DNA of 64,000 nucleotides from Parashewanella spongiae (lineage in GTDB: Bacteria > Pseudomonadota > Gammaproteobacteria > Enterobacterales > Shewanellaceae), in assembly GCF_004358345.1 (NCBI RefSeq), contig NZ_CP037952.1:2480001-2544000 (forward strand). The letters run 5' to 3'. Shown one piece after another: positions 1-64,000 of this stretch (its first letter is position 1; the number at the start of each line of letters is the position of its first letter). Position numbers and translations under genes: made by a program. The notes under the pieces were generated by a model. That model was not told where the DNA came from and searched no databases. It was given only the letters and a program-made list of their open reading frames with translations.

Positions 1-44
1 AAAGGCTGCTTTATGTGAGGCGATGAGGCTATCTTAAATGCCAT
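1..44 (-). CDS. rnfD: RnfD, N-terminal fragment (runs off window)
   Basis: An ATG at 44 opens a minus-strand frame reading MAFKIASSPHIKQP before the window edge, which matches the usual N-terminus of RnfD, a membrane subunit of the Rnf ion-translocating ferredoxin:NAD oxidoreductase. It starts five bases after the rnfC stop, so it belongs to the same operon. Only 14 codons are visible, so the call rests mainly on position in the rnfABCD order. Confidence 0.75.
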   Translation of the reverse strand, partial: MAFKIASSPHIKQP

Positions 45-49
45 AGGGT

Positions 50-2149
50 TTATTGCTCCTCGTCAGCAGCTTTAGCTGCTGTTTTTTGTTTGGCTCGTAA
101 CTTTGCTTTAGCTACAGCAGCGGCAATTTTAGCTTTTTTGTCACTATTTTCGTTAGCTGGGCTGACTTCATTTGTTTCGCTTTTATTAGAGGAGAGCAGA
201 GCCTCTGAATTTTGAGCATCAAGCTTTGCCTGTTTTTTGGTTTTTGCCTTTGCTACAGCAGCGGCGATCTGTTCTTTTTTAGCTTGGGCACTATTGTCTG
301 CGCTCTCAGAGTTTGCCTCAATCGATTTACTCGCAGCAAGCTTCTTAGCTTTTGCTCGTGCTACTGCTGCCGCAATTTTTTCTTTTTTATCTTGAGCACC
401 GTTGCCTGCGCTCTCAGAGTTTGTATCATTCGCCTCACTAGTAGCAAGCTTCTTAGCTTTTGCTCGTGCTATTGCCGCCGCGACATTTTCCTTTCTATCT
501 TGAGTGCCATTACTTTCAATCTCGGTATTCTGATCAAGTGATTTATTAGCCGCCAGTTTTTTAGCTTTAGCGCGAGCTATTGCTGCAGCAACTTTCGATT
601 GAGAGTCATCCTCTTGCGTTGATTTTTTGGCCTGAATACGAGCTAAAGCTTCAGCAACGGCATTTTTATCTTTACCTGACATGCTAGATTGTCTTCTAGC
701 TGCAGCCTGTTTGGACTTTTCTTCTCGTGCTAACTTTTCTTTTTCTAATCGAGCGAGGCGTTCATCGAATCGCTTTTTAGCTTGTTCAGCTTCAAGCTTA
801 CTTTGTGCTTCAGCTTTTATTGCAGATTTTGCAACTCGATAATATTCAACCAATGGAATATCGGAAGGGCAAACGTAACTACAACAACCGCACTCAATAC
901 AATCCTTAAGATTATAACTTGCTGCTTTGTCATACTCTTCAGCTTTAGAATGCCAAAATAATTGTTGAGGTAATAATTTTGCAGGGCAAGCTACTGCGCA
1001 TTCTCCACAACGAATGCATGCCTTCTCGTTTGGTTCAGGTGTCATTTCGTTGCTACTAGGCGCTAAAATGCAGTTAGAACCTTTTAAAATAGGCGCGTTT
1101 GGGTTTCTTAATTCGTAGCCCATCATTGGTCCACCTACAATAATTGGTAGTCCTAATTCTTCTTTATATTCAGCGTATCTGAGTAAATGTTCAACAGGTG
1201 TACCAATGGGTACCCAGTAATTCCCAGGCCGCTGAAGACTCTCGCCTGTGACAGTGACAACTCTTTCTATTAAAGGTTTCCCGTCTACCACGGCTTTAGC
1301 TATTGCTTTTGCTGTGGCAACATTATGAACCAAAACACCTAATTGAGCAGGAATGCCGCCAGATGGGACTTCCTTACCTGTGATAATTTGAATTAATTGT
1401 TTTTCGCCACCAGAAGGGTATTTAGTTGGCACAGAAGTCACTCGCGAAATCGGCGATAGAACTTCACTCTTTGCTAATGACTTAGCCATAACTTTTATGG
1501 CTTCAGGTTTATTATCCTCAATCGCAATAACAATCCTTTCAGGCTCAATTAATCGATTAATTATTTCAATTCCATGAATAATATCGTCAGAATACTCTCT
1601 CATTAATCGATCGTCAGAGGTAATATATGGCTCACACTCAACACCGTTTATGATGACGAGCTCTACATCACTGACAGGATCGAGTTTTATATGACTTGGG
1701 AACGCAGCACCACCCATACCTGCTATTCCAGATTGCTGAATACGTTTTAAGATTTCATTGTTGGTTTTTGTCGAGTAATCCTCACAATTTAAATTTACGT
1801 CCCATTGATCTTTGCCATCAGCAGAGATAACTACACTAACAACTAATATACCAGATGGATGGTTGCTAGGACGAGGCTCTATTGCAACTACTGTTCCAGA
1901 GGTTGGTGAATGACTTGGAAGATGAGCTGCTCCTTCAGTAAGTGGCGTACCTTTAAAAACATTAGTGCCAACTTTGACCGCTAACGTGCAGTTTTGCCCA
2001 AGTGTAGGAATAGGAATCACATACTCTGAAGCTAATTTGATTCGCTCTATATGAGTTTGATTGGATGTACGCTTATTACCTTGAGGGTGAATACCACCAG
2101 GTACTGGCCATAGTGTTCCTTGGTCAATTTGATCCAATAACGTTAGCAC
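50..2149 (-). CDS. rnfC: RnfC, Rnf electron transport complex subunit C
   Basis: This 699-residue protein is the peripheral NADH/FMN- and iron-sulfur-binding subunit of the Rnf complex, which couples electron transfer between ferredoxin and NAD to ion movement across the inner membrane. A glycine-rich nucleotide-binding stretch ([13 protein letters not shown], near residue 140) and two 4Fe-4S motifs ([12 protein letters not shown] and [12 protein letters not shown], about residues 375-430) are visible. The start is GTG at 2149, overlapping the rnfB stop by 7 bases with a GAGG ribosome site, so the two are translationally coupled. The last ~200 residues are an Ala/Lys-rich tail of repeated blocks typical of gammaproteobacterial RnfC and variable in length. 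Confidence 0.95.
74..605 (-). repeat. Tandem Ala/Lys repeat blocks in rnfC tail
   Basis: The 3' end of rnfC carries about five imperfect direct repeats of roughly 110-125 bases. Each encodes a block with the core [14 protein letters not shown] followed by an acidic Ser/Asn/Glu linker. The blocks are clearly recognisable as repeats at the DNA level, so unit number could change by slippage or recombination. Confidence 0.8.
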
Positions 2150-2715
2150 TTGTTTTCCTCTTGCAACAACTTAATGGGGATTGAATTTAAGCGCCAATCC
2201 CAATTTGTAAGATTTGTTTCAACTGGGATCATATCAATACAATCAACAGGGCAAGGTTCGACACACAAGTCACAGCCCGTACAGTTTTTTTCGATAATAG
2301 TATGCATGACTTTGCCAGCACCAAGAATGGCATCGACAGGGCAGGCTTGTATACACTTAGTACAACCGATGCACTCATCTTCTCGGATAAATGCAACCTT
2401 CTTTATTTGGGTTTCTTTACTTGCATTTAATGGCTCTGGGTCAACGCCCATGATGCTGGCAAGCTTTTCCATTGTAGCTGTACCACCTGGAGGACATTTG
2501 TTGATTTTCTCTCCATTGGAAATAGCTTCAGCGTAAGGTCGGCAACCAGGATAGCCACATTGACCACATTGGGTTTGTGGCAAGGTTGAATCTAATTGAT
2601 CGATAACAGGGTTACCTTCGACTTTAAATTTTTGTGAGGCATAACCCAATCCTATGCCGAAGATTAATGCGATGAGCGATAAAATAATGACCGCGGTAAG
2701 GATATCTACAATCAT
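2143..2715 (-). CDS. rnfB: RnfB, Rnf complex ferredoxin subunit
   Basis: RnfB (190 residues) is the membrane-anchored iron-sulfur subunit of the Rnf complex. It has an N-terminal membrane helix (about residues 5-25), a Cys-rich 4Fe-4S domain ([16 protein letters not shown], then the CPPGG motif), and two ferredoxin-type clusters ([16 protein letters not shown] and [16 protein letters not shown]). Length is normal for the family. It overlaps rnfA by one base (TAATG) and rnfC by seven, indicating tight translational coupling within one operon. Confidence 0.97.
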
Positions 2716-3293
2716 TATTTAACCAATCCTGTGAAGCCCATAAAGGCTAAAGACATAAGCCCAGCAGTTACCATGCCGATAGCCCCACCTTTAAAAGGCA
2801 TTGGAATATCAGCTGCAGCGAGGCGCTCTCGCATTGCAGAAAACAATATTAATACCAGAGAAAACCCTACGGCTGCACCGAATCCATATACCGCTGATTC
2901 TAAAAAGTTATGTTTTTCGTTAACATTTAGTAATGCTACGCCTAACACAGCGCAATTTGTGGTAATGAGAGGAAGATAGATCCCTAAAGCTCTATACAGA
3001 GTGGAGCTGGTTTTTTGTACGACCATTTCAGTGAATTGTACTACAACAGCAATCACAAGAATAAAGCTAATAGTACGCAGGTACCCTAAATCGAAAGGGA
3101 TTAGCAAATATGAATTTACTAAGTAGCTTAAAACCGATGCTAGAGTTAAAACAAATGTTGTCGCCATTGACATCCCAATCGCTGACTCCAGTTTGCTTGA
3201 AACTCCCATAAAAGGGCAAAGCCCTAAGAATTTCACTAAAACAAAATTGTTTACAAGCACCGTACTGATAAGCAGTATCAGATATTCTGTCAT
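2715..3293 (-). CDS. rnfA: RnfA, Rnf complex integral membrane subunit
   Basis: This 192-residue protein is almost entirely hydrophobic with about six membrane helices, and matches RnfA (about 193 residues in relatives), which together with RnfE forms the ion-conducting membrane core. The conserved [18 protein letters not shown] segment lies at the N-terminus and TTNCAVLG mid-protein; these cysteines are known to hold an iron-sulfur cluster inside the membrane. It is the first gene of the visible rnfABCD operon, with about 120 bases separating it from the upstream regulator. Confidence 0.97.
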
Positions 3294-3414
3294 TACAAGC
3301 CGCAGAGTATAAATAAATTATCTTATATTATCGGCTTTTCTCAATATAGAAACAACATAGTGACGAAAAACAATGTGTTGTTTTGCCTAAAAAGTGCGCA
3401 AGCATTCTACTTTT

Positions 3415-5310
3415 CTATGAAGGCATTAACTTTTTGGGTGTAGAAATATAGAAACCTTGTAAGCCGTCAACAAGAAGTTTCTCTAGTTCCTGTTTTTCGG
3501 ATTGACTCTCAATGCTTGTAGCGATTACCGGTACGTTAATACGCCGAGCAATATCGACCATCATTTTAACAAAAAATTTATTTTCTTCGTCAGATTCGAT
3601 TTCTCGTGTAAAGCTGCTATCCAATTTGACAAAGTCGGGACGAATGTCTTTAAAAAATTTGAACGCTGTAAATCCGGTTCCGAAACTCTCAATAGAAACT
3701 CTAGCGCCTATTTTATGGGCTTGATCTACGAAGTTTGCCGCAGCTAACACATTTGTCTGCATACCAGTTTCTTTAATTTCTAAAATTATCTTGGAAGCGA
3801 GTTTTGGATGTTGTTTAAAAAGATCTTTCATCCAAGCAATAAAACTTGGTTGTAAGGCAGAGGCTGCGCTAATGTTTATGCCATAAGTAGAGTTTAATTT
3901 AGGGTTGTGTTTAACTAACTTTAAGACATTTTCGATTATCATCTTATCAAGTTCAATGATCAGCCCATGTCGCTCTGCCATAGCTATTACAGCTGCCGTC
4001 GGTAAAGCTTTACCTTCTCTATTTGAGAATCGTGTCAACAGTTCCTGATAAAATATTGACTTTGTATTATTACGACAAGATTGGATAGGTTGCTGATAAA
4101 AAGTTAGAGTTCGACGTTTTAGAATATTTTGTATTGTAATTTTCCACCGATTATCTCCAATTTGCTCATCAGAATTAAGCTCTTTTGTTGCATGATAAGC
4201 ATTTGGTCCTAATGTTTGAGCAATGCTGATGGCTGTGTCAGCCATCGCAACGAGAGATGAAGGTTGTGATCCACTCTTGTACGGTATTAACCCAACATGA
4301 CCCGCCGATTGTGCTTTTAGCGTCTGTTGATATTCATCTAATGTAGCTTTAAGTGACTCTAGGAGCTTTTTAGAGTCATTAAAGGATAAATTTGGAAGTA
4401 CAACAGCAAATTCAGCGCTTGAAATCCTAAAATGATCGGAATCAGGGTGTTTTTTTGTAACTTCTGTTAAAATATTTGCAATTTTAATTAAATATTGATC
4501 ACCTGACGTTCTTCCTCGTTCATGATTTATGCTTGATAATTCACTAGCACGTAAGAAAATCATACAACCAAATACGGGCTTTACTTCATCACGAATGCTC
4601 GTTAAATAATGAGAAAATTTTTGCCGGCTTTTTAATTTTGTAATGTCATCGACAAAAACATTTCGGTTGAGTTTTTCATTTTCTTGAATGATAAGATCAA
4701 ATTTGCTCGCGATTAAATTTCTACAATTATTTACAGATTCAATAATCGGCTGATAATTTCTTGGTAATCTAATGTGATGAAGGTTTTTTGAATTAGGAAT
4801 ATCATTGATAATTTCTGCTAAAAATTTGATTAATAGTTTTTTGTCTCGGAAACAAATATAAGCCACAATAGCAGCAGTGAAATACATAACAACGAGGGCA
4901 ATCAGTAATATTTTAGTTTCATTTAGTATTTTTTGTCTTTCAGTTCCGAGTTCAAGTTTTACTTGTAAGCGCCCCGGTTTTATCGAAGAAGTCATCCCAA
5001 AATTATCAGGCAGAAAATATGACAGCAAATGCTTCTCTTTTGATAAAATTTGACCAGAAGTGTAGTTGTTATCGCTATTTTGTGGGTCGATATACTGAAA
5101 AAAACGAATCAGATTATGTGTAGACAGTTCTTTGTAGAGTGCCTTTCCAGTTCCTTCCCAAGTTTTTATTTCTTTAATTGATTGCTGATATTGGGAAATA
5201 GCTAGAGAGCCTACAGTATCTAATTTACTTTTTTGATAATGTAAAGCGAGCACTGTAACCGTACTGAAAAGTACTAATAAAAAAAATTGATAAATTTTTG
5301 ACGTGAACAT
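3415..5310 (-). CDS. Degenerate GGDEF-EAL membrane regulator (CsrD/MshH-like)
   Basis: A 631-residue signalling protein with an N-terminal membrane helix (residues ~6-24), a periplasmic loop, a second helix (~133-155), a GGDEF-type domain (~215-375) and an EAL-type domain (~385-625). Both catalytic signatures are broken: the GGDEF position reads SSAEF (297-301), the EAL motif reads ELL (423-425), and the metal-binding DDFGTG loop reads ESFGTG (541-546). It is therefore probably not a cyclic-di-GMP enzyme. Inactive GGDEF-EAL proteins with two membrane helices include CsrD/MshH, which promotes decay of Csr small RNAs. That assignment is by architecture only; another degenerate family member is possible. 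Confidence 0.75.
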   Translation of the reverse strand: MFTSKIYQFFLLVLFSTVTVLALHYQKSKLDTVGSLAISQYQQSIKEIKTWEGTGKALYKELSTHNLIRFFQYIDPQNSDNNYTSGQILSKEKHLLSYFLPDNFGMTSSIKPGRLQVKLELGTERQKILNETKILLIALVVMYFTAAIVAYICFRDKKLLIKFLAEIINDIPNSKNLHHIRLPRNYQPIIESVNNCRNLIASKFDLIIQENEKLNRNVFVDDITKLKSRQKFSHYLTSIRDEVKPVFGCMIFLRASELSSINHERGRTSGDQYLIKIANILTEVTKKHPDSDHFRISSAEFAVVLPNLSFNDSKKLLESLKATLDEYQQTLKAQSAGHVGLIPYKSGSQPSSLVAMADTAISIAQTLGPNAYHATKELNSDEQIGDNRWKITIQNILKRRTLTFYQQPIQSCRNNTKSIFYQELLTRFSNREGKALPTAAVIAMAERHGLIIELDKMIIENVLKLVKHNPKLNSTYGINISAASALQPSFIAWMKDLFKQHPKLASKIILEIKETGMQTNVLAAANFVDQAHKIGARVSIESFGTGFTAFKFFKDIRPDFVKLDSSFTREIESDEENKFFVKMMVDIARRINVPVIATSIESQSEKQELEKLLVDGLQGFYISTPKKLMPS

Positions 5311-5524
5311 AAGTAATCCGATCCTTCAGATTTTACATAAAAACTTATGCCTATTCATATTATGGCGTAAGTTTTGTTCTATGAGTTCAATAGCTTTTGC
5401 CGCAATCATTTGCTTTATCTCATTGAATTCAATTTCCATGAATATAGCATTGTAACGACTTTCTTTGAGGAACTAAATAAGTAATTAGATTAATTTTTTT
5501 GAAACAATTGAGATAAGAAGGAGA

Positions 5525-5600
5525 TGGCTCCCCAGACTGGACTCGAACCAGTGACATACGGATTAACAGTCCGCCGTTCTACCAACTGAACTACAGGGGA
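5525..5600 (-). tRNA. tRNA-Asn (GTT), copy 5 of 5
   Basis: A 76-base cloverleaf including encoded CCA. Read on the minus strand it begins TCCCCTGTAGTTCAG, carries the anticodon loop CTGTTAA (GTT = Asn) and ends GGGGAGCCA. It closely matches enterobacterial tRNA-Asn. It is the promoter-distal copy. Confidence 0.97.
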
Positions 5601-5630
5601 ATGGTATATGAAATTTTATTTGAATTTAGT

Positions 5631-5706
5631 TGGCTCCCCAGACTGGACTCGAACCAGTGACATACGGATTAACAGTCCGCCGTTCTACCAACTGAACTAC
5701 AGGGGA
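5631..5706 (-). tRNA. tRNA-Asn (GTT), copy 4 of 5
   Basis: Identical in sequence to the copy at 5525-5600, separated from it by a 30-base AT-rich spacer. GTT anticodon, encoded CCA. Confidence 0.97.
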
Positions 5707-5732
5707 ATAACTAATTTAAAATCTTATATAAA

Positions 5733-5808
5733 TGGCTCCCCAGACTGGACTTGAACCAGTGACATACGGATTAACAGTCCGCCGTTCTACCAACTGAACT
5801 ACAGGGGA
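5733..5808 (-). tRNA. tRNA-Asn (GTT), copy 3 of 5, T-loop variant
   Basis: Same cloverleaf and GTT anticodon as its neighbours, but base 5752 is T instead of C. On the tRNA strand this changes TTCGAGT to TTCAAGT in the T-loop. An A is allowed at this purine position, so the tRNA should still work. Confidence 0.96.
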
Positions 5809-5830
5809 ATCGAATATATATTTATAAATA

Positions 5831-5906
5831 TGGCTCCCCAGACTGGACTCGAACCAGTGACATACGGATTAACAGTCCGCCGTTCTACCAACTGAACTAC
5901 AGGGGA
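5831..5906 (-). tRNA. tRNA-Asn (GTT), copy 2 of 5
   Basis: Identical to copies 4 and 5, with a 22-base spacer to copy 3. GTT anticodon, encoded CCA. Confidence 0.97.
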
Positions 5907-5938
5907 ATATACTTATATATGTTAACAAATCAAAAGAA

Positions 5939-6014
5939 TGGCTCCCCAGACTGGACTCGAACCAGTGACATACGGATTAACAGTCCGCCGTTCTACCAAC
6001 TGAACTACAGGGGA
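5939..6014 (-). tRNA. tRNA-Asn (GTT), copy 1 of 5 (promoter-proximal)
   Basis: First tRNA of the five-copy operon, with GTT anticodon and encoded CCA. The strong promoter at 6048-6076 lies about 35 bases upstream of its 5' end. Confidence 0.97.
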
Positions 6015-6047
6015 ATCGTTTACTTCTTCTCTTTGAGAACGGAGCGC

Positions 6048-6076
6048 ATATTAAAACGGTCTTTGGAGTGAGTCAA
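6048..6076 (-). promoter_or_regulatory. Sigma70 promoter of the tRNA-Asn operon
   Basis: On the minus strand TTGACT (6076-6071) and TAATAT (6053-6048) are separated by exactly 17 bases, a near-consensus sigma70 promoter. The following bases GCGCTCC form a G/C-rich discriminator, as seen in promoters under stringent (ppGpp) control of stable RNA. It points straight into the tRNA array. Confidence 0.88.
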
Positions 6077-6423
6077 CTCGCGTATTGAAAAAAAGTGTAA
6101 TTAAGCTGTTAAGTGCTCATGTTATGTTCACAATAACACTTATTAGAGTGCAAGCTGTACAGTAATTGATATTTTTGAAGTGAATATACTCATTTTTTTT
6201 TACTGAATTGTTTTATCTTTAAAAACCGCTGTTGGAAGTCTAAGTTAATTCAGTCATATGATGTTTCATTCCCTGACTTTTTGGCTTAATTAAAGTACTT
6301 GAGATGAATTAAGTTTCACTCGTCAGTTGGGGATTTATAGTCTAAAAATAGAATATGGGAGTTTTTATTTTAGTGTTACTCACTAATTTATAATTCGTTA
6401 CATAATTCATTACGGTACATTAT
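6077..6423. other. 347-base gap with no recognised gene
   Basis: An AT-rich region between the tRNA promoter and the next plus-strand gene. I see no coding frame, repeat or terminator I can support. It presumably holds the promoter of the gene at 6424, which lacks an obvious strong ribosome site. Confidence 0.5.
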
Positions 6424-8286
6424 ATGTCAGTTAGTAGACAATTACTTAGCGATGAGGGTAATACTCAACTCATGTATACGGAAACTGTAGTTTCATCCGA
6501 GGGATTTGATACTGGGTTTGTTGCTTATGAAGTAGAGAGTGTTGCTAGTAAAAAAAATAGATTAATATCGGTTGAAACCCCGGCAGGAATGTCTTCTATC
6601 AAAAATGCCGTTGATGGTTTTCACAAATTAAGCACAGACAGAAGTTGCCCGTCTTTAAGTAACTCTTGGGATAACATCACAAAACTTGGGTGTGAAAGTA
6701 GTAGTCAGACTCGACTAAGTAGGGCTACTTCAACATCAACCTTATTGTCGACTGATGAAAATGGCGAAGGGCTTGTTAAAGAGAATTATACACCGAATCT
6801 CGACACTTATGCCGATTCAGGCATTTCAACTGAAAGTGAGGGTAGAATAAGCCCTGTCGTCTCTTTTGGAGCCAGCAATTTATTGTCGACTGAGGAAAAT
6901 GGCGAAGGGCTTGTTAAAGAGAATTATACACCGAATCTCGACACTTCCGCCGATTCAGGCATTTCAACTGAAAGTGAGGATAGAGCAAGTTCTGTCGTAT
7001 CTTTTGAAGGCAGTGATACTGATGCAGCAAGAACAAACGAAGAAGAATTATTAGCTTCAGTAGTAAGTCATTTACTTTCAGGTCAAAGAAATATGCCAAA
7101 ATATAGTTTAGATTATTATGTAGAGGTTGCCCAACGTCGCGAATCTTCTCGGTTATTAGAACAAAGTGTGAAATCTTATAACAGTACTGTACATTCTTAT
7201 CAAGTTTTCGATGGCGAGTTTGACACAATGGAACCAATACACGTTTTGGCTGTAGATCTCATTTTTCCAAGAAGAACACTTCGCTCTATTTCCACTGAAA
7301 AACCAAATCCTTATAAAGGCTTGAAATATATAGAAGGTTATGAAAACTTGGACAGTTTGATTGAACGTCATAGAAAAATACCAGAAAAACTTATGTCACG
7401 AAAAGTATCTGGTGTGAAAGCAACTTCATTACGTGATCCAATCTGGTTAAAAGGCAGTTTATTACCGATATCAGCACGGCAGATGAGGGAATTGATAAAA
7501 AGAGGAGCGATTAACACTAATACCAAAAAACCATATAACTATCGAGATTTGCAATCACCAAATGAATACTCATTAGAGCAGAAGAAAAAAATTCAATTCT
7601 ATTATAAAGGCTTTAAGTTACTGGACACTGAAAGATATGGAGAACTTGACTACCATTTAGGATTATCACTTCCTTGTAAATTAATCTCACAAGATATTGA
7701 TGGTGCTAGAGGTAGGCCTTTGAGAGATCCTGTATTTATTCAAGGGATAGAAAAGCCATTAGCAAAAGAGCAAGTTAGTCACCTGATAAGAAGGTCTGAG
7801 CCTACAAAGCTTTTTGAACAAAGTGATATTATTCCTTATGAAGAACTCACAAATGAACAACAACAAGAAATTGAGTTTTTGAGGCTTGGTTTTCATTATT
7901 TAGATAATGAAACGTTAATGTTACTAGATAAACATGTGGGTATCGAAATTCCTCCTGAATTAATGTCTTCATTTCCTGACGACCCATTCTCATTAAAAGA
8001 AAGGTATTTTATAAAGCGCTCGTCTACCCCAATTTCAAAAAAATTATTTGAATTAATGTTAGCAAAAGGTGGGGTGGTATATAACGACGGATCTTTGGTT
8101 TCAAGAGATGATATTGCAAAACCAGAGGCATACACTAAATCTCAGACTAAAATGTGTAATTTTCTAGATGAAAGTTTTGACCTGTTAGAGCAGGGAAAGA
8201 AGAATGAGTTATATCAATTAATAAAACGGAGAAACTCAAAACAGTTGCAATTACAAACAATGAAAGAACTAAGAAGAAAAAGCTAA
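6424..8286 (+). CDS. Unknown effector-like protein with repeated C-terminal modules
   Basis: This 620-residue protein has no recognised family and no signal peptide or membrane helix. Residues ~100-185 contain a 33-residue repeat in two copies, in a Ser/Thr/Glu-rich region likely to be disordered. From ~330 onward it is built of three divergent modules of about 90 residues. Each begins with a D-P pair (D338-P339, D435-P436, D520-P521), then a conserved Pro and an amphipathic helix ending LI-R, and closes with GFxLLD...LDxHxGxxxPxxLMS. The DPV/I-x-x-x-G...P spacing faintly recalls the U-box ubiquitin-ligase fold; that is conjecture. It sits alone between the tRNA cluster and asnS, a likely insertion hot spot, and could be a host-directed effector. 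Confidence 0.7.
   Translation: MSVSRQLLSDEGNTQLMYTETVVSSEGFDTGFVAYEVESVASKKNRLISVETPAGMSSIKNAVDGFHKLSTDRSCPSLSNSWDNITKLGCESSSQTRLSRATSTSTLLSTDENGEGLVKENYTPNLDTYADSGISTESEGRISPVVSFGASNLLSTEENGEGLVKENYTPNLDTSADSGISTESEDRASSVVSFEGSDTDAARTNEEELLASVVSHLLSGQRNMPKYSLDYYVEVAQRRESSRLLEQSVKSYNSTVHSYQVFDGEFDTMEPIHVLAVDLIFPRRTLRSISTEKPNPYKGLKYIEGYENLDSLIERHRKIPEKLMSRKVSGVKATSLRDPIWLKGSLLPISARQMRELIKRGAINTNTKKPYNYRDLQSPNEYSLEQKKKIQFYYKGFKLLDTERYGELDYHLGLSLPCKLISQDIDGARGRPLRDPVFIQGIEKPLAKEQVSHLIRRSEPTKLFEQSDIIPYEELTNEQQQEIEFLRLGFHYLDNETLMLLDKHVGIEIPPELMSSFPDDPFSLKERYFIKRSSTPISKKLFELMLAKGGVVYNDGSLVSRDDIAKPEAYTKSQTKMCNFLDESFDLLEQGKKNELYQLIKRRNSKQLQLQTMKELRRKS
6742..6978 (+). repeat. Two 99-base direct repeats inside the coding region
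   Basis: Copies at 6742-6840 and 6880-6978 are almost identical and in frame, separated by 39 bases. Each encodes a 33-residue unit beginning LLSTxENGEGLVKENYTPN and ending STESE. Near-identity at DNA level points to recent duplication. Confidence 0.9.
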
Positions 8287-8321
8287 GAAGTTCAGCATAA
8301 CTGAATCTTCTTAACTTTTTT
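8285..8321 (+). terminator. Intrinsic terminator, convergent region
   Basis: Starting at the stop codon of the upstream gene, AAGAAGTTCAG pairs with CTGAATCTTCTT across a short loop (one bulge) and is followed by an AACTTTTTT tract. The asnS gene converges from the other side and ends 13 bases further, so the hairpin may serve both directions. Confidence 0.65.
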
Positions 8322-8333
8322 AGCGTATTAACT

Positions 8334-9734
8334 TTAGAAATTAGCGCTTTTTGCTGCTCTTGGAAATGGGATCACATCTCGGATGTTTGATACACCTGTT
8401 ACGTACGAAACTAAGCGTTCAAAACCAAGACCAAAGCCAGCATGTGGTACAGTGCCATAGCGGCGTAAATCCCTGTACCACCAATAATCTTCTTTATCTA
8501 AATTCATCTCGTCCAAACGAGCATCAAGAACATCTAGGCGTTCTTCACGCTGTGCACCACCGATGATTTCACCAATACCTGGAGCAAGTACATCCATAGC
8601 AGCAACCGTTTTACCATCATCATTTAAGCGCATATAAAAGGCTTTAATATCTTTCGGATAATTTTTAACAACAACTGGTGCTTTGAAATGTTCTTCAGCT
8701 AAATATCGTTCGTGCTCAGAGTGAAGATCGATGCCCCAATCTACAGCAAATTCGAACTTTTTATCACAAGCTTTTAAAATGTCGATTGCATCAGTGTAAT
8801 CGATTTGAACGAAATCTGAATCTACAAAAGATTCTAAGCGGGTGATAACCGTTTTATCAACTCGTTGAGCGAAGAATTCAAGATCATCACGACACTCATC
8901 AAGTGCAGCTTTAAACGCATATTTCAACATATCTTCAGCTAAACCAGCGACATCATCAAGATCGGCAAACGCGACTTCAGGCTCGACCATCCAAAACTCA
9001 GCAAGATGACGACTGGTGTTAGAGTTTTCAGCACGGAAGGTTGGTCCGAAAGTGTAAACTTTTGACAATGCACAGGCATATGTTTCAGCATTTAACTGAC
9101 CAGATACGGTTAAAAATGCTTCTTTACCAAAAAAGTCTTTATCGTAATCAACTTGACCTTTATCTGTTAATGGTAAATTTTCCATGTCTAAAGTTGAAAC
9201 TCGAAACATTTCACCAGCGCCTTCACAGTCAGAAGCTGTGATGAGCGGGGTTGAAGCCCAAATAAAACCTTGTTCATTATAAAAACGGTGAATGGCTTGC
9301 GATAAGCTATTACGTACACGAGAAACGGCGCCAATAATGTTTGTTCTAGGGCGTAAGTGAGCGAGTTCACGCAAATGTTCAATTGAGTGACGCTTGGCTG
9401 ACATTGGGTAAGTATCAGGATCATCTACCCAGCCAACTACTTCAACGTTGGTTACATGCATTTCAAAGTTTTGACCAGCCCCTGGAGACTCAACAATGTC
9501 TCCAGTCATAATTACAGAACAACCAGCAGTAAGCTTAAGTACTTCTTCAGAGTAATTATTAAGCGTATTCGGGATCACGCCTTGGATTGGATTAAAACAA
9601 GAACCATCATAAACGGCTAAAAAAGAAATACCGGCTTTAGAATCACGACGAGTTCTTACCCATCCGCGAACGGTAACCTGTGAACCTACTGGATGCTTTC
9701 CGTCAAAAACAGAAGCGACTGATGTGATAGTCAT
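8334..9734 (-). CDS. asnS: Asparaginyl-tRNA synthetase
   Basis: AsnS charges tRNA-Asn with asparagine in the cytoplasm. The N-terminal OB-fold anticodon-binding domain ([17 protein letters not shown]) and the class II catalytic core are intact, including motif 2 ([17 protein letters not shown]) and motif 3 ([10 protein letters not shown]). I place the start at ATG 9734, giving 466 residues as in E. coli; the frame extends to a TTG at 9755, but that TTGGAG segment looks like the ribosome site. Very similar to the E. coli enzyme along its length. Its five tRNA-Asn substrate genes lie only 2.3 kb away. Confidence 0.98.
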
Positions 9735-9755
9735 TGTTGCTTGATTCTCCAACAA

Positions 9756-10299
9756 AACGATGATTAATAATTAATGGACGACTATATTACCGAGCTTTAA
9801 GCATTTCTCAAGCGCTAAAATCAGTAAATTGAGCGGTTTTCAGTGTTAAACCTAAAAACATCAGTTGAACGCTGAGTATACGAGTAACTGTTTGAGCAAT
9901 ACGATGATTTTATTATCATGTTTTTCACCCAATGAATGAAATGCTCTACGCTCACAAGCTTGCTAAAATGACTGCTATCTGCGTTGTAACTTTTGCAAGT
10001 AGAATAACTACTTGCTGCAAGCTAGGCCTTACTATCAGCCATTTTTTCTACGCTTGAGAACGCAGTCAACTATGTTTCTAGGTTAAAGAATGAGATTGAG
10101 AGTCGAAAACAGGGAACATGATGTTTGACGTTAGGGTCTGTTGATTTTCGTGATTGTTTTTGCAGCGATAAATTGGTTATTTTATGCAAGGCAGAGTTTG
10201 TGAGGTTTGGTTATTCCAAATAAGAAAACGATAACCCTGCAGAAATGGCTAATAAATGCTCAAATAGCGCAAAATTTAATTCTGAATGATCAACAGACC
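9756..10299. other. Intergenic region occupied by two MITE-like elements
   Basis: The gap between asnS and nudL has no gene. It contains one element of 232 bp (9851-10082) and one of 167 bp (10134-10300), listed separately. The ~95 bases next to asnS presumably carry its promoter. Confidence 0.7.
9851..10082. mobile_element. MITE family A, copy 1 (232 bp)
   Basis: This element starts CCTAAAAACATCAGTTGA and ends with a diverged inverse of that sequence. It is flanked on both sides by the direct repeat TTAAA. It has no coding capacity. A second copy, about 90% identical by eye, lies at 32411-32643. Terminal inverted repeats, TTAAA target duplication, small size and multiple copies together define a non-autonomous transposable element; the mobilising transposase is not identifiable here. 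Confidence 0.85.
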
Positions 10300-10300
10300 C
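10134..10300. mobile_element. MITE family B, copy 1 (short, 167 bp)
   Basis: Ends are GGGTCTGTTGAT and ATCAACAGACCC, a perfect inverted pair, and TA lies on both sides, as for Tc1/IS630-type insertion. The interior matches the ends of the 294-bp copy at 52623-52916 but lacks about 130 bases of its centre. The right edge touches the nudL stop codon. Confidence 0.8.
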
Positions 10301-10905
10301 TAGTATTCGTTTGTAATCAGGCCAAGTTTTGAACAAAGTACATGAATGATTGAGGCGGTTACTCCCCAAATTATTTTACCGTTAACTTTATAGGCTAATA
10401 CTTCGTAATCAATACCTTTTTGAGAGGTACGTATTGGTTTAATATTATTTATTTTAGCAAAGTCCAAAAGGGGAACTGTAAAGCAATTATCAACCTCATT
10501 AGAGTCAATGTTTAAATTGTGTAGGTTGTTAATAACTCCAACAACAGGATTAATTTTAAAGCCAGTGTATGTGTGTTGGATGGGTAATTTACCGAGTACT
10601 TTAATTCTTTTTTTAACAATCCCGACTTCTTCTTCTGTTTCCCTCAGGGCAGTAGTGATTATATTATTATCTTCTTTTTTTACTTTTCCACCGGGGAAGC
10701 AAATTTGACCAGAGTGATGTTGTAAAAACATAGGACGTTGAGTAAAAAACAAGTGTATTTGACCTTGTAACTCTACTAAGGGAACAAGGACTGCTGATTC
10801 ACGGTATTTTATATTGATTGCGATTTTATCAGGAATGCAAAACCTGTCCGCATTTTTGGGTTGCGGGCTTAAATGAAATAGTCGTTCAAGTGATTCTGCA
10901 TTCAT
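10300..10905 (-). CDS. nudL: Nudix hydrolase, CoA pyrophosphatase (NudL/YeaB type)
   Basis: This 201-residue protein carries the full Nudix box (GGKVKKEDN...ALRETEEEVGI, about residues 70-95) that binds metal and cleaves a diphosphate. Just before it is the CoA-pyrophosphatase signature (FFTQRPMFLQHHSGQICFPGG), so the probable reaction is splitting coenzyme A to phosphopantetheine and 3',5'-ADP. Nine bases separate it from pabB upstream, so they form an operon, as in related bacteria. The stop codon TAG is made by the last base of a MITE end plus its flanking TA, so the C-terminus may have been altered by that insertion. Confidence 0.92.
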   Translation of the reverse strand: MNAESLERLFHLSPQPKNADRFCIPDKIAINIKYRESAVLVPLVELQGQIHLFFTQRPMFLQHHSGQICFPGGKVKKEDNNIITTALRETEEEVGIVKKRIKVLGKLPIQHTYTGFKINPVVGVINNLHNLNIDSNEVDNCFTVPLLDFAKINNIKPIRTSQKGIDYEVLAYKVNGKIIWGVTASIIHVLCSKLGLITNEY

Positions 10906-10914
10906 AAATAATTT

Positions 10915-12318
10915 TTATTGGCTCAAAATGGGTAAAATACGACTCACTTTATCAAAGCTTTCTTGGTACTCTGCTTCAACTTTTGAATCCGCAACAATTC
11001 CACCTCCAGCCCAGCAGTATATTTTATTGGCTTCGGTGACTAAGGTTCTTATTGTGATACTGGTATCCATTTTTCCATCTTGGCTTATATAACCGATTGA
11101 ACCACAATAAATACTTCTTCGGCTTGGCTCAAGCTCTTCGATGATCTGCATAGCACGGATTTTTGGTGCGCCTGTTATCGAACCTCCAGGAAAAGTGGCT
11201 AATAGAATATCTGTGGCGTCTAGCTCAGGTTTTAAACATGCCGTAATTGTGGAAACTAAATGATGAACAGCGGGAAAACTTTCAATATCGAAAAGTTTTG
11301 GTACTATTACGGTTCCTGCTTGAGCTACTTTGCCTAAATCATTACGGAGTAAATCTGTGATCATGAGGTTTTCAGCCCGATCTTTGATAGAGGATTGTAG
11401 CGTTTTAGCCGCTTGAATATCTAAAGCTTGATTGGACTCTCTTGGTAAAGTCCCTTTGATGGGTTTTGTTTGGATATTTTTACCATCAAGTTGGATAAAT
11501 CGTTCTGGTGATATTGAAAGAATAGAATGCTGTTCAAGTTTCATAAAAGCAGAAAAAGGCGCTTTATTTTCGGCTCGAAGCTTTAAGTAAGCGTTCCATT
11601 CACAGCCAAAGTAATCAGCACAGAAACGTTGAGTTAAGTTGATTTGATAACAATCACCACTTTGTAGATAATCTTGGATAGTATTAAATTTTGACGTGTA
11701 ATCATTCTTGGTTATTTGCGTATTCCACGGGGTAGATAAATTGAATTGGCTACGCGGTGCCTGTTGAACGCTTAGCCCTGTATATAAATATTCTAATGTC
11801 TTTTTAAGCGCAGATTCACCTTGGGTATGTACAAGAAACCACTCATTCTGTTCATAACAATAAATAAGTGACCAGTCGTAAAATCCAACATTCATTTCAG
11901 GTAAATTGATATCACGCAAAGAGAGAGGAGAGATCGATTCAATGTGGCGGCCTAAGTCGTAACTGAACGATCCAATTACACCACCTGAAAATGGAAGAGA
12001 AGATTGTTTTTTTTCAGGATAAAGTATATTTAGATACTCTTGTAGAAGAGTAAAGGGTTGTTCAGCTCTGGTTACTTTTGTTTTGCTTTGGCAGCGAAGG
12101 GGGTTTATCGGTGTGTAAGTCGTTAATTGACCATCTGTGCAAAGTGTCGCTATTGGGTCAAAAGCAATAATGTCGTAACTTGCATCAGGGTGATTAGCGT
12201 CAGCCGAGTCGAGTAAAACGGCCCAAGGTTTATTTGCAAAAAATGAAAAAATTTCTGTTGTAGTTAAATTGATATCAATTTTTCTAACTGCAAGTGGATT
12301 TGACATCCCTGTAACCAT
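10915..12318 (-). CDS. pabB: Aminodeoxychorismate synthase component I
   Basis: PabB (467 residues) converts chorismate plus ammonia, supplied by the glutaminase PabA, to 4-amino-4-deoxychorismate in folate synthesis. The chorismate-binding domain is complete: KPIKGTLPR, DLLRNDLGKVAQ, the FPGGSITGAPKIRAMQII block and GGGIVADSKVEAEYQE. Motifs and length fit PabB rather than TrpE, but the two are related. Start at ATG 12318 has an AGG site 8 bases upstream; an ATG four codons later is possible. It leads the pabB-nudL operon and diverges from the fumarase gene. Confidence 0.93.
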   Translation of the reverse strand: MVTGMSNPLAVRKIDINLTTTEIFSFFANKPWAVLLDSADANHPDASYDIIAFDPIATLCTDGQLTTYTPINPLRCQSKTKVTRAEQPFTLLQEYLNILYPEKKQSSLPFSGGVIGSFSYDLGRHIESISPLSLRDINLPEMNVGFYDWSLIYCYEQNEWFLVHTQGESALKKTLEYLYTGLSVQQAPRSQFNLSTPWNTQITKNDYTSKFNTIQDYLQSGDCYQINLTQRFCADYFGCEWNAYLKLRAENKAPFSAFMKLEQHSILSISPERFIQLDGKNIQTKPIKGTLPRESNQALDIQAAKTLQSSIKDRAENLMITDLLRNDLGKVAQAGTVIVPKLFDIESFPAVHHLVSTITACLKPELDATDILLATFPGGSITGAPKIRAMQIIEELEPSRRSIYCGSIGYISQDGKMDTSITIRTLVTEANKIYCWAGGGIVADSKVEAEYQESFDKVSRILPILSQ

Positions 12319-12477
12319 TTTATGAACCTATTTTTTATCGTTTGTATGTACTCGCTAAAATGAAGTTTACAGCGAGATTTTATAGCTGGAACAATTCGAA
12401 AATAGTATCATAAAGAGCAATAGCTAAATCATCTATAATGATAAAAATAATCGAACAGGCATTGGAGCGCAGGTAAA

Positions 12478-14019
12478 ATGACATCAAACCAACAGAATTC
12501 TGTTAACAAAATAATTAAGCAAGCTGATTTTATCGACAGCATTACTGACGCTTTGCAGTATATTTCATATTACCACCCCAAAGACTTTGTTGATGCAATG
12601 GCTGAAGCTTATGACCGTGAGCAAAGTGCTGCTGCGAAGGATGCAATCGCACAAATTCTAATAAATTCGCGTATGTCAGCTGAAGGAAAACGTCCGCTTT
12701 GCCAAGATACGGGAATCGTAACGACGTTTGTCAAAGTTGGTATGGGCGTTCAATGGGACAAGACGGACATGACGATTCAACAAATGGTTGATGAAGGTGT
12801 GCGTCGTGCTTATTTAAATCCTGATAATCCGTTACGTGCATCAATTGTTGCCGATCCTGCGGGAACACGCAAAAACACCAAAGACAATACGCCGTCAGTG
12901 GTGCATATTGAGACAGTAGTTGGAAACCATGTAGATGTTGCCATAGCAGCCAAAGGTGGTGGCTCAGAAAACAAAGCTAAAATGGCGATGTTGAACCCAT
13001 CAGACGATGTGGCCGCGTGGGTAGAGCGTACACTTCCAACAATGGGAGCAGGTTGGTGTCCACCAGGAATGTTGGGCATAGGCATTGGCGGCACAGCCGA
13101 AAAAGCAGCTGTCATGGCAAAAGAAGCACTTATGGAAAGTGTAGATATTCACGATTTGCTGAAAAATGGCGCTGAAACAACAGAAGATAAACTTCGTTTA
13201 GATATTTTCGAACGTTCTAATAACTTAGGTATAGGTGCTCAAGGCTTGGGCGGATTAACAACGGTGCTTGATGTAAAAATCAAAACTGCACCGACTCACG
13301 CAGCTTCTAAACCTGTGGTAATGATCCCAAATTGTGCCGCCACTAGACATGTGCATTTTCATCTAGATGGCACTGGCGCAGCAGATTTAACGCCTCCATC
13401 TCTTTCTGACTGGCCGGAGATTACTCGTGAAGTGGGCAATGATGTCCGTCGAGTTGATTTAAACACCGTGACTCAAACTGAGATTGAAACATGGAAAAGT
13501 GGCGATACCATTCTTTTAAACGGTAAAATGCTCACAGGTCGTGATGCGGCACATAAACGTATCCAAAGCTTAATTGAATCCGGCGAAGGTTTGCCAGAAG
13601 GTGTCGACTTTAAAGGGAAATTTATTTACTACGTTGGGCCGGTTGATCCGGTTGGTAACGAAGTCGTTGGTCCAGCTGGCCCAACAACGGCAACACGTAT
13701 GGATAAATTCACCGATTTGATGCTTGAAAAAACAGGCTTAATGGGGATGATTGGTAAAGCGGAACGCGGCCCAGCTACCGTGGAATCAATTAAAAAACAT
13801 AAAGCAGTGTATTTAATGGCAGTTGGTGGTGCAGCCTATTTAGTTTCCAAAGCTATCAAGAAGTCTCGAGTAGTAGCATTTGAAGACTTAGGTATGGAAG
13901 CCATTTATGAGTTTGATGTTGTGGATATGCCAGTGACAGTTGCTGTTGATTCAAATGGCGTAAATGCCCATGAAACAGGCCCTGCAATTTGGAAAGTTAA
14001 CATTGCTAACGCAAAGTAA
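12478..14019 (+). CDS. Class I (iron-sulfur) fumarate hydratase
   Basis: This 513-residue enzyme interconverts fumarate and malate in the TCA cycle using an oxygen-labile 4Fe-4S cluster. The three cluster cysteines are visible at residues 75 (RPLCQDTG), 194 (GWCPPG) and 286 (IPNCAAT). The N-terminal alpha domain is followed by the beta domain (GKFIYYVGPVDPVG, GPTTATRMDKF). It matches the FumA/FumB type; I leave the symbol open because naming within the family varies. The ribosome site (GGAGCGCAGGTAAA) lies just upstream of the ATG. Followed by a strong terminator, so monocistronic. Confidence 0.95.
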   Translation: MTSNQQNSVNKIIKQADFIDSITDALQYISYYHPKDFVDAMAEAYDREQSAAAKDAIAQILINSRMSAEGKRPLCQDTGIVTTFVKVGMGVQWDKTDMTIQQMVDEGVRRAYLNPDNPLRASIVADPAGTRKNTKDNTPSVVHIETVVGNHVDVAIAAKGGGSENKAKMAMLNPSDDVAAWVERTLPTMGAGWCPPGMLGIGIGGTAEKAAVMAKEALMESVDIHDLLKNGAETTEDKLRLDIFERSNNLGIGAQGLGGLTTVLDVKIKTAPTHAASKPVVMIPNCAATRHVHFHLDGTGAADLTPPSLSDWPEITREVGNDVRRVDLNTVTQTEIETWKSGDTILLNGKMLTGRDAAHKRIQSLIESGEGLPEGVDFKGKFIYYVGPVDPVGNEVVGPAGPTTATRMDKFTDLMLEKTGLMGMIGKAERGPATVESIKKHKAVYLMAVGGAAYLVSKAIKKSRVVAFEDLGMEAIYEFDVVDMPVTVAVDSNGVNAHETGPAIWKVNIANAK

Positions 14020-14039
14020 TCCTTAGAGTTAAATATTAT

Positions 14040-14070
14040 ATCGCTCAAGTAATTGCTTGAGCGATTTTGT
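14040..14070 (+). terminator. Intrinsic terminator after fumarase
   Basis: ATCGCTCAAG and CTTGAGCGAT form a perfect 10-bp stem around a 5-base loop, followed directly by TTTGTTT. It lies 20 bases after the fumarase stop. Confidence 0.9.
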
Positions 14071-14111
14071 TTCGATAAGGTAACCCTTCAAAGTCAATTT
14101 CAAAAAATAAA

Positions 14112-16192
14112 GTGAAAAAGATGATTAAAACAACAATAAAGCACTCAGCACTGACTATTGCGCTTGGACTATCAAGCATTTCGATATTTACTTATGCTGC
14201 AGAAACACAAGCAACTTCTTTTACCGTTCAGCATTTAGTTAATCTAAATAAGCTTCATAGTACAGCTGTTTCCCATGACGGTAAGACCTTAGTTTACGCT
14301 GTAAAAACAGTAGCCGAAGATGGCAGTAAATCATCAGATCTATATCTACTTGAACTTAAAAATCCCAAAGCAAAACCTCTTCAACTTACTAGCGCAAAAG
14401 GTACAGAACACAGTGTACAGTTTGCTGAAGACGACAAGTCAATTTACTTTTTAGCAGCAAGAAATGGCTCAAGCCAGCTTTACAACCTGTCATTAAATGG
14501 TGGTGAAGCTATTCAGATCTCAGATTTAGCATTAGGTATTGATGATTACAAGTTATCTGCAGATACAAAACAAGTGGTTATGAGCATTCGAGTATTCCCA
14601 GAATGTAAAACCTTAACTTGCTCAAAAGATAAGTTTGAAAAAGAAGCTGAGAGAAAATCATCAGGACGTAATTACAAACAGTTGATGGTTCGGCACTGGG
14701 ATACTTGGTTTGATCATGCTCGTAATCACCTATTCGTAGCCTCGATCAATGGCAATAAGCTTTCTAAAACCGTTAATGTAACTCAAGGATTAGATACAGA
14801 AACGCCACCTAAACCGTTTTCAGGCATGGAAGAAGTAACCTTCACACCAGACGGAAAATATATTGTTTACAGTGCAAAAGCCCCGAGTAAAGATCAAGCT
14901 TGGACAACAAACTATGACTTGTGGCAAGTTCCGATAGCTGGTGGCGAAACGATCAACTTAACAGAAGAGAACAAAGCATGGGACTCGCACCCAACATTCT
15001 CAGATAATGGTCGTTACATGGCTTATTTTGCAATGAAAAAGCCAGGGTTTGAAGCGGACCGCAACGGCATTATGCTTCGTGATATGGTGACGGGTCAGAC
15101 TAAAGAAGTCGCACCTTTGTGGGATCGAAGCCCTAGCTCACTTACTTTTGGTAGTGATGCGCAAACACTATATGTTACCGCTCAAGATCTTGGTCAAGTG
15201 AGTATGTTTGAGGTGAACACCCATTTTGGTGATGTTCGTCCAATATATAATTCAGGCTCAAATAGCCTAATTACAGTTGTAGATGGTAAAGCGATATTTG
15301 CTCATAAAAGCTTATCACAACCCAGTGATGTATTTAGCATTAATTTAGACGGTGAAAACCTAACTCAAGTCACGCACGTTAATGAAACTAAGCTGAGTAA
15401 AATTAAATTTGGTGAATACGAGCAATTTACTTTTAAAGGCTGGAACGAAGAAACCGTTTATGGATATTGGATTAAACCTGCTAATTATGAAGCAGGTAAA
15501 AAGTATCCTGTCGCATTTTTAGTACATGGCGGACCACAAGGTTCATTTGGTAATAGTTTTAGTGGTCGTTGGAATGCACAACTATGGGCCGGAGCAGGTT
15601 ACGGTGTTGTAATGGTCGACTTCCATGGCTCAACTGGTTATGGTCAAGCGTTTACTGATTCAATTTCAAAAGATTGGGGTGGCAAGCCACTTGTAGATCT
15701 TAAGAAAGGTTTAGCTGCTGTTGGTCAGCAGCAAGAGTGGCTTGACGTAAATAATGCTTGTGCTTTGGGGGATCCTACGGTGGCTACATGATGAACTGGA
15801 TCGAAGGCAACTGGAGTGATGGATTTAAATGCTTAGTAAATCATGCTGGTTTGTTCGATATGCGTTCTATGTATCACGTAACTGAAGAACTTTGGTTTCC
15901 TGAATACGAATTTGGCGGCCAGTATAAAGACAACAAAGAATTGTATGAAAAGTTTAATCCAGTCAATTATCTTGAAAACTGGAAAACACCAATGTTGGTC
16001 ATTCATGGTGAGAAAGACTTCCGTGTACCTTATGGACAAGGATTAGCCGCCTTTAGCTTTATGCAGCGTAATAATATTCCGTCAGAATTACTGATTTATC
16101 CAGAAGAAAATCACTGGATCCTTAACCCAGATAACCTAGAGCAATGGTACGCTAATGTTCTTGGTTGGATGGAACGCTGGACCAATAAATAA
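14112..16192 (+). pseudogene. Secreted S9 prolyl oligopeptidase-family peptidase, frameshifted
   Basis: A signal peptide (MKKMIKTTIKHSALTIALGL..., cleaved near TYAAETQ) precedes a beta-propeller region and an alpha/beta-hydrolase domain (LVHGGPQGSFGNSF). The frame breaks at the G run 15767-15771: five Gs where six would restore the nucleophile motif GGSYGGY. The remainder continues in the next frame to 16192 with the expected Asp (HGEKDFRVP) and His (ENHWI) of the catalytic triad. As written, translation stops at 15791 before the catalytic serine. Every other part is intact, so this is a very young pseudogene, a phase-variable homopolymer, or a sequencing error. Total length would be about 693 residues, normal for the family. 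Confidence 0.88.
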
Positions 16193-16255
16193 GTTATATT
16201 TCCTTATCATTTACCTGATGTGTGAATTTTATAACTCATTGAAATTGCTTACATC

Positions 16256-16346
16256 GTCATTCCTGCGAAGGCAGGAATCCAGCGTCTTTTCTTTTTTAGA
16301 GCAAAAAGGCACTAGATTCCCGCTTACAACATGCGGGAATGACGGA
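16256..16346. repeat. Paired palindromic (REP-like) sequence
   Basis: GTCATTCCTGCGAAGGCAGG and a second hairpin (ATTCCCGC...GCGGGAAT) ending GAATGACGG form two hairpins in inverted orientation. This GTCATTCC(C/T)GC palindrome is a widespread dispersed repeat type in proteobacterial genomes. It follows the S9 gene and may help end transcription. Confidence 0.75.
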
Positions 16347-16377
16347 CGTTTGAAAGGTTCAGTGGCGTAGTTAGACT

Positions 16378-17155
16378 GCCAACATTCCCTCAAATTTCAT
16401 TGCATCTCTACCAAACTCATGATTGAGATAAGCACCAATGGTTAATCCCAGCATCTTTCTTCCCATTCGACTGGTCAAGTGCCACAAGTCTCGGCAGTTA
16501 ACATGCTCAATATCAAAATATTTAACAAGTTCTCCTATGGGGGGGCAACCCTTCTACATACATTCATTAATAGTTTTACTGCCCATTTAGGACGACTATC
16601 TTTCATATTTTTTCGAAACGGTGTTTGTAAATCAATGTCAGCTTGAAGACAGTCTTCATTGAGTATTGGTCTAATAAGCCCTTTATTACCAATTAAAAGG
16701 CCTTTGATATTATTGATAATTTCTTAAGCGGCATCACGTTCGTCAACATTTTCGGCAGTTAAAGTGAACTCTACTGGAATGCCTCTTTCATCAACAAAGA
16801 TGCCCATGAAAACCGTAGTATCTCATACCCCTAGAGGCACAGTAGCCATAATTTGCATATCCTTTAAAGCTTTTGCTCTTTCTGACACGGGTGAGCTTAC
16901 AAAGCTCAATGGGAAATCCATCAATCAAATGAACATTACAAGTATCGGCTCTGAGTTGATGGCATAAATATTAATGAAATAATTGCTTTACTTTCCAAAG
17001 GTTACTTGTTTTACTTTCCAAAGGTTACTTGCTTGTCTGACAAACTGTGAACGAGCAGGTAAATTGGGAAATAAGGGCAGCCAATATCCCTTGAAATACT
17101 CCCAAATTCCTTTATCTGTATGATGTCCACTCCACTCACCAACAATTTCCATTGT
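16378..17155 (-). pseudogene. Degraded IS982-family transposase
   Basis: Minus-strand fragments in several frames read, in order, GEWSGHHTDKGIWEYFKGYW, CNVHLIDGFPIELCKLTR, YANYGYCASRGMRYYGFHGH, FVDERGIPVEFTLTAENVDE, IDLQTPFRKNMKDSRPKWAV and DLWHLTSRMGRKMLGLT. This order and these motifs fit an IS982-type DDE transposase. There is an internal stop, several frameshifts and a 22-bp tandem duplication at about 16986-17030. No intact reading frame remains. It forms the left edge of the accessory island. Confidence 0.75.
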
Positions 17156-17242
17156 AATTACTTCGTGAGTTTACGGAAGCATAGTGCAACTTTAACCCAA
17201 TAATTTGATGTAATGATGGCAGATTAATTATCGGAGCCCATC

Positions 17243-17614
17243 ATGCCAAATATAGAGCCATTAACTCGCGTCGCCACAGTCTTCGCCCATTGGCGCATAA
17301 ATAAGCCGAGTCGCGGAACTAAAATACCAAACACTCTCCGCGAGCAAGCCATTTCATTGCTAGAGCATTACTCATCATCACAAATTTGCACCGCTTTACG
17401 TATCAGTGGCTCTCAATTTAAACAATGGTGCCAGGTATCAAACTCGGCAGAGTCCATTACAGACTTCATTGAATTACCCAACTTACCTGAGGTCATCAAG
17501 CCCAATTCCCCAGTAAAACTTGAGCTGAATCTATCTAATGGCGACAATATTCATATACAAGGTGTGGTGGATGTTCACTTTATTTGCGCCCTTATCGGGG
17601 CAATGAAATCATGA
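17243..17614 (+). CDS. tnpA: IS66-family accessory protein TnpA, copy 1
   Basis: A 123-residue protein with a helix-turn-helix (EQAISLLEHYSSSQICTALR...FKQWCQ) is the first gene of the usual IS66 trio. It overlaps tnpB by 31 bases. Required with TnpB for IS66 transposition, probably in DNA binding. The IS66 left end (GTGAGTTTACGG) is at 17165. Confidence 0.88.
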   Translation: MPNIEPLTRVATVFAHWRINKPSRGTKIPNTLREQAISLLEHYSSSQICTALRISGSQFKQWCQVSNSAESITDFIELPNLPEVIKPNSPVKLELNLSNGDNIHIQGVVDVHFICALIGAMKS

Positions 17615-17943
17615 TCTATTTAACTTCCAACAGTCGTATCTTCATTGCGACTCAGCCTGCTGATTTTCGCTGTAGTATCGATGGACTGGCGGCCGTGTGC
17701 CAACAGCGCTTGTCGAGTAATCCGCGTTCAGGCTCGATATTCGTCTTCATTAATCGCAACAAAACCATGATACGAGCCCTCACTTATGAGCATAATGGCT
17801 TTTGGCTGATGACCAAACGGTTATCAAAAGGAAAATTTCATGGATGGCCACGTCATCATGGCGTTATGCAACCGATGGCTGCGGCACAATTACGGCAATT
17901 ACTGAGTGGTGAACCTTATTTATCTTCAAGTCGATTGAAATAA
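17584..17943 (+). CDS. tnpB: IS66-family TnpB (Orf2), copy 1
   Basis: 119 residues with the TnpB signature (DFRCSIDGLAAVCQQRL, SIFVFINRNKTMIRALTYEHNGFWLMTKRLSKG split over the protein). This small conserved protein is needed for IS66 movement; its exact role is unclear. Its start lies inside tnpA, implying coupling. Confidence 0.92.
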   Translation: MRPYRGNEIMIYLTSNSRIFIATQPADFRCSIDGLAAVCQQRLSSNPRSGSIFVFINRNKTMIRALTYEHNGFWLMTKRLSKGKFHGWPRHHGVMQPMAAAQLRQLLSGEPYLSSSRLK

Positions 17944-18033
17944 ATCGCACTTACCGGTTGATTATTTTATTTATCGGATCATACTGCCCGCCGAATTCAT
18001 TTTTCCTATTCGCCTAAGCTGGACTGTCCTTTA

Positions 18034-19641
18034 ATGAGTAAACCGTTTACTGATATCGACCACAACGCGCTGGAAGCACTGATAGTTCGTGTTACTGAAG
18101 CCAAAGAGCATGAATTAGCACTGTCTCCAGAAGATTGTCAGTTGTTACTTGATGCCTTAGTGACGTTATCGACGATGCAGCAACGATTAACCAATCACGA
18201 TGTCACCGTGCACAAATTGCGTAAGTTACTTGGCATTGAAAAGTCTTCAGAAGCCTTGTCTCGTGTCAGTAAAAGCAATAAAGGAAGCGGTAAACACACT
18301 GCGGGTAAAAATCGTAAACCCAAAGAGAGCGATGAAGATTTCACTCCCGCTAAGCCAGTTGTGATAGTGCATCAGAGTACAGATGTGAAAAAAGGTGATA
18401 ACTGCCTAGAGTGCCACATGGGTAAAATGTACAAAACCGACCCAGGCAGTTTACTGCGTATCACAGGGCAAAGTCCGTTTAAGCCAGAGCAGCATGTCAT
18501 GGAGCGCTTTCGCTGTAATGCTTGTGGCGCTTACGCTACCGCCGCTTTGCCAGTTGAAGTGTTAGCCGACGGGAGCGAGCAACAAAAATACGGCTACTCA
18601 GCTCGGTCATTAATGGCCATACACAAGTATTTTGCCGGGTTGCCGTTTTATCGCCAAGGGAGCATTCAAAAGCTGCTTGGTGTCAAAATCACTGCGTCTA
18701 CTGTGTTTGACCAAGTTGAATATGTGGCCAATGATATTTACCCTGTTTATCAAATGTTGGTTAACCTCGCGGCCGATGCGAAGCATTATTATCTCGATGA
18801 CACGACTCACCGAATTTTGGATGCTACGCCAATAGAAAAACCGGTGCGTAACAGTGACAAGACACAAATGCGCAGCGGCGTGTACACATCAGGTGTTATT
18901 GCGACCACTCAAGCCAATGATAGTATCGTGTTGTTTGAAACTAATATTGGTCATGCTGGCGAATTCATCGATAGCCTGTTGCACAAACGCGGTACTCATC
19001 AATCTAGGCCGATAATGATGAGTGACGCTCTGGTCAGTAATCGCCCTACGGTAAGAGAATGTCTGCTGTCATTGTGTAACAGTCATGCCAGACGACAATT
19101 TGTTGATGTCATTAACCATTTCCCCGATGAAGTCGAGCACGTACTGACACGTTATGGTGAAATTTGGGCTTACGAGCAGCACACTAAAGAGCAAAAGTTT
19201 ACGGCAACAGAAAGGCTGAGTTACCATCAGCAACATTCGTTGCCTGTAATGAAAACCATCAAGCAGTGGTGTACAACACACCTTAACGATGAAACAGTTG
19301 AAGAGAATAGTGGTTTAGGTAAGGCGATGCGATATTTTGTCAAACACTATGTTGGCTTGAGCTATTTTTGCCACTACGAAGGTGTATACATCGATAATAA
19401 CCGTATCGAAGCCATGTTAAAAATCATCGTTCGTGACCGAAAAAATGCGATGTTCCATAAGACGTTACTTGGCGCTACGATTGGTGATGTCATCACGTCA
19501 ATGATTGCAACAGCAAGTGAAGCTGGCATCAATGTGTTTGAGTATTTCACATTTTTACAGAGAGAGAAGGATAAAGTGAAAACCAACCCTGAAGAATACC
19601 TACCGTGGAATTATCGAGAAACAGTCGGCACTGAAAAATAA
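18034..19641 (+). CDS. tnpC: IS66-family transposase TnpC, copy 1
   Basis: The 535-residue DDE transposase. It has an N-terminal leucine-rich helix, a basic linker, a Cys4 zinc-finger-like pair (NCLECH and FRCNACG, about residues 128-165) and the catalytic region (YYLDDTTH, then MMSDAL, then YIDNNRIEAMLKIIVRDRKN). Intact, but the IS66 right inverted repeat expected downstream is missing, so this copy alone is probably immobile. Confidence 0.93.
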   Translation: MSKPFTDIDHNALEALIVRVTEAKEHELALSPEDCQLLLDALVTLSTMQQRLTNHDVTVHKLRKLLGIEKSSEALSRVSKSNKGSGKHTAGKNRKPKESDEDFTPAKPVVIVHQSTDVKKGDNCLECHMGKMYKTDPGSLLRITGQSPFKPEQHVMERFRCNACGAYATAALPVEVLADGSEQQKYGYSARSLMAIHKYFAGLPFYRQGSIQKLLGVKITASTVFDQVEYVANDIYPVYQMLVNLAADAKHYYLDDTTHRILDATPIEKPVRNSDKTQMRSGVYTSGVIATTQANDSIVLFETNIGHAGEFIDSLLHKRGTHQSRPIMMSDALVSNRPTVRECLLSLCNSHARRQFVDVINHFPDEVEHVLTRYGEIWAYEQHTKEQKFTATERLSYHQQHSLPVMKTIKQWCTTHLNDETVEENSGLGKAMRYFVKHYVGLSYFCHYEGVYIDNNRIEAMLKIIVRDRKNAMFHKTLLGATIGDVITSMIATASEAGINVFEYFTFLQREKDKVKTNPEEYLPWNYRETVGTEK

Positions 19642-19665
19642 TACAGCTGTAAGAAATGGACTTGG

Positions 19666-20904
19666 GCAGGGCGGGATTATGCTTTGATGAATTATTCTCC
19701 AAATAAAATCTCAGCCCTAAATTTTGCATCCCAGCAGGCTCGCTGTATCTTGTCAGCCACACTGTCTTTTGAAGAGTGATTTTTAATTAAGTTCAAAACC
19801 TTTCGCCTAATAGTTGCTAAATTTTTTGCACCATCATCAGCATAAATTTTACAGTCATCCTCTTTAAAAGTGACATCGAGAACCCAATGCTGACTATTTT
19901 CAATTGTCCAGTGCTTCCGTATATATCCAGCGATGCCTTCCACGTCACTGGCTAACGAGGTTATGTAATAAGACGTTTCATGGCTTGATTTATTCTTCAT
20001 TTCTCGCATCCGAGTGACTTCAACAACGGCCTGACTGCCTACAAATTTAGCCGTTTCGTCAAACCAATTTGTAATTGGCAAAAGGCGATAATGTCTTTCA
20101 TTTATTCGTCCGTGCTCACCGTCTAACTCTGTAAAGTGATTCTGCTTTAAAAGCTCTGGTGTGTCTCGATAGCACTTATGAAAATAAGCTTCTATTTCAG
20201 CAAGTAATTTACCTTGATTCTTTTTCACTTGAAGAACGTAATCACCTTTTCCTTCACGTATTAAGGTTGCAGTTTCTTTCTGGCAGTGCATGGCGTCAGC
20301 GGTAATCACTGCATTTTCAATATCCATGTGTTTTAGCATGGATTGCATTACTGGGATTTCATTCGTTTTGGTCGACGTTTCTTGTTGACGTATTATCAGC
20401 CCATTATCTACAACCATTGCCGTCATTAGTTGAAGCGCCGCTATGTCATCACCGTGTTTAGAGCCACAAGCAACTTTACCATCAAAACTGATATGCTCTT
20501 TACCATCTCGCTCCCGTAATGTATTGGAAAAGTTAATAAAGCAAGACATCATACTTTCGGCTTTAACACCTCTAATTATCCGTCCGATTGAGTGTCGTGT
20601 CGGGATGCCATTACTAAATGGCCGATATTGTCTTAACCAATCTAATTGAGCTTCACCGAAAATGTTGATGGCTTTCCAGCCTGTAGCACCACAAAGCACC
20701 GCGGCAATTGTAAGAAAAATAATATCAGCTAAATCATACTCTTTATTAGCTTCAACACGATGATCTTCAACTTGTTCAATCTCTTTCATTACGTCCATAA
20801 TCAGACTCAAATCAGTATTCATTTGTCGATCTGATCATCGTTACTCAGGAAAGTTCAAAATTGATTTAATTATTTTCAAGATCTAAAGCACGATCCCGCC
20901 CTGC
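19666..20904 (-). mobile_element. ISAs1-family insertion sequence, copy 1 (1239 bp)
   Basis: Ends GCAGGGCGGGAT...ATCCCGCCCTGC are inverted repeats, and the same sequence begins at 62841 and, interrupted, at 25134. No direct repeat flanks this copy: IS66 sequence is on one side and a group II RT gene on the other. A deletion must have followed insertion. Confidence 0.9.
19692..20822 (-). CDS. ISAs1-family transposase, copy 1
   Basis: This 376-residue DDE transposase fills the element. It has the N-terminal helical domain (EDHRVEANKEYDLADIIFLTIAAVLCGA), the first Asp in ISFDGKVACGS, the second in VITADAMHCQ, the EHGRINERHYR block and the glutamate region (HWTIENSQHWVLDVTFKEDDC). These are hallmarks of the ISAs1/H-repeat group. 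The frame is intact. Confidence 0.95.
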   Translation of the reverse strand: MNTDLSLIMDVMKEIEQVEDHRVEANKEYDLADIIFLTIAAVLCGATGWKAINIFGEAQLDWLRQYRPFSNGIPTRHSIGRIIRGVKAESMMSCFINFSNTLRERDGKEHISFDGKVACGSKHGDDIAALQLMTAMVVDNGLIIRQQETSTKTNEIPVMQSMLKHMDIENAVITADAMHCQKETATLIREGKGDYVLQVKKNQGKLLAEIEAYFHKCYRDTPELLKQNHFTELDGEHGRINERHYRLLPITNWFDETAKFVGSQAVVEVTRMREMKNKSSHETSYYITSLASDVEGIAGYIRKHWTIENSQHWVLDVTFKEDDCKIYADDGAKNLATIRRKVLNLIKNHSSKDSVADKIQRACWDAKFRAEILFGE

Positions 20905-21125
20905 AGAAAGTCAAAACCGTCATTGATATGAGTCATGTGTGTTTTCTCATCAGAAAGGGTTAGCCCTCTTTGCTGTAGGAATCGTGCAATTTGCGGTTTG
21001 ACTTCATTTATAAGCACTTCTTTTGAAGTACCTGTAATAACAAAGTCATCGGCGTATCCGATAAAGTTGATTCTTTCACCAGTTCTACGTGCAATAGACT
21101 TAACCAGTTGTTCTAAACCAGGTAA
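20905..21125 (-). pseudogene. ltrA: Group II intron reverse transcriptase fragment, copy 1
   Basis: Minus-strand codons read GLEQLVKSIARRTGERINFI, then GYADDFVITGTS, continue through EVKPQIARFLQQRGLTLSDE and end at DGFDFL, where the ISAs1 element begins. YADD is the polymerase active site of group II intron maturases. Both the N-terminus and everything after the palm core are missing. It differs from the complete RT at 33254, so it came from another intron. Confidence 0.85.
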
Positions 21126-21293
21126 GGGATGCTGCGACTTAGGTTATACCGACGTATAATCCAAACAGAGTAATTTACGGTTGCAGCCAAATGTCTACTT
21201 CAATTTACCTTTCTAGTAGTCCATTCAAGAACAAATAATGACCGAATGGTTATATCCTAACAACTCCTGAACACAAGAAACACTGGAGTTATT

Positions 21294-21800
21294 ATGAGGG
21301 TTAAATACCACGTTCGTTTGAGTAATGAAGAACGTTCAATGCTTGAGGCTTTGATAAAGCAGAAGAAACCACGTGTTGCTCAACATAAGAAACGACACGC
21401 CCAAATTTTACTTGCTATTGATGAGAATAATTCGCCACTGACCAATCAACAGATTGCTAAAGCACTAAACATCTCACCACTTGCAGTAACGTGCCTTAGA
21501 AAGCGTTTTGTCGAAGAAGGATTAGAAGTCGCTGTGAATAGCAAACACAGCCATCAAGGCCGCAGACGCATAATGGATGGCGAAGCCGAAGCCCACCTAA
21601 TTGTACTGGCCTGCTCTACGCCTCCTGAAGGACGTTGCCGTTGGACATTAAATCTTCTTAGAGACAAGATGATTGAACTCAAATATATCGATAACATATC
21701 AAGAACTTCTGTTCATTATGATGCTTTAAAAAAAACGAACTTAAACCATGGCTTAAAGAAGAGTGGTGTATACCTAAAGAGGAAAACGCTGCTTTCGTGA
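21294..21800 (+). CDS. IS630 transposase, upstream frame (HTH domain)
   Basis: 168 residues with a helix-turn-helix DNA-binding domain (NQQIAKALNISPLAVTCLRKRFVEEGLE, split here across about residues 50-80) and the conserved STPPEGRCRWTLNLL motif. The frame leaves the family consensus at an A8 run (21728-21735). A -1 slip on the A_AAA_AAA heptamer there gives ...LKKNELKPWL and joins exactly to the downstream frame. The element is thus probably expressed by programmed frameshifting rather than dead. Confidence 0.85.
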   Translation: MRVKYHVRLSNEERSMLEALIKQKKPRVAQHKKRHAQILLAIDENNSPLTNQQIAKALNISPLAVTCLRKRFVEEGLEVAVNSKHSHQGRRRIMDGEAEAHLIVLACSTPPEGRCRWTLNLLRDKMIELKYIDNISRTSVHYDALKKTNLNHGLKKSGVYLKRKTLLS

Positions 21801-22432
21801 GTGCTATGGAAGATATATTAGAACTCTATAAACTTCCTTACAATCCTAAGCGTCCTTTAGTATGCCTTGATGAAACCAGCAAACAACAAGTTAAAGAAGT
21901 TCGCAATCCGTTACCCTTAGTTTCAGGTTATCCAGAGCGATACGATACAGAGTATGAGCGTAACGGTGTCAGCAACCTGTTCATGATATTTGAGCCTTTA
22001 GCGGGCTGGCGACATGTTGAAGTCACTGAACACAGAACGGCCATTGATTGGGCTCATCAAGTAAAAGCCTTAGTAGACGGGCGTTATAAGGACGCTGAGA
22101 CAATTGTATTAGTTGAGGATAACTTGAATACTCATACACCGGCTTCATTTTATAAGGCCTTCGAACCAGAAGAAGCTCGTAGGTTGATCAATAAAATAGA
22201 ATTTCATTACACGCCAAAGCACGGAAGTTGGTTGGATATGGCTGAAATTGAATTAAGTATCTTGAGCAGGCAATGCTTAAACCGAAGAATACCCGATCAG
22301 GAAACACTAAATACTGAAGTCGAAGCCTGGGTTACCGAGCGTAATGAGTCCAAGGCTAAGATGAACTGGCAGTTCACGACTGAGGAGGCACGTATAAAAT
22401 TAAAGAAACTTTACCCCGTACTCCCAGAGTAA
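21797..22432 (+). CDS. IS630 transposase, downstream frame (DDE domain)
   Basis: Carries the catalytic DDE domain: VCLDETSKQ (first Asp), VLVEDNLNTHT (second) and FHYTPKHGSWLDMAEIE (Glu). It lies in the -1 frame relative to the upstream gene and is in register with a slip at 21734. Its own GTG/ATG at 21797-21806 could also start translation. Confidence 0.87.
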   Translation: MSAMEDILELYKLPYNPKRPLVCLDETSKQQVKEVRNPLPLVSGYPERYDTEYERNGVSNLFMIFEPLAGWRHVEVTEHRTAIDWAHQVKALVDGRYKDAETIVLVEDNLNTHTPASFYKAFEPEEARRLINKIEFHYTPKHGSWLDMAEIELSILSRQCLNRRIPDQETLNTEVEAWVTERNESKAKMNWQFTTEEARIKLKKLYPVLPE

Positions 22433-22710
22433 AGTGAGCCTTTTAACAGAAGTTCACTGATTAACGAAATCCAGTTACACATTCGTTAATCAAAGCATGA
22501 AAAGCTAGAATCCTACTGACTTGCCAAGGGGTGGGAGGAGGTGTTTTGTTCAGATATCACTTATTTGTCAATTGATTGTGAACAAAAGTTAAGTAAGAGT
22601 TTAAAACAATAAATATCGATATATGATTCTTAGTGAGTTTACGGCAGCATAGTGCAACTTTAACCCAATAATTTGATGTAATGATGGCAGATTAATTATC
22701 GGAGCCCATC

Positions 22711-23082
22711 ATGCCAAATATAGAGCCATTAACTCGCGTCGCCACAATCTTCGCCCATTGGCGCATAAATAAGCCGAGTCGCGGAACTAAAATACCAAAC
22801 ACTCTCCGCGAGCAAGCCATTTCATTGCTAGAGCATTACTCATCATCACAAATTTGCACCGCTTTACGTATCAGTGGCTCTCAATTTAAACAATGGTGCC
22901 AGGTATCAAACTCGGCAGAGTCCATTACAGACTTCATTGAATTACCCAACTTACCTGAGGTCATCAAGCCCAATTCCCCAGTAAAACTTGAGTTGAATCT
23001 ATCTAATGGCGACAATATTCATATACAAGGTGTGGTGGATGTTCACTTTATTTGCGCCCTTATCGGGGCAATGAAATCATGA
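22711..23082 (+). CDS. tnpA: IS66-family accessory protein TnpA, copy 2
   Basis: Identical to the protein at 17243 except Ile for Val at residue 14. Overlaps tnpB by 31 bases. Confidence 0.88.
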   Translation: MPNIEPLTRVATIFAHWRINKPSRGTKIPNTLREQAISLLEHYSSSQICTALRISGSQFKQWCQVSNSAESITDFIELPNLPEVIKPNSPVKLELNLSNGDNIHIQGVVDVHFICALIGAMKS

Positions 23083-23411
23083 TCTATTTAACTTCCAACA
23101 GTCGTATCTTCATTGCGACTCAGCCTGCTGATTTTCGCTGTAGTATCGATGGACTGGCGGCCGTGTGCCAACAGCGCTTGTCGAGTAATCCGCGTTCAGG
23201 CTCGATATTCGTCTTCATTAATCGCAACAAAACCATGATACGAGCCCTCACTTATGAGCATAATGGCTTTTGGCTGATGACCAAACGGTTATCAAAAGGA
23301 AAATTTCATGGATGGCCACGTCATCATGGCGTTATGCAACCGATGGCTGCGGCACAATTACGGCAATTACTGAGTGGTGAACCTTATTTATCTTCAAGTC
23401 GCTTGAAATAA
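23052..23411 (+). CDS. tnpB: IS66-family TnpB, copy 2
   Basis: 119 residues, identical in protein sequence to the copy at 17584. Confidence 0.92.
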   Translation: MRPYRGNEIMIYLTSNSRIFIATQPADFRCSIDGLAAVCQQRLSSNPRSGSIFVFINRNKTMIRALTYEHNGFWLMTKRLSKGKFHGWPRHHGVMQPMAAAQLRQLLSGEPYLSSSRLK

Positions 23412-23501
23412 ATCGCACTTACCGGTTGATTATTTTATTTATCGGATCATACTGCCCGCCGAATTCATTTTTCCTATTCGCCTAAGCTGGACTGTCCTTT
23501 A

Positions 23502-25109
23502 ATGAGTAAACCGTTTACTGATATCGACCACAACGCGCTGGAAGCACTGATAGTTCGTGTTACTGAAGCCAAAGAGCATGAGTTAGCACTGTCTCCAGAA
23601 GATTGTCAGTTGTTACTTGATGCCTTAGTGACGTTATCGACGATGCAGCAACGATTAACCAATCACGATGTCACCGTGCACAAATTGCGTAAGTTACTTG
23701 GCATTGAAAAGTCTTCAGAAGCCTTGTCTCGTGTCAGTAAAAGCAATAAAGGAAGCGGTAAACACACTGCGGGTAAAAATCGTAAACCCAAAGAGAGCGA
23801 TGAAGATTTCACTCCCGCTAAGCCAGTTGTGATAGTGCATCAGAGTACAGATGTGAAAAAAGGTGATAACTGCCTAGAGTGCCACATGGGTAAAATGTAC
23901 AAAACCGACCCAGGCAGTTTACTGCGTATCACAGGGCAAAGTCCGTTTAAGCCAGAGCAGCATGTCATGGAGCGCTTTCGCTGTAATGCTTGTGGCGCTT
24001 ACGCTACCGCCGCTTTGCCAGTTGAAGTGTTAGCCGACGGGAGCGAGCAACAAAAATACGGCTACTCAGCTCGGTCATTAATGGCCATACACAAGTATTT
24101 TGCCGGGTTGCCGTTTTATCGCCAAGGGAGCATTCAAAAGCTGCTTGGTGTCAAAATCACCGCGTCTACTGTGTTTGACCAAGTTGAATATGTGGCCAAT
24201 GATATTTACCCTGTTTATCAAATGTTGGTTAACCTCGCGGCCGATGCGAAGCATTATTATCTCGATGACACGACTCACCGAATTTTGGATGCTACGCCAA
24301 TAGAAAAACCGGTGCGTAACAGTGACAAGACACAAATGCGCAGCGGCGTGTACACATCAGGTGTTATTGCGACCACTCAAGCCAATGATAGTATCGTGTT
24401 GTTTGAAACTAATATTGGTCATGCTGACGAATTCATCGATAGCCTGTTGCACAAACGCGGTACTCATCAATCTAGGCCGATAATGATGAGTGACGCTCTG
24501 GTCAGTAATCGCCCTACGGTAAGAGAATGTCTGCTGTCATTGTGTAACAGTCATGCCAGACGACAATTTGTTGATGTCATTAACCATTTCCCCGATGAAG
24601 TCGAGCACGTACTGACACGTTATGGTGAAATTTGGGCTTACGAGCAGCACACTAAAGAGCAAAAGTTTACGGCAACAGAAAGGCTGAGTTACCATCAGCA
24701 ACATTCGTTGCCTGTAATGAAAACCATCAAGCAGTGGTGTACAACACACCTTAACGATGAAACAGTTGAAGAAAATAGTGGTTTAGGTAAGGCGATGCGA
24801 TATTTTGTCAAACATTATGTTGGCTTGAGCTATTTTTGCCACTACGAAGGTGTATACATCGATAATAATCGTATCGAAGCCATGTTAAAAATCATCGTTC
24901 GTGACCGAAAAAATGCGATGTTCCATAAGACGTTACTTGGCGCTACGATTGGTGATGTCATCACGTCAATGATTGCAACAGCAAGTGAAGCTGGCATCAA
25001 TGTGTTTGAGTATTTCACATTTTTACAGAGAGAGAAGGATAAAGTGAAAACCAATCCTGAAGAATACCTACCGTGGAATTATCGAGAAACAGTCGGCACT
25101 GAAAAATAA
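23502..25109 (+). CDS. tnpC: IS66-family transposase TnpC, copy 2
   Basis: 535 residues, differing from the copy at 18034 by one visible substitution (Asp for Gly in GHADEF). Catalytic residues are unchanged. As in copy 1 the IS66 right end is missing. Confidence 0.93.
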   Translation: MSKPFTDIDHNALEALIVRVTEAKEHELALSPEDCQLLLDALVTLSTMQQRLTNHDVTVHKLRKLLGIEKSSEALSRVSKSNKGSGKHTAGKNRKPKESDEDFTPAKPVVIVHQSTDVKKGDNCLECHMGKMYKTDPGSLLRITGQSPFKPEQHVMERFRCNACGAYATAALPVEVLADGSEQQKYGYSARSLMAIHKYFAGLPFYRQGSIQKLLGVKITASTVFDQVEYVANDIYPVYQMLVNLAADAKHYYLDDTTHRILDATPIEKPVRNSDKTQMRSGVYTSGVIATTQANDSIVLFETNIGHADEFIDSLLHKRGTHQSRPIMMSDALVSNRPTVRECLLSLCNSHARRQFVDVINHFPDEVEHVLTRYGEIWAYEQHTKEQKFTATERLSYHQQHSLPVMKTIKQWCTTHLNDETVEENSGLGKAMRYFVKHYVGLSYFCHYEGVYIDNNRIEAMLKIIVRDRKNAMFHKTLLGATIGDVITSMIATASEAGINVFEYFTFLQREKDKVKTNPEEYLPWNYRETVGTEK

Positions 25110-25397
25110 TACAGCTGTAAGAAATGGACTTGGGCAGGGCGGGATTATGCTTTGATGAATTATTCTCCAAATAAAATCTCAGCCCTAAATTTTGCATCCC
25201 AGCAGGCTCGCTGTATCTTGTCAGCCACACTGTCTTTTGAAGAGTGATTTTTAATTAAGTTCAAAACCTTTCGCTTAATAGTTGCTAAATTTTTTGCACC
25301 ATCATCAGCATAAATTTTACAGTCATCCTCTTTAAAAGTGACATCGAGAACCCAATGCTGACTATTTTCAATTGTCCAGTGCTTCCGTATATATCCA

Positions 25398-26649
25398 TAG
25401 GGCAAACGGGTCAAAAATAAGCAATCAAATTTGATCGTTTGCCAAACTATAGCGATCGTGGTTTATAATAGTCTTTGCTTGTTAATTTCTATGAAAACTA
25501 CGACAATCAGCAACTTTTTTGATGGCCTACCCGACCCTCGTATGTCACGAACTTTACATCATCCTCTGATTAACATTATAACCATTACTCTATGTGCGGT
25601 TATCTGTGGCTGCGATAATTTCAATGCTATTGAAGAATATGGGAAATCGAAGAAAAAATGGTTCGAAACTTTTTTAGATATGCCTCATGGCGTCCCAAGC
25701 CATGATACCTTTAACGATGTTCTCAACCGCTTATGTCCTAAGGCTTTTCATGCCGCTTTTATAGCGTGGGCGCAATACCTTTGTACAATTGACGAAGATA
25801 TCATTCCTCTTGATGGCAAGACACTGAGAAGAACTCTGGATAAAGTGAATGAAGTTCCAGCAATACATATCGTTAATGCTTGGTCAGTAAAAAATAATCT
25901 TTGCTTAGGGCAAATGAAAGTTGACGGTAAAAGCAACGAGATAACAGCCATTCCTAAGTTGTTAGAGCTCCTCGATATTAAAGGGGCAACCATTACCACT
26001 GATGCAATGGGTTGCCAGTTTAAAATTGCCGATAAAATCATTGAAAAAAAAGCTAATTATATTTTCGCCCTTAAAGGTAGCCAAGGTGAGTTCTTTGAAG
26101 ATATCAAATTATTTTTAGATACAGAACTCGAGTCTAGATTTAAAAAAATTCACTGCGATATGTTTGAGGAAGTCGATAAAGATCACGGTCGAATTGAACA
26201 AAGAAAAGTTTGGGTCACGTCTGACGTAGAGTGGCTCAGAAAACGCCATAGTAGATGGTCAAGCTTAAACAGCATTGTAGTCGTAGAATCTACTAGGGAA
26301 CAAAAAGGGATAGAGAAGACCATGGAAAGACGCTATTACATCAGTAGTCATTTGAAACCTAAAGCTGAGTTTATCTCAAATGCAATACGTTCTCATTGGT
26401 TTGTTGAAAATAAACTCCACTGGCAACTGGATGTAAGCTTTGATGAAGACTCATGTCGGTTAAGAAGTGGAAACGCAGCAGAGAATATGGCTATCATGAA
26501 TAAAACAGCACTCAACATGCTGAAAAATGAGAAAACAGCAAAAGTAGGAATAAAAAGCAAACGTTTAAAAGCGGGCTGGGATGAAGAATATTTGATGAAG
26601 GTATTAACTGTGGGCAAACTGGCTGTCTAATTTAGACCCGTTTGCCCTA
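25398..26649 (+). mobile_element. Second ISAs1-family element with 10-bp target duplication (1252 bp)
   Basis: Ends TAGGGCAAACGGGTC and GACCCGTTTGCCCTA are a perfect 15-bp inverted repeat. The direct repeat TATATATCCA lies at 25388-25397 and 26650-26659, while the undisrupted copy 1 has it once. This is a textbook recent insertion into the other ISAs1 transposase gene. Confidence 0.95.
25491..26630 (+). CDS. ISAs1-family (H-repeat type) transposase
   Basis: About 379 residues from ATG 25491 (the frame extends upstream to a TTG inside the terminal repeat, which is unlikely to be used). It has the FFDGLPDPR start typical of H-repeat/ISAs1 proteins, IIPLDGKTLRRT, TITTDAMGCQ, KDHGRIEQRKVWV and SHWFVENKLHWQLDVSFDED. 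It is clearly a different subgroup from the 376-residue transposases here. Intact and flanked by perfect target repeats, so probably active recently. Confidence 0.94.
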   Translation: MKTTTISNFFDGLPDPRMSRTLHHPLINIITITLCAVICGCDNFNAIEEYGKSKKKWFETFLDMPHGVPSHDTFNDVLNRLCPKAFHAAFIAWAQYLCTIDEDIIPLDGKTLRRTLDKVNEVPAIHIVNAWSVKNNLCLGQMKVDGKSNEITAIPKLLELLDIKGATITTDAMGCQFKIADKIIEKKANYIFALKGSQGEFFEDIKLFLDTELESRFKKIHCDMFEEVDKDHGRIEQRKVWVTSDVEWLRKRHSRWSSLNSIVVVESTREQKGIEKTMERRYYISSHLKPKAEFISNAIRSHWFVENKLHWQLDVSFDEDSCRLRSGNAAENMAIMNKTALNMLKNEKTAKVGIKSKRLKAGWDEEYLMKVLTVGKLAV

Positions 26650-27634
26650 TATATATCCAGCGATGCCTTCCACGTCACTGGCTAACGAGGTTATGTAATA
26701 AGACGTTTCATGGCTTGATTTATTCTTCATTTCTCGCATCCGAGTGACTTCAACAACGGCCTGACTGCCTACAAATTTAGCCGTTTCGTCAAACCAATTT
26801 GTAATTGGCAAAAGGCGATAATGTCTTTCATTTATTCGTCCGTGCTCACCGTCTAACTCTGTAAAGTGATTCTGCTTTAAAAGCTCTGGTGTGTCTCGAT
26901 AGCACTTATGAAAATAAGCTTCTATTTCAGCAAGTAATTTACCTTGATTCTTTTTCACTTGAAGAACGTAATCACCTTTTCCTTCACGTATTAAGGTTGC
27001 AGTTTCTTTCTGGCAGTGCATGGCGTCAGCGGTAATCACTGCATTTTCAATATCCATGTGTTTTAGCATGGATTGCATTACTGGGATTTCATTCGTTTTG
27101 GTCGACGTTTCTTGTTGACGTATTATCAGCCCATTATCTACAACCATTGCCGTCATTAGTTGAAGCGCCGCTATGTCATCACCGTGTTTAGAGCCACAAG
27201 CAACTTTACCATCAAAACTGATATGCTCTTTACCATCTCGCTCCCGTAATGTATTGGAAAAGTTAATAAAGCAAGACATCATACTTTCGGCTTTAACACC
27301 TCTAATTATCCGTCCGATTGAGTGTCGTGTCGGGATGCCATTACTAAATGGCCGATATTGTCTTAACCAATCTAATTGAGCTTCACCGAAAATGTTGATG
27401 GCTTTCCAGCCTGTAGCACCACAAAGCACCGCGGCAATTGTAAGAAAAATAATATCAGCTAAATCATACTCTTTATTAGCTTCAACACGATGATCTTCAA
27501 CTTGTTCAATCTCTTTCATTACGTCCATAATCAGACTCAAATCAGTATTCATTTGTCGATCTGATCATCGTTACTCAGGAAAGTTCAAAATTGATTTAAT
27601 TATTTTCAAGATCTAAAGCACGATCCCGCCCTGC

Positions 27635-27855
27635 AGAAAGTCAAAACCGTCATTGATATGAGTCATGTGTGTTTTCTCATCAGAAAGGGTTAGCCCTCTT
27701 TGCTGTAGGAATCGTGCAATTTGCGGTTTGACTTCATTTATAAGCACTTCTTTTGAAGTACCTGTAATAACAAAGTCATCGGCGTATCCGATAAAGTTGA
27801 TTCTTTCACCAGTTCTACGTGCAATAGACTTAACCAGTTGTTCTAAACCAGCTAA
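27635..27855 (-). pseudogene. ltrA: Group II intron reverse transcriptase fragment, copy 2
   Basis: Same fragment as at 20905-21125, part of the duplicated block, with YADDF intact and one base change near its truncated N-terminal end (C for G). Confidence 0.85.
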
Positions 27856-28396
27856 GGGATGCTGCGACTTAGGTTATACCGACGTATAATCCAAACAGAG
27901 TAATTTACGGTTGCAGCCAAATGTCTACTTCAATTTACCTTTCTAGTTGTAGCGGCTCAATAACATAATCAGTTGGGCTCGATTACATCCGAAATTCTGA
28001 GACCACATTAAATGATAATAAGCCGAAACACCGACTCACATTAAATGATAATGAGACCACATTATGTGAGAATGGGCTCGATAACATATTGGTCGAGTCC
28101 ACATTAAGTGATAATAAGAGTGGTGATGCGGTGAATGCTGCTAACAAAGGCTATTTTACCTACTAATTCTGCCAAAAAATGCCATTAACTTAGGGTGTTA
28201 CTAACAAGGTTCTGCCCCAAAGCTTCTCAGAAAATTAATATGTTTCATTACTTAATCTAATCATATAATTGAAATTATTTGAGCTTTAACACTCCTTTTA
28301 GTACAAAATATCATCTACAGATTCGTTAACATTCAAATAAAAAGCTGATAATGTAACCAAATAAGAAAAAATATTGAGTTATAGGGACATAGCGCA
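27856..28396. other. Gap with an ACATTAAATGATAAT repeat cluster
   Basis: No gene seen. 27856-27947 is the tail of the duplicated block. 28000-28116 contains four short related motifs (listed separately). 28120-28396 is AT-rich and presumably carries the promoter of the secreted protein gene at 28397. Confidence 0.5.
28003..28116 (+). repeat. Cluster of ACATTAAATGATAAT-like motifs
   Basis: CCACATTAAATGATAATAAG (from 28003), CACATTAAATGATAATGAG (28038), CCACATTATGTGAGAATGGG (28057) and CCACATTAAGTGATAATAAG (28099) recur in the same orientation. They are mixed with GGGCTCGAT(A/T)ACAT blocks. Spaced short direct repeats like this often mark a transposon end or a protein-binding array; I cannot say which. 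Confidence 0.6.
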
Positions 28397-30460
28397 ATGA
28401 AAACTAACCTTTTGGGTCATAATACACGTTCATTTTTATGCTTACTGCTTCTAATCACGTTTGTTTCGACAACGGCATCCCTTCAAGCCAAGACCAAAGA
28501 CACAATACAAGTTGGTACGTGGAAAAATAAAGATGAAGACGGCGATGGCGTGCTTGATGAGCACGACGATTACCCGTTCAATCCAAACAAATCGTCATTT
28601 CCTCTTATTAAAGAAAAAGAATTCAATAATAATCTAACCGTTGCGAATGATGCGGGACAGGTGCCATTTATCTCAACTGGCAGCTTTGAATTAGACATTG
28701 ATATTGATGATTACAAATTTATCGTTACCCAAGATGATATTGAAAGTCGTATACCGTTTCATTTTATTGTATTAAGTGAGAACTCGACATTATCACCAAG
28801 GATAAGTGTTCTGAATGCGAATGGTAAAGGTGAGCTAGCAGCTACAGCTGATGGTAATTTGAAAAACGTAGGGTTAATAAAAAATTCACGTTTATTTTTC
28901 CCCGAAAAAGCAGGTATATATCACCTGACTGTAGGTAATAGAAATAATAAAGCTGATCCAAATCTAACTTATAGAGTTCTCGCAATTAAAGATACCGATA
29001 TGGATGGCATCCCCGATGAAAAAGAAAAAGCCTTGGGGAGTCATTATGAAATACAAGATACTGACGGTGATGAAATTTTTGATGGGAATGAGTTTTTTAT
29101 TCATCAAAATATCACCACAATAATTGCGGATGTTGACTCAGACGGTATTCCAAACTGGTTAGATAAAGACACAGACGGCGACAGTATTCTTGACTTAAGA
29201 GAAGGTCTCGTCAATCAGGACTTCGACATTATCCCCAGCTTTGCTGACTTTGATAGTGATGACGACGGCATTAATGATATCGATGAAGCATCAGCAGGTC
29301 GTTTGTATATAGATAAGGATCGCGATGGAGCTTTAAATTATCAAGATATTGATGATGACGGGGATGGTGTAATTAATACCTATGATAATGATGATAAACA
29401 ATCAATAAAGTTTAATAAAAAGGTGAAACTTTACAACGTTAATACTACTGTCGGTGAAATGGATCTAACCAATAAAGTGAAGCCATTTTACCCGACTAAA
29501 CTATTTTTCTCAGGTGAGCATAGTCGTGATGCCGTCAAGTTAAGTGATGGCGCCGTTTTGGTACTTCGTAAATTCGGTAGCCAACCTTCAACAATAAATA
29601 TAAAACTAAAACCATTTGAAGATTCAAGAAGAAATCTAGAGTTTGTTGTGCCTAACTATCAGAAAATTGATAGTGGAGGCAATAAAATAAGCTTGTCATT
29701 AGTTACTGACGGTAAGAAAACTAACGATATTCATTTAACGTTAATACATCATAGAGGCCCTTTGCTGAGTGAAGTCAAACCCGATGTCAATATCATAGGT
29801 AAGCAAGCTTTCATTGAGGGCATAAATTTTACGGGTGATTTAAAAGTTAAATTAAACGATTTTGAAATCATTCCTGAAATTGTTTCTCGTACTAGTGCAA
29901 GTTTTATCATTCCCAAAAGAGCCAGATCAGGTTTGCTTTCAATATCCAATGAATATGGCGTTAGTAATGATGTTGATTTTACTGTTGGCGATGAAATAAA
30001 AATAAGCACTAGTATTCCACCAAGTTTTCTATCAATCGATGGCGGAGTTTTTATCCGTGATAATGAATTTTCTAGCGTCAGCGACCTAAAGGAAACATCT
30101 ATACCTATTGTAAGAGAAAGATATAACTTTGTTTCTGCTTACTCAAACTCACCCCTAGCAGAGATTTTTCAGTCCATTTTAACCGAAAATGACAACGCCA
30201 TTGTTTTTGACATGGACTCAACAGCAGAAGCCGTATTAATGAATGGTTTTGTTGAACGTTATCCACTGGAAACCTTTATCAATATCCGCAAGTTTTTAGC
30301 AACTAATGACGATTACATTCACTATAAAAAATACGTCAAAGACGGTTTAGAACATAATATCGACTTTCTTTCCGTCGCTAATGATGAGTTATATAAGAAA
30401 GTAGTTTTTATTCAAAGCCAGATTAGGAATGAATTAAACTCAAGACGTTTAGTGAGGTAG
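28397..30460 (+). CDS. Secreted protein with calcium-binding (thrombospondin type 3-like) repeats
   Basis: This 687-residue protein starts with a signal peptide (hydrophobic residues ~12-30, cleavage near SLQAK). Acidic D-x-D-x-D-G repeats of the type-3/calcium-binding kind occur at residues ~35-50 (DEDGDGVLDEHDDYPFNP) and ~198-330 (DTDMDGIPDE, DTDGDEIFDG, DVDSDGIPNW, DTDGDSILDL, DSDDDGINDI, DIDDDGDGVINTYDNDD). Between them is a beta-rich region like a bacterial pre-peptidase domain. A later segment (PDVNIIGKQAFIEGINFTGD) resembles IPT/TIG folds. The C-terminal ~150 residues match nothing I know. Probably exported and calcium-stabilised; function unknown. It may have been longer and truncated by island rearrangement. 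Confidence 0.75.
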   Translation: MKTNLLGHNTRSFLCLLLLITFVSTTASLQAKTKDTIQVGTWKNKDEDGDGVLDEHDDYPFNPNKSSFPLIKEKEFNNNLTVANDAGQVPFISTGSFELDIDIDDYKFIVTQDDIESRIPFHFIVLSENSTLSPRISVLNANGKGELAATADGNLKNVGLIKNSRLFFPEKAGIYHLTVGNRNNKADPNLTYRVLAIKDTDMDGIPDEKEKALGSHYEIQDTDGDEIFDGNEFFIHQNITTIIADVDSDGIPNWLDKDTDGDSILDLREGLVNQDFDIIPSFADFDSDDDGINDIDEASAGRLYIDKDRDGALNYQDIDDDGDGVINTYDNDDKQSIKFNKKVKLYNVNTTVGEMDLTNKVKPFYPTKLFFSGEHSRDAVKLSDGAVLVLRKFGSQPSTINIKLKPFEDSRRNLEFVVPNYQKIDSGGNKISLSLVTDGKKTNDIHLTLIHHRGPLLSEVKPDVNIIGKQAFIEGINFTGDLKVKLNDFEIIPEIVSRTSASFIIPKRARSGLLSISNEYGVSNDVDFTVGDEIKISTSIPPSFLSIDGGVFIRDNEFSSVSDLKETSIPIVRERYNFVSAYSNSPLAEIFQSILTENDNAIVFDMDSTAEAVLMNGFVERYPLETFINIRKFLATNDDYIHYKKYVKDGLEHNIDFLSVANDELYKKVVFIQSQIRNELNSRRLVR

Positions 30461-30920
30461 CTGAGCGTTTCTATATGGTAAAACGACTTACTTAAGCTGA
30501 TGTTTGAATACGCAATTGCAGATATAAAAACAGTACAAGGAAGAATACAATGAAAAAGTTGCTTTTAATCGTGATGCTATTACCTGCCTTTGCTGCTCAA
30601 GCCAAAGAAAACGACAATTACAATTTTTATGCGGAGAACCGCTTTGCTCCATTGATGAGTCAGTTATGAACGTAGCCTGACTAAAAACGCATCAAAGTAT
30701 GCGAAACAGCTCTTATCACTTAACTGAGCTTAGTCTCAAATTATCAAGCTTCTGCATATTCCAACGGATTGGATCAGTGATTCCCGCTATATTTCATGGT
30801 ATGTTGAGAAAAGTTATCTGTTTTAAATGCTTGATACCTGAAATTTCATCTTATTTACATTTGAGTGTTGCACTGCAGTTCGCTACAATTGTCATGCAAT
30901 GTATAACAAATGGTAATATT
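30461..30920. other. Gap with one tiny secreted ORF and no other gene
   Basis: Apart from the 39-codon frame at 30550 and a short continuation of it in another frame (to about 30725), I see no supported coding sequence up to the antitoxin start. An open frame upstream of the antitoxin ATG has no matching similarity and is more likely noncoding. Confidence 0.45.
30550..30669 (+). CDS. Short secreted peptide or truncated gene remnant
   Basis: A 39-residue frame with a good ribosome site (AAGGAAG) and a textbook signal peptide (MKKLLLIVMLLPAFAAQA), leaving a mature part of about 21 residues. After the stop a different frame continues with YERSLTKNASKYAKQLLSLN, which suggests a once longer secreted protein cut by a frameshift. 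It could also be a genuine small peptide. Confidence 0.45.
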   Translation: MKKLLLIVMLLPAFAAQAKENDNYNFYAENRFAPLMSQL

Positions 30921-31190
30921 ATGAAGACAGAAATGCTCAGCACTCGTATCGATCAAGATACCAAATTGGCCTTCATTCACATCTGTGATGAGGTAGGGTT
31001 AAGCCCATCACAAGCGCTCAAATTGTTTGCTAAAGCGGTGATCAATTATGGCGGTATCCCGTTTGAACTGCGCTCAAGAACACCTAATGCAAAGACACTG
31101 GAAGCTATTAAAGAACTTGAAGATAGTAAAGGCAACAAAGCTGATGATGTCAAAGCGTTATTTAAAGAGCTCGGAGTGAATGAGGCATAA
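30921..31190 (+). CDS. RelB/DinJ-family antitoxin
   Basis: An 89-residue protein from ATG 30921 (the frame is open further upstream, but the family starts here with MKTEMLSTRID). It has the ribbon-helix-helix pattern of DinJ: TRIDQDTKLAFIHICDEVGL, SPSQALKLFAKAVIN and GGIPFELR. It should bind and neutralise the downstream toxin and repress the shared promoter. Stop and toxin start are one base apart. Confidence 0.88.
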   Translation: MKTEMLSTRIDQDTKLAFIHICDEVGLSPSQALKLFAKAVINYGGIPFELRSRTPNAKTLEAIKELEDSKGNKADDVKALFKELGVNEA

Positions 31191-31191
31191 A

Positions 31192-31464
31192 ATGTATCAA
31201 CTCGAATACTCGAGCCAATTTAAGAAAGATTTTAAAAAGGTCGCTAAACTTGCAATTCCAGATGTGATTGAAGTCGGTCATGTCATAACCGCATTGCAGC
31301 AAGGGCAAACGCTAGCGGCGAAATATGTAGATCATGCTTTATCAGGTAATTGGGCTAATTATCGAGACTACCATGTTAAGCCTGATTTAGTTTTGATATT
31401 TAAAGTAGAAGATAATACCCTGAAGCTCGCAAGAATTGGCTCACACAGTGAATTGTTTCGTTAA
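31192..31464 (+). CDS. YafQ-type (RelE superfamily) mRNA interferase toxin
   Basis: About 90 residues from ATG 31192, which has a GAGG site six bases upstream; ATG 31180 inside the antitoxin gene is an alternative. Motifs match YafQ: YSSQFKKDFKK at the start, DHALSGNWANYRDYHVKPDL and LARIGSHSELF with the active-site histidines. YafQ cleaves mRNA on the ribosome. The pair sits among mobile elements, consistent with a stabilising module in the island. Confidence 0.9.
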   Translation: MYQLEYSSQFKKDFKKVAKLAIPDVIEVGHVITALQQGQTLAAKYVDHALSGNWANYRDYHVKPDLVLIFKVEDNTLKLARIGSHSELFR

Positions 31465-31713
31465 GCCTCTTTTCTTTCAAAATCTAAGTGGCCTTGTTTT
31501 TAACTGCATAAGAACAAATCTTAGTTATTTTTGCTTATTCATAAAAGTGTTGGGATGTATCTTCGTGTATAGACACTTTAAAACTTTTGGGTGTACCGGA
31601 AAATGGTTATTTTGGTAACATCAAAAAAATAATCAACAAAAGCAGTTAATTAAGCTTTTGGAGATGGTAATCAAAATAGTAATTTTATGGTAACTAGTAC
31701 CTCGACACAAAAG

Positions 31714-32410
31714 TTATGATTGATTGATATTTGCATAAGCTTTCGTGAATTTCTCACGTGCACCGTCGACATTAAACATCCAATTTATGCTTGCCTGCGC
31801 ATCGTTTCTCCGCATCTCCCAAGCCGAAAGCTCTTTGTGCAGCATTTCCCAGCTTTCTATGCGACGATCTAAGCATTGTTGATTCATATTACCGATTTCT
31901 ATTTCAACCATATTGAGCCAACTGGCATGCTTAGGCGTGAAATGAAATTCAAGTTTGTTCAAAATCCTTAGCGCCTCTTCTGGCTTAAATGCTTTGTATA
32001 ACGAGCCTGCCGTATGTGTCGTGTAATTATCCATTACCACATGAATTTTATGTGCATCCGGATAGTGTTCATCGACAAGTTCTTTCATGCACTGAGCGAA
32101 ATCTACTGCGGTCTTACTCTGTGTTGCCTTAGCCTTTCTCCAGCCTCGATGGCGGTCAAAAAACATGAAAATATTAGCCACGCTAACCCGCTTATATTCA
32201 TAATCGATTCTGGCTGATCGCCCTGATTTTACTGGGGATGGAGGGGCAACATCTGAAACCAATTGCTTCATCGCTTCGTCCTGGCTCAGCTGAGTTTTTA
32301 GGGCGAGCATAAACATCTAAAACATGTTCCATTTGTGCGATGTAATTTGCATTCATATTGCCAACACACCACATTTTTTTCTGCCAAGGTTTTAAGTCGT
32401 TTTCTTTAAA
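31714..32410 (-). pseudogene. IS630 transposase, C-terminal (DDE) part, frameshifted
   Basis: Continues the gene begun at 35073. It reads KENDLKPWQKKMWCVGNMNA to EHVLDVYARP, then shifts frame by one base near 32280-32310. It resumes as DEAMKQLVSDV, VVMDNYTTHT and FHFTPKHASWLNMVEIEIGN, which hold the DDE catalytic residues. The frameshift and the interruption make it non-functional. Confidence 0.88.
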
Positions 32411-32643
32411 CCTAAAAACATCAGTTGAACGCTGAGTATATGAGTAACTGTTTGAGCAATACGATGATTTTATTATCATGTTTTTCACCTAATGAGTGAA
32501 ATGCTCTACGCTCACAAGCTTGCTAAAATGGCTGCTATCTGCGTTATATCTTTTGCAAGTAGAATAACTACTTGCTGCAAGCTACGCCTTAATATCAGCC
32601 ATTTTTTCTACGCTTGAGAACGCAGTCAACTGATGTTTTTAGG
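32411..32643. mobile_element. MITE family A, copy 2 (233 bp)
   Basis: Begins CCTAAAAACATCAGTTGA and ends TCAACTGATGTTTTTAGG, a perfect 18-bp inverted repeat. Its target duplication TTAAA is at 32406-32410 on one side and, on the other, at 34655-34659 beyond the group II intron, which shows that the intron came later. Confidence 0.93.
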
Positions 32644-33253
32644 GAGCGCCACGAAGCGCTTTATTCTGTTGCGGGATTTGTCTCAACGTATACGCAGCCA
32701 AGCGATTACATGGCCATAAACCAGAGACAGCAACGTTATTATTTATAATAAGTCCATCAGGTTGAAACGTACCTGACGGGATAATTACCAGTTCATCCCG
32801 AAATCTGACGGGCATGCATAATGGGTAACCGCTATGACATGAAGCCCTGTGACAAAGGCCTTGAATAAAGGTTGAGATGCAATGTAGGCCGCAGCATCAA
32901 GCGAATTCAGTTAAGCGTCGTAAATCAAAAAATGAAGATGGGGAGTCTTTCCTAGTTGACGAACCCTGACACAAACAGAGAAGCAACTGGTAAATGCATC
33001 TGTTTGATCTTCCGGCGTAATATGAAGTGGCATGTATTGAAGGAAATAAAGTGAACGTGGGAGAGCCTGAGTGTTGGAAGGTAGTGACTTCCACTATCCG
33101 AATATAAGGTAAACCGAAATTTCAGATAGGGCGCTCAGGCAGTCGGATGAGCCCATAGTACCGTTAACCGTGAAGACAACATAACTTTACATCAGGGAAG
33201 GGGCTCAGTGTTACACCCGTTTTTTAACGTAACTTTTGAGGTGAAATTGCCAT

Positions 33254-34534
33254 ATGGCTAACACTCCAGTAAATATCAGAATATTACAGCGAAAACTTTA
33301 CTTACGCTCAAAGCTTAACTCGGAGCTTCGATTTTACAGCTTGTACGATAAACTCAGTCGCCTAGATATACTCGAAGAAGCCTATCGACGATGCAAAGCC
33401 AATAAAGGCGGAGCAGGAATTGATGGCATCACATTCAGTTATCTAGAGCAGCAAAAGAAAGTTGTTGCGCTGTTAAAAGAAATTCAAACTCAATTACAAC
33501 AGAAAAACTATCGACCTAGCCCAGTCAAACGAGTAGAAATACTCAAAGACAACGGCAAAACGCGGAAACTTGGGATCCCGATAATCAGTGACAGAATTGT
33601 GCAAATGGCGATGACAATAGTGATGCAACCCGTCTACGAACCTCATTTACATGAACACAGTTATGGTTATCGTCCATGTCGAAGCGCCCAGCAAGCGGTA
33701 AAAGTCATTGAAATGAGCCTAAAACAAGGCTACCAGCACGTACTCGATGCTGACTTGAGTGCCTATTTCGATACCATCCCGCACGCTAAGTTGATGGCAA
33801 AAATAGAAAGGCGAATAAGCGACAGCAGCTTTCTGAGTTTGCTGAAAAGCTTTATCAAAGCGCCCATCAGCATAGAGACGGTCAACGGGAAATGGCGAAT
33901 AGAAGCAAGCCGATGTGGCACTCCGCAAGGCGGAGTTATCTCTCCACTACTGGCTAACATCTATCTCAACGATTTCTGTTTGAAAATACACGAAAAAACA
34001 CCGTGTAAAATCGTTACCTATGCAGATGATTTTGTTGTACTTCATAAGCAAACCTACACACAAGAGCAACTGGACTGGATAACACAGCAATTAAGTGATG
34101 AAGGTCTGAAGCTAAATCAAAGTAAAACCCACTGTGTGGATATGGGAAAGCTGATGAATGAGTTTGATTTCCTCGGTTTTAACTTTCAACGGATCACAGG
34201 CCTCATCAAAGGCACCAGTTACATCAAGATACAGGCGTCTAAGAAGAGCCAAACAAAGCTGAAAAATAAAATCAGAGACATAGTGAAACACCGAACCTCA
34301 AATACACTTGGCGTACTGATAAATAAGGTTAATCAAGTTCTGAGGGGATGGAAACACTATTTTGGTGGGATAGGTTATCCCAGAGGTGTATTTTTCAGAA
34401 TAAATGGATTTGTAGTAAACCGGTTCTATCGCTGGCATCGTCGCTTAAGTCAACGTCGAAGCAAGTATCTATCACGAGGTGCTTACGAAAAATTACGCCA
34501 AGCTGGTCTTGAGTATTTACCCACGACAAGATGA
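33254..34534 (+). CDS. ltrA: Group II intron reverse transcriptase/maturase
   Basis: The 426-residue intron-encoded protein drives splicing and retrohoming of its own intron. Reverse transcriptase blocks are intact: NKGGAGIDGITF, LGIPIISDRIVQMA, HSYGYRPCRSAQQA, DADLSAYFDTIPH, RCGTPQGGVISPLLANIYL and the active site TYADDFVVLH. The C-terminal maturase (X) domain (GWKHYFGGIGYPRG...FYRWHRR) is present. There is no HNH endonuclease domain, as in several bacterial intron classes. Start at ATG 33254 has a GAGGTG site. Confidence 0.95.
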   Translation: MANTPVNIRILQRKLYLRSKLNSELRFYSLYDKLSRLDILEEAYRRCKANKGGAGIDGITFSYLEQQKKVVALLKEIQTQLQQKNYRPSPVKRVEILKDNGKTRKLGIPIISDRIVQMAMTIVMQPVYEPHLHEHSYGYRPCRSAQQAVKVIEMSLKQGYQHVLDADLSAYFDTIPHAKLMAKIERRISDSSFLSLLKSFIKAPISIETVNGKWRIEASRCGTPQGGVISPLLANIYLNDFCLKIHEKTPCKIVTYADDFVVLHKQTYTQEQLDWITQQLSDEGLKLNQSKTHCVDMGKLMNEFDFLGFNFQRITGLIKGTSYIKIQASKKSQTKLKNKIRDIVKHRTSNTLGVLINKVNQVLRGWKHYFGGIGYPRGVFFRINGFVVNRFYRWHRRLSQRRSKYLSRGAYEKLRQAGLEYLPTTR

Positions 34535-34571
34535 TAAGCAAAGTGAAGGGGCTGAGAGAAGTGTAACAACA

Positions 34572-34605
34572 GAGCCGTGTGAGGGAAAACCTCATGCACG
34601 GAATC
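34572..34605 (+). ncRNA. Group II intron domain V
   Basis: A 34-base hairpin beginning GAGCCGTGTGAGG with a GAAA-type tetraloop (GGAAAACC) and closing CACGGAATC. It keeps the catalytic AGC triad position and the size of domain V, located 37 bases after the RT stop. Confidence 0.88.
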
Positions 34606-34654
34606 GAAGAGGGGCTGCTGGATAAGCGATAGCGAAGCCAGTAGCCTACTCTAC

Positions 34655-35073
34655 TTAAAGCGTCTTCGCACGGTTTCTGTCGAAACTTCATCGAGTTCAG
34701 TTAATGCGATAAGTTTTTCCGTGATTAAACTCAATGTCCATCGACAAAGTCCTTCTGGTGGTTTGCTACAGGCTAAGGCAATAAGCAAGGCTTCTTGGTT
34801 ACCATCCAAACACCGAGGCATGCCGCTTCGGGCTCCTTCATTCAGAGCAGCTTTAAGACCTTCCTCAACAAACTGTTTCTTTGTTCTATAAATGGTTGCT
34901 GTACCAACATTAAGCGCTAAAGATATTTCTTTATCTTGACTCATTCTATTGTTCGACATGAGCAAGATGTTGGCTCGTTTCAATTTTCTAGCCGATGTTT
35001 TCCCCTTTGCAATCAAGTCGACTAGGAACGATTTTTCTTCGTTTGAAAGCTCTACTAAATATTTGATGTTCAT
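34655..35073 (-). pseudogene. IS630 transposase, N-terminal (HTH) part
   Basis: From ATG 35073 (MNIKYLVELSNEEKSF) it has the helix-turn-helix region (KEISLALNVGTATIYRTKKQ), then CSKPPEGLCRWTLSLITEKL, and ends at RRRF where the MITE/intron insertion begins. An ATG at 35103 lies inside the terminal repeat and is unlikely. It is non-functional without the 31714-32410 half. Confidence 0.88.
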
Positions 35074-35116
35074 GGCACTATGGAGGTAGTTAACAATTAC
35101 CATAATTGATCACAAA

Positions 35117-35383
35117 ATGAGAAACATGTCGATCCCTGAGCCAGAAAAAGCCCCATTTACAGAGAAACAAGGTCAGTATTTAGCGTTCATAAAAATGTAC
35201 ACAAAGGTAAATAAAGTCCCGCCTGCACACACCGATTTTCAAAAATATTTTGACGTTACCCCACCGACCGTCAATCAAATGATAAAGACGCTAGAAAATA
35301 AAGGCTTAATTAGAAAAAAACCTAAAACGCCACGCAGTATTTACGTGCTTGCTCTGGATGAATTAATACCAACTTTAAAGTGA
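35117..35383 (+). CDS. Small LexA-type winged-helix protein
   Basis: 88 residues matching a LexA N-terminal DNA-binding domain: FTEKQGQYLAFIKMYTKVNK, PPTVNQMIKTLENKGLIRKK and the basic wing PRSIYVL. There is no protease/dimerisation domain, so it cannot act like full LexA. It starts 12 bases after the IS630 edge, so expression may depend on the IS. Probably a small transcription regulator; target unknown. It lies beside the PPR locus but reads toward it from outside. Confidence 0.72.
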   Translation: MRNMSIPEPEKAPFTEKQGQYLAFIKMYTKVNKVPPAHTDFQKYFDVTPPTVNQMIKTLENKGLIRKKPKTPRSIYVLALDELIPTLK

Positions 35384-35415
35384 GTTCAATCGATCATCTT
35401 CACTGTGTTTGGGTA

Positions 35416-38393
35416 CTAGTATCAAGTTAATGGGTAGACTCGCTCAATACTATCATTCCCGAGTTGAATTTATCCTCGATAAACTCAAGTCCAAATTCAT
35501 CTTTGAGAAAACTTATCATTCCATTTTTTAAGGTATTATTGCCATGGTATCCAGTTATGATCGATGTTATCTTGGTTTCATTGTTTTTTTTGTGGTAACA
35601 AAATAATAGTTTTGCGAAAGCTAATGGAACCCCTTGAATATGTGTATCATTTCCTGAATGTTCTTCGAAGATTTTATCCATATGCAAATCGATACAATGA
35701 TTCATTAAGCCAACATTTTTTTTATATATTCCTTGTGTTATCCCTTTATCAATCATGCTTGCGAAATTATTTTTTTCCAGCGGCGCAAGTTGAGCATGCA
35801 TTTGTGAAAGAGTACTCATGTTACATTTGTTCATTATTTTTTCTAAATACCATATTCCAGTGTCTAATTGCTTAGCCTTAATGCATGCTTTAATAAAGGC
35901 ATTGTAAATGGCAACATCAGGCTTGATGCCCCATTGTTGCATTAAGCTGGCTGTATCGCCATCTCCCAACACCAATGATTCGGCTTCTGTAAAACGTTCC
36001 ATTTCAGCGCAGGCAGTCAGCAAATTCATACAGGTGATTGAATCTGCCTTTAGTGGTAGATGAGGTGCCATCAAGGGTTTGTCACCACACACCAGTTGCC
36101 AAGCACTATCAAACTGGCCAGTTTTAGCGCATACCGTTATAAAGGCGCTGTAAATGGCAACATCAGGCTCGATGCCCCATTGTTGCATTAAGCTGGCTGT
36201 AGCACCATCGCCCAACACCAATGATTTGGCCTCTGCATAACGCCCCGCTTCAGCGCAAGCGCTAAGCAAATTCATGCAGGTGATTGAATCTGCCTTTAGT
36301 GGTAGATGAGGTGCCATAACGGGCTTACCACCACACACCAGTTGCCAAGCACTATCAAATTGGCCAGTTTTAGCGCATACCGTGATAAATGCGCTGTAAA
36401 TGGCAACGTTAGGCTTGATGCCCCATTGTTGCATTAAACTGGCTATAGCTATATCGCCCAACACCAATGATTTGGCTTCTGCATAACGCCCCGTTTCAGC
36501 GCAAGCGCTCAGCAAATTCGTGCAGGTAATTTGATTAGCTTTTAATGGCAAATGAGGTGCCATCATGGGCTTATCACCACACACCAGTTGCCAAGCACTA
36601 TCAAACTGGCCCGTTTTAGCGCATACCGTGATAAAGGCACTGTAAATGGCAACATCAGGCTTGATACCCCACTGCTGCATTAAGCTGGCTGTAACTGTAT
36701 CGCCATCGTCATCGCCCAACACCAATGATTTGGCTTCTGTAAAACGCTCCATTTCAGCGCAGGCCGTCAGTAAATTAATACATGTGATTTGATTGGTTTT
36801 TAATGCCAAATGAGGTGTCATCATGGGCTTATCACCACACACCAGTTGCCAAGCACTATCAAATTGGCCAGTTTTAGCGCATACCGTGATAAAAGCATTG
36901 TAAATGGCAACATCAGGCTTGATGCCCCATTGTTGCATTAAGCTGGCTGTATCGCCATCTCCCAACACCAATGATTCGGCTTCTGTAAAACGTTCCATTT
37001 CAGCGCAGGCAGTCAGCAAATTCATGCAGGTGATTGAATCTGCCTTTAGTGGTAGATGAGGTGCCATCACGGGCTTATCACCACACACCAGTTGCCAAGC
37101 ACTACCAAATTGCCCCGTTTTAGCGCATACCGTGATAAAGGCGCTGTAAATGGCAACGTTAGGTTTGATGCCCCACTGCTGTACTAAGCTAGCTGTATCA
37201 CCATCACCCAACACCAATGATTTGGCTTCTGCATAACGCCCCGTTTCAGCGCAGGCGGTCAGCAAATTTATGCAGGTGATTGAATCTGCCTTTAGTGGTA
37301 GATGAGGTGCCATCACGGGCTTGTCACCACAAACCAGTCGCCAAGCGCTATCAAACTGGCCCGTTTTAGCGCATACCGTGATAAAGGCATTGTAAATGGA
37401 AACATTAGGCTTGATACCCCATTGCTGCATTAAGCTGGCAACTGCTGCATTGCCTAACACTAACCCTTTAGCATCTGAAAAATTTAAATTTAACTTAATT
37501 AATTTCAGTAATAATGTGCATGTTTTCGATTCATAGGACGATTTAAATCGTGTTATGTCACTAAAAACGCCGTCGAAATTAGATGAATGGCTGTCAGAAA
37601 ACTCGGCCGCTTTGTGTAACAATTTATGGATTAATCTTATGTCCCATGATGTTTCCATGACCAGTTTGTCGTTTTTTAGGGTGTGAATGATTTCAATAAG
37701 CTGCGAAAGTTTAGCGCAACCACCAATTAATACATTTAACTCAATACCCAGTTGATTTTTGCTTTTCTGTTTAAGTTTCCACGAGTGAATAAGCGCACTG
37801 GTTTGAGTAAAAAAGGGATCAGGGGAGGAAGGTGGTTGCTGTATTTGCTTGGTATATCTAGTGCTCGATTTTGGAGTAATGGAGCGAGGCTCAGTTGCAA
37901 AACGTCGACAAGCATTACTTGGTTTCTTACAATAATGAGCCTCTTGTGTGCGAAAGTAAGAGCGAGTCGACGATGACTTACTGTTGAAAAAATCATACAG
38001 CTTTTGTCTATCGGTTTTGCTTAATAGTTGATAACACTGTTGTAACTCTTCATTATCATCAAACCTTGAAACCTCAAAGTTCAGATATAATACGGCTTCG
38101 CTTGGGTGTTCTTGGAGACTTTTAAGCATGAATCTATATATTGATTGTTGCTCAGCAGGAGTGCGCACTGTCGCCATCACATTACTCAATAAGTGAGGGA
38201 ATTAACAAGCTAAGAAATAACGCACTGAAAAGATAAATACAAAAATATTCAGCTTTAAGGCATTCTATAAATGTATAACAGAAAATTTTCCACCGCACAG
38301 GGGGGAGTCGTTTGTCGTTTGGTAGCTCATAGTTGAATCTCAGATTCAAAAAAAATAATGAAATTGAGCGTAAATTGGTTTTGTTTCTCCCTT
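35416..38393. repeat. Large inverted repeat, left arm (PPR locus)
   Basis: From CTAGTATCAAGTTAATGGG through the whole 916-residue gene and about 215 bases upstream, this arm matches 42178-46156 in inverted orientation. It is about 1 kb shorter because it has four fewer repeat units. Similarity ends at GGTTTTG (38393). Confidence 0.88.
35427..38177 (-). CDS. Bacterial PPR-like repeat protein, 6 double units
   Basis: About 916 residues from ATG 38177 (a TTG four codons upstream is possible). Residues ~1-235 are a unique helical, Ser-rich N-terminal domain. Then six units of ~82 residues follow, each a pair of PPR-like helical hairpins: a 40-residue motif (VAIYNAFITVCAKTGQFDSA...) and a ~42-residue motif (ITCMNLLTACAE...WGIKPD). 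A half unit and a ~130-residue unique C-terminus end the protein. PPR proteins bind RNA one base per motif and are mainly organellar in eukaryotes. Residue 5 is N or S in the first motif and I/M/T in the second, and the last residue is D or N; these are the PPR specificity positions. No signal peptide. Function unknown. Confidence 0.82.
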   Translation of the reverse strand: MATVRTPAEQQSIYRFMLKSLQEHPSEAVLYLNFEVSRFDDNEELQQCYQLLSKTDRQKLYDFFNSKSSSTRSYFRTQEAHYCKKPSNACRRFATEPRSITPKSSTRYTKQIQQPPSSPDPFFTQTSALIHSWKLKQKSKNQLGIELNVLIGGCAKLSQLIEIIHTLKNDKLVMETSWDIRLIHKLLHKAAEFSDSHSSNFDGVFSDITRFKSSYESKTCTLLLKLIKLNLNFSDAKGLVLGNAAVASLMQQWGIKPNVSIYNAFITVCAKTGQFDSAWRLVCGDKPVMAPHLPLKADSITCINLLTACAETGRYAEAKSLVLGDGDTASLVQQWGIKPNVAIYSAFITVCAKTGQFGSAWQLVCGDKPVMAPHLPLKADSITCMNLLTACAEMERFTEAESLVLGDGDTASLMQQWGIKPDVAIYNAFITVCAKTGQFDSAWQLVCGDKPMMTPHLALKTNQITCINLLTACAEMERFTEAKSLVLGDDDGDTVTASLMQQWGIKPDVAIYSAFITVCAKTGQFDSAWQLVCGDKPMMAPHLPLKANQITCTNLLSACAETGRYAEAKSLVLGDIAIASLMQQWGIKPNVAIYSAFITVCAKTGQFDSAWQLVCGGKPVMAPHLPLKADSITCMNLLSACAEAGRYAEAKSLVLGDGATASLMQQWGIEPDVAIYSAFITVCAKTGQFDSAWQLVCGDKPLMAPHLPLKADSITCMNLLTACAEMERFTEAESLVLGDGDTASLMQQWGIKPDVAIYNAFIKACIKAKQLDTGIWYLEKIMNKCNMSTLSQMHAQLAPLEKNNFASMIDKGITQGIYKKNVGLMNHCIDLHMDKIFEEHSGNDTHIQGVPLAFAKLLFCYHKKNNETKITSIITGYHGNNTLKNGMISFLKDEFGLEFIEDKFNSGMIVLSESTH

Positions 38394-38805
38394 GCCAATT
38401 TGGTCGGTTGACGCATTTCTGTCCAAGAATGTTTTTATTTGTTATATGGCACAGACATAAGTACCTAACTAAAAGTTATCTCATATTTTGAATGATAATC
38501 ATCCAAAATAGTTTCGACTGCTTTTTGAGTTTGGAGTAAGTTTCGTAAGCGCTAATGGATAACCACTCGTATTTGTTTTTCGCCATAGAATTTCGATGGC
38601 ATTAAGTTCGGGGGAAAGGGATCAATCTTGTGGGGTATTCATTGCAGTATGTATAACTATAATCAACGGCAAGGGAAGTTTTAAAGAAAAATAAAGTTGC
38701 ACACTATTTGATCGGTGAGGGCAGGTGAACTTCATTTATTGGTTCAGCTAAAATTCAGTATAAGAATTATACTCTAGTTGCCTGTATAGCATCACAGAAA
38801 ACATT
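38394..38805. other. 412-base gap with an IS630 remnant
   Basis: Between the left inverted arm and the central gene. A decayed IS630 C-terminus lies at 38485-38645 (listed). Beyond it I see only AT-rich sequence that should hold the promoter of the gene at 38806. Confidence 0.5.
38485..38645 (-). pseudogene. IS630-family transposase C-terminal remnant
   Basis: Minus-strand codons read SPELNAIEILWRK, shift frame once, then KYEWLSISAYETYSKLKKQS and a stop after IIIQNMR. This is the SPELNPIE...W glutamate region that ends IS630 transposases. It is only the last ~50 residues, so a relic. Confidence 0.75.
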
Positions 38806-41800
38806 ATGGCAACCAATTCCTCCTCACTTTCTAATGTTATACAAGCATACTTATCACTTGATGAAACAGATCCTGTTGTGGTAGAAAGTGCGGCAAAAGT
38901 GGTTGCTCAAATCGAGACGGCTGTGATTAATGAGCGCCGCACTTGTGCCGATTTTGGCGGTGAAAATCCGATTCAGTGGAAACCAGATTGGGAACAAGAG
39001 TTTTCATATGGCTGTTACTTCAAAGTATTTAAAACCTTACCTGAAATTCCAGAAGTGTCGCCTATTTGGCAGAAAATTGGGATTAAGGAATCGCACCTTG
39101 CAGAATTGCTACATGGAATGCGTGGTGGAAATTATTTTGAAGTACATAGTAAATGTTCAACGCATGTAAGAAATTTGAAAGATGAATCTGCTTTGGAGTC
39201 AGACAAAAAACTAACTGGTTTTCTCTATCAACTAATAATTGTTTGTCAACATAAGATTAACCCTGAGGATGTTCTAACCAAGTTTGACAGTGATGTGAGG
39301 GGGGAAAACTCTTTTCGAAATTACTGTCTTCACTTGGCAGAAATATTTCGTTTTGGCAGTCCGTTATTCGCCAAATGTAAGCATTTACAGCTGGATTATT
39401 TGAAACGTGCAGCAGAGATCGGGAATACATTTGCATTTAATGAGCTTTTTAAAATTCAAGTCATTAAACCAGAAAGTGTCAGCTGTTATCTACCACACGA
39501 AATGACGAGGTTGCTTGCGCTCACAGCTAAACAAATTGAATTAGGCAAACTTGAACAGAACAATTATTACCCCGAAGTTAACTTACTAATTGAAATTTTA
39601 ATAATAAATAATAAATGGAGACTAACTACCGAAAATTTAGTGGAACAAAAACGAGTTTTTCAGGCACAAGTAGAATCGAAAATTTCAAATTTTATAGAGC
39701 ATGAGATACTGACAGTTAAGTGCTTAGCATTATATGTGGTAACCAGCCCTGAATTTGGTCTCTGTGATTTTACAATTGCTAAACAAATACTAACACGCAT
39801 AAATGAATTGCTTCTAGACAGAAGTTTAACTGAGGTTGAACAATGCATATTAAGTTATTGGCAAGAAAATATCGGTCTTCATACAAACTCATTCCCCAAT
39901 ATTCACCTCGATAGGCTAATAGAACTAACACTGGACAATAGAATGCCGTCAGCTCTATACAGTGTAGGGCGTTTTTGTTTTACACAAGGTGATATTGAAA
40001 CATATAAACAAGTTGTTATTCAAATTTCACCGTCACTATCAAACTTAAAACAAGAGTTACTTTTATCTCCCAGTACTATCCCTATAATTATTGATTGTGT
40101 AAAAGTCATAAGCAAAATTAATACAGCTCATAAAAAACGGCATAATCCAACGAGGAGGACCCTTACCTTTCTTGATAGTATGTTAGACAATGGTCTTTCG
40201 ATGCAAAATAAAGCCTGTATGTATTCATCACTGATGGAAGCCCATCGAGAGCTAAGTCGAAAAAAGGGTAGCACTGGAAGGCATTATAGCAAGCAAGCCG
40301 TACATAGATTAAAAGATAGAGTTGGAGACTTTAAGACCAAAAGAGCTAATGAACTGAACCATTCTTTAGATCCAATTTATCGAGCGTTCGCAATCACATT
40401 TATGACACAGAAAGAAGCTGAACAGTATGTAGATCGAAAACAAATGCTCAACCCTTTAGTACAGTTTGATAGAGTCAATAATCTACTTTTTCTGTTTGCT
40501 TGCATTGGTGATCGACTCGGTGAAGATACACACACAATACTTCAGCATATTGGAATACTTGCAAATGAATTTGCACATGTTCCGGCACCCAATGAATTGC
40601 ATGTATCATGTCAGGATATTAATTTCCATGCCTTGCTTGAACCTTCGATTTCCACACTTTTTGATTATTTCAAAACTCGGCCAGAAGAAGCAAAAGCCTT
40701 ATATCAATTTTACTTGTTTCACCGAAAACATGTAGGCTTAGCAACGGGTAAAGAAATAAATTGTAAAGCTGAGCCATTATTCAAACAATTGTCGTCTTCA
40801 AGTTCTCCGGAGGCTTTGGGGGGGAGAGCACCTAAATATAAAAAAAAACGAAGTGCAAGTATTCAGCGAACAGCAAAGCTAAGTTTAGAGGACAAAATTA
40901 AGATGTTAACAATGACAGTTGTGCAAGCGTTAAAGGATGTACAAAGTCAATGTGGAACACAATCTAACTCTAGTGAATTAATAAAAGAGAATCTGGTGCA
41001 ACTACGAAAAGACCTTAACTTTGTATGCTTGCAAAATAGAAAAGAAAACTGGTTAAACACTGATGAAATTGTTGCAGAGATAATGAGTACTTTACGGGTA
41101 TTGCCTGCAAATAAGAAATTTCGAGAGTGGAAGACATTTTTGGGCAGTTTAATGAAAGCTGAAAAAGTGGGTCATTTTTTAAATAGCGTACTTTTATCAT
41201 CAAGTAGTCAACCTGTTGATGTAGCTATCGATAATGAGACAGTTAAGCAAGAATTAGTTTTGGCGTTGCTTTCAGTAAAAATAACAATTTCAGAGGGTTG
41301 TGAGGAAGAAGTTTGTTCAATCTTAGCTGAGAGCATGCATGATTGGCCTGAATCCATTATTGAGTTTTTTTGTGTGGCAGAGAATTATCCTCTACTTGAA
41401 CTTACTGTTTCAAAGAATACTGGAAACCACATGCTTCCTTTTGTACTTGTTGAAAGGCGAACCGAGATCTTAAATAAAATGACTGTCGAGCAGCAAAATC
41501 AAATTTGGCATTTGACGGAATTATCACTAGGTACTCGTAAACAAATTTTTTCGTTCTTATCTGAGTCGAATTTTAATTATAATGAAGCACTCACTTGGGT
41601 GTTGAATGAACACACTTTTTCGAGTACTACAGAAGCGCTAGAGCTGGTAAAATCGATTCCACTAAAAAAAATGATTCTCATGATGTCTAAGTCGAGTAGT
41701 GCAGACGTTGAATTATTAGAAAGCAAAACTCGGGTGTTTAAAGAGGAACGAAAACAATGCCTTGATCGTAGAGCAAGAACGCTTAACCCTCATGCTTTTT

Positions 41801-42069
41801 CTTCTCATGTAAATGAGATAATACAAGAAACCAAAAGCAAAGCTAACAACAAAGCTGTATTCATTAGTGGTATAAGCTTTTTAATCAACTTTAGTGAAGA
41901 ATTTGTTGGATATTATCCGGAGTTAAAGACTCAACTGGATGAAAGGTTAAAATTTATGGCTCAAGCCTATGTAACTGATATAGAAAACTTGGTGCTAGAA
42001 GAGAAAACTTGTTACCCAAACAGAATATTCTATATGTGCTGTAAGGTGTTTTTAGCTATGGGATGTTGA
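38806..42069 (+). CDS. 1087-residue protein of unknown function, centre of the PPR locus
   Basis: I recognise no domain. The sequence is predicted mostly alpha-helical and cytoplasmic, with no signal peptide or membrane span. A basic, Ser-rich hinge at residues ~660-690 (FKQLSSSSSPEALGG...KYKKKRSAS) divides a ~655-residue N-terminal half from a ~400-residue C-terminal half rich in short helices. Composition (low GC, many Leu/Glu/Lys) is like its PPR neighbours. It lies exactly between the two inverted PPR arms, and inversion by recombination between the arms would flip it. It could be a partner of the PPR proteins or an independent effector; nothing in the sequence decides this. Confidence 0.7.
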   Translation: MATNSSSLSNVIQAYLSLDETDPVVVESAAKVVAQIETAVINERRTCADFGGENPIQWKPDWEQEFSYGCYFKVFKTLPEIPEVSPIWQKIGIKESHLAELLHGMRGGNYFEVHSKCSTHVRNLKDESALESDKKLTGFLYQLIIVCQHKINPEDVLTKFDSDVRGENSFRNYCLHLAEIFRFGSPLFAKCKHLQLDYLKRAAEIGNTFAFNELFKIQVIKPESVSCYLPHEMTRLLALTAKQIELGKLEQNNYYPEVNLLIEILIINNKWRLTTENLVEQKRVFQAQVESKISNFIEHEILTVKCLALYVVTSPEFGLCDFTIAKQILTRINELLLDRSLTEVEQCILSYWQENIGLHTNSFPNIHLDRLIELTLDNRMPSALYSVGRFCFTQGDIETYKQVVIQISPSLSNLKQELLLSPSTIPIIIDCVKVISKINTAHKKRHNPTRRTLTFLDSMLDNGLSMQNKACMYSSLMEAHRELSRKKGSTGRHYSKQAVHRLKDRVGDFKTKRANELNHSLDPIYRAFAITFMTQKEAEQYVDRKQMLNPLVQFDRVNNLLFLFACIGDRLGEDTHTILQHIGILANEFAHVPAPNELHVSCQDINFHALLEPSISTLFDYFKTRPEEAKALYQFYLFHRKHVGLATGKEINCKAEPLFKQLSSSSSPEALGGRAPKYKKKRSASIQRTAKLSLEDKIKMLTMTVVQALKDVQSQCGTQSNSSELIKENLVQLRKDLNFVCLQNRKENWLNTDEIVAEIMSTLRVLPANKKFREWKTFLGSLMKAEKVGHFLNSVLLSSSSQPVDVAIDNETVKQELVLALLSVKITISEGCEEEVCSILAESMHDWPESIIEFFCVAENYPLLELTVSKNTGNHMLPFVLVERRTEILNKMTVEQQNQIWHLTELSLGTRKQIFSFLSESNFNYNEALTWVLNEHTFSSTTEALELVKSIPLKKMILMMSKSSSADVELLESKTRVFKEERKQCLDRRARTLNPHAFSSHVNEIIQETKSKANNKAVFISGISFLINFSEEFVGYYPELKTQLDERLKFMAQAYVTDIENLVLEEKTCYPNRIFYMCCKVFLAMGC

Positions 42070-42177
42070 TCTTTTTAGGGGATGTAAACCCAAACCCCAG
42101 ATTTTTTCCTCAGCTGTACGGATAACAATAGCTAGTTGAAATATAAATAATTTGGGTGTAGTTACCTCACTTTTGGA

Positions 42178-45100
42178 CAAAACCAATTCAGGCTCAATTT
42201 CATTATTTTTTGAGTCTGAGATACAACGATGAGCTACCAAACGGCTCCCTGTGTGGTCGATAATCTTCTGTTATACATTTATAGAATGCCTTAAAGCTGA
42301 ATATTTTTGTATTTATTTTTTTAGTGCGTTATTTATTAGCCTGTTAATTCACTCACTTATTGAGTAATGTGATGGCGACAGTGCGTACTCCTGCTGAGCA
42401 ACAATCAATATATAGATTCATGCTCAAAAGTCTCCAAGAATACCCAAGCGAAGCCGTATCCTATCTAAACTTTGAGGTTTCAAAGTTTGATGATGATGAC
42501 GACTTACAACAGGGCTATCAAAGATTAAGCAAAACCGATAGACAAAAGCTGTATGATTTTTTCAACAATAAATCATCGGCGACTCGCTCTAACTCTCACA
42601 CACGAGAGACTCATTATTGTAAGAAGCCAAGTAATGCTTGCCGACGTTTTGCAACCGAGCACCGCTCCATTACTCCAAAATCGAGCACTCAGTATCCCAA
42701 GCAAATACAGCAACCACCTTCCTCCCCTAATTCCTTTTTTACTCAGACCAGTGAGCTTATTCACTCTTGGAAACTTAAACAGAGAAGCAAAAATAAACTG
42801 GGTATTGAGTTAAATGCATTAATTCGTGGTTGCACTAAACTTTCTCAGCTTATTGAAATCATTCACAGCCTAAAAAACGACAAACGGGTCATGGAAACAT
42901 CATGGGACATAAGGTTAATCCATAAATTGTTGCACAAAGCGGCCGAGTTTTCTGACAACCATTCATCTAATTTCGACGGTATTTTTAGTGACATAATACG
43001 ATTAAAATCGTCCTATGACGAGAAAACATGCACGCTATTACTGAAATTAATTAAGTTAAATTTAAATTTTTCAGATGGCAAAAAATTGGTGCTAGGCAAT
43101 GCAGCTGAAGCCAGCGTAATGCAACAATGGGGTATCAGGCCTGATGTTGCCATTTACAATGCTTTTATCACGGTATGCGCTAAAACAGGCCAATTTGATA
43201 GTGCTTGGCAACTGGTGTGTGGTGATAAGCCCTTGATGGCACCTCATTTGTCATTAAAGGCTAATCAAATCACCTGCATTAATTTGCTGACGGCCTGCGC
43301 TGAAACGGAGCGTTATCCAGAAGCCAAGTCATTGGTGTTGGGCGATGGCGCTACAGCTACAGCCAGCTTAATGCAACAATGGGGCATTAAGCCTAATATT
43401 GCCATTTACAGCGCCTTTATTAAGGTATGCGCTAAAACGGGTCAGTTTGATAGTGCTTGGCAACTGGTGTGTGGTGATAAACCCGTGATGGCACCTCATC
43501 TACCACTAAAGGCAGATTCAATTACCTGCATGAATTTACTGGCTGCCTGCGCTGAAATGGAGCGTTTTATAGAAGCCAAATTATTGGTGTTGGGCGATGG
43601 CGACACAGCTACAGCTACAGCCAGCCTAATACAACAATGGGGCATCAAGCCTAATGTTGCCATTTACAATGCCTTTATCACGGTATGCGCTAAAACGAGC
43701 CAGTTTGATAGTGCTTGGCAACTTGTGTGTGGTGACGAACCTGTGATGGCACCTCATTTGCCATTAAAAGCCAATCAAATCACCTGCACGAATTTACTGA
43801 GCGCTTGCGCTGAAATGGGGCGTTATGCAGAAGCCAAATTACTGGTGTTGGGCGATGGCGATATAGCTACACCCAGCTTAATGCAACAATGGGGCATCAA
43901 GCCTGATATTGCCATTTACAGTGCCTTTATCACGGTATGCGCTAAAACGGGCCAGTTTGACAGTGCTTGGCAACTGGTGTGTGGTGATAAGCCCACGATG
44001 GCACCTCACTTGTCATTAAAGGCCAATCAAATCACCTGCCTGAATTTGCTGAGCGCTTGCGCTGAAACAGGGCGTTATGCAGAAGCCAAGTCATTGGTGT
44101 TGGGTGATGGTGATACGGCTACAGTTACAAGCTTAATGCAACAATGGGGTATCAAGCTTGATGTTGCCATTTATAGTGCCTTTATCACGGTATGCGCTAA
44201 AACTGGCCACTTTGAGAGTGCTTGGCAACTGGTGTGTGGTGATAAGCCCGTGATGGCTCCTCATCTATCATTAAAGGTAGATTCAATCACCTGCACGAAT
44301 TTGCTGACTGCCTGCGCTGAAACGGGGCGTTATGTCGAAGCCAAATTATTGGTGTTGGGCGATGGCGATACAGCCAGCTTAATGCAACAATGGGGTATCA
44401 AGCCTAACGTTGCGACTTACAGCGCCTTTATCATGGTATGCGCTAAAACCTGCCAGTTCGATAGTGCTTGGCAACTGGTGTGTGGTGATAAGCCCGTGAT
44501 GGCACCTCATTTGTCATTAAAGGCCAATAAAATCACCTGCCTGAATTTGCTGACTGCTTGCGCTAAAATAGAACGTTTTATAGAAGCCAAATCATTGGTG
44601 TTGGGCGGTGGCGATACAGTTACACCCAGCTTAATGCAACAATGGGGCATCAAGTCTGATGTTTCCATTTACAATGCTTTTATCACGGTATGCGCTAAAA
44701 CTGGCCAGTTTGATAATGCTTGGCGACTGGTGTGTGGTATTAAGCCGGTGATGGCACCGTATTTGCCATTAAAGGCCAATCAAATCACTTGCATGAATTT
44801 GCTGACTGCCTGCGCTGAAGCGGGGCGTTATGCAGAAGCCAAATCATTGGTGTTGGGCGATACAGTTACAGCTAGCTTAATGCAACAATGGGGCATCAAG
44901 CCTAATATTGCCATTTACAGCGCCTTTATTAAGGTATGTGCTAAAACGGGTCAGTTTGATAGTGCTTGGCAACTGGTGTATGGCGATAAGCCCGTGATGG
45001 CACCTCATCTACCACTAAAGGCAGATTCAATCACCTGCACGAATTTGCTGACGGCCTGCGCTGAAGCGGGGCGTTATGCAGAAGCCAAATCATTGGTGTT

Positions 45101-46156
45101 GGGCGATGGTGACACAGCTACAGCCAGCTTAATGCAGCAATGGAGCATCAAACCCAATGCTGCCATTTACAATGCTTTTATCACGGTATGCGCTAAAACG
45201 GGCCAGTTTGATAGTGCTTGGCAACTGGTGTGTGGTGATAAGCCCTTGATGGCACCTCATTTTCCATTAAAAGCCAATAAAATCACCTGCATTAATTTGC
45301 TGATGGCCTGCGCTGAAGCGGAGCGTCATGCCGAAGCCAAATTATTGGTGTTGGGCGATGTCGATACAACCAGCTTAATGCAACAATGGGGCATTATGCC
45401 TAATGTTGTCATTTACAATGCTTTTATCACGGTATGTGCTAAAACTAGCCAGTTTGATAGTGCTTGGCAACTTGTGTGTGGTGACGAGCCTGTGATGGCA
45501 CCTCATCTACCACTAAAGGCAGATTCAATCACCTGCCTGAATTTGCTGACGGCCTGCGCTGAAATGGAACATTTTACAGAAGCCAAATCATTGGTGTTGG
45601 GCGATGGCGACACAACTACAACCAGTTTAATGCAACAATGGGGCATCAAGCCTGATGTTGCCATTTACAATGTCTTTATTAAAGTATGTATTAAAGCTAA
45701 GGGATTTGACACTGGAATGTGGTATTTAGAAAAAATAATGAACAAATGTAACATGAGTAATCTTTCACAAATACATGCTCAACTTGCGCCGCTTGAAAAA
45801 GATAATTTCGCAAGCATGATTGATAAAGGGATAACACAAGGAATATATAAAAAAAGTGTTGGCTTAATGAATCATTGTATCGATTTGCATATGGATAAAA
45901 TCTTCGAAGGACATTCAAGCAATGGTACACATATTCGAGGTATTCCATTAGATTTCGCAAAACTATTATTTTGTTACCACAAAAAAAACAATGAACCTAA
46001 GATAACATCGATCATAACTGGATACCATGGCAATAATACGTTAAAAAATGGAATGATAAGTTTTCTCAAAGATGAATTTGGACTTGAGTTCATCGAGGAT
46101 AAATTCAACTCAGGAATGATAGTATTGAGCGAGTCTACCCATTAACTTGATACTAG
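42178..46156. repeat. Large inverted repeat, right arm (PPR locus)
   Basis: Mirror image of 35416-38393. It begins CAAAACCAATTCAGGCTC and ends AACTTGATACTAG. The upstream 190 bases and the unique N- and C-terminal coding regions match the left arm closely; the number of ~246-base repeat units differs (10 versus 6). Confidence 0.88.
42372..46145 (+). CDS. Bacterial PPR-like repeat protein, 10 double units
   Basis: About 1257 residues from ATG 42372, a paralogue of the protein at 35427-38177 with the same unique N-terminal (~235 residues) and C-terminal (~130) domains. Between them are ten ~82-residue double PPR-like units plus a half unit, 21 motifs in all. Reading motif residue 5/last: N/N, I/N, S/D, M/N, N/N, T/D, S/N, L/D, S/D, T/N, S/N, L/D, N/N, M/N, S/D, T/N, N/N, I/N, N/D, L/D, then N. 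The variation at these positions mirrors the PPR RNA code, while most of the unit is constant. Repeat linkers vary in length (DTATATAS versus DTAS). Function unknown. Confidence 0.82.
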   Translation: MATVRTPAEQQSIYRFMLKSLQEYPSEAVSYLNFEVSKFDDDDDLQQGYQRLSKTDRQKLYDFFNNKSSATRSNSHTRETHYCKKPSNACRRFATEHRSITPKSSTQYPKQIQQPPSSPNSFFTQTSELIHSWKLKQRSKNKLGIELNALIRGCTKLSQLIEIIHSLKNDKRVMETSWDIRLIHKLLHKAAEFSDNHSSNFDGIFSDIIRLKSSYDEKTCTLLLKLIKLNLNFSDGKKLVLGNAAEASVMQQWGIRPDVAIYNAFITVCAKTGQFDSAWQLVCGDKPLMAPHLSLKANQITCINLLTACAETERYPEAKSLVLGDGATATASLMQQWGIKPNIAIYSAFIKVCAKTGQFDSAWQLVCGDKPVMAPHLPLKADSITCMNLLAACAEMERFIEAKLLVLGDGDTATATASLIQQWGIKPNVAIYNAFITVCAKTSQFDSAWQLVCGDEPVMAPHLPLKANQITCTNLLSACAEMGRYAEAKLLVLGDGDIATPSLMQQWGIKPDIAIYSAFITVCAKTGQFDSAWQLVCGDKPTMAPHLSLKANQITCLNLLSACAETGRYAEAKSLVLGDGDTATVTSLMQQWGIKLDVAIYSAFITVCAKTGHFESAWQLVCGDKPVMAPHLSLKVDSITCTNLLTACAETGRYVEAKLLVLGDGDTASLMQQWGIKPNVATYSAFIMVCAKTCQFDSAWQLVCGDKPVMAPHLSLKANKITCLNLLTACAKIERFIEAKSLVLGGGDTVTPSLMQQWGIKSDVSIYNAFITVCAKTGQFDNAWRLVCGIKPVMAPYLPLKANQITCMNLLTACAEAGRYAEAKSLVLGDTVTASLMQQWGIKPNIAIYSAFIKVCAKTGQFDSAWQLVYGDKPVMAPHLPLKADSITCTNLLTACAEAGRYAEAKSLVLGDGDTATASLMQQWSIKPNAAIYNAFITVCAKTGQFDSAWQLVCGDKPLMAPHFPLKANKITCINLLMACAEAERHAEAKLLVLGDVDTTSLMQQWGIMPNVVIYNAFITVCAKTSQFDSAWQLVCGDEPVMAPHLPLKADSITCLNLLTACAEMEHFTEAKSLVLGDGDTTTTSLMQQWGIKPDVAIYNVFIKVCIKAKGFDTGMWYLEKIMNKCNMSNLSQIHAQLAPLEKDNFASMIDKGITQGIYKKSVGLMNHCIDLHMDKIFEGHSSNGTHIRGIPLDFAKLLFCYHKKNNEPKITSIITGYHGNNTLKNGMISFLKDEFGLEFIEDKFNSGMIVLSESTH

Positions 46157-46246
46157 CGAGCACACTTTTTAGGTTGAACGCCTACAAGTAGAAGCGCTGG
46201 TTGCTACGATTCAGTCTGTGCCAATGATCCAAATGCAGCTTTAGAT

Positions 46247-47726
46247 CAATGGCACTAACTTAAGATTTAGCTGAAGGCTTACTAATTGAACAATAGAGAG
46301 TAAATCATACAGATTAAGGTTTTTCTAGTGTCACGCCATGAATACTACAACTCGCCAATTCTTCAATGATGCCCCAGAATTGTTACGTCGCTTTGCTCAA
46401 ACGGAAGAAGATGAACTTTCTTCAATTCTCACTCTGCAAGATTTAGAAGATTTTCAAAAAGATAATACTCAAAGAGTACGCAAATATCCCGCTTGCCACA
46501 CTCTTTCGCTTTTCATGAAGCAAGTTGCCAGTGAAAACAAGTCTTGTCGTTGCACACTAATCAGTGACGCTAGAGATCAAATTGCTATAGGTCGAGAGAA
46601 AAACAGCACAATTACAGGTCCCTACTGCAAAGCAAGAAAACGTTTATCTCCAGAGTCAATTAAATCGCTATTGAAGAAATCAGGAAAAAACTTAGATGAA
46701 GCGATTCAAGGGAAATACTTATGGCATGGCCGTAGAGTGCTATTAACTGACGGCTCAACACTATCTATGCCTGATACGCACGAGAACCAAGCCCAATTCC
46801 CTCAACCTAAATCACAAAAAGAAGGGCTGGGCTTTCCTCAGCTGCGGATTTTAGTGTTAATTTCTTTGGGTAGCGGTGCAGTCATTGACTCGGCTGTTTC
46901 ACCTTGTAAAGGGAAAGGTACTGGCGAGCAGGCACTATTAAGAAGTATGCAGTTAGACTTGAAACAAGGTGACATTGTGCTGGGAGATGCTAATTTCGAA
47001 AACTACTTTGTTCTTGTAGGACTAATGGGGTTAGGCGTTGATGCTGTTTTCGAAAAAAACGGAGCCAGAAATGTCGATTTCAGAACCTGTGAAGAAAAGC
47101 TGGGTAAGCGAGATGGTTTATTTAAGCTAATTCGTCCATCCTGTCCAGAATGGATGACCCCAGAGGATTACGCTCAAGTGCCAGAAGAGCTTATCGTCAG
47201 AATGGTAGGAACAAAGAAACGTATCATTGTTACCACGCTCACGGATAAAGAAGTCTATCCGAAGCAAGATATTATTGATTTATACGTTTCACGATGGCAT
47301 ATCGAGTTGGATTTTAGGTCAATCAAGACCATGATGAAAATGGATATTTTAAGGTGTGGTAGTCCAGATATGGTGCGTAAGGAAATTGATGTTCATTTGT
47401 TAGTTTACAACATGATAAGGGCACTTATGTGCCGAGCGGCAGAAAAAAAAAGGAATATCGCCTAGAGAGGCAAGTTTTAAAGCCGCACATGACGCATTAC
47501 AAGATTTTCATATATTACTTTTGCAAGCCACCGAAGGGATCATTGACACTTTATTGGATGTGATAGCAGATATTATCGGCGAGCATATCGTTGGCAATCG
47601 CCCAGGGAGAAAAGAACCGAGAGCAAAGAAAAGGCGACCGAAACCGACACCAAGGTTACAACATTCAAGAAAGCAAGCACGTAGGCTTAAGGTATATCAG
47701 AAGTAATTCTTAAGTTAGTGCCATTG
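46247..47726 (+). mobile_element. IS4-family insertion sequence (1480 bp)
   Basis: CAATGGCACTAACTTAAGA at 46247 and its exact inverse at 47708-47726 bound the element. The 10-bp direct repeat AGCTTTAGAT lies at 46237-46246 and 47727-47736. End type and duplication length fit IS4. Confidence 0.95.
46338..47706 (+). CDS. IS4-family transposase (frameshift at an A9 run)
   Basis: The first frame (375 residues, to 47465) has the IS4 DDE signature: LLTDGSTLSMPDT (first Asp), VLGDANFENYF (second) and the YREK-type block YVSRWHIELDFRSIKTMM with the glutamate. At the A9 run 47443-47451 the frame ends early. With eight As it would continue as GISPREASFKAAHD to 47706, adding about 80 residues with a basic tail. 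Slippage on the run could make the full protein; otherwise the tail is lost. All catalytic residues precede the shift. Confidence 0.88.
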
Positions 47727-47842
47727 AGCTTTAGATAGCTTAATTACGGCATTCCATGACTCATTGCCCGAACGGGACTCTAGAAACTATGAAGGACAGT
47801 AACTCAACTACCCTTTAGTTACCACAACACAAGGGGAATATT

Positions 47843-48976
47843 ATGAGCACCGTCCTTCAAGTAAAAGATAACGCAAAATTTGTTAATTTGTACATTGCTT
47901 TTGAACTTAGCAGTAAAACTTGGAAGCTTGGCTTTTCAAATGGTGAAAAAAAGAGAGTCAAAACGATTGATTCCCGAGACTGGAAAGCCCTACATCATGA
48001 AATAGCCTTAGCAAAAGAAAAGCTATTCTGCGTTGAAAACTGCAAAGTCATTAGCTGTTACGAAGCAGGTAGAGACGGATTCTGGATACACAGAGCGTTA
48101 ATTAAAGACGGCATCGAAAATCATGTGATTGACTCAGCCAGTATTGAAGTCAGCCGAAAACAGAAGAAAGTCAAAACCGATAGAGTTGATGTGATTGCTT
48201 TGCTCCGCTTACTGATGCGTTATCACTCTGGAGAGCAAGAAGCTTTAAATATCATCAATGTTCCAAATGTAGAAGCTGAAGATAAGCGACGAATTAACCG
48301 AGAGCGAGAACGATTAGTAAAAGAGCGTGGCAGTCACAGCGCACGAATTAAGTCACTTCTGTGTTTGCATGGTATCAGCGTGGAAAATATCTCTAAACTA
48401 AAGGGGAAAGTTAATCAACTTAAGACGGCGGTTCTCAATAAGCCTTTACCGACAGATTTAGTGACGGAAATAGAGCGAGAACTTGATAGGCATGAAATTG
48501 TCGACAAGCAAATTAAAGCAATTGAGAAATTACAAAAACAACGTGTTCTTGATGACTGTGATGACGCATCGCAAAAAATTAATCAGCTCATGCAGCTTAA
48601 AGGCGTAGGCTGGCAATCGAGCTGGGTATTAGTAACAGAGTTTTTCCATTGGCGAGAATTTAAAAACGCTAAACAAGTGGGAGCTTGTGCAGGAATGACA
48701 CCAACGCCTTACGATAGTGGTGACAGTCAAAGAGAGCAAGGCATTTGCAAGTCAGGTAATCGACGAATACGAAAGATTATGGTTGAACTCAGTTGGTTTT
48801 GGTTACGGTATCAACCCAAATCAGAATTGAGTTTATGGTTCGAACAGCGTTTCGCTCATGGCAGTAAACGAATGAGACGCATCGGCATTGTTGCTATGGC
48901 ACGTAAACTTCTTATCAAACTGTGGAAGTATTTAGAGCATGGAGAAGTGCCATCAGGTGCAACGATGTCACTTTAA
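47843..48976 (+). CDS. IS110-family recombinase/transposase
   Basis: This 377-residue DEDD-type recombinase has an N-terminal RuvC-like domain starting FVNLYIAFELSSKTWKLGF, where Glu stands at the usual first Asp, as in a known IS110 subgroup. YEAGRDGFWIHRAL and KTDRVDVIALLRLL follow. The C-terminal Tnp2 domain has the serine region (LKGVGWQSSWVLVTEF, GACAGMTPTPYDSGDSQRE, GNRRIRKIMVELSWFWLRY). A clear AAGGGGAA ribosome site precedes the ATG. IS110 elements move using a bridge RNA encoded in their noncoding ends. Confidence 0.93.
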   Translation: MSTVLQVKDNAKFVNLYIAFELSSKTWKLGFSNGEKKRVKTIDSRDWKALHHEIALAKEKLFCVENCKVISCYEAGRDGFWIHRALIKDGIENHVIDSASIEVSRKQKKVKTDRVDVIALLRLLMRYHSGEQEALNIINVPNVEAEDKRRINRERERLVKERGSHSARIKSLLCLHGISVENISKLKGKVNQLKTAVLNKPLPTDLVTEIERELDRHEIVDKQIKAIEKLQKQRVLDDCDDASQKINQLMQLKGVGWQSSWVLVTEFFHWREFKNAKQVGACAGMTPTPYDSGDSQREQGICKSGNRRIRKIMVELSWFWLRYQPKSELSLWFEQRFAHGSKRMRRIGIVAMARKLLIKLWKYLEHGEVPSGATMSL

Positions 48977-49263
48977 TCAAAATAACCAAGTAAAGAGTAA
49001 AATGTAGTAAAGCGTTGTTCGATGCTAACTGTACAGCCCCTTGATAAGCAAGGCTAAATCGTTTTTCTAGAAGAGTTAGTATCATTATTCAGGTTAGGCG
49101 TGATAATGCGCATGCAATTTAAGGTGACTGACTAAAGTCAGAACGGATAGAAGGTGGTTAGCCATTAAGCTGACACAACAAAACCTGAGCAACACTTTTA
49201 ACCAGAGAAACTGAATGAAATAAATTAAAAACTGAAGGGCTTGACAAAGATGTCCTCATAGAA
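48977..49263 (+). other. IS110 downstream noncoding region, candidate bridge-RNA site
   Basis: About 190 bases after the recombinase stop have no coding frame but several small inverted repeats (AGCCCCTTGATAAGCAAGGCT, GACTGACTAAAGTC). In IS110/IS1111 elements the bridge RNA lies in a noncoding end. The upstream 106 bases (47737-47842) are the alternative location. The element's exact ends are not visible to me. Confidence 0.35.
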
Positions 49264-49535
49264 GGGGCTGTTGATCTTTCAGGATTAAATTTTGTGCTAT
49301 TTGAGCATTTATCTTGTTCAAGGCGTGAGCAGTGATGCTTAGCCATCTAAGTGAGCTGGTCACAACACAGAACAGTGAATGCTCAAAAGCATCGAAAAAA
49401 GAGAGAGCGTAAATTGGTCGCTCTTTCTAAATAAAAGGTGCTGCGTTATCGTTTTCTTATTTGGAAACGAAGTAATGACAGTTTTGTATGTCGATAATAA
49501 CTAAACCTCACAAACTCTGCCTTGAGGTTATCTGC
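49264..49535 (-). mobile_element. MITE family B, copy 3 (one end decayed)
   Basis: Starts GGGGCTGTTGATCTTTCAGG and follows the reverse complement of the 52623-52916 copy for about 270 bases with small insertions. The far terminal repeat is lost. No TA flank remains at the visible end. Confidence 0.75.
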
Positions 49536-49627
49536 TTTTTGTTCAGATTTTATCAATAGTTAAGAGACTATTATATGAGGCGTTGCAAAGTTAAATATAA
49601 TTCAAACTCACTAGCTCTGGAGGCGTT

Positions 49628-51235
49628 ATGGAAGATTCATTTCAAGTTACACCACCACCACCACCTTATAATTTTAATATCCCAACAGCTCCAGTTCTTA
49701 ATGACAGAGAGCAAAATCATACTTCACACTGTTCGTTTTCGAATAGTAAGGAGGCACAGGTTCACTATGATTGTAATCAAGTTCCTCCACCAGATCCTGT
49801 TGCGGTTTTCCCTTATAATCCAGCCGTTGCAGGAGGGTATCCAAATCACAATAATATCGTTGGAGATGGTGTACAAACTTTATACTCTCAACATCAAGTT
49901 GAGCAGCCACTTAGAGCCTTGCATCCGCTTTCATCCTCTTCAAGACAAGGTTATCCTCCAGCGACTCCTTTTCAAGCTTCACTTCAGCATGTCGGGCAGT
50001 CACAACTACAGCAGCAAGATCAGTTTATTAAATCTGAAGCCACTGTAACTTCAGAATTTCAAGAAGTTAGTCACTTTGAGTTTGATCTAAATAAAGCTAA
50101 GAAAGAGGATGTTAAGAAAAGTGCTTTCATGCACAGGATTGAATCTGGAGTTGCACAATTAAGCAAGGGGGAAGTTAAATCTGCCATTGGAAAGATGTTT
50201 GGCGGGAGTGTAACTGAAACACAAAAAACTAAAATACAGAGTAAAGCAGGGATTAAAGATATAGGGAAAGTTGAACCTACGGATAGAGTAAATTTATTTT
50301 CAGAATGTTTTGATTTATGGTTACAATCACCGGAAGCTGAGTTGAAGCACTTGAGTGCTGCGCTGGCTATGATTGATAAAAAAGGACAGAAAGGTGAATT
50401 GGCCAATTTAGTTGGGCTACTGAAGCATCCTCATACAGAAGATCTTAATAGAAAAAATGTTCAAGTAGCAAGTTTGCAGTCTGAATTGTCTCAGTTAAAA
50501 GGACACAACAGTCAGCTTTCTCATCAAGTTGGGCAATTACAGCAGCAGCTTAAACATTCTAAAGCTGAATTTGCATCTTATAAGGACAAACTCTCAGATT
50601 CTCAATTAGCTTATGAATGTCTAAGTAAACACTCTATTGACAAAGACGAGCAGCTAGTGAAATTACTAGGACTCTTGAGTACAAAAGAATCTGAGAATTT
50701 GGAGCTTAAAGCTGAAAAGCTAACTCTACAGCAGGCTCCTACAGTAAGTGTTGTGCCTTCTTCGGTATCGCAACAGCCAGCAGCTGCACCAACAAATATC
50801 AGCGTACATGTTTCTCCATCTTTTAATCAATCTACAATGCAAGTTGCTCCTCAGGCAACTTTAACTAAAAATCAACCTACTTTGAGTCTACCTGAATGGA
50901 ACGATCTTCAAATATTGAAAAGCAGATATAAAAATATTTGGGCATCTAGAGATGAAAACTTTAAGTATTTATTAAGCTTTATTAATAAATACACGGCAGT
51001 GATTGAGATTTTTTGTACTCACGTAGGAGCAAAGCCACACATGGTTGCGGGTAAAATTAGGTCTCAATCGGGGAATGTTGGATATGCAATGCTTAGTATT
51101 GTTGATTTCTTGGCGGGAACTCCAAAACCGTTTTCTGTATACGTTGAAGCAGCGGCAAGTGCAGAAGGGAAGGATCCAAGTGTTAATGAAGATGTCTATC
51201 CATATTATGTACAATTAGATAGACTTTTTAAATAA
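49628..51235 (+). CDS. Unknown multidomain protein, effector-like
   Basis: 535 residues with a strong ribosome site (GGAGG, five bases before ATG). Residues 1-150 are Pro/Gln-rich and probably disordered (PPPPPYN, PPPDPVAVFPYNP). A helical domain follows at ~165-265, ending in FDLWLQSPEAELKHLSAALA, whose W-L...L..AL pattern recalls the last helices of a Death-fold domain; this resemblance is by eye only. Residues ~275-370 form a coiled coil (SLQSELSQLKGHNSQLSHQV). After a Ser/Pro/Gln linker, a C-terminal helical domain (~425-535) has YKNIWASRDENFKYLLSFI. No signal peptide or membrane helix. The architecture suggests a host-interacting protein; no family is recognised. Confidence 0.7.
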   Translation: MEDSFQVTPPPPPYNFNIPTAPVLNDREQNHTSHCSFSNSKEAQVHYDCNQVPPPDPVAVFPYNPAVAGGYPNHNNIVGDGVQTLYSQHQVEQPLRALHPLSSSSRQGYPPATPFQASLQHVGQSQLQQQDQFIKSEATVTSEFQEVSHFEFDLNKAKKEDVKKSAFMHRIESGVAQLSKGEVKSAIGKMFGGSVTETQKTKIQSKAGIKDIGKVEPTDRVNLFSECFDLWLQSPEAELKHLSAALAMIDKKGQKGELANLVGLLKHPHTEDLNRKNVQVASLQSELSQLKGHNSQLSHQVGQLQQQLKHSKAEFASYKDKLSDSQLAYECLSKHSIDKDEQLVKLLGLLSTKESENLELKAEKLTLQQAPTVSVVPSSVSQQPAAAPTNISVHVSPSFNQSTMQVAPQATLTKNQPTLSLPEWNDLQILKSRYKNIWASRDENFKYLLSFINKYTAVIEIFCTHVGAKPHMVAGKIRSQSGNVGYAMLSIVDFLAGTPKPFSVYVEAAASAEGKDPSVNEDVYPYYVQLDRLFK

Positions 51236-51404
51236 TAGATAGCTATGAGCATTCCTATCTACACCGTATGAATGATATTCGACCACATTAACGATGATCA
51301 TTATTTATAAGGAACTGATCTAACGTTCAGATGACACATTAGCAACTAAAGTAAACGGGTAAACTTTATCTACGTTAGGTTTTGTTCTTGGATCATTTTC
51401 CTGC

Positions 51405-51441
51405 TTTTGATATTGAAGTACTTTGATATTGAAGTACTTTG
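51405..51441. repeat. 16-bp tandem duplication
   Basis: TTTGATATTGAAGTAC occurs twice head to tail, followed by a partial third unit (TTTGA). Confidence 0.9.
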
Positions 51442-51534
51442 ACAGTGAGGGCATTGAACATCTACAGAGTGACGCATGATATTCTCTAAAATAAATGAAA
51501 CTAGAGTGTAACCATGATAGATCAATTCACTGCT

Positions 51535-51575
51535 TTAGCCCACTACCCGATAGCGAAGCCAGTAGTCTATTCTAC
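51535..51575 (+). ncRNA. Group II intron 3' end relic (domain VI)
   Basis: CGATAGCGAAGCCAGTAG followed by TCTATTCTAC and then TTAA matches the end of the complete intron at 34627-34658 with two base differences. No domain V or RT lies upstream, so only the tail survived. Confidence 0.75.
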
Positions 51576-51749
51576 TTAATGGTCAGCTTAATATCTTGGT
51601 TAATCTTACGTTAAGTAAATTTAACAACGGCACTATTAATTGATTGATATATTTATCCTTAATTACATGCAGTTATTAATGATTTCTAACGAGAGTCGGC
51701 TGATGAAGATTCGAATTTGTTCGTCATTTTTGGTTAAGGTAGGTACTTA

Positions 51750-52556
51750 ATGGCTTATATATTACTTGAGGATAGAGTATTAGTTTCAACAGAATCTTTT
51801 GAAACTATTGAACGTCTACATAAAACGGAGTTGAAGGATGAAGAAATAGAAATTGTAGTAAAATCTGGCATGATGAAATGGAAATATAAAGCTAAAGTGA
51901 ACCGAATTGGCCTTGATGTCAAGGTAAAAGTTATCAAAGAGCAAGGTCCTGTTACTGATCTGGTACGCTTTTTTGATTCATCTCCGAAAGGCTGCACGTC
52001 AGACTTTCTTGAACATTATGTTTTTAATAGAGTTGTCAATAATACGAATGATGCATTCGTGAATTTAGCGGATAGTAATAAATATGAATATTATGATGAC
52101 GGCACTATAAAACCTCTTTTGAAAAGCGCTTCTTTTAGGGCTCTGTCCGAAGCAGAAAAAATTGATGGCATGGCCAGTTCGTACGTATTAATAGAGCCGG
52201 AAGAACAGATCTTAAAATTAAAAATTGGGACTGTGGACTACGAAAAATTTAGTGTGAAGATTGATGAGATTAAAATAAAAGTGCCTACTGAGAGGAGAGA
52301 TGATCAGGTTGAGCGTGTAGAGCACGCTCAACTCATTGAACGAGAATTAGAACAAATAGAAATATTAGATTGCCATATGGATCCTTCGGATTTAAGACAG
52401 CTAGAAAGCAAAATAAAAAAGGAAATTGAAGACGAACTAGTCCAAAGTAAGTATAAAGAAGAGCAGGATCTTAAAGCTTTATGCGAACGATGTAATCAAA
52501 TTGAAAGGAACCTTAAAGAACTTGATTCAATGATAAAGATGCTAGAATCCCTGTGA
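51750..52556 (+). CDS. Unknown 268-residue coiled-coil protein
   Basis: No family recognised. The N-terminal ~185 residues look mixed alpha/beta (LLEDRVLVSTESFETIERLH, WKYKAKVNRIGLDVKVKVIK). The last ~80 are a charged coiled coil (LESKIKKEIEDELVQSKYKE to the end). It is acidic and soluble, with no signal peptide. A GGTAGG ribosome site precedes ATG 51750. It follows the 535-residue unknown gene in the same direction but 514 bases away, so not clearly an operon. Confidence 0.68.
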   Translation: MAYILLEDRVLVSTESFETIERLHKTELKDEEIEIVVKSGMMKWKYKAKVNRIGLDVKVKVIKEQGPVTDLVRFFDSSPKGCTSDFLEHYVFNRVVNNTNDAFVNLADSNKYEYYDDGTIKPLLKSASFRALSEAEKIDGMASSYVLIEPEEQILKLKIGTVDYEKFSVKIDEIKIKVPTERRDDQVERVEHAQLIERELEQIEILDCHMDPSDLRQLESKIKKEIEDELVQSKYKEEQDLKALCERCNQIERNLKELDSMIKMLESL

Positions 52557-52622
52557 GTAGTAATCCAATTTTGATGTATGGAATCTTTACGAGTATCAAT
52601 TTATAAACTTGCTCTTTGACTA

Positions 52623-52916
52623 GGGGTTGTTTATCTTTCGTGATAATTTTTGCAGCGATAAATTGGTCGTTTTATACAAGACAGAGCTTGTGCGGTTTGG
52701 TTATTATCGACATACAAAACTGTCGTTACTTCGTTTCCAAATAAGCAAGCGATAACGCAGTAGAAATGACCAATTTACGCTGTCTTAGATGCTTTTGAGC
52801 GTTCACTGTTCTGTGTTGTAACCCGTTTACTTAGATGACTAAGCTTCACGGCTTACGCCTTGAACAGATAAACGCTCAAATAGCACAAAATTTAATCCTG
52901 AAAGATAAACAGCCCC
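52623..52916. mobile_element. MITE family B, full copy (294 bp)
   Basis: Ends GGGGTTGTTTATCTTTCGTG and its near-inverse (...TGAAAGATAAACAGCCCC) are imperfect inverted repeats of about 20 bases, with TA on both sides (52621-52622, 52917-52918). No coding frame. It is related to 10134-10300 and 49264-49535 and marks the right edge of the island. Confidence 0.88.
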
Positions 52917-52990
52917 TAATAGTTTATAGTTATTGAAAGGATGAGTTTATCCTGACAAACTAAAAATTCGAATTTAAATTGGGACAGCCT

Positions 52991-54217
52991 GTGCTGAATC
53001 GTGTTTGGTGGTATCTTTTCGTCATCGCTTTCGTTGTAATTGTTTTCAAAGTGATTGTCGGTGACACACAAGTATTGAGTGCTTCAGTTGATGCTTTATT
53101 TAATAGTGCCAAACAAGCGGCACAAATATCGTTAGGGTTAATCGGGGTATTGGCGCTTTGGATGGGACTAATGCGTGTCGGTGAGAAAGCGGGTATGGTC
53201 GCTTTAATTGCACGCGCTACAGAACCTTTACTTGCTAAACTTATGCCTGATGTACCTCGAGGGCATCCTGCGTTTGGTAGCGTTACCATGAATCTAACAG
53301 CAAATATTTTGGGTTTAGATAATGCCGCGACACCTTTAGGCTTAAAAGCGATGCAAGATCTTCAATCGCTTAACCCCGAAAAGCATGTCGCGACAAATGC
53401 ACAAATTTTATTTTTAGTACTGAATACATCTTCAATTACTTTGATTCCTGTGACAGTGTTTTTGTATCGAGCACAACAGGGGGCAGCACAACCCGCAGAC
53501 GTTTTTCTTCCTATTTTATTAGCGACTTGCGCCTCAACAATTGCGGGATTACTTGTGGTCTCGATTGTGCAAAGAATCTCACTGCTAAATAGCGTGATAC
53601 TTGGTTACGGTGCATTGATCCTTGGCAGTATCATGGCCCTTGTTGCTTATTTATCTACATTAGGCGCAGAAGCAATCGGATCGGTATCTACTTTATTGGG
53701 CAATGGTATTTTACTGAGTTTAATATTCAGTTTTATATTAATGGCCGGACATAAAGGCGTTGCGGTTTATGATGAGTTTGTAGAAGGAGCAAAAGAAGGT
53801 TTTGCACAAGCAGTAAGATTGATTCCATTCTTACTGGCCATGCTTATTGCAATAGGCTTACTTCGTGGATCTGGCGCAATGGAGTCGTTCCTGCACCTTA
53901 TTGCTTCAGTGGTGAATTTTTTGGGCTTTGATACTCGATTTGTGGATGCATTACCAACAGCAATTATGAAGCCGTTTAGTGGATCAGGTGCGAGAGCAAT
54001 AATGATTGAAACCATGGAACATTATGGCGCTGATTCATTTGCAGGTAGGTTATCCTCAATCATAAACGGAAGCACAGAAACAACATTCTACGTATTGGCT
54101 GTTTACTTTGGTGCCGCAGGGATCAGGAATGGTCGACATGCATTAGCATGTGGTTTATTTGCCGATTTTGCAGGAATCGCTGCTGCAATAGGTGTTTGTT
54201 ATTGGTTTTATGGTTGA
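52991..54217 (+). CDS. SpmA/SpmB-like nucleoside-recognition (gate) membrane protein
   Basis: About 408 residues with around ten membrane helices in two similar halves. Each half has the gate-domain style motif of spore-maturation-type proteins: GLMRVGEKAGMVALIARATE, MNLTANILGLDNAATPLGLK, then LLRGSGAMESFLHLIASVVN, MKPFSGSGARAIMIE and STETTFYVLAVYFGAAGIR. Such SpmA-SpmB fusions are common in Shewanella and Vibrio; substrate unknown. I prefer GTG 52991, which has GGGA six bases upstream, over TTG 52979. First core gene after the island. Its 3' end overlaps the convergent DUF2897 gene by 10 bases. Confidence 0.87.
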   Translation: MLNRVWWYLFVIAFVVIVFKVIVGDTQVLSASVDALFNSAKQAAQISLGLIGVLALWMGLMRVGEKAGMVALIARATEPLLAKLMPDVPRGHPAFGSVTMNLTANILGLDNAATPLGLKAMQDLQSLNPEKHVATNAQILFLVLNTSSITLIPVTVFLYRAQQGAAQPADVFLPILLATCASTIAGLLVVSIVQRISLLNSVILGYGALILGSIMALVAYLSTLGAEAIGSVSTLLGNGILLSLIFSFILMAGHKGVAVYDEFVEGAKEGFAQAVRLIPFLLAMLIAIGLLRGSGAMESFLHLIASVVNFLGFDTRFVDALPTAIMKPFSGSGARAIMIETMEHYGADSFAGRLSSIINGSTETTFYVLAVYFGAAGIRNGRHALACGLFADFAGIAAAIGVCYWFYG

Positions 54218-54384
54218 TCAAAGCCGCCTAATTTGGATTTTGGATCTTTCTTATTCTTTTTGAGGTTGGAAGGAGATTTAAAGGGCGGTAGCTTAAACTT
54301 AGCGCTATATTTTAAAACCGCTAAGTTACTGAACACAACGCCCACAACCAGTATGATGATAATCCAAACTTCGAATGTCGTCAT
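54208..54384 (-). CDS. DUF2897-type small membrane protein
   Basis: A 58-residue frame with an N-terminal membrane helix (VWIIIILVVGVVFSNLAVL), the conserved LKYSAKFKLPPF and a Lys-rich tail. Layout and motif match the small DUF2897 proteins of Shewanella and Vibrio. ATG 54384 has a GAG site upstream. It overlaps the end of the SpmA/B-like gene on the opposite strand. Confidence 0.8.
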   Translation of the reverse strand: MTTFEVWIIIILVVGVVFSNLAVLKYSAKFKLPPFKSPSNLKKNKKDPKSKLGGFDQP

Positions 54385-54445
54385 GAATAAAACTCTTTAA
54401 TTAAGTGTTACGATGACGAATACCATAACACTTATTTGCTATTAA

Positions 54446-55183
54446 TTAATCGACAGATAATCGTTGTTCACATTTTCGAACATCGTCAGGTGTATCCACT
54501 TCCTGAGAATTAAACGCACTAATGGCAATCTTTATTTTATGTCCGTGTTCTAATGCTCTAAGCTGTTCAAGGTTTTCAAGCTGCTCTAATTTTCCGTAGG
54601 GAAGTTTTGCAAACTCTTGAATGAAGCGGCTGTTATAAGCATACATACCAATATGTTTATAAACAGGATAATCGTTGGTATCACGGCCAAATGGTATACG
54701 TGAACGGGAAAAGTAAAGTGCATGATGATCATTATCAAATACAACTTTTACCTGCATTGGGTCGTCTATATCGCTGTCATTAGTAATTTGATATGCCAAT
54801 GTTGCCATTTCAAATTCACTAGGATGACGTTCAAATAAGTTAATCAGCTGCTCAATTGATATAGGGTCAACCAAAGGTTGATCACCTTGTAGGTTAATGA
54901 TGATTTCATCATCAGGCAGACCTAAGCTTTTAATTGCCTCATTGATTCTGTCAGTACCGGTTGCCGCGTCAGAACTTGTCATCACTACTTTTCCGCCAAA
55001 GTCTTCGACGACTGATTGAATACGTTGGTCATCAGTTGCGACAAAAATTTGAGAAAGCCCCTTCGCAAGAGATGCACGTTCGTAAACATGCTGAATCATG
55101 GGCTTACCTGCAATCTGAGCGAGTGGTTTACCGGGAAATCGAGTGGAGCCATATCGAGCAGGAATAATCAGTGTGAAATTCAT
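54446..55183 (-). CDS. kdsB: 3-deoxy-manno-octulosonate cytidylyltransferase
   Basis: KdsB (245 residues) activates KDO with CTP to CMP-KDO for lipopolysaccharide core synthesis. It shows the nucleotidyl-transferase start [17 protein letters not shown], then ATDDQRIQ, the [11 protein letters not shown] metal/CTP region, and [12 protein letters not shown] with KHIGMYAY. Length is normal. It follows the carbonic anhydrase gene in the same direction, with a likely terminator between them. Confidence 0.97.
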
Positions 55184-55189
55184 TTTATA

Positions 55190-55248
55190 ACCCTAAAAAC
55201 TATCAAAGCACAGTGATCATAACATTTGATAATGATCATTGCGCTTTG
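55190..55248 (-). terminator. Hairpin between can and kdsB
   Basis: On the minus strand CAAAGCGCAATGATCAT pairs with ATGATCACTGTGCTTTG (two mismatches) and is followed by ATAGTTTTTAGGG. It fits an intrinsic terminator for the carbonic anhydrase gene, though the T tract is short. Confidence 0.6.
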
Positions 55249-55280
55249 ATTTAGCCTAAGTTTTTTTGCCTGCTACCTTT

Positions 55281-55901
55281 TTATTCGCCAGAAACAGCAG
55301 TATGTTTATCAACAGTTACATCAAGGTCATTTAAGAGACCATTTTCGATACTGTATATCCAGCCATGAACCGAAACGTTTTGACCGCGTTTCCAAGCATG
55401 CTGGATGATGGTTGAGTCAACGACATTGGCAACTTGTTCAATAACATTTAGTTCACAAAGACGGTTGAACTTTTCGTCGTCATCTAGTTGATTTAATTCT
55501 GTAGAATGACTTTTATAAATGACTCTTAAATGATCGAGCCAATGATCAATTAAGCCAATGCGTTCACTTTCGGCATCCATTGATGCTCGAACGCCACCGC
55601 AGCCGTAATGACCAACAACCATAATGTGTTTTACTTTTAGGACTTCTACAGCATATTGAATGACCGACAAGCAATTGATATCGCTATGAACAACCATGTT
55701 TGCGATATTACGGTGTACAAATACTTCACCCGGCATCAAACCAATAATCTGATTAGATGGAACACGGCTGTCTGAACAACCAATCCAAAGATATTCAGGA
55801 GCTTGTTGAGTCGCTAATTCCTCAAAGAACTGTGGCTTTTCGTTTTTTATTTGTTCTGCCCACTGGCGGTTCTGGTCAAAAAGAGGTTTGAGTATTTTCA
55901 T
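55281..55901 (-). CDS. can: Beta-class carbonic anhydrase
   Basis: Interconverts CO2 and bicarbonate in the cytoplasm. The zinc ligands and catalytic dyad are all in place: C42-S-D44-S-R46 and the later HYGCGG (His and Cys ligands). 206 residues, closely matching the E. coli Can type including GEVFVHRNIANMV. The gene is preceded by its own intergenic region. Confidence 0.97.
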   Translation of the reverse strand: MKILKPLFDQNRQWAEQIKNEKPQFFEELATQQAPEYLWIGCSDSRVPSNQIIGLMPGEVFVHRNIANMVVHSDINCLSVIQYAVEVLKVKHIMVVGHYGCGGVRASMDAESERIGLIDHWLDHLRVIYKSHSTELNQLDDDEKFNRLCELNVIEQVANVVDSTIIQHAWKRGQNVSVHGWIYSIENGLLNDLDVTVDKHTAVSGE

Positions 55902-56011
55902 AGTGCCTCGTAAGGTTTTAAAAATGCTAACTAATTGAAATCGATTATAACAGGGATTAACTCATAGCTGGTCTATCCATAATGCTAGAAATTTTCTAAT
56001 ATATTTCTCTT

Positions 56012-57503
<1,492 letters not shown>

Positions 57504-57711
57504 TTAATTTTTATTCAATAGTATGAAGATACTGAGATAGTAGCATGACAAATAACGAATTCGGAACGATGTTAACTGTTATTTTGACACTAATCGGGAC
57601 GTATTATTAGATTTACATGAAAATATTGAAATGGGATTATCAAAAAATGATATAGAAATATTATCTTTAAATAAACCAGCTCGAGAAGAGTTTTCGCTAG
57701 CCACCATGACT

Positions 57712-58221
57712 TCACATGGTGACTGAAAAAATAATATCCTTGCCCGCTGTCACTTTACCTTTTGATTTTATAATGTTGTTTATGTCTTCCATATTAGCTA
57801 ATACGACAGGTGTTAGCGTGCTTTCAACTTGCCCATTTATGTATGCTAAATCAAAAGTTAAAATTGAGTCTCCCGCGCTCACAAATTGTCCTTCTTCTGC
57901 AAGACGCGCGAAACCATTACCTTGAAGTTCGACGGTGCCAATACCAAAATGAACAAATAACTCAAGCCCTGACTCCGACTCAATACTGAAAGCGTGGTTG
58001 GTTTCGAAAATTTTTCCAATGGTTCCTGTAATTGGAGCATGTATCGTATTACCTTCAGGTGATATGGCTATGCCATCACCAACGATTTTTTCTGCAAATA
58101 CGATATCAGGTACCTTCTCTATATCAACAATTTCGCCAGATACAGGAGCATAAATTGCAACACCTTGTGGTTGACTCTTTTTTCCCAATATATGTTTTTT
58201 AAGTTGACCTAAGAGTCTCAT
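57712..58221 (-). CDS. crr: PTS glucose-specific IIA component
   Basis: EIIA-Glc carries phosphate from HPr to sugar permeases and signals carbon state to adenylate cyclase and other partners. From ATG 58221 (MRLLGQLKKH, with a GAGAGG site) it is 169 residues, exactly the E. coli length; the frame extends 30 codons upstream into ptsI but that part is not conserved. The active-site His91 (FVHFGI) and its partner His76 (ETNHAF) are present. The gene is 37 bases after ptsI, the last in the ptsHI-crr operon. Degenerate GGDEF-EAL CsrD, a possible homologue of which is at 3415-5310, is known to bind EIIA-Glc. Confidence 0.95.
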   Translation of the reverse strand: MRLLGQLKKHILGKKSQPQGVAIYAPVSGEIVDIEKVPDIVFAEKIVGDGIAISPEGNTIHAPITGTIGKIFETNHAFSIESESGLELFVHFGIGTVELQGNGFARLAEEGQFVSAGDSILTFDLAYINGQVESTLTPVVLANMEDINNIIKSKGKVTAGKDIIFSVTM

Positions 58222-58258
58222 TAACTGCCTCTCACAATATTCTTTCCCTATTGATAGT

Positions 58259-59956
58259 TTAATTACATACAAGCTCGTGCAACTCACTGACTCTGGATGT
58301 TTTGAGTGCACTATTGGCTAATGTTTGCCAGTTATTATAATTGCCGTCACAAATAGTAGACTTGATTTCAAGCAATGAAGATAAATTAATACTTAATTCT
58401 TCCAACCCCATGCCAACTAGAACAGCTACGGCTCTTTTATCGCTGGCAAGCTCACCGCAAAGCGACACTTTAACATCGAAAACTTTCGCAGCTGTTATTG
58501 TCATTTTTATTAGATTAAGAATAGCTGGCGATAATGAAGGAAACGCTTTTGTCAATTGTGGATTTCCTCTATCTGCTGCCATTGTATATTGAGTTAAGTC
58601 ATTGGTTCCTATACTAACAAAGTCTAAGTGTGGTAATAATGAATTAATATTCATGACAGCCGCCGGTGTTTCTATCATCAATCCAATTTCAAAATCGCCA
58701 AAGCCAACTTCTTCAGACACAAGCTCTTGCTTACATATTTCAATTTCTTGAAGAATCGAGTCTAGCTCTTCGATTTGATTGATCATGGGGAACATTAATC
58801 GAATTGAACCATGATTTGCAGCACGAAGTGCCGCTTTCAATTGAGGTTTCAATAATTCAGGATGTGCGAGTGTGTATCTACACCCTCGGATGCCAAGCGC
58901 TGGGTTTTCTTCATGAGCGTGATGTTCGAAAGGTAAGTCTTTGTCAGCGCCGATGTCTAAGGTTCGGATTGTTAGGGGACAACCATCAAGAACATGTAGA
59001 GCATCACAATAAAGTAAAAATTGGTTTTGTTCGTTGGGGTACTCGGTTGCATTCATTAACATGAATTCTGTACGAAATAATCCGACTCCCTGTGCGCCAA
59101 GTTCAGTAGTACGAGTTATTTCACTGAGGTTCCCCACATTGGCATATAAAGCAACTTTATGCCCATCTTGTGTGATGGCTTCTTTATCCTTAAACGTTAA
59201 TAATTGTTGAAGTCGTTCTGACTCGTTTAATTGTTTTAATCTTAAGGCGGATTGTAATTCTTGAGATGGTTTAGCGTGAAGCACACCGCTAATGGCATCT
59301 AAAATTACAGTTTGTCCGTTTCTAATTGATAATTCCTGATAAGAGCAATTAAATAAGGCTGGAATTCCTGCGGCTCTCGCGAGAATGGCGGTATGGCTAG
59401 TTAATCCACCGGTCTCTAAAATTATGCCTGATATATTCTGTTGCGGCAGCATCGCAAATTCGGCTGGGGTTATGTCTTTTGCGAATAAAATACTGGCTTG
59501 TCGAAGGTGAGATAAATCCCATGTAAGGGTGCCATTAATTGAGGCAATGAGACGGTTAGATAGGCAGCGAATGTCATAAGCCCGACTTGCCAAAATGGGA
59601 TCGTTTAATGCTTCAATTTCAGAAGCTTGAAAATCAAAAATTCGATCTACGGCAAGGGAAGCTGAAAAACGCTGATTTTCAATCGCAATAAGCATGTCGT
59701 TAAGCAGATCTTCATCTTGCAGCAATAAAATATCAGCATCGATGAGCTGAAAATTCTCGCTGTCGATTTCAAGACCGTTTTGACCAGTCTCTAAAATACT
59801 AATCAGTTCTTTAACGGCTTGAGTTAGTCGTTGTTTTTCAGGCTTGATTTCACTTTTGGGCAGTAAATGAAAATCAACCGAGCAATCTTGCTCAATTAAA
59901 TGAACGGCTTGGCCAAATGCAACTCCAGATGAAACAGCTACTCCAGCTAATGACAT
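58259..59956 (-). CDS. ptsI: PTS enzyme I
   Basis: Phosphoenolpyruvate-protein phosphotransferase (565 residues) starts the PTS phosphorelay by phosphorylating HPr. The phosphohistidine motif GGLTSHTAILARAAGIPAL, the PEP-binding GLFRTEFMLMN, IGTNDLTQYTMAADRGN and the catalytic Cys in VSLCGELASD are all present. Length is close to the E. coli protein (575). It lies 56 bases downstream of ptsH and upstream of crr. Confidence 0.97.
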   Translation of the reverse strand: MSLAGVAVSSGVAFGQAVHLIEQDCSVDFHLLPKSEIKPEKQRLTQAVKELISILETGQNGLEIDSENFQLIDADILLLQDEDLLNDMLIAIENQRFSASLAVDRIFDFQASEIEALNDPILASRAYDIRCLSNRLIASINGTLTWDLSHLRQASILFAKDITPAEFAMLPQQNISGIILETGGLTSHTAILARAAGIPALFNCSYQELSIRNGQTVILDAISGVLHAKPSQELQSALRLKQLNESERLQQLLTFKDKEAITQDGHKVALYANVGNLSEITRTTELGAQGVGLFRTEFMLMNATEYPNEQNQFLLYCDALHVLDGCPLTIRTLDIGADKDLPFEHHAHEENPALGIRGCRYTLAHPELLKPQLKAALRAANHGSIRLMFPMINQIEELDSILQEIEICKQELVSEEVGFGDFEIGLMIETPAAVMNINSLLPHLDFVSIGTNDLTQYTMAADRGNPQLTKAFPSLSPAILNLIKMTITAAKVFDVKVSLCGELASDKRAVAVLVGMGLEELSINLSSLLEIKSTICDGNYNNWQTLANSALKTSRVSELHELVCN

Positions 59957-60012
59957 GACACACCTTTGTAATTGAACATATCGAATATTTAAAATGATAT
60001 ATTGAGATATAA

Positions 60013-60270
60013 TCAGCTTAATGTTTTTAAAAGCGTTAATACACTTTCTACAGCTTCCTGTGCTTGCTTTCCTGTAGCAAAGACCTTTACTTCAACACCT
60101 TGATAGAGCCCTAAAGTTTGTAATTTAAACAAGCTCTTAGCGCTTGCTTGCTTGCCATTGCACTCAACGATGACATCGCAATTGAATGATTTAGCGGCTT
60201 TAACAAGTAATGCTGCAGGACGGGTATGAATACCATGTTTTGCTGTAATAGTTATATATTTTTCGTACAT
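60013..60270 (-). CDS. ptsH: PTS phosphocarrier HPr
   Basis: An 85-residue HPr with the phosphorylated His15 in KHGIHTRPAA and Ser46 in SAKSLFKLQTLGL. It passes phosphate from enzyme I to sugar-specific IIA proteins. First gene of ptsH-ptsI-crr. The operon promoter should lie in the 231-base region shared with the divergent gene at 60502. Confidence 0.97.
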   Translation of the reverse strand: MYEKYITITAKHGIHTRPAALLVKAAKSFNCDVIVECNGKQASAKSLFKLQTLGLYQGVEVKVFATGKQAQEAVESVLTLLKTLS

Positions 60271-60501
60271 AAATTCAGGCTTTCTTAAAGAACCAAAGGA
60301 CTGACACGATAAATTCTAATTAAATGAAAAGTAAAACTCGTGTTTTTGAGTCGCTATTATCCAGTATTTTGTGCCTGATGGCTCATAATAAGAAAGAATA
60401 TTGCTCAATTGGGCAAACTATAATCATAATCTGTTTGATTATCTTTGATTTTTGCTAACTTTGTGCGCAGTATTAGGTGAAGTAATTAAAAGAGAATACT
60501 C

Positions 60502-61191
60502 ATGGTTAGCAATAAAATTATCAAATCGGATGATATATTACTGAAGTTATGCCACTCAGTATCACACATATTGACGACTACAACGGACAGTTCTATTAGT
60601 CATGCGGGAATGATCCAGAGCATCAGCCGAACGAGATTAAAGCCAGATATCGGTTGTTTCTCTATTTTTGATGGCGGATTTTCTGGCTTAGTCATTATGA
60701 ACTTTTCATCGGATGCCGCGATGGATATCTATCGTCGATATATGCTCAATATGGGGATTCAAGAGTCTGATCTTGCAATTTCATTTACTTCGGATGAAGT
60801 CAGTAATGTATTAGGCGAATTAATGAACCAGATACTTGGATATTTTATTAATAAAGTATCCAAAGAGCTTCAAACATCTATTAAGCAAAGCCAACCGAAA
60901 ATGTTAACGGTAAATAGAGAGTTAAGCATTTCAGTTGATGCGAACTTAGATGCACCTCAAGCAAGAAGAGTGTCATTTACAACTGAAGATAATCACAACT
61001 TTTATCTTGAATTTGCTATGGATAAGACTGAATTTATTCAGCTTGATGAATTTGAATTTGATGAAGACTTCGACCCAGACAGCTTAATTGAAATTCATGG
61101 CATTGATTTACCTCGTAAACATCAATCTGCGCCTAAAGCTAATCCTGCAGTTGATTCCGCTGATGACCTACTTGATGAGCTTGGATTATAA
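60502..61191 (+). CDS. DUF3334 family protein (CheX-like)
   Basis: 229 residues matching, from memory, the DUF3334 proteins conserved in Shewanella and Vibrio. The core (FSGLVIMNFSSDAAMDIYRR, FTSDEVSNVLGELMNQILGY) resembles the E-x-x-N helices of CheC/CheX-type phosphatases, suggesting a signalling role, but no biochemical function is established. The C-terminus is acidic and ends DSADDLLDELGL. Soluble, no signal peptide. Divergent from ptsH. Confidence 0.82.
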   Translation: MVSNKIIKSDDILLKLCHSVSHILTTTTDSSISHAGMIQSISRTRLKPDIGCFSIFDGGFSGLVIMNFSSDAAMDIYRRYMLNMGIQESDLAISFTSDEVSNVLGELMNQILGYFINKVSKELQTSIKQSQPKMLTVNRELSISVDANLDAPQARRVSFTTEDNHNFYLEFAMDKTEFIQLDEFEFDEDFDPDSLIEIHGIDLPRKHQSAPKANPAVDSADDLLDELGL

Positions 61192-61205
61192 AATTGGTGT
61201 AAATG

Positions 61206-61250
61206 CCCCGTAAAATTTGTCGTTCAACGTTATACGGGGTGTAAATTTTT
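61206..61250 (+). terminator. Terminator between DUF3334 gene and dgt-like gene
   Basis: CCCCGTA and TACGGGG form a stem around a ~20-base loop, followed by GTAAATTTTTTATT. The two genes converge here. The large loop lowers confidence. Confidence 0.55.
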
Positions 61251-62581
61251 TATTGAGGTCCGAAATCAATAATACCTTCGGTTTTTGGGCTAAATAGCTG
61301 TTGATATAACTTTCCTGCAAAATCATCTGTCATTCCTGAAATGTAATCACAAATGACTCTTAAGCCGTTCTCTCCTTGTGTTATCGCTTGCTTCCAACGC
61401 TCTTGGGTGCTGTATGGGAGTAATCTTTCAGGATCAGATGCAAAGGCTTCAAATAATTCCATCACAATTTGCTGGCCTTTAAATTCTAACATTTGAATTT
61501 CAGGGCGGCGGATCACACGTTTGTATACAAACTGCTTAAGGGTTTCTAATACTCTATCAAACTCAGGTTCCAATACGGCGTTAAATCTAAGGAGCGGTTC
61601 ATCAAAAATGGTATTTTCAGTGATATGAATTGCGGTGACGAGAGTATTAACCAGTGTTCCAATTGCATTTTTTCTGACATGGTGCTGTGGACTAAATAAA
61701 GCTGAATCTAAATTGAGTACTTCATTTGTAATCCATTCATTCTTGATAACGTTAAGCTCTGTTTCAATGGTTTCTTGCCATTGCTCCTTGGTGACGATAC
61801 CCATGACAATTGCATCTTCTAAATCGTGTACAGCATAGGCAATATCATCTGCGAGTTCCATGATTGAACAATCCAACGATTTGTACTTGCTGCGTTTATG
61901 ATGATAAGTGTCTACCTGTTCACCACTAAGAAATAACGCTTTATCATTACTGGATAGTGGTGCAATCACCCAGTGTAGAATGTTTTTGTCATCATCAAAA
62001 ACGCCTTTAACAACGGGCCAGTGAGAAGGTTTTAACTGGCGATAGTTTGCGACTTGGCTTTGAGAGTAAGGCTTAAACAACTGGCTGTAGGTTACTGGAT
62101 ATTTTAAAATGCCTAGCAAAGTTCGTCGGGTTAAGTTCATACCCCATTCAGAAGTGTAGGGCTCAAGCAGGCTGAGAATACGAAACGTTTGCCCGTTGCC
62201 CTCAAAGCCACCATCATTGCGCATCATGTAATTGAGCGCGGTTTCACCTCCATGACCGAATGGAGGATGGCCAATATCATGAGCAAGGCACATGCTTTCG
62301 ATTAAACTATCAGAGTTCAATAGTTCACTAAGTTCAGGGTTTCGTTGATTAAGCTGGGCTAAAATTCCAGTACCTATTTGAGACACCTCAAGCGAATGCG
62401 TCAACCTTGTGCGGTAAAAATCATTCATGCCAACACCTAAAACTTGAGTTTTAGCTTGAAGACGACGGAAAGCAGCAGAATGTAAAATTCTTGCTCTATC
62501 ACGTTGATAAGGACTTCGGTGATCATCTCGGCGGTGTTTATCTTCAGAGGAGCGTCTTGCTTGCCAGAGCTGATCTAACAT
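61250..62581 (-). CDS. dGTPase-like HD-domain phosphohydrolase
   Basis: 443 residues of the deoxyguanosinetriphosphate triphosphohydrolase-like family, which cleaves dNTPs to nucleoside and triphosphate. HD metal ligands are visible: [28 protein letters not shown] (the HD pair) and [18 protein letters not shown] (final Asp). The N-terminal [20 protein letters not shown] is typical. Related enzymes limit phage by depleting dNTPs, but this chromosomal type is widespread and likely housekeeping. ATG 62581 has AAGGATAACCT upstream. Confidence 0.93.
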
Positions 62582-62840
62582 AGGTTATCCTTTTTCTTAA
62601 TCTAAACGTATTCGTTTTTTTAATACTATATATGATCTAATACCGATTACAGTAATTAAATGCTCAACTCAGAGCTATGTATGTGCTCAAAGTGCAATCG
62701 AAATTGATGAAGACATAGTTGTTACCGACATACACAGCTGTCGTTATTACATTGCTACGTCAAGACAATTTTGAGAAGTAATTTGAGTGCATACAAGCTC
62801 CCAAAGGGCAAGGCTAAAGGGTTCCATTACTGCGTTACAA

Positions 62841-64000
62841 GCAGGGCGGGATTATGCTTTGATGAATTATTCTCCAAATAAAATCTCAGCCCTAAATTTT
62901 GCATCCCAGCAGGCTCGCTGTATCTTGTCAGCCACACTGTCTTTTGAAGAGTGATTTTTAATTAAGTTCAAAACCTTTCGCCTAATAGTTGCTAAATTTT
63001 TTGCACCATCATCAGCATAAATTTTACAGTCATCCTCTTTAAAAGTGACATCGAGAACCCAATGCTGACTATTTTCAATTGTCCAGTGCTTCCGTATATA
63101 TCCAGCGATGCCTTCCACGTCACTGGCTAACGAGGTTATGTAATAAGACGTTTCATGGCTTGATTTATTCTTCATTTCTCGCATCCGAATGACTTCAACA
63201 ACGGCCTGACTGCCTACAAATTTAGCCGTTTCGTCAAACCAATTTGTAATTGGCAAAAGGCGATAATGTCTTTCATTTATTCGTCCGTGCTCACCGTCTA
63301 ACTCTGTAAAGTGATTCTGCTTTAAAAGCTCTGGTGTGTCTCGATAGCACTTATGAAAATAAGCTTCTATTTCAGCAAGTAATTTACCTTGATTCTTTTT
63401 CACTTGAAGAACGTAATCACCTTTTCCTTCACGTATTAAGGTTGCAGTTTCTTTCTGGCAGTGCATGGCGTCAGCGGTAATCACTGCATTTTCAATATCC
63501 ATGTGTTTTAGCATGGATTGCATTACTGGGATTTCATTCGTTTTGGTCGACGTTTCTTGTTGACGTATTATCAGCCCATTATCTACAACCATTGCCGTCA
63601 TTAGTTGAAGCGCCGCTATGTCATCACCGTGTTTAGAGCCACAAGCAACTTTACCATCAAAACTGATATGCTCTTTACCATCTCGCTCCCGTAATGTATT
63701 GGAAAAGTTAATAAAGCAAGACATCATACTTTCGGCTTTAACACCTCTAATTATCCGTCCGATTGAGTGTCGTGTCGGGATGCCATTACTAAATGGCCGA
63801 TATTGTCTTAACCAATCTAATTGAGCTTCACCGAAAATGTTGATGGCTTTCCAGCCTGTAGCACCACAAAGCACCGCGGCAATTGTAAGAAAAATAATAT
63901 CAGCTAAATCATACTCTTTATTAGCTTCAACACGATGATCTTCAACTTGTTCAATCTCTTTCATTACGTCCATAATCAGACTCAAATCAGTATTCATTTG
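62841..64000 (-). mobile_element. ISAs1-family element, copy 3 (right end outside window)
   Basis: Begins with the same GCAGGGCGGGATTATGC end as 19666 and 25134 and continues identically to the window edge. The flank differs (CGTTACAA), so this is an independent insertion. Confidence 0.92.
62867..63997 (-). CDS. ISAs1-family transposase, copy 3
   Basis: Intact 376-residue frame, identical to copy 1 except Ile for Thr in the VEVIRMREMKN segment. The ATG ends three bases before the window edge. With copy 1 it gives two intact transposases of this family here. Confidence 0.95.
   Translation of the reverse strand: MNTDLSLIMDVMKEIEQVEDHRVEANKEYDLADIIFLTIAAVLCGATGWKAINIFGEAQLDWLRQYRPFSNGIPTRHSIGRIIRGVKAESMMSCFINFSNTLRERDGKEHISFDGKVACGSKHGDDIAALQLMTAMVVDNGLIIRQQETSTKTNEIPVMQSMLKHMDIENAVITADAMHCQKETATLIREGKGDYVLQVKKNQGKLLAEIEAYFHKCYRDTPELLKQNHFTELDGEHGRINERHYRLLPITNWFDETAKFVGSQAVVEVIRMREMKNKSSHETSYYITSLASDVEGIAGYIRKHWTIENSQHWVLDVTFKEDDCKIYADDGAKNLATIRRKVLNLIKNHSSKDSVADKIQRACWDAKFRAEILFGE

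What the first reader, a model, noticed from the sequence alone, without database searches (positions are those of the whole stretch)
35427..46145. Bacterial PPR arrays with a TALE-like variable residue pair
Both proteins consist of near-identical ~82-residue units, each two PPR-like hairpins. Comparing units, residue 5 of the first motif is N or S, residue 5 of the second is I, M, T or L, and the last residue of each motif is D or N. These are the two positions that specify the RNA base in plant PPR proteins, and N/D, S/N, N/N, T/N, T/D and S/D are known code pairs. The surrounding positions are mostly fixed. This suggests a modular sequence-specific RNA-binding repertoire in a bacterium, possibly aimed at host organelle RNA or at phage or self transcripts. 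Seen: the repeat and the variation. Known: the PPR code. Inferred: RNA binding.
Basis: partly seen in the sequence, partly recalled or inferred. Interest (0 to 1): 0.93.

Follow-up and report, generated by a model that had tools for sequence, protein, structure and literature searches.

The report
Bacterial arsenal of RNA-addressing PPR proteins
One bacterial genome carries 41 full-length copies of a PPR repeat protein in which every second repeat varies chiefly at the two residues that choose the RNA base in plant PPR proteins, so each copy is predicted to bind a different RNA sequence and would likely act on it through a tail that resembles an RNA-cutting domain, possibly inside a host cell.

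Summary
Both proteins are PPR solenoids. The genome, of the same genus as Parashewanella curva, holds 47 main-family ORFs, 41 with both ends (592-1430 aa), plus 5 divergent ones. Units alternate an A motif (40 aa, K13) and a B motif (42-48 aa, E13). In 356 A motifs only 2 of 40 positions have a second residue above 20%: position 5 (N/S) and the last (N/D), the plant code positions. Their combinations (NN 106, SD 87, ND 76, SN 74) are published codes for U/C, G, U and A. The 41 code strings, as parsed, all differ. B motifs mostly lack code residues at position 5 and may be spacers; other B positions vary as much. Predicted: a diversified set of sequence-specific RNA-binding, possibly RNA-cutting effectors. 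RNA binding, cleavage and delivery are inferred. PPR_3 matches occur in 2 of 97 relatives and 5 of 369 genomes of the class, own included.

The parts
35427..38189 (-). PPR protein gene, 920 aa from TTG; predicted start ATG at 38177 (MATVRT...)
42360..46145 (+). PPR protein gene, 1261 aa from TTG; predicted start ATG at 42372
35893..37439 (-). Tandem A/B unit array of the first gene; A codes N-to-C: ND SD NN SN SD SD
43095..45679 (+). Tandem A/B unit array of the second gene; A codes N-to-C: NN SD NN SN SD SN NN SD NN ND
35430..35711 (-). C-terminal SMR-like domain (IDLH, TGYHG)
45861..46142 (+). C-terminal SMR-like domain (IDLH, TGYHG)
   Evidence: fold by likeness to the first gene's model (90% identical over the 166-residue tail)
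42372..42566 (+). N-terminal helical domain shared by the family (fold by likeness to the 920-aa model), followed by a low-confidence linker (residues 71-123 in that model)
37983..38177 (-). N-terminal helical domain of the first gene
42175..42371 (+). Conserved 5' region carried by the copies (at least 40 places in the genome, 86-100% identical; 40 of 79 candidates were scored)
38178..38384 (-). Conserved 5' region of the first gene (86% to the other)

Best explanation
These two genes belong to a family of 41 full-length PPR proteins in one genome that are predicted to work as a set of sequence-specific RNA binders, each addressed to a different RNA by the residue pair at positions 5 and last of its A motifs, and that likely act on the bound RNA through a C-terminal SMR-like domain. 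Shown by calls: PPR profile and predicted PPR fold; A/B alternation; balanced two-state variation in A motifs at the two code positions and at no other position above 20%; all four code combinations; 41 different strings as parsed; a C-terminal model whose best structural matches are PPR-SMR and SMR structures. Inferred: A motifs (K13, canonical code) would read one base each, 5' to 3', while B motifs (E13, mostly hydrophobic residue 5) would mainly space them, so that about every second base is specified; the tail would cut or remodel the RNA. Also inferred: the targets are most likely eukaryotic host RNAs, the proteins being delivered as effectors, because relatives are fused to ankyrin repeats or an F-box-like segment and the genome has a type III secretion export gate and type VI sheath genes. 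The variation would let the bacterium keep many RNA addresses in stock.
Confidence: 0.5

Rival explanations
1. The proteins stay in the bacterium and bind or cut its own transcripts, phage RNA or transposon RNA, as a regulator or RNA-level immunity set.
For: SMR-type domains act in bacteria (MutS2 structures on ribosomes among the matches); no secretion shown; the window holds transposases and a group II intron, which could be targets.
Against: No PADLOC match for the two proteins or the ORF between them; no phage record and no IMG/VR contig was found to encode a relative; ankyrin and F-box-like fusions point to eukaryotic cells.
Confidence: 0.25
2. The solenoids bind RNA by the code but do not cut it: the tail is a binding or dimerisation module, and the protein blocks, stabilises or guides RNA. 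(Overlaps with the best explanation up to the tail's role.)
For: TGYHG departs from TGXG (motif roles in PMC6662315 passages); sequence searches do not place the tail in Smr; divergent copies have lost the D of LDLH.
Against: The H of the LDxH motif and TG are kept in all 19 aligned tails, which suggests that the site matters.
Confidence: 0.3
3. The arrays are protein-binding solenoids, and the code-position variation serves protein partners.
For: B13 is Glu; many alpha-solenoids bind proteins (general knowledge); ankyrin fusion.
Against: Variation in A is concentrated at the RNA-code positions and on code residues, with K13 kept in 343 of 356.
Confidence: 0.1
4. Neutral repeat turnover: units drift and recombine without function.
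For: B positions 14, 27 and 9 vary too; nearest units usually lie in other genes, 314 of 340; six main-family ORFs are fragments.
Against: 41 of 47 main-family ORFs keep both ends and an open frame; many nearly invariant columns and two-state balance limited to N/S and N/D; the same pattern in other genomes.
Confidence: 0.05

Closest known systems
P-class PPR proteins such as PPR10 and designer dPPR
   Same: Helix-hairpin solenoid, residues 5 and last as the variable pair, K13 in A motifs
   Different: Bacterial; near-identical units within and between proteins; 40-aa A and 42-48-aa B motifs in alternation; B motifs with E13 and hydrophobic residue 5
Plant PPR-SMR proteins (SOT1, GUN1, pTAC2/PAP2)
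   Same: PPR tract followed by a C-terminal domain whose model fits pTAC2 best; LDxH-like motif
   Different: TGYHG in place of TGXG; no Pfam Smr match; 41 full-length copies with different codes; extra N-terminal domain
PPR proteins of Legionella longbeachae, Ralstonia and Rhodobacter, and of sponge-associated Thaumarchaeota
   Same: PPR in prokaryotes (PMC2824747, passages: 12 bacterial ones known in 2010, plus two in L. longbeachae; PMC7848895, passage)
   Different: Not described as a diversified, code-varied multigene repertoire in the passages read
TAL effectors (recalled)
   Same: Near-identical modules whose variable residue pair would set a nucleic-acid address; variable repertoires in one genome
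   Different: Unrelated fold; RNA and not DNA predicted; not shown to be injected
PLS-class PPR proteins
   Same: Alternation of motif kinds, some of which read RNA poorly without a partner (PMC13041630 passages)
   Different: Two-motif A/B alternation with other lengths; no E or DYW domain seen

Membership tests
PPR | Match to curated PPR profiles | tested here: met
   PF13812, PF13041, PF12854, PF01535 over cut-off in both; TIGR00756 over cut-off
PPR | Helix-turn-helix repeat core, superhelical solenoid | tested here: met
   AlphaFold model and Foldseek to PPR10 and dPPR; core aligns to dPPR10 with the extra residues in the linker
PPR | N/S/T at 5 with N/D at last position | tested here: met
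   343 of 356 A motifs are NN, ND, SN or SD; of 348 B motifs only 54 are TN or TD
PPR | Sequence-specific single-stranded RNA binding | not testable with these tools
   needs bench work
PPR-SMR endonuclease | C-terminal SMR fold | tested here: inconclusive
   for; against or silent:
PPR-SMR endonuclease | LDXH motif | tested here: met
   IDLH 36, LDLH 3, INLH 2 of 41; the first residue is I in most
PPR-SMR endonuclease | TGXG motif | tested here: not met
   TGYHG 40, TGFHG 1 of 41: one residue longer. Not filed as a member; 'works like' kept open
Secreted effector | Secretion systems in the genome | tested here: met
   HrcV 866.6 bits over 692.25; VipA twice; one marker gene each, whole systems not checked
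Secreted effector | Translocation into host cells | not testable with these tools
   no secretion assay or signal predictor
Known anti-phage systems (PADLOC) | Match to a PADLOC model | tested here: not met
   0 families for three proteins at E 0.01

The most novel reading that the evidence does not exclude
A bacterium keeps an arsenal of 41 injected, programmable RNA-targeting proteins: every A motif is drawn from a complete four-base PPR code, B motifs are spacers, units are reshuffled between dispersed gene cassettes to make new RNA addresses, and the SMR-like tail cuts the addressed host (perhaps organelle) RNA; an RNA counterpart of TAL effectors.
Probability: 0.3. Interest if true: 0.96.

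Novelty: new variant of a known kind. Interest (0 to 1): 0.87.

Why it matters
PPR proteins are known as the RNA address system of plant and other eukaryotic organelles, and the prokaryotic ones in the passages I read are described as isolated eukaryotic-like proteins. A single bacterial genome with 41 full-length proteins, near-identical scaffolds and varied code residues would be a natural library for reading the PPR code, a source of programmable RNA binders or cutters, and a case of a bacterial RNA-addressed protein repertoire that can be tested directly: the addresses can be written down from the sequence and checked by RNA selection.

Tried and rejected
Assembly artefact: rejected, since the genome is one contig of 5.47 Mb, copies also lie on other contigs in the protein database, and P. 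curva and other contigs have relatives.

dN/dS as proof of diversifying selection: not claimed. Two-state codons saturate; at the code codons of A, pN (0.194, 0.214) is near my rough estimate of the synonymous level (0.173 synonymous differences per codon), and in near-identical unit pairs the enrichment is absent at 4 differences and modest at 8 and 12.

Pfam for the tail: nothing. Smr profile in the own genome: SmrB (L086), a weak second hit that is another PPR protein with a marginal Smr match (L087; 564 aa seen, PPR_3 36.6 bits over its cut-off, Smr 17.1 bits under it), a third at E 0.78, none of the family tails. hhalign to SmrB-type domains: the first run used many loci on the wrong strand and is void; repeated with 28 of 31 domains, E 0.07. 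Tail against L087 tail: E 1.5e-4, probability 51%. PDB profile search with A2: that alignment carries full-length rows, so its matches are mostly PPR arrays and say nothing on the tail.

Predicted target search in genomes: not run; about ten partly degenerate bases at every second place would match by chance too often.

Promoter scan of the shared 5' region: one match on the opposite strand, as many as in shuffles.

Plasmids: one distant match in Rahnella (21.5% identity). Phages: none. IMG/VR: 68 stretches fitted a pattern, none confirmed.

Literature: the searches showed no title or abstract start that reports such a repertoire; several listings were cut (10-12 of 17 to 116 papers), and the library holds open-licence papers only. 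Only passages were read of PMC2824747, PMC6662315, PMC4837458, PMC7848895, PMC7542358 and PMC13041630.

Full report
Observation. Pfam PPR models match far above cut-off, and the closest solved sequences are designer PPR proteins, dPPR10 first (E 1.2e-22). In that alignment the residue that varies in our motifs stands on residue 5 of the dPPR10 motif, and the D/N before each helix on the last residue of the motif before. The interval also covers a 1087-aa ORF (38806-42069) without Pfam match; it has one distant relative in the genome (25%, query residues 166-388) and is not part of the family.

Scale. The genome (G000, one contig, 5,468,749 bases) gives 122 matches to the 1261-aa protein. I fetched the places outside the window as 44 loci and found 52 ORFs with PPR or tail signals, the two window genes included. 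Five are divergent (L045 twice, L057_9068, L059_2046, L067). Of the 47 others, 41 have both the N-terminal start and the tail; they are 592-1430 aa long and sum to 142.6 kb, 2.6% of the genome; six are fragments. The copies share a 5' region: 42 of 43 upstream stretches compared have homologs, with a median extent near 200 nt that includes 15 coding bases; a DNA search found 40 places, a floor, since 40 of 79 candidates were scored. Downstream, 36 of 43 have homologs, over medians of 26-122 nt. So they look like dispersed cassettes. No sigma-70-type promoter beyond chance was found there. The conserved ATG four codons after the TTG is the likelier start.

Where it occurs. PPR_3 was sought in 97 genomes from genus to order: 2 have it, the own genome and G004 of the same genus. 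G004 agrees with the genome behind L041, which is Parashewanella curva, in size and in match places on contigs C47 and C104, so I infer that the window belongs to that genus; three further members of the genus have none. In 369 genomes of the class, own included, 5 match and 3 pass the cut-off. Relatives at 36-47% identity to the query exist on other contigs (P0035, P0036, P0041, P0044, P0049, P0050, P0057, P0058). Phage and IMG/VR searches found none; plasmids one distant match.

Anatomy of the unit. Each unit is an A motif of 40 aa followed by a B motif of 42-48 aa. Among parsed motifs of the main family (356 A, 345 B), A5 is N or S in 353, A-last N or D in 346, A13 is K in 343. B5 is M, L, T or I in 341, B-last N or D in 337, B13 is E in 334. 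Ranked by the frequency of the second residue, A-last (0.466) and A5 (0.461) stand alone; the third A column has 0.191. That two positions named beforehand are the top two of 40 has a chance of 1 in 780 if ranks were random. In B, the last position leads, B1 follows (linked to A-last: N-Q 145, D-S 144 of 356), then B14, B27 and B5. So the case is very strong for A and only fair for B.

Code. Published structures and binding tests assign ND to U, SN to A, SD to G, TN to A and NN to U or C, and show that K13 is needed for RNA binding (PMC4837458, passages). The A motifs use just these: NN 106, SD 87, ND 76, SN 74, others 13. A5 and A-last share only 0.03 bits. Translated, the 41 full-length proteins have 41 different strings, as parsed (2-12 A motifs per string; unparsed motifs are missing), with Y 103, G 84, U 72, A 71 and 13 pairs outside these codes; runs shared between proteins are hardly longer than in shuffled strings (mean 2.37 against 2.28). 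B motifs, with E13 and mostly M, L or I at 5, may be spacers; 54 of 348 carry TN or TD and could read a base. The alternation and the K13/E13 split recur in seven related proteins from other contigs (A13 K in 30 of 36, B13 E in 32 of 32), where A-last is N18, D17, G1 and A5 N18, S7, T5, G4, C1, A1. Against: in P. curva P0037 and P0039 A13 is K in only 6 of 14, and in the distant own copies L045/L059 in 1 of 16, though A5 (G, N) and A-last (N, D) vary there.

How the diversity arises. 337 of 340 full units differ over the 240 bases compared. The nearest unit lies in another gene for 314 of 340, as expected from old exchange or common descent. In near pairs, non-synonymous changes at the four code codons are 1 of 12 (up to 4 differences), 8 of 62 (8) and 36 of 312 (12; expected 5%, binomial p 3.4e-6, pairs not independent). 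The recent pairs are too few to settle selection, and A-last hardly changes in them (2 at most).

Host link. The genome has a type III export gate protein over its curated cut-off and two type VI sheath proteins. PPR parts are fused to ankyrin repeats in the own genome (P0040 at L067, Ank_2 E 7.2e-55 with PPR_3 E 2.3e-12), and an ankyrin protein carries a piece of the N-terminal region (P0043). P0050 has an F-box-like segment, below the cut-off. The N-terminal domain itself is found at 48 places, which lie in PPR genes, their remnants or the ankyrin fusion. I rate delivery into eukaryotic cells as the likelier use, but a role inside the bacterium is the main rival.

Judgement. RNA addressing by A motifs I hold at about 0.8, an SMR-type tail at about 0.7, action in a host at about 0.5. 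Novelty: a new variant of a known kind, PPR with an SMR-like tail as a code-varied bacterial repertoire.

Noticed in passing
window 5525-6014: Five near-identical tRNA-Asn (GTT) genes in tandem.
   Followed up: no
window 38806-42069 (+): 1087-aa ORF between the two PPR genes, no Pfam, NCBIfam or PADLOC match; one distant relative in the genome at C1:4094368-4095024.
   Followed up: partly
window 32755-34654 (+): Group II intron with reverse transcriptase and maturase domain.
   Followed up: no
window 25431-26630, 46338-47465, 47843-48976: Transposase genes (DDE_Tnp_1 twice, IS110 type); the second lies about 190 bases behind the 1261-aa PPR gene.
   Followed up: no
L087 (C1 near 2117242): A separate PPR protein in the same genome with a marginal Smr match and LDLH, TGFNQG; possibly a more ordinary PPR-SMR-like relative.
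   Followed up: partly
L052:2089-2589 (-): Short open frame with a tail-like domain (NLH, TGKNNG) without PPR array, about 6 kb from a full copy.
   Followed up: partly
B motif linkers, for example window 43095-45679: B motif length mostly changes in steps of two residues (42, 44, 46, 48), by eye through a short Thr-Ala repeat in the linker.
   Followed up: no
window 18034-19641, 23502-25109, 49628-51235: Three ORFs of exactly 535 aa; the third has only Pfam matches under their cut-offs. Possibly one repeated element.
   Followed up: no
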